Assembly: GCA_017651785.1 (NCBI GenBank) | Contig: JAGCCD010000216.1 | Coordinates: forward strand, 1 to 15,761 | Length of the DNA stretch: 15,761 nucleotides | Origin: Bacteroidales bacterium | GTDB lineage: Bacteria; Bacteroidota; Bacteroidia; Bacteroidales; UBA932 | Direction: 5' to 3' | In this document: positions 1 through 15,761 of the stretch, piece by piece | Layout: every line of letters starts with the position of its first letter | How positions within the stretch are numbered: position 1 is the stretch's first letter | Notes under the pieces: generated by a model | Told to the model about the DNA's origin: nothing | Seen by the model: the letters and a program-made list of their open reading frames with translations, nothing else | Database searches by the model: none | Made by a program: the position numbers and the translations under genes

Positions 1-969
1 GCTGCAGGTCAGCCCAACCCCAACGCATTCGAGGATTACGCCCGCGCCACTTCGGTGCCCGCCAATCCAGAGATCATACTTGCGTTCAAGTTCGACGATA
101 CCGGCGGCTGGGATGCTCTCGTGAACTTTATGAACTGCTCTGCATATCAGGGCAACAACCGTTACGATACCGACTGCAGCGGCGTTCTCACCAATCATCT
201 CGAGAACTACTGGGCAGCCGACGGCAGCGAGATATCATGGCCCAAGGTTGGCGACACAGCTCCCCGCAGCGGCTCCGACTGGATTGCCAACGTTGCCAAG
301 ATCGAGCCCCGTGCACTTGCAGACATCAAGTTCGGCGGACACGACTCGGCCAACAACCCCGGCGACTACTACTGGCAGAACATTGGCTGGAACCGTGGCG
401 GCTATTCGGCCGACAAGGACAAAGGCGATGTTTTTCCCAACGCCATCGATGAGAACAAAGGTTGCGGTGAGCGCACCAAGTTCTATTGGCACGCCGGCAG
501 CCGCACCTGGTTCGAACCGCCGCTGTTCCGCCTTGCAGAGACCTACCTCTATCTTGCAGAGGCATACAACGAGTACGGCAACGCTTCCAAGGCTCTGGAG
601 AACCTGAACAAGGTTCACAACCGCGCCGGCCTTCCCTCCATCACGGAGACTGACCAGGCCAAACTCCGCGCAATCATCCAGCGTGAGTGCGCAGTAGAGC
701 TTTTCCAGGAGGGCGGACACCGCTACTACGACGTAAAGCACTGGAAGAGAGCCGATATTGGCAACGGCCTTTGCGGCGGTCCCATGCGCATGCTCCAGTT
801 CAACATCCAAAACACCGATGAGGCCACCTGGCCTTATGCGGCAAAATGGGTAGAGACCTACTGGGATGCAGTGGCATACAACGCCTTCTGGACCGACGCC
901 ATGTTCCTGGAGCCTTTCCCTCAGACAGAGGTGAACAAGGGAACCATCACCCAGAATCCCGGTTATTGA
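1..969 (+). CDS. SusD-like starch-binding outer-membrane lipoprotein, C-terminal part (5' truncated by window)
   Basis: SusD-family proteins are surface lipoproteins that cap a SusC transporter and bind glycan before import. The frame is open from base 1, giving 322 visible residues; full SusD proteins usually have about 500-650, so roughly the N-terminal 40% (lipobox and first TPR helices) lies upstream. Visible hallmarks are the helical signature FRLAETYLYLAEAYNEYG (around bases 525-578), a following TPR-like segment (ASKALENLNKVHNRAGLP), the ECAVELFQEGGHRYYDVKHW block typical of the SusD C-terminal half, and the ending TQNPGY, which closes most SusD proteins. The stop is 18 bases before the SusC-like gene, so they are probably cotranscribed. 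Its own SusC partner may be upstream, which would make this a tandem SusC/SusD locus. The family call is firm; the glycan bound cannot be read from sequence. Confidence 0.93.
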   Translation, partial: AAGQPNPNAFEDYARATSVPANPEIILAFKFDDTGGWDALVNFMNCSAYQGNNRYDTDCSGVLTNHLENYWAADGSEISWPKVGDTAPRSGSDWIANVAKIEPRALADIKFGGHDSANNPGDYYWQNIGWNRGGYSADKDKGDVFPNAIDENKGCGERTKFYWHAGSRTWFEPPLFRLAETYLYLAEAYNEYGNASKALENLNKVHNRAGLPSITETDQAKLRAIIQRECAVELFQEGGHRYYDVKHWKRADIGNGLCGGPMRMLQFNIQNTDEATWPYAAKWVETYWDAVAYNAFWTDAMFLEPFPQTEVNKGTITQNPGY

Positions 970-987
970 TCGTAAACACTCGTAACT

Positions 988-3768
988 ATGACACATCCTA
1001 TTACAAGATATCTGGTCACCGTGGGAGCGGCGCTCCTGCTGAGTGTGACTCTTCTTGCCCAGGACTATGGCACCGGCGCGGTTTCCACCGCAACCGGCGA
1101 CGATCTCTACACCACCGTAACTGCCAACCTTTCCAACACGTTCGTGGGACAGTTCCCGGGAATGACGGTGCTCCAGGGCTCCGGGGAAATGGGTAACAAC
1201 AACGCCCGCTGGCTCATCCGCGGCATTGGAAGCTACGGTGTGGGATCCTGGTCCAAGGCAAAGCTCTTCGTTGACGGATTCGAGGTGAACGCCGACTACA
1301 TGACCGGCATTTCGCCTGCGGAAATAGAAAAGGTGGAGGTCCTCAAGGACGCGGCCGCCCTGGCGCTTTACGGCGAGAGGGGAGCCAACGGCGTCATAAG
1401 CATCACCACCAGGAGAGGAACCGAGGGTGCCGCCACCATCAACGCCCGCGTGCGTTACGGCGTGCAGACTCCCCAGAGCCTTCTCAAGCCCCTGGGCTCC
1501 TACGAATTCGCAAGTCTCTACAATCAGGCAGTATCCAACGACAACGGCATGAACTGGGCTCCCGCTTACACTGCGGCCCAGCTTGACGCCTACAAGAACG
1601 GCACCGGCGTGAACGTAGACTGGTACGACCAGGCTATGCGCAAGGCCGGCTCCTTCGTGGACGCTGACGTAATCCTGAACGGCGGTTCCAAAGACGCCCG
1701 CTACAACATCAACCTCGACTATCTGGGCAACCAGGGCCTTCTGAACGCAAAGAATACGGACGTCACCCGCAACCTGGGTTACAACCGTTTCAACCTCAGG
1801 GCAAACCTGGATTTCAACGTTCTCAAGATATTCGAGGTGCGCCTTGACATAGGCGGCCGTATCGAGCTGCTGGACCGTCCCAACTACGGCATCTCCTCGC
1901 TCTTCACCGACCTGCAGAAATATCCGTCCAACATCTACAACGTGTTTGACGACGAGGCCGGCGAGAATTACAGCGGTACTCCGGTATATCCCAACAACCC
2001 CTATGCATCCGTGAACGGCCTTGGCTGGTATTCCTACAAGGGACGCAGCCTGCAGACCAACCTCGCGGTGAAGGAGCGCCTGGATATGATCACTCCCGGT
2101 CTGTACCTCGAGGAAGCGATATCCTTCTACAGCTACACCATCAGCACCTGGTCCAAGACCCGCGACTACGCCCGCTGGTTCGGCGGAAACACCACCACGA
2201 CCAACCAGACCACGACCATCACCGCCAGCGGCTACGGCTCCGGCGGAATGCAGGACTGGAAGCAGGGCCGCGTAACGGCCGGCTACAACCGGGATTTCGA
2301 GGACCATCACCTGGACGCAAAGCTCAATTTCGGCGTTTCCGCATACAAGGGTGACGGATACTTCTCCTATAAGTACAATACGCTCAACCTGAACGGACTG
2401 CTCCATTACGATTACGCGCATCGCTACATCGTTGAGGCGGCCTTCTCCGAGTACGGCAACGACGCCTTCGCTCCCGGTCACCGCTGGGGCTTCTATCCTT
2501 CGCTCTCCGCGGCGTGGGTGCTCTCCAACGAGGATTTCCTCAAGGGAAAGGTTGACTTCCTGAAGCTGCGCGCCTCGGCGGGCCTTTCCGGATTCTCAGA
2601 TTCCGGCGCCACCTCGGTGCTCTCCGGCTACAATTCAAACGGCCGCTTCCTCTTCAAGGATTACTATACCACCAGCTACATCGGCTCGTTCTACACCGGC
2701 GCCACCAGCGGTGCCTGGCAGAGCACTCTGGTGCCCATGTTCACTCCCAACGAGGACGTGCACGCAGAGAAGAGCCTCAAGTTAAACGCTGGCGTAGACC
2801 TGCGCCAGGGAGGATTCAGCCTGACCCTGGACGGTTTCGTAGACAAGCGTTCCGACATCCTCACACTCGACAATTCGCTCCTCGGCTACTACGGCAAGCA
2901 GTACTCTTTCGCCAATGTGGGCAAGATGACAAGCTGGGGCGGCGAGCTGGCACTGGGCTACCAGGGCAAGGCCGGTGATTTCGGCTATGCCTTCGACGGC
3001 AGCGTCTCGTACGTCACCAACAGGATCGACTATATGGCAGAAGTGGCTCCCGCAAACGCTTTCAGCGCGCAGACCGGCAGGCCTTACGGAACCTACATCG
3101 GACTTGTGGCCGACGGTTTCTACGACACTTCCGACTTTGACGCCGCAGGCAACCTCCTGCCCACTCTTCCCACTCCCGCGTTCGGCAACGTCCAGCCAGG
3201 CGACATCAAGTATCTTGACCTGGACAAGAGCGGAGTGGTAGACCAGAACGACGTCACCAAGATTGGCCGCAGCTGGGTGCCCGAGTGGTACTTCACCCTG
3301 GGCGCAAAGTTCTGCTGGAAGGGCTTCGACCTCTCCGCGGAATTCCAGGGCGTGGCCGGCGTGTCCGCAAACCTGCTGAGCAACTGGAACCAGACCGTGG
3401 CATTCGTAGACAACGGCAACGTGTATCCCATCGCCAGTAACGCCTGGGCCTACTATCCCACCGAGGGCATAGATACAAGGGCTACGGCAACGTATCCCCG
3501 CCTTACCACCAACAGCAACGAGAACAACTACCGTCTGAGCTCCTTCTGGGTGAAAGACGCATCCTTCCTGAAGCTGCGCAACCTCGAACTCGGATACTCC
3601 TTCGCAATCAAGGATTCAAGGGTAAGCGCCCTTCGCTGCTTCGTGAACGGCCAGAACCTGTTTACGGTAAGCCCCATCCTGAGCGAATACGGTATGGATC
3701 CCGAGAACCTGTCCGGCCTCTATCCGGCCCTCAGGACATTCAACGCAGGACTTTCAATAACCTTCTAA
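988..3768 (+). CDS. SusC-like TonB-dependent outer-membrane glycan transporter, short form without N-terminal carboxypeptidase-like domain
   Basis: This 926-residue protein is a TonB-dependent beta-barrel that imports oligosaccharides across the outer membrane with its SusD lid. A signal peptide covers residues 1-24 (hydrophobic core AALLLSVTLLA, likely cleavage before QDYG). The plug follows at about 26-146, with FVGQFPGMTVLQGSGEMG, WLIRGIGSYG, FVDGFEV, IEKVEVLKDAAALALYGERG and ANGVISITTRRG, all in SusC order. The barrel fills the rest. Near residues 739-757 is the SusC-typical acidic loop (DIKYLDLDKSGVVDQNDV), and the protein ends in phenylalanine as outer-membrane barrels do. Most SusC proteins carry an 80-90 residue carboxypeptidase-regulatory-like domain between signal and plug; here the plug begins directly, so this is a short form. 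It lies between two SusD genes and is 12 bases before the complete one, its likely partner. Confidence 0.95.
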   Translation: MTHPITRYLVTVGAALLLSVTLLAQDYGTGAVSTATGDDLYTTVTANLSNTFVGQFPGMTVLQGSGEMGNNNARWLIRGIGSYGVGSWSKAKLFVDGFEVNADYMTGISPAEIEKVEVLKDAAALALYGERGANGVISITTRRGTEGAATINARVRYGVQTPQSLLKPLGSYEFASLYNQAVSNDNGMNWAPAYTAAQLDAYKNGTGVNVDWYDQAMRKAGSFVDADVILNGGSKDARYNINLDYLGNQGLLNAKNTDVTRNLGYNRFNLRANLDFNVLKIFEVRLDIGGRIELLDRPNYGISSLFTDLQKYPSNIYNVFDDEAGENYSGTPVYPNNPYASVNGLGWYSYKGRSLQTNLAVKERLDMITPGLYLEEAISFYSYTISTWSKTRDYARWFGGNTTTTNQTTTITASGYGSGGMQDWKQGRVTAGYNRDFEDHHLDAKLNFGVSAYKGDGYFSYKYNTLNLNGLLHYDYAHRYIVEAAFSEYGNDAFAPGHRWGFYPSLSAAWVLSNEDFLKGKVDFLKLRASAGLSGFSDSGATSVLSGYNSNGRFLFKDYYTTSYIGSFYTGATSGAWQSTLVPMFTPNEDVHAEKSLKLNAGVDLRQGGFSLTLDGFVDKRSDILTLDNSLLGYYGKQYSFANVGKMTSWGGELALGYQGKAGDFGYAFDGSVSYVTNRIDYMAEVAPANAFSAQTGRPYGTYIGLVADGFYDTSDFDAAGNLLPTLPTPAFGNVQPGDIKYLDLDKSGVVDQNDVTKIGRSWVPEWYFTLGAKFCWKGFDLSAEFQGVAGVSANLLSNWNQTVAFVDNGNVYPIASNAWAYYPTEGIDTRATATYPRLTTNSNENNYRLSSFWVKDASFLKLRNLELGYSFAIKDSRVSALRCFVNGQNLFTVSPILSEYGMDPENLSGLYPALRTFNAGLSITF

Positions 3769-3780
3769 CGGCAAGTGATT

Positions 3781-5442
3781 ATGAAAGCTAAATATATTAT
3801 CCTGACGCTTTGTGCAGCCACTCTGAGCCTGAGTTCCTGCAATGATTTCCTGGACACCAGCCTGGACCTTAACAATACCTCCGAGACAGTGGCGACCAGC
3901 AGAAGCTCCATCTGGGCTTTCGCCAACGCCTTCTATTCTCCGGTTATCAACGGTTACAGCGTCATAGACGGCAATCTGTTCGCTTCGGCTTCCGACGAGG
4001 CGCAGCAGACATCGGCGTCCTCAAACGTCATCTATTTCAACAAGGGTATAGTCAACCCCAGCGTAAACCCGCTCTGGACATACTATAACAACTGCTACGA
4101 GGGCATCCGCGCCGCCAACTTCTTCCTGGACTATGTGTCCGACGGAAAGGGGGTCGAGCTTCTCCAGAAGGGCCGCAACCTGGTTACGGACGCAGTAAAC
4201 TACGCCCGCGACCTCGCCTCCCTGGACTGGTACATCGCAGAGGCCCACGTGGCACGCGCGTACTACTACAGCGAGCTCATCAAGATGTACGGCGGAGTTC
4301 CCATCGTAGAGAAGACCATGGATCAGAACGGCGGTGAAAAGATCGCCCGCAGTACCTACGACCAGTGCGTAGAGTACATCGTGAGCGAGATCGACACCTG
4401 GAAAGACCGTCTGTCTCCCAACTGGAAAGACAACAACAACTACGAGGGCCGTTTCACCCTGGGCGCCGCTCTGGCAATCAAGGCGCGCACGCTCCTGTAT
4501 GCCGCTTCTCCTCTGCACAACCCTACCGGAGACTGGGAGAAATGGAACCGCGCTGCGCAGGCTGCGGCAGACGTAATCGCCCTGGGATCTTATTCCCTTG
4601 ACGGCGACTACGGTGCATACTTCCGCGGAAACGCTTCGCTTATCAGTCCCGAGACCATTTACGTGGTGCGCAGGGCCGTATCCAACACCATGGAGGTGAA
4701 CAACTATCCCATAGCTACCTCCGGCGGCAAGAGCGGAGTCTGTCCCACGCATAACCTTGTGAGCGTGTACGAATACGTCGATACGCCCAATCCCGACGAT
4801 CCTTACGCAAACAGGGATCCACGTCTGGACGCATCCATCGTGGTGAACGGCAGCACCTGGAACGGCCGCGTGATAGCGCAGGCACCGGGGGAGAGCGACG
4901 ATATGAAAGCCGCAAACGCCTCACGCACAGGCTATTACCTCAAGAAGTTCCTTACCGACGACCTTAACCTCACGCAGGGTGCGACAGCCCAGCACAACTG
5001 GGTCGCCTACAGGTACGCCGAAGTGCTTCTCAACTACGCCGAGGCAATGAACGAGGCCTACGGTCCTTCCGTCACTCCCGCCGGATTCCCCATGAGCGCA
5101 AAACAGGCCCTCCAGGCAGTGCGCGACAGGGCGAGCAGCAACCTTCCCGCGGTAGAGGCCGGAACCGTAGACTCCTTCCGTGCTGCCGTTAAGCATGAGC
5201 GCCAGGTGGAACTTGCCTTTGAGGATCACCGCTACTGGGATCTCATCCGTTGGAACGACGCAATGACCGTACTCAACAAGCCCGTGCAGGGCGTGAAGGT
5301 CGCCCGTTCCGGCAGCGGATACAAATACACCGTGGCAGATGTTGCAGACCGCGTATTCAACGTCCGCAACAACTACCTTCCTTTCATGCGTTCAGAGATC
5401 GAGAATTCAGGGGGAACCCTGGAGCAGAACCCCGGTTACTAG
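3781..5442 (+). CDS. SusD-like outer-membrane glycan-binding lipoprotein
   Basis: Complete 553-residue SusD-family surface lipoprotein, expected to form the lid on the SusC-like barrel encoded just upstream. I chose the ATG at 3781 over the GTG at 3775 because it gives a clean lipoprotein signal (MKAKYIILTL... then LSSC with acylated Cys20). The mature protein begins CNDFLDTS, a very common SusD opening. RagB/SusD hallmarks include the N-terminal helix block AHVARAYYYSELIKMYGGVP, the NYAEAMNEAYG helix (residues 418-428), ERQVELAFEDHRYWDLIRW (473-491) and the terminal EQNPGY. Acidic residues soon after the lipidated cysteine agree with surface export. The stop lies 3 bases before the next gene, indicating cotranscription with the glycosidase. 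The ligand is not predictable from sequence; the operon context suggests a beta-mannan or glucomannan fragment. Confidence 0.95.
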   Translation: MKAKYIILTLCAATLSLSSCNDFLDTSLDLNNTSETVATSRSSIWAFANAFYSPVINGYSVIDGNLFASASDEAQQTSASSNVIYFNKGIVNPSVNPLWTYYNNCYEGIRAANFFLDYVSDGKGVELLQKGRNLVTDAVNYARDLASLDWYIAEAHVARAYYYSELIKMYGGVPIVEKTMDQNGGEKIARSTYDQCVEYIVSEIDTWKDRLSPNWKDNNNYEGRFTLGAALAIKARTLLYAASPLHNPTGDWEKWNRAAQAAADVIALGSYSLDGDYGAYFRGNASLISPETIYVVRRAVSNTMEVNNYPIATSGGKSGVCPTHNLVSVYEYVDTPNPDDPYANRDPRLDASIVVNGSTWNGRVIAQAPGESDDMKAANASRTGYYLKKFLTDDLNLTQGATAQHNWVAYRYAEVLLNYAEAMNEAYGPSVTPAGFPMSAKQALQAVRDRASSNLPAVEAGTVDSFRAAVKHERQVELAFEDHRYWDLIRWNDAMTVLNKPVQGVKVARSGSGYKYTVADVADRVFNVRNNYLPFMRSEIENSGGTLEQNPGY

Positions 5443-5445
5443 CGT

Positions 5446-7062
5446 ATGAAACGCCTGATCACTACGCTTTTAGCAGTCTGTGCAGCCGTTCTTGCGACTG
5501 CACAGACACTGAGCGTGAGCGGGCCCGGGAGCGTGAAGCTTTACGGCCGTGCAGACTTCAGCATAACCACGCCCTCCGTTCCTTCCAACCCTTATCTGCA
5601 GGAAGAAGCGGCGCTTGACATGCTTCTTACCGCCCCCTCCGGCAAGCAGCTCGTTCTGCCTTGCTACTGGACGGGCAGCGGCAACGCGTGGGCGGCGCGC
5701 TTCACTCCCCAGGAGAAGGGCAGGTACACGTATGTGTTCCGCTACAGAGAGGCCGGAAAACCTGAAGTCACAAGCGCGCAAGGCACAATCCGCACCTGCG
5801 GAAAGAATGGCCGCGGCCTGCTCCATACCAATGACGACTGGACCCTGCGCTTCGACGACGGCACCCCCTACAGGGGCGTCGGAGAAAACATCTGCTGGGA
5901 GTCCAGGACGAGCGACGACAGCAAGTTCTTCCGCGAGCTCCATGAGAAGTGGGACCGCTACAACTACGACGTGCTCCTGCCCGATTTCGCTGCAGCAGGC
6001 GGCAACTTCGTGAGGATGTGGATGTGCTCCTGGAACTTCCCCATAGACAGGCACGACCGCTTCAACAACCGCCGCTACACCCCGTCCGACGAGTACTACA
6101 ATCCCAGCGCCGTTGAGCGTCTGGACCACACTGTGGACCTGGCAGAGAAGCTTGGCATCAACATAATGCTCTGCATGGGCCCCGGCGACGTGCGCACGGA
6201 CGCGTCTTTCTTCACCTCCGACGAGGCTAAGGCCCGCTACCGCAACCGCCTGCGCTACATAGTGGCGCGCTGGGGTTACAGCCCGGCCATAGGCATGTGG
6301 GAGTTCTTCAACGAGATAGACAATATCCAGTTCCGCAACGCCCAGTCGCCCATTCCCGCGCGGGACATAACCGCCTGGCACGGGCAGATGTCAACCTACC
6401 TCAAGGCCCTTGACCCGTTCGACCATATCGTCACCACTTCCATTTCGCACCGCGACGTGGAGGGGATGAACGACCTGCCCGACCTGGACATCAACCAGAA
6501 GCACATCTACCGCGCAACGTCCTCCATTCCGCGCACCATCAAAGAATACGAGAAGCGTCACGGCAAGCCTTACATCATAGGCGAGTTCAGCTTCGAGTGG
6601 GACTGGTCCAAGAACTTCGACGACTTTGCGGAGGATATGGACATAGACTTCAAGCGGGGCCTGTGGTACGGAATCTTCTCGCCCACGCCCGTAACTCCTA
6701 TGAGCTGGTGGTGGGAATACTTCGATAACCGCAATATGGTGCCTTATTTCAAGGGCGTACGCAAAGTGAGCGACCTTATGCTGGCAAGCGGAAAGGGCTC
6801 TTTTGAGCCGATTGAGGCCAAGGCCGGCGGTGCGGAAGCCTTTGCAGTCCGCTGCGGAAACCGTATATTTGCATACGTGTTCAATCCCGGTTCCGAGTCC
6901 GTGAGCGCCGTAAGCATCCCGCTCTCCGGCAGGTACAAGGTGCGTCCGTTCGATTTCGCCTCCGCCGCTTTCGGCAAGGCGCAGTCAATCGTGGCAGACG
7001 GTTCCCTTGAAATCCCGCTGTCGCTCGGTTCCAAAGAAGAGGCATTATTTGAAATAAAGTGA
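5446..7062 (+). CDS. Exported glycoside hydrolase, DUF5060 domain + clan GH-A (GH5-like) (beta/alpha)8 barrel
   Basis: This 538-residue secreted enzyme probably cleaves a beta-glycosidic bond with retention. A signal peptide (about residues 1-20, ending ATAQ) has no lipobox, so the protein is likely periplasmic. Residues about 24-100 resemble DUF5060, a beta-sandwich preceding GH-A barrels (NPYLQEEAALDMLLTAPSG, then FTPQEKGRYTYVF). The barrel runs about 115-440: FVRMWMCSWN (188-197, with the clan's conserved Arg190), WEFFNEIDN with candidate acid/base Glu290, KHIY (352-355) on a later strand, IIGEF with candidate nucleophile Glu380, and MSWWWEY (419-425) at the strand 8 position. The last ~90 residues look like a small beta-sandwich. 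The Glu290/Glu380 pair is the usual GH-A arrangement. I cannot assign a GH5 subfamily; it does not look like classical GH26. Its neighbours suggest a manno- or gluco-configured substrate. It lies 3 bases after susD and 1 base before the GH30 gene. Confidence 0.85.
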   Translation: MKRLITTLLAVCAAVLATAQTLSVSGPGSVKLYGRADFSITTPSVPSNPYLQEEAALDMLLTAPSGKQLVLPCYWTGSGNAWAARFTPQEKGRYTYVFRYREAGKPEVTSAQGTIRTCGKNGRGLLHTNDDWTLRFDDGTPYRGVGENICWESRTSDDSKFFRELHEKWDRYNYDVLLPDFAAAGGNFVRMWMCSWNFPIDRHDRFNNRRYTPSDEYYNPSAVERLDHTVDLAEKLGINIMLCMGPGDVRTDASFFTSDEAKARYRNRLRYIVARWGYSPAIGMWEFFNEIDNIQFRNAQSPIPARDITAWHGQMSTYLKALDPFDHIVTTSISHRDVEGMNDLPDLDINQKHIYRATSSIPRTIKEYEKRHGKPYIIGEFSFEWDWSKNFDDFAEDMDIDFKRGLWYGIFSPTPVTPMSWWWEYFDNRNMVPYFKGVRKVSDLMLASGKGSFEPIEAKAGGAEAFAVRCGNRIFAYVFNPGSESVSAVSIPLSGRYKVRPFDFASAAFGKAQSIVADGSLEIPLSLGSKEEALFEIK

Positions 7063-7063
7063 T

Positions 7064-8530
7064 ATGAAACGGATTCTCTGTATACTCCTCCTTGCAGCCG
7101 CGGGCTTTGCAGCCTTCGGCCAAAGGACGCTGCATCAGTGGGTTACCACATCGGAAGGCGACAGGCTCATGGATGAGGGCAAGACGGTGGAATTTCAGGA
7201 TGCTCTCCCCGGAGGCGGCGTCCCCATAATAGTGGACGAACGCCAGTCGTACCAGGAGATGCTCGGATTCGGTTTCTCGCTCACCGGCGGAAGCGCCGAG
7301 CTGCTGATGAAGATGACCCCCGCCGCAAGGCACGCCATCCTGGAAGAGCTGTTCGCCCCGGACCGTATGAATATCAGCGTTCTGCGTCTCACCGTGGGAG
7401 CCTCCGACATGAATTCCTTCGTGTTCTCGTACGACGACATGCCCGAGGGCAAGGAAGACTTCATGCTCAAGAAGTTCTCGCTGGCCCAGGACCTCAAGGA
7501 TGTGGTCCCGGTGATGAAGGAGATACTGGCCTTCAACCCCAAAGTATGGGTGATGGCCTCTCCCTGGTCCGCTCCCGCATGGATGAAGGAAAGCCGTGAC
7601 GTACGCGGAGGCAAACTGCGCCGCGAGTGTTATCCGGTGTATGCCGCATACCTTGCCAAGTACATCCTGGCAATGCGCGACAAAGGCATAACCATTCACG
7701 CCCTCACCATCCAGAACGAGCCTCTCAACTCACGCAATACGCCCTCCATGCCCTGGTCGCCGGAAGACCAGAAGGTCTTCGTACGCGACTATCTGGGGCC
7801 CGAGTTCACCCGCACCGGCATAACCACGGATATCCTTGCGTTCGACCACAACTGCGACCGCCCGGACTATCCCATGGCCATAATAGAAGACCCCGCGGCT
7901 GCCAAATACATTGGCGGAACGGCTTTCCACCATTATGCGGGAGACCTTTCCGTAATGACCCAGGTGCACGACTTCCGTCCCGACAAAGACATCTACTTCA
8001 CCGAGCAGATGGTCGTAGACCGCAGAGGCACCGTAACATCAAGGATAGCCCCGTCCGTGAAGCGTATGCTCATAGACATACCCCGTAACTGGAGCCGAAA
8101 CGTCATCCTGTGGAACCTCGCCGCAGATCCTGAGGCAAAGCCCCATACGGACAACGGCGGATGCCCCTTCTGCTTTGGCGCCATAACCCTGGACGGAGAC
8201 ACCGTAACACGCAACCTGGCGTACTGGGTGGTGGCCCACGCCTCTGGCAAGGTCCCTGCCGGATCTTATCGCATCCATTCCACGGAGAGGTCTGAGCCCG
8301 CGTCCCTGCTTATAGACGACGAGCAGAACCCGGGCGTGCGGCGTTTCATCTCCTACACGCATTCGGGCGTTCCCTCCAACGTGGCGTTCCGCACTCCGGA
8401 CGGCCGCATCGTGCTCATAGTGGCCAATGAATCCGCCTTCGGAAGCAACTTCAGCATACAGTACCACGGGCAGACCGCAAGGGTTTTCCTGCCCTCCGGA
8501 GCCGTGGGCACTTATTCCTGGCCGATATAA
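7064..8530 (+). CDS. Exported GH30-family glycoside hydrolase
   Basis: A 488-residue GH30 enzyme (clan GH-A), a family including glucosylceramidases, beta-1,6-glucanases, xylanases and beta-glycosidases. The signal peptide (residues 1-19, AAFG before QRTL) lacks a lipobox, so the enzyme is probably periplasmic. Family motifs are in order: YQEMLGFGFSLTGGSAELL at the start of the barrel, ISVLRLTVGASDM, VMASPWSAPAWMK, the acid/base strand TIQNEPLN with Glu219, a HHYAG strand, and YFTEQM with nucleophile Glu314. The 95-residue distance between the two glutamates fits GH30. The last ~90 residues form the usual GH30 beta-sandwich partner domain. The nucleophile is followed by Gln-Met rather than the Trp/Cys-Ser found in many GH30 proteins, which may mark the subfamily. 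Linkage specificity is unknown; context points to removal of beta-glucosyl or beta-mannosyl units from imported oligosaccharides. Confidence 0.92.
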   Translation: MKRILCILLLAAAGFAAFGQRTLHQWVTTSEGDRLMDEGKTVEFQDALPGGGVPIIVDERQSYQEMLGFGFSLTGGSAELLMKMTPAARHAILEELFAPDRMNISVLRLTVGASDMNSFVFSYDDMPEGKEDFMLKKFSLAQDLKDVVPVMKEILAFNPKVWVMASPWSAPAWMKESRDVRGGKLRRECYPVYAAYLAKYILAMRDKGITIHALTIQNEPLNSRNTPSMPWSPEDQKVFVRDYLGPEFTRTGITTDILAFDHNCDRPDYPMAIIEDPAAAKYIGGTAFHHYAGDLSVMTQVHDFRPDKDIYFTEQMVVDRRGTVTSRIAPSVKRMLIDIPRNWSRNVILWNLAADPEAKPHTDNGGCPFCFGAITLDGDTVTRNLAYWVVAHASGKVPAGSYRIHSTERSEPASLLIDDEQNPGVRRFISYTHSGVPSNVAFRTPDGRIVLIVANESAFGSNFSIQYHGQTARVFLPSGAVGTYSWPI

Positions 8531-8548
8531 AACAAAAAGTAACACAAT

Positions 8549-10513
8549 ATGAAAAAGACATTGATTCTATTGCTTTCTGCGCTGGTGGCGTTGGGTACCG
8601 TCTCCTGTGGCGATGCCATAGAAATCCCCGACGTCCCCACTCCCGAGAAACCGGACGAGCCTTCAACTCCCGACGGCATCTCCGGCGACGTGGTTTTCAC
8701 CGCCACCGTGGAGTCCCTTCAGGACGGCACCCAGCCCGGTTGGGAGAAGGGCGCAAAGATACTTCTGTCCGACGGCAGTTCCACCCAGACCCTCACCAAC
8801 AGCGCCGAGGCCGGTGTGACCGCCAAATTCCCTGCAAAGGTGGCAGCCGGAGCCAAGGGTTTCGTCGCCGTTGCCCCGGCGTCGTCGGGCGCCTCGATAA
8901 GCGGCACAACCGTTAGCGTAGACCTGCCCGCCACCCGTGAGATAGGCGCCGACATGCCCAATCTGCTGGTGGCCAAGGCAAGCGGCACCCAGCTCTATTT
9001 CAAGACTCTGCTCGCCCAGCTCAGCTTTACGGTCTCCATTGACGGAGCCACCAAGGTGGTGCTCAAGACCGCCGGGGGAGAGAAGATAGGGGGCAAGCTG
9101 GAGGTCGATTATTCCGGCGAGCAGCCCGTCATCACCGCCCAGTCTGACGAAATAACCGTCACCGGCAGCTTCGAGAACGGCAAGACCTATACGGTCCCCG
9201 TCGTTCCCGGCCAGATAAGCGGCTACAGCGTTGTGGTTTACGCCGGCGACCAGGAAAAGGCCCATATTACCGGCGAGGGCGCAACCCTCGTTCCCGGCCT
9301 GCCCGCAGAACTCCCCGCATTCACCGCAGACATCCCTACCTACCAGATTGCTAAGGTGCAGATCTGGGGAGGAACCGGCCCCGAGTACAACTGCTCAAAG
9401 GTCTACAACCTCTTCAATAAGGCAGGCTGCTTCAACGACGAGGACGGCCGCGGCATACTTGCCCTGCAGGACAACTACTTCCTGCTCAAGGAAGACGGCA
9501 CCTATGTGAACTACGCCGGTGAGGACGGACGCAACTGGTGGTTCGTCTACAGCGGCTCGCAGAATCCCGAGAACGGCAAGGACGTAGACCTGCGTTCCAT
9601 GTTCGAGCTCCTGCCCCTCGGCGAAGCCACATACACCATAGACGGCGCCAACATCAGCTTCACCCATCCCGACGGCAAGGTCACTACTGCCACCTTCATG
9701 GAACCCGGCACTTATCCTATGCCCGGCACTGTACCGGAGATAAGCGTTACTCTCGAGAAGCAGACGCTTATGTTCCAGATCAAGGGCGGAAAAGACAACT
9801 GGAACTTCCCTTGGCAGGACTACGGCGTAATCGCATGCAGGCCCAGGGCCCTCTTCGTAGAGATTGAAAAGATGCCCGACGGCTTCGTGGTTCCCGAGGC
9901 TTCCCGCACATTCGACACCGAGTTCGAGTACATTCCTCCGGTGGAGCCCGACGACCTGTTCAACTGGGACGAGTTCGCCGCGCACTGGAACGTGTTAGGC
10001 GGCAACAGCGCTCCCTTCGGCATCTGGGTGCTGGGTGGCTCAGGCGACGATCCCGCGTTCGTGAGCCCCATAGACAAGAGCTGGGACTGGGACGACTCCA
10101 TCTGGAAAGAGTCCGACAACGGCCTGGTAGTCAAAGTGTCTTCCAAGACCGACACGGAGATCAAGGGTACCACCAACTGGTGGTCCGGAGATGACGGCGG
10201 CTTCTGGAACTACACCTGGAAGTCTACCGGAGAAGACCTGTCCAAGTTCTACGACAAGATTCCCAAGGGCGAGAAGGAGTTCACCCTCGACCTCACCACC
10301 CTCACCATGACGCTTGCCAACGGCGAAAAGGCAAAGTTCCTCACTCCGGGCACGCACGAGTTCGTGTACGGCAAGACCATCGAGGTCCGTGAGGGCTGCT
10401 TCGGCCTGGCGTTCCACAATATGGATCCCATAGATGCCACCAGCAGCCGCTGGACAGACGTCGACCGCTTTGTTTACGCTCCGCTTGAATACGTAATACT
10501 GTTCGAGAAGTAA
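8549..10513 (+). CDS. Surface lipoprotein with fimbrillin-like domain and two tandem diverged C-terminal domains; probable glycan-binding protein
   Basis: A 654-residue lipoprotein with lipobox TVSC (acylated Cys20), then a Pro/Asp/Glu-rich linker to about residue 45. Residues about 46-257 resemble fimbrillin-family domains: alternating beta strands, a GWEKGAKILL segment, DLPATREIGADMPNLLVAKA and FKTLLAQLSFTVS. Residues about 266-445 and 467-654 are two mutually similar aromatic-rich domains (see repeat entries). No catalytic motif was found. Proteins of this layout in PULs usually act as surface glycan-binding proteins beside SusD (SusE/SusF position), and the many tryptophans (330, 331, 418, 422, 493, 512, 514, 519, 544, 545, 553, 557) could stack on sugars. 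It sits between the exported glycosidases and the cytoplasmic module, 18 bases after GH30, and its stop overlaps the GH130 start. The family of the C-terminal domains is not recognised; the binding role is inferred. Confidence 0.8.
   Translation: MKKTLILLLSALVALGTVSCGDAIEIPDVPTPEKPDEPSTPDGISGDVVFTATVESLQDGTQPGWEKGAKILLSDGSSTQTLTNSAEAGVTAKFPAKVAAGAKGFVAVAPASSGASISGTTVSVDLPATREIGADMPNLLVAKASGTQLYFKTLLAQLSFTVSIDGATKVVLKTAGGEKIGGKLEVDYSGEQPVITAQSDEITVTGSFENGKTYTVPVVPGQISGYSVVVYAGDQEKAHITGEGATLVPGLPAELPAFTADIPTYQIAKVQIWGGTGPEYNCSKVYNLFNKAGCFNDEDGRGILALQDNYFLLKEDGTYVNYAGEDGRNWWFVYSGSQNPENGKDVDLRSMFELLPLGEATYTIDGANISFTHPDGKVTTATFMEPGTYPMPGTVPEISVTLEKQTLMFQIKGGKDNWNFPWQDYGVIACRPRALFVEIEKMPDGFVVPEASRTFDTEFEYIPPVEPDDLFNWDEFAAHWNVLGGNSAPFGIWVLGGSGDDPAFVSPIDKSWDWDDSIWKESDNGLVVKVSSKTDTEIKGTTNWWSGDDGGFWNYTWKSTGEDLSKFYDKIPKGEKEFTLDLTTLTMTLANGEKAKFLTPGTHEFVYGKTIEVREGCFGLAFHNMDPIDATSSRWTDVDRFVYAPLEYVILFEK
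8681..9319 (+). other. Fimbrillin-like domain inside the lipoprotein
   Basis: Residues about 45-257 of the 654-residue lipoprotein read like the N-terminal domain of Bacteroidales fimbrillin/Mfa-type proteins: an opening VVFTATVES strand, W65 before an LLSDG turn, a lipoprotein-proximal beta-rich stretch with VAPASSG, then the LPATREIGADMP and LYFKTLLAQLSFTV blocks and a late VPVVPGQISG turn. Boundaries are by eye. In a PUL protein this domain more likely acts as a spacer or scaffold than as a pilus subunit. Confidence 0.6.
9344..9883 (+). repeat. Protein-level tandem domain, copy 1
   Basis: Residues about 266-445 of the lipoprotein. Matches copy 2 in order: VQIWGGTG, a D/N-rich region leading to NWWFVYSG, LRSMFELLPLGEATYTID, then ISFTHPDGKVTTATFMEPGTY and VPEISVTLEKQTLMFQI. 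Divergence is high and seen at protein level only, so the duplication is old. Boundaries are by eye. Confidence 0.65.
9947..10510 (+). repeat. Protein-level tandem domain, copy 2
   Basis: Residues about 467-654 of the lipoprotein. Counterparts to copy 1: IWVLGGSG, a Trp/Asp-rich region leading to GGFWNYTWKS, LSKFYDKIPKGEKEFTLD, then LTMTLANGEKAKFLTPGTH and KTIEVREGCFGLAFHN. This copy has more tryptophans than copy 1 (for example SWDWDDSIW at 511-519 and NWW at 543-545), which suggests the two have diverged in binding surface. Confidence 0.65.
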
Positions 10514-11676
10514 TGGAATTTGAAGAAAGACTTGCGTGGCTCCGCGCGAGCCACGCGGCCTTGCTCTCCAAGGTAAACGCGCCGCTGGAGGGGAACGGTG
10601 TCTATGAGCGCTGGGCAAATCCTGTGCTCACGGCCGCCCACGCCCCTCTGGAGTGGCGTTACGACCTGGACCCCAAGACCAATCCGCACCTGATGGAAAG
10701 GTTCGGCATACACGCCACTTTCAATTCGGGAGCAATCAAATGGCAGGGCAGGTACCTGCTGTGCGTAAGGGTTGAAGGTGCCGACCGCAAGTCCTTCTTC
10801 GCAATGGCAGAGAGCCCCAACGGAGTGGACAATTTCCGGTTCTGGCCGCGTCCCGTAACGATGCCCGAGTTCGGCGAACCGGCAACCAACGTATACGACA
10901 TGCGCCTCGTGGCACACGAGGACGGATGGATATACGGAACCTTCTGCGTAGAGCGCAAGGATCCCGACGCCGAGCCGCATAACCTTTCCGCAGCGGTGGC
11001 CTGCTGCGGCATTGCGCGTACCCGCGACTTCGTTTCCTGGGAGCGTCTGCCCGACCTGAAGTCCGACTCCCAGCAGCGCAACGTGGTTCTGCACCCCGAG
11101 TTCGTGAACGGCAAATATGCCCTCTACACGCGGCCCCAGGACGGCTTCATAGACGCTGGAGCGGGCGGCGGCATAGGCTGGACTCTCGTAGACAGTATGG
11201 AAGACGCCGTGGTTGAAAAGGAGACTATACTCAACCGCCGCCACTACCATACCATCAAGGAGTGCAAGAACGGGGAAGGCCCCGCGCCCATAAAGACGCC
11301 CAAGGGCTGGCTGCATCTGGCACACGGAGTAAGGGCTTGCGCATCCGGGTTGAGGTACGTGCTGTATATGTATATGACGGCCCTAGCCGATCCCTCTCAC
11401 GTAATCGCCGAGCCTGCGGGATTCTTCATGGCACCCCAGGGCGACGAGTTCGTGGGCGACGTGATGAACGTCCTGTTCTCCAACGGATGGATCGCAGAGC
11501 CCGACGGCCGCGTACTCATCTACTACTCCAGCTGCGACTCGGACGTCCGCGTAGCCACCTCCACCGTAGACCGGCTTGTAGACTACTGCCTCAACACGGC
11601 CCCCGACGGATACCGCACCGGACTTAGCGTAGAGACTCTCAACCGCTTGATAGACAAGAACGATGGCAAAGCTTAG
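10513..11676 (+). CDS. GH130 4-O-beta-D-mannosyl-D-glucose phosphorylase (GH130_1 type)
   Basis: This 387-residue cytoplasmic enzyme has no signal peptide. It should split beta-1,4-mannosyl-glucose with phosphate into alpha-mannose-1-phosphate and glucose, the last step of the intracellular mannobiose pathway. It closely resembles the characterised Bacteroides fragilis enzyme as I recall it: VLTAAHAPLEWRYDL near the start, RVEGADRKSFFAMAESPNG (86-104), NVYDMRLVAHEDGWIYG with proposed general acid Asp129 (Asp131 in the B. fragilis enzyme), SQQRNVVLHPEF (186-197), TRPQDGFID, YHTIKECKNGEGPAP, LHLAHGVR, and FSNGWIAEPDGRVLIYYSS late on. The length of about 390 and the GADRKSFFA motif favour GH130_1 over the shorter GH130_2 mannooligosaccharide phosphorylases. 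Its ATG overlaps the upstream stop by one base (TAATG), and it overlaps the transporter by 14 bases, suggesting translational coupling. Specificity is inferred from close similarity. Confidence 0.93.
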   Translation: MEFEERLAWLRASHAALLSKVNAPLEGNGVYERWANPVLTAAHAPLEWRYDLDPKTNPHLMERFGIHATFNSGAIKWQGRYLLCVRVEGADRKSFFAMAESPNGVDNFRFWPRPVTMPEFGEPATNVYDMRLVAHEDGWIYGTFCVERKDPDAEPHNLSAAVACCGIARTRDFVSWERLPDLKSDSQQRNVVLHPEFVNGKYALYTRPQDGFIDAGAGGGIGWTLVDSMEDAVVEKETILNRRHYHTIKECKNGEGPAPIKTPKGWLHLAHGVRACASGLRYVLYMYMTALADPSHVIAEPAGFFMAPQGDEFVGDVMNVLFSNGWIAEPDGRVLIYYSSCDSDVRVATSTVDRLVDYCLNTAPDGYRTGLSVETLNRLIDKNDGKA

Positions 11677-13054
11677 CGAAAAGATAGGATACGGTTTCGG
11701 GGATATGTCTTCCTCTATGTTCTGGAAGATATTCTCCTACTACCTTCCCATTTTTTATTCGGACGTATTCGGCCTTAAGCCCGCGCACGCCGCAACGCTG
11801 CTGCTGGTTACCAAGATCTACGACGCGGTATCTGACCCGGTGATGGGCCTCATTGCGGACCGCACCCAGACCAGGTGGGGAAAATACCGTCCCTACCTGC
11901 TCTGGATGGCGATTCCGTTTGCCATCATCGGCATCCTGTCGTTCTACGTACCCAATACCACTTACACGCTCAAGCATGTGTATGCCTACGTGATGTATAT
12001 CCTGATGATGACCGTATACACCGCCGTCAACGTGCCGTATGGCGCCATGCTCGGCGTGGTAACCGCAGACTCAAAGGAGAAGTCGGTGTTCTCGTCGTTC
12101 AGGATGTTCTTCGCATACATAGGCAGCTTCATCGCGATGGGCATTTTCTGGCTCTTCGAGAAGTCTGTCATAGGCACTCAGAACGCATCCGGCGTAACTG
12201 TAAAGGGTGTAGGCGACGCGGATCCTGCAAAGTGGACTATGGTAGTAGCAATCATTGCCGCAATGTGCGCGGTGCTGTTCATAGCCTCGTTCCTTCTCAC
12301 TCGCGAGCACGTGAAGCCGGAGCGCAAGGAGTCCGGTTCGTCCATCAGGGAAGACCTGAAGGCGCTGCTTGGAAACGCCCCCTGGTGGCTGCTTCTAGGC
12401 GCGGCGATAGGCCAGCTGCTGTTCAATTCAATAAGGGGCGGCGCTGCGGCCTACTACTTCGCCAACATACTGGGCACCGATATCTTCATCACCTGCGCCG
12501 TATTCCTCACCATAGGCGAGATAGGGCAGATGGCCGGCGTAACCCTGGCCGTGCCTCTCTCCGAGCGCATAGGCAAGAAGAACTCGTTCATGCTCAGCCT
12601 CGCCACCGTTGCGGTACTGAGCTGCATAATATGGTTCCTGCCCGCCACCGCCGGCGGAGTATGGACACTGCTTGTGCTGCAGGTACTTATCAGCGTCATT
12701 TTCGGCATCTCCGCGCCACTGGTGTGGTCTATGTTCGCCGACGTAGCCGACTACTCCGAACTGCGCACAGGCTCCAATTCCACCGGCCTCATCTTCTCGT
12801 CGTCAAGCATGGCGCAGAAGTTTGGCGGTGCCATTGGCGGTTTCCTGTTGCTTATGATCCTCGGAGCCTTCGGCTACGACAAAGACCTTGTGCAGCAGGC
12901 GCCCCAGACCCTCGGAGCCATCAAGGCCCTTATGAGTTTCATACCGGCCGCCGGCGCCGCTCTGGGCCTGCTTGCGCTGTCGTTCTATCCTCTCACTTCA
13001 TCACGTATGAAGCAGATACAGGCCGAGCTGAAAGAACGCCGTAATGCAGAGTGA
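11663..13054 (+). CDS. GPH-family (MFS superfamily) sugar:cation symporter, probable mannobiose/disaccharide importer
   Basis: A 463-residue inner-membrane transporter with 12 hydrophobic segments recognisable by eye and a hydrophilic loop in the middle (about residues 212-235). The glycoside-pentoside-hexuronide signature is clear: YDAVSDPVMGLIADRTQT (53-70; Asp58 is in the position of the cation-binding aspartate on helix 2 of MelB), followed by RWGKYRPYLLW. In the second half, VWSMFADVADYSELRTGSNS is the other typical GPH motif. Position between the GH130 phosphorylase and the epimerase, overlapping both genes (14 and 11 bases), makes uptake of the disaccharide they process, mannobiose or a glucose-mannose disaccharide, the natural role. 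GPH family is firm; the substrate is inferred from context. Confidence 0.92.
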   Translation: MAKLSEKIGYGFGDMSSSMFWKIFSYYLPIFYSDVFGLKPAHAATLLLVTKIYDAVSDPVMGLIADRTQTRWGKYRPYLLWMAIPFAIIGILSFYVPNTTYTLKHVYAYVMYILMMTVYTAVNVPYGAMLGVVTADSKEKSVFSSFRMFFAYIGSFIAMGIFWLFEKSVIGTQNASGVTVKGVGDADPAKWTMVVAIIAAMCAVLFIASFLLTREHVKPERKESGSSIREDLKALLGNAPWWLLLGAAIGQLLFNSIRGGAAAYYFANILGTDIFITCAVFLTIGEIGQMAGVTLAVPLSERIGKKNSFMLSLATVAVLSCIIWFLPATAGGVWTLLVLQVLISVIFGISAPLVWSMFADVADYSELRTGSNSTGLIFSSSSMAQKFGGAIGGFLLLMILGAFGYDKDLVQQAPQTLGAIKALMSFIPAAGAALGLLALSFYPLTSSRMKQIQAELKERRNAE

Positions 13055-14225
13055 ACTGACTGAATTCCTGCGGGATGCCGCATCCCGCGAACTGGAAGGG
13101 GATATCCTTCCATACTGGCTTAAGCTGAGGGACCCGCATGGCGGGTTCTTCGGCGAGGCCGATTCCAGGGGACGCCTTAATCCCGCGGCCGAAAGGGGAG
13201 CCGTGCTTGGCGCGCGCCTTGTCTGGACCTTTTCTGCGGCATATAACGCCCTCGGCAAGCCCGAGTACCTGGAAGCTGCAAAATGGGCGTGCGACTATTT
13301 CCTGGAGCATTTTGTAGATTCCGCGAATGGCGGAGTGTACTGGAGCGTGACGGCAGACGGCTCGCCGCTGGATACAAAGAAGCAGCTCTACTCTCAGGGC
13401 TTTGCGATATACGGCCTTGCCGAGTACTACAGGGCAAGCGGAGACAATGACGCCCTGAATGCCGCCAAGTCACTGTTTGCCGTGGTTGAGGAGCATTTTT
13501 ACGACCGCGCACACGGCGGCTACCTTGAGGCCCTGGCACGCGATTTTTCGCCCCTCGAGGACATGTCCCTCAGCGCCCACGACATCAATGCGGACAAGAC
13601 CATGAACTCCCACCTCCACCTTCTGGAGGCCTATGCGAACCTGTATACTGTGTGGCCGGACAAGGCTCTCGGCGCCCGCGTGAGGGAGCTTCTGGACCTT
13701 GTATGCGGCACGATCATGCACCCTTCCGGGCATCTTCAGCTGTATTTTACAAGTGACTGGGAAGTGCTTCCCGGCGCCTGGTCTTACGGGCACGACATAG
13801 AGACCAGCTGGCTTGCGCTCGAGTGTGCCGACGCCCTTGGAGACCCTGCCCTGGTTGAGCGCGTAAAGGAATTCTCCCGCCGCCTTGCAGCTGCCGGTAA
13901 TGAGGGCCTGCAAATGGACGGGTCAATGATTTACGAACTGCATCCGGACGGCAGGGAAGACCGCTTCCGCGAGTGGTGGGTGCAGGCTGAGGCAGTGGTG
14001 GGCAACATCTGGGCGTGTAAACGCCTGGGCGATGCTGACGGCCTTTCCCGGGCCGCCTCCACCTGGAACTACATAAGCGCCAATCTGCTGGATAAAGAGA
14101 ACGGAGAATGGTTCTGGGGCATAAACGAGGAAGGCACTCCCGACCTCACCCGTCCCAAGGCCGGATTCTGGAAGTGCCCGTACCACAATTCACGTATGTG
14201 CCTGCAGATTCTTTCCTGCCTCTAG
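13044..14225 (+). CDS. Cellobiose 2-epimerase (AGE superfamily), converting mannobiose to mannosyl-glucose
   Basis: A 393-residue cytoplasmic (alpha/alpha)6-barrel enzyme of the N-acylglucosamine 2-epimerase superfamily. It should epimerise C2 of the reducing sugar of beta-1,4 disaccharides, turning mannobiose into mannosyl-glucose, the substrate of the GH130 enzyme. Active-site residues known from Ruminococcus albus cellobiose 2-epimerase all appear with a constant offset: Arg58 (ARLVWTFS; Arg52 there), the NSHLHLLEAY histidines (190/192), His250 (SYGHDIETSWL; His243), Trp311-Trp312 and Glu316 (EWWVQAEAVVG; Trp303, Trp304, Glu308) and His381 (PYHNSRMCLQ; His374). Length matches the family (about 390-410). 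The neighbouring GH130_1 gene makes the cellobiose 2-epimerase branch much likelier than N-acetylglucosamine or mannose epimerases. The start overlaps the transporter by 11 bases, and the stop shares a CTAG with the convergent esterase stop. Confidence 0.93.
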   Translation: MQSELTEFLRDAASRELEGDILPYWLKLRDPHGGFFGEADSRGRLNPAAERGAVLGARLVWTFSAAYNALGKPEYLEAAKWACDYFLEHFVDSANGGVYWSVTADGSPLDTKKQLYSQGFAIYGLAEYYRASGDNDALNAAKSLFAVVEEHFYDRAHGGYLEALARDFSPLEDMSLSAHDINADKTMNSHLHLLEAYANLYTVWPDKALGARVRELLDLVCGTIMHPSGHLQLYFTSDWEVLPGAWSYGHDIETSWLALECADALGDPALVERVKEFSRRLAAAGNEGLQMDGSMIYELHPDGREDRFREWWVQAEAVVGNIWACKRLGDADGLSRAASTWNYISANLLDKENGEWFWGINEEGTPDLTRPKAGFWKCPYHNSRMCLQILSCL

Positions 14226-15445
14226 TCTATCCCCAGCACCTTCTTGAAGAATTCCACCCTAATAGGGGGCCAGACCGGCTCCAGCCACATCGCGTGCCCG
14301 CAGGTTGGGACGCACAGGTAGTGCTTTTCTGCGGAGCCCAGGTTGTTGTAGATTGAGAAGTTGGTGTGGGGCGGACAGGTCTGGTCCTGAAGCCCGAAAG
14401 CCATATAGACGGGGCAGGTGATGCACGGCGCAAAATTCTTTATGTCGAAGTAAGACAGCACTTTATAAAAGTCTTCAGTGGCTATGCCCTGAGCTGCTGC
14501 AGCATCCAGCCCTTCGTGAACCGGCCACCAGACAATCTTTGCGTAGTCCGGATAATCCCCAAGGAAAGGCACTGCCGGAGCTGCGGCCTTTATGCGTTTG
14601 TCTATAGCAGCGGCAACCATTGTGAATGCGCCTCCCTGGCTTTCGCCCTGAGCCACGATCTTTTCAGTATCGGCCTTCTCAAGCGAGCAGGCGAAGTCTA
14701 TGGCGCGCTGCACATCGGCAAAGGCGCCGCGGTAGTAGTAGGTCTCCTTGGACTCAAGACCGCGGTCGAACCAATTGGCCTGTGGCTCCTTGAAGAGGCC
14801 CTGGCCGCGGACACTCACAAGGAAGTTTATCACGTCCGGAGCGGCCTGGGGATCGAAATAATACACGTTTGCGCCATATCCCATATACTCCAGGATCACG
14901 GGGTACTTGCCCGGGGCGTTGGGGATGGAAACTATACCTCCTGCCGTTGCTCCGCCCCAGGAAGTGTATTGCACCTCGTAGCAGGTGCGTACGGAGTCAG
15001 AATACTCCGGGACCTCGGTAAATACGGCGTCCATCGGCATGGAACGCACTTCAGAGAGCGTCTTTTCCCAGAAAGAGTCGAAGTCCGGCAGGGCGTCCGT
15101 CGGGCTTGTCACTTCCTCGGGCCTTATGCCTATGTTGAACCTTATGCTGTCCGCTATCCTTGCCTCGTAGAAGCCGGGAGCGAGGCGGCCGAGCTTTACG
15201 GTGAGAAGGCTGTCCGGGCCTATTGTGACTTCTTTGGTAAGTACGGGCTCGGGAGCCTCTTCCATCAGCGTAAGGTCGCTGAAGAGCTGGAAGGTGGTAT
15301 TGCCCGTGGTCTTTACTTTAGTGGAAAGCTTTACGTTGCCTTTGGACGTGAACAGCCAGCCAAGGTCGGGTTGTGAAGAGCCTGTTGAGGGAGCGGCGGT
15401 GCATCCGGCCACAAGCAGGAGCAGGGGGAGGAATAATTTGCGCAT
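14222..15445 (-). CDS. CE7-type acetyl (xylan) esterase lipoprotein with N-terminal beta domain
   Basis: A 407-residue alpha/beta-hydrolase of the AXE1/CE7 type, which removes acetyl groups from oligosaccharides. I chose the start at 15445 (ATG on the minus strand) because it opens a lipoprotein signal MRKLFLPLLLLVAGC (Cys15); the longer frame to 15559 adds 38 residues with no signal and crosses the divergent neighbour's start. Residues about 20-110 form an extra beta-rich N-terminal domain. CE7 motifs follow: LEYMGYGANVYY, the RGQ motif (213-215), GESQGG with nucleophile Ser269, GLQDQTCPP with Asp354, and CGHAMW with His384. CE7 usually has His-Glu at the last site; here it is His-Ala. The residues after Cys15 (TAAPSTGSS) lack the acidic surface-export signal, so it may face the periplasm. 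It is convergent with the epimerase. Acetylated mannan is the likely substrate from context. Confidence 0.88.
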   Translation of the reverse strand: MRKLFLPLLLLVAGCTAAPSTGSSQPDLGWLFTSKGNVKLSTKVKTTGNTTFQLFSDLTLMEEAPEPVLTKEVTIGPDSLLTVKLGRLAPGFYEARIADSIRFNIGIRPEEVTSPTDALPDFDSFWEKTLSEVRSMPMDAVFTEVPEYSDSVRTCYEVQYTSWGGATAGGIVSIPNAPGKYPVILEYMGYGANVYYFDPQAAPDVINFLVSVRGQGLFKEPQANWFDRGLESKETYYYRGAFADVQRAIDFACSLEKADTEKIVAQGESQGGAFTMVAAAIDKRIKAAAPAVPFLGDYPDYAKIVWWPVHEGLDAAAAQGIATEDFYKVLSYFDIKNFAPCITCPVYMAFGLQDQTCPPHTNFSIYNNLGSAEKHYLCVPTCGHAMWLEPVWPPIRVEFFKKVLGID

Positions 15446-15509
15446 AACGATGCAATATACGCTATTTTTTCTTATCTTGCACTGATTAAACGAAATATCA
15501 CGAAACAGA
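15446..15509. promoter_or_regulatory. Divergent intergenic region, candidate promoters
   Basis: This 64-base AT-rich gap separates two divergent lipoprotein genes and is the only place in the window where promoters are clearly required. On the plus strand TATCTTGC (15473-15480) is one mismatch from the Bacteroidota -7 consensus TAnnTTTG and would give a leader of about 20-25 bases, but no good TTTG -33 element is seen at the right spacing. On the minus strand TATATTGC (15459-15452) is similar but lies too close to the esterase start to be convincing. No operator or hairpin is evident. Confidence 0.35.
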
Positions 15510-15761
15510 ATGAACCGTAGGCTGTTTTTCTCTCTCATAACTGTCTTCGCATTTCTCACCTCGTCCCTGCTTGCCTGTCAGGACGAGCCTTCTGCAGATC
15601 CTTCCGTTCCAACGGCCATCTCTTTCAGCGCAGACGAGCTGGTATTCACAACCGCAGACGCCGGCAGCCTTCCGCTCACTGTCACGGCTCCGGCAAATCC
15701 CAGATTCTCCGGTCTTCCGGACTGGCTGTCGGTAACAGACGGCACCTTCGCAGATTACAAA
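15510..15761 (+). CDS. N-terminus of a surface lipoprotein with BACON-like domain (3' truncated by window)
   Basis: Starting at the ATG at 15510 the frame stays open to the window end (84 codons). It encodes a lipoprotein signal ending LLAC (Cys23), then QDEPSADP. The acidic QDE right after the cysteine matches the Bacteroidota lipoprotein export signal, so the protein is probably on the cell surface. From about residue 36 the sequence (ISFSADELVFTTADAG, LTVTAPANPRF, then LPDWLSVTDG) has the strand pattern and Trp-Leu-Ser-Val core of a BACON-type domain, a module often N-terminal in Bacteroidota glycan-binding proteins and endo-acting hydrolases. The rest is outside the window, so it could be a surface glycan-binding protein or a surface endo-mannanase/glucanase. 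It would begin a second plus-strand transcription unit, divergent from the esterase. Confidence 0.75.
   Translation, partial: MNRRLFFSLITVFAFLTSSLLACQDEPSADPSVPTAISFSADELVFTTADAGSLPLTVTAPANPRFSGLPDWLSVTDGTFADYK

Follow-up and report, generated by a model that had tools for sequence, protein, structure and literature searches.

The 15,761 nucleotides analysed here, referred to as the window, make up one entire contig (C266) of a fragmented metagenome-assembled genome and very probably represent the downstream half of a β-mannan utilisation locus that was cut by an assembly break, the substrate probably being an acetylated gluco- or galactoglucomannan. The genes of the window are half of a fairly ordinary plant β-mannan set, and the missing mannanase is located just beyond the contig break.

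Gene content of the window

The window opens with the 3' part of a gene encoding a SusD-like protein (1..969, plus strand; SusD_RagB, 108 bits), the front half of which is found on another contig, C79. It is followed by the second SusC of the locus, a SusC-like TonB-dependent transporter (988..3768, plus strand; TIGR04056, 570 bits), and by the second SusD, a SusD-like lipoprotein (3775..5442, plus strand; SusD_RagB and SusD-like_3). Plug, starting at residue 29, is the sole Pfam match of this second SusC, which is without the N-terminal CarboxypepD_reg domain.

Downstream of these, six genes follow each other with tight spacing on the plus strand. They encode a DUF5060 protein with a GH5-like part of clan GH-A (5446..7062; PF16586 40.7 bits, PF00150 28.9 bits), a GH30 enzyme (7064..8530; PF02055 118.5 bits), a lipoprotein (8549..10513; lipobox VSC, recognised by eye), a GH130_1 4-O-β-D-mannosyl-D-glucose phosphorylase (10513..11676), a GPH-family sugar:cation symporter (11663..13054; MFS_2 331 bits, TIGR00792 354 bits with a cut-off of 231) and a cellobiose/mannobiose 2-epimerase of the GlcNAc-2-epimerase family (13044..14225). 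This inventory, spanning 5446 to 14225, had been drawn up in an earlier note from the letters alone and is confirmed here, as are the GH130_1 assignment and the mannobiose pathway core of epimerase, phosphorylase and symporter.

The GH130 enzyme resembles 4-O-β-D-mannosyl-D-glucose phosphorylases over its full length and scores higher against them than against other GH130 types: 3was is closest with 612 bits, followed by 5ay9 with 448, TM1225 with 107 and the mannooligosaccharide phosphorylase 5ayd with 71. Its D129 is aligned to D131 of 3was, and a role as a Man-β-1,4-Glc phosphorylase, presumably located in the cytoplasm, is predicted. The epimerase is nearer to cellobiose 2-epimerases than to acylglucosamine 2-epimerases (373 bits against the cellobiose 2-epimerase 3wkf, compared with 143 for 8h1k), and scores 296 bits against NF041848, under the cut-off of 800.

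The lipoprotein at 8549..10513 had no Pfam or NCBIfam match, and a search of the PDB gave nothing convincing (best E 0.41). Its relatives are 40–63% identical in the closer loci and 24–31% in other loci, and it is possibly a surface glycan-binding protein.

On the minus strand, the window also encodes an AXE1/CE7-like acetyl esterase lipoprotein (14225..15445), which the earlier note did not name. The likely start is the ATG at 15445, while the open frame extends to 15559. It matches the AXE1 profile PF05448 at 180 bits, well above the cut-off of 21, as expected for CE7, and acetyl xylan/cephalosporin C esterases at up to 124 bits. No promoter was found by scanning positions 14100–14400, and the terminator scan of the same region gave a single weak site resembling a terminator, on the minus strand, with 0.3 expected.

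The contig break and the dovetailing contig

No GH26 or GH2 gene was found within the 15,761 nt by gene inventory and profile search. The apparent absence of both from the locus is an artefact of the contig edge: the window is a whole contig, broken within a susD gene at its 5' edge, and C79 carries both. Bases 1–352 of the window dovetail with the final 352 bases of C79 (G000:C79), exactly from the last base of C79 to the first base of the window, and 338 of the 352 positions are identical (96.0%, 14 mismatches). As the overlap is 96% and not 100% identical, C79 and the window may stem from co-assembled strains.

The gene order on C79 is GH2, AraC, lipoprotein, GH26, SusC and the 5' half of SusD, the last three being only 12–14 bases apart. 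The nearest solved structure to the GH26 protein is 4zxo (253 bits), and the Glu of HEHT and the Glu of TE, which we take to be the catalytic residues, are aligned. A search of the 67% complete genome revealed a single GH26 match and a single DUF5060 match; the search for the Melibiase (GH36) family gave one weak match of 39.4 bits (cut-off 27) on contig C168.

Joined across the break, C79 and the window hold the clustered genes by which a β-mannan PUL is recognised, i.e. a SusC/SusD pair, a GH26 or GH5 mannanase, GH130_1 and an epimerase, a result that rests on the contig overlap. Because C79 dovetails with the window and seven relatives keep the order from GH26 to DUF5060 on unbroken contigs, the locus is, as predicted from its genes, a β-mannan PUL with a GH26. 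The claim of the earlier note that the locus has no GH26 and no GH2 is therefore not upheld, and neither is its argument that the DUF5060 and GH30 enzymes are needed as depolymerases for lack of them, since both genes are found in the same cluster across the break. The note had proposed to look for GH26 or GH5_7 outside the window, and had held that such a mannanase in the same operon, combined with inactivity of the two enzymes on mannans or glucomannans, would speak against it. The GH26 upstream of the break is the first half of that two-part argument.

Gene order and association with GH26 among relatives

The candidate search scored 8000 candidates, of which the best 120 of 1465 were considered. 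In the seven relatives (L012/L093, L014/L094, L016/L095, L019/L096, L011/L097, L045/L098 and L007, the latter from the same genus as the source organism), orthologues of the genes of C79 and of the window lie in line on one contig. Their gene order was taken from tblastn; longest-open-frame calls gave false antisense frames in the GC-rich loci.

Among 50 genomes, hand-picked from the best 80 of 202 loci and thus neither random nor independent, 44 have a GH26 gene no more than 25 kb from DUF5060, where about 2.4 would be expected at random positions. As a control, all low-identity GH30 matches in the same genome set were considered, and only 1 of 43 such paralogues has a GH26 within 25 kb. The distance counts use the best DUF5060 match per genome, that is 50 of 51 matches; the one omitted is a second homologue, 44% identical, in the genome of L074. 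The single GH30 paralogue near a GH26 is found about 7 kb from this second homologue, which would if anything fit the association, though it makes the control less clear-cut.

Five of the six genomes without GH26 within 25 kb (L015, L022, L029, L057 and L065) have the match about 10 kb or less from a contig end, whereas the sixth, L060, has a 55 kb contig without GH26. In two of the 50 genomes searched, those of L015 and L029, no GH26 match was found at all. Within the same 25 kb limit around DUF5060, a GH30 with an identity of 49% or more is present in 34 of the 50 genomes and GH130_1 in 28; in the other 22, GH130_1 is not found at this distance.

In a sample of 295 genomes of the order, 9 have DUF5060, 58 have GH130_1 and 6 have both (hypergeometric, 0.008, or 0.0024 when the own genome is included). 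DUF5060 appears to be optional for the pathway, since 52 of the 58 genomes with GH130_1 are without it.

The DUF5060/GH5-like enzyme

The DUF5060 protein carries a signal peptide without a lipobox, as judged by eye, and is probably periplasmic. R190, N289, E290, H353, Y355, E380 and W421 are identical in 84 of 84 DUF5060 proteins, counting the window and 83 of 84 loci, with the distant match L010 left out as below the limit of 300 bits. These residues supply the Arg, Asn-Glu, His, Tyr, Glu and Trp that we take to be the catalytic signature of GH5. The score against PF00150 itself is weak (28.9 bits, cut-off 23.5).

When the DUF5060 profile, and this profile alone, was searched against solved structures, 12 sequences were found at E ≤ 1. 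Two of these are DUF5060 proteins, and nine of the other ten are named β-mannanases, the tenth being GH158. The best GH5 structures are β-mannanases, presumably of GH5_7, although matched at 38 and 31 bits only. An activity on β-mannosyl backbone linkages is most likely for this enzyme.

The solved DUF5060 proteins 9gmj/9gpc share with the window enzyme an N-terminal DUF5060 and a GH-A-like part, but the similarity is weak (128 bits). The putative acid/base Glu is aligned between the window enzyme and 9gmj/9gpc, and is Gln in a set of six entries. A literature search with the entry codes did not find a paper on these structures. Among the open-access papers searched, DUF5060 is mentioned in a single one, on Lactobacillus jensenii.

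The GH30 enzyme

The GH30 protein matches the barrel profile of the family and has both catalytic Glu residues, E219 and E314, which are identical in all 55 GH30 proteins compared, 35 adjoining DUF5060 and 20 located elsewhere. From a signal peptide read by eye, it is probably periplasmic. The family and the catalytic Glu pair are shared with the BT3312-type endo-β-1,6-glucanases (NF053856), whereas the window GH30 falls on another branch and far below the curated cut-off of that model (308 of 700 bits). Its relatives in L012, L068 and L117 score 313, 374 and 413, in contrast to 781–870 for the paralogues of L102, L105 and L114 (3 of 3 tested). An assignment as β-1,6-glucanase by the NCBI criterion was rejected on these scores.

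In the phylogenetic tree, which included 20 of the 46 matches away from the best DUF5060 match (17 of the 43 with low identity and all 3 with higher identity), the GH30s adjoining DUF5060 are separated from the β-1,6-glucanases by a branch with 100/100 support. The 17 low-identity paralogues branch apart from the DUF5060-linked GH30s, whereas the 35 adjoining DUF5060 do not form one clade to the exclusion of the three higher-identity GH30s. An action on glucosyl units seems the more likely one for this enzyme.

Alternative readings

Read on its own, the window could be a mannobiose locus free of GH26 and GH2, with the DUF5060 and GH30 enzymes as primary depolymerases, yielding mannobiose or mixed disaccharides. 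Neither gene is present in the window, and the catalytic residues of the DUF5060 and GH30 enzymes are intact, with signal peptides recognised by eye in both; however, the dovetailing C79 has GH26 and GH2, and in the seven relatives, where the genes follow the same order, GH26 is retained upstream. On these grounds this reading was rejected as exceedingly improbable. C79 and C266 might instead originate from two strains or two paralogous loci and not be chromosomal neighbours, for which the 14 mismatches and the fragmented, incomplete genome could be cited. We consider this quite unlikely, as the overlap runs exactly from contig end to contig start, the combined order is that of the seven relatives, and only one GH26 and one DUF5060 match were found in the genome.

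The locus could also serve a mixed or different glycan, e.g. a β-1,6- or β-1,3-glucan or an exopolysaccharide that contains mannosyl units; the GH30 would then be a β-1,6-glucanase, the DUF5060 enzyme would act on a non-mannan linkage, and GH26 and GH130_1 would handle part of the glycan only. Among solved structures the GH30 is closest to 5ngk, which we take to be BT3312, and of the NCBIfam models it matches that of the BT3312 endo-1,6-β-glucanase best; GH158 is among the solved matches of the DUF5060 profile, and neither the structure entry nor the literature search gave a substrate for 9gmj. The low NF053856 score next to those of the tested paralogues, the separate branch of the low-identity paralogues and the association with GH26 (44/50 versus 1/43) make this reading unlikely. 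The earlier proposal that the two enzymes process β-mannan receives contextual support from the same association, and for DUF5060 additional support from the β-mannanases matched by its profile.

A model for β-mannan utilisation

Returning to the β-mannan locus cut by an assembly break, we infer the following division of labour. The GH26 lipoprotein would begin the breakdown at the cell surface, and the two SusC/SusD pairs would import the oligosaccharides. In the periplasm, these would be trimmed by the DUF5060/GH5-like enzyme, most likely at β-mannosyl backbone linkages, by the GH30, more likely at glucosyl units, and by GH2, while the CE7-like esterase would take off acetyl groups. Disaccharides would then be brought into the cell by the GPH symporter, where the epimerase would convert mannobiose to mannosyl-glucose, to be phosphorolysed by GH130_1.

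More tentatively, and with slightly less than even confidence, we suggest that the DUF5060/GH-A clade is an undescribed periplasmic β-mannan-active group related to GH5_7 and that the GH30 clade has an activity new to its family, which may for example be glucosyl or mannosyl trimming from glucomanno-oligosaccharides, the two together forming a widespread mannan-locus module of Bacteroidota. A published role of either group was not found in the open-access literature searched. Among the fibres that plants contribute to feed and food, β-mannans are a major class, and both enzyme groups accompany GH26 genes in many Bacteroidota of rumen and gut. If their activities were assigned, the substrates of many loci could be predicted better. 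The present case also illustrates how a standard locus that is cut at a contig edge can seem to be without its key enzyme.

Comparison with known mannan loci

According to the accessible parts of the published descriptions, mannan PULs of Segatella and Prevotella use the same intracellular route together with CE7 (PMC12704710, PMC6784887). In the Segatella copri glucomannan PUL 7/8, small periplasmic products are followed by cytoplasmic epimerisation and phosphorolysis, and GH26, CE7, GH130 and an adjoining epimerase are shared with the present locus. It differs in having GH26|GH5_4, GH5_4 and GH5_7, and the main text of the paper contains GH30 zero times, DUF5060 being absent too (PMC12704710). 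The rumen mannan PUL of Prevotella sp. PREV32, a rumen Bacteroidota, shares SusCD, GH26, CE7, GH130, mannobiose 2-epimerase and GPH transporter with the present locus, but has two GH5 enzymes, one assigned to subfamily 4 by its authors, and GH30 is not named among its genes in the part of the description available (PMC6784887). For PUL32/BcMUL of Bacteroides cellulosilyticus, where the main texts likewise contain GH30 zero times, GH5_7, GH5_2 and GH3 are described and the epimerase is on a separate contig, whereas SusC/SusD, GH26, GH130_1, an MFS transporter and CE7 are shared with the locus described here (PMC13357471, PMC13276840).

Gene content of the window

According to the earlier note, DUF5060/GH-A and GH30 enzymes accompany the core of a mannobiose pathway at 5446–14225, with no recognisable GH26, GH36 or GH2. 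Our gene positions agree with it, and its family names for the enzymes and the symporter were upheld by Pfam and NCBIfam. The genes encode a DUF5060/GH5-like enzyme (5446–7062), a GH30 (7064–8530), a lipoprotein (8549–10513), a GH130_1 phosphorylase (10513–11676), a GPH symporter (11663–13054) and an epimerase (13044–14225). They are preceded by the end of a SusD gene (1–969) and by one SusC/SusD pair (988–3768 and 3775–5442). From 988 to 14225 all genes lie on one strand, and neighbours either overlap slightly or stand no more than 18 bases apart. A CE7-like esterase (14225–15445) lies on the opposite strand, and divergent from it is the start of a lipoprotein gene (15510–15761; lipobox LLAC, by eye), which has no Pfam match and runs out of the window, cut by the contig end.

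The phosphorylase was most similar to 4-O-β-D-mannosyl-D-glucose phosphorylases (3was, 612 bits; 5ay9, 448 bits), with other GH130 types far below. Its D129 aligned to D131 of 3was, which we take to be the catalytic Asp of BfMGP. The nearest solved structure to the epimerase was the cellobiose 2-epimerase 3wkf. The lipoprotein at 8549–10513 (654 residues) has no Pfam or NCBIfam match and nothing convincing in PDB; relatives occur once or twice per locus in many DUF5060 loci. It is a candidate for a new family of mannan-binding proteins.

Probable continuation of the locus on a second contig

The window is an entire contig of a 1.47 Mb genome in 270 contigs (66.7% complete), and its first base falls within a SusD gene. 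Its first 352 bases match the last 352 of another contig, C79, at 338 positions, terminal base to terminal base. An end-to-end match of this kind looks like an assembly divided by strain variation, and its identity of 96% points to mixed strains in the assembled genome.

On C79 the first gene encodes a GH2 with discoidin-like domains; after it come an AraC regulator, a lipoprotein, a lipoprotein GH26, a SusC bearing a CarboxypepD_reg domain and the front part of the SusD. GH26 and GH2, which the earlier note did not recognise, both lie on C79, which holds the sole GH26 found in this genome. GH26, SusC and SusD are separated by 12–14 bases, the spacing of one operon. The nearest solved structure to the GH26 was 4zxo (253 bits), presumably Bacteroides ovatus BoMan26A, with the Glu of HEHT and that of TE aligned. 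For the GH2 it was the exo-β-D-glucosaminidase 2vzo (199 bits), with GH2 and β-mannosidase structures next, none of them above 135 bits. A further GH5 (155 bits) was observed elsewhere in the genome (L121, G000:C46:1736-2638).

In the second SusC (988–3768) the plug domain lies almost at the N-terminus. The tandem SusC pair may be functionally unequal, because the second lacks the CarboxypepD_reg found in the first and the median length of the frames that group with it, across 39 loci, is 936 residues.

Association and gene order in relatives

Orthologues of C79 and window genes are collinear on single contigs in six relatives (locus handles L012/L093, L014/L094, L016/L095, L019/L096, L011/L097 and L045/L098). 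The order is lipoprotein, GH26, SusC, SusD, SusC, SusD, DUF5060, GH30 and window-type lipoprotein, the last missing in L045. Identity to the C79 orthologues was 62–72% for GH26 and 73–85% for SusC, and in L012 the two SusD halves, from C79 and from the window, aligned to a single SusD stretch. A GH2 closely related to that of C79 (57–65%) is located downstream in L013–L016 and L041, and upstream in L096, as in C79/window. Another, distant GH2 (32%) precedes GH30 in L011 and L012. Locus L007, from the same genus as the window, has GH26 through DUF5060 plus a distant GH2 (31%), and a search for GH30 there found none.

Among 50 genomes chosen from the best 80 of 202 DUF5060 loci, 44 have GH26 no more than 25 kb from DUF5060; at the same distance, GH130_1 occurs in 28 genomes and a GH30 with 49% identity or more in 34. 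For GH26, about 2.4 genomes would be expected if positions were random. Around GH30 paralogues of less than 40% identity from the same genome set, used as a matched control, GH26 lay within 25 kb in only 1/43, although the P value of this contrast is overstated because the genomes are related and hand-picked. That sole paralogue is also near a second DUF5060 homologue. In five of the six loci without GH26 nearby, a contig end is no more than about 10 kb away (L060 is the exception), and searches of whole genomes gave no GH26 match at all in 2/50. Across 295 genomes of the order, DUF5060 occurs in 9, GH130_1 in 58 and both in 6, so DUF5060 is an optional partner.

Several loci showed other arrangements. 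Between GH30 and GH130_1, L046 encodes a CBM48-like/esterase/GH26 fusion (13203–15431) and L062 a two-part protein with GH26 C-terminal (16156–18468). The L046 record is labelled Anaerolineaceae (Chloroflexota), and its locus, which comprises SusC/SusD, DUF5060, GH30, GH130, GPH and epimerase, is of the Bacteroidota type; it is probably a misbinned contig. At G107:C18:149798-163270, in the genome of locus L074, a second DUF5060 homologue (44% identical, in a 1070-residue open frame) has GH130_1 and a GH30 paralogue as neighbours; the first DUF5060 locus stands elsewhere on that contig.

The DUF5060 and GH30 enzymes

R190, N289, E290, H353, Y355, E380 and W421, presumably the GH5/clan GH-A signature, are kept in 84/84 DUF5060 proteins (window plus 83 loci). 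At E ≤ 1, a profile of 21 homologues retrieved nine named β-mannanases, with weak scores of at most 38 bits, along with two DUF5060 sequences and one GH158, making 12 solved sequences in all. In GH30, E219 and E314 are kept in 55/55, paralogues among them. In the GH30 tree, a 100/100 branch unites the 35 proteins encoded next to DUF5060 with three others and separates them from 17 paralogues. The cut-off for the BT3312 endo-β-1,6-glucanase was passed by 3/3 paralogues tested and missed by 4/4 branch members tested, including the window GH30. By eye, each of the two enzymes has a signal peptide but no lipobox, suggesting a periplasmic location.

Proposed pathway and comparison with known systems

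The best-supported mechanism is a path from surface cleavage by GH26 to phosphorolysis. β-Mannan would be cleaved at the cell surface by GH26 and the products imported through two SusC/SusD pairs. In the periplasm they would be trimmed by DUF5060, GH30 and GH2 and deacetylated by CE7, with symport, epimerisation and phosphorolysis to follow. We infer the bond cut by the DUF5060 enzyme and that cut by GH30. The cytoplasmic part follows characterised systems.

Nine DUF5060 structures have been deposited, so others are working on this family. The open-access journal papers covered by the searches yielded no description of a β-mannan PUL with either DUF5060 or GH30; the only one of them to mention DUF5060 is unrelated by title. 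In S. copri, EpiA was active on mannobiose, cellobiose and Man-Glc, GH26A converted mannan to mostly dimers, and CE7 deacetylated glucomannan (PMC12704710). A rumen Prevotella PUL contains GH5, GH26, CE7, GH130, epimerase and GPH (PMC6784887), and the present locus resembles it in having GH26, CE7, GH130, epimerase and GPH.
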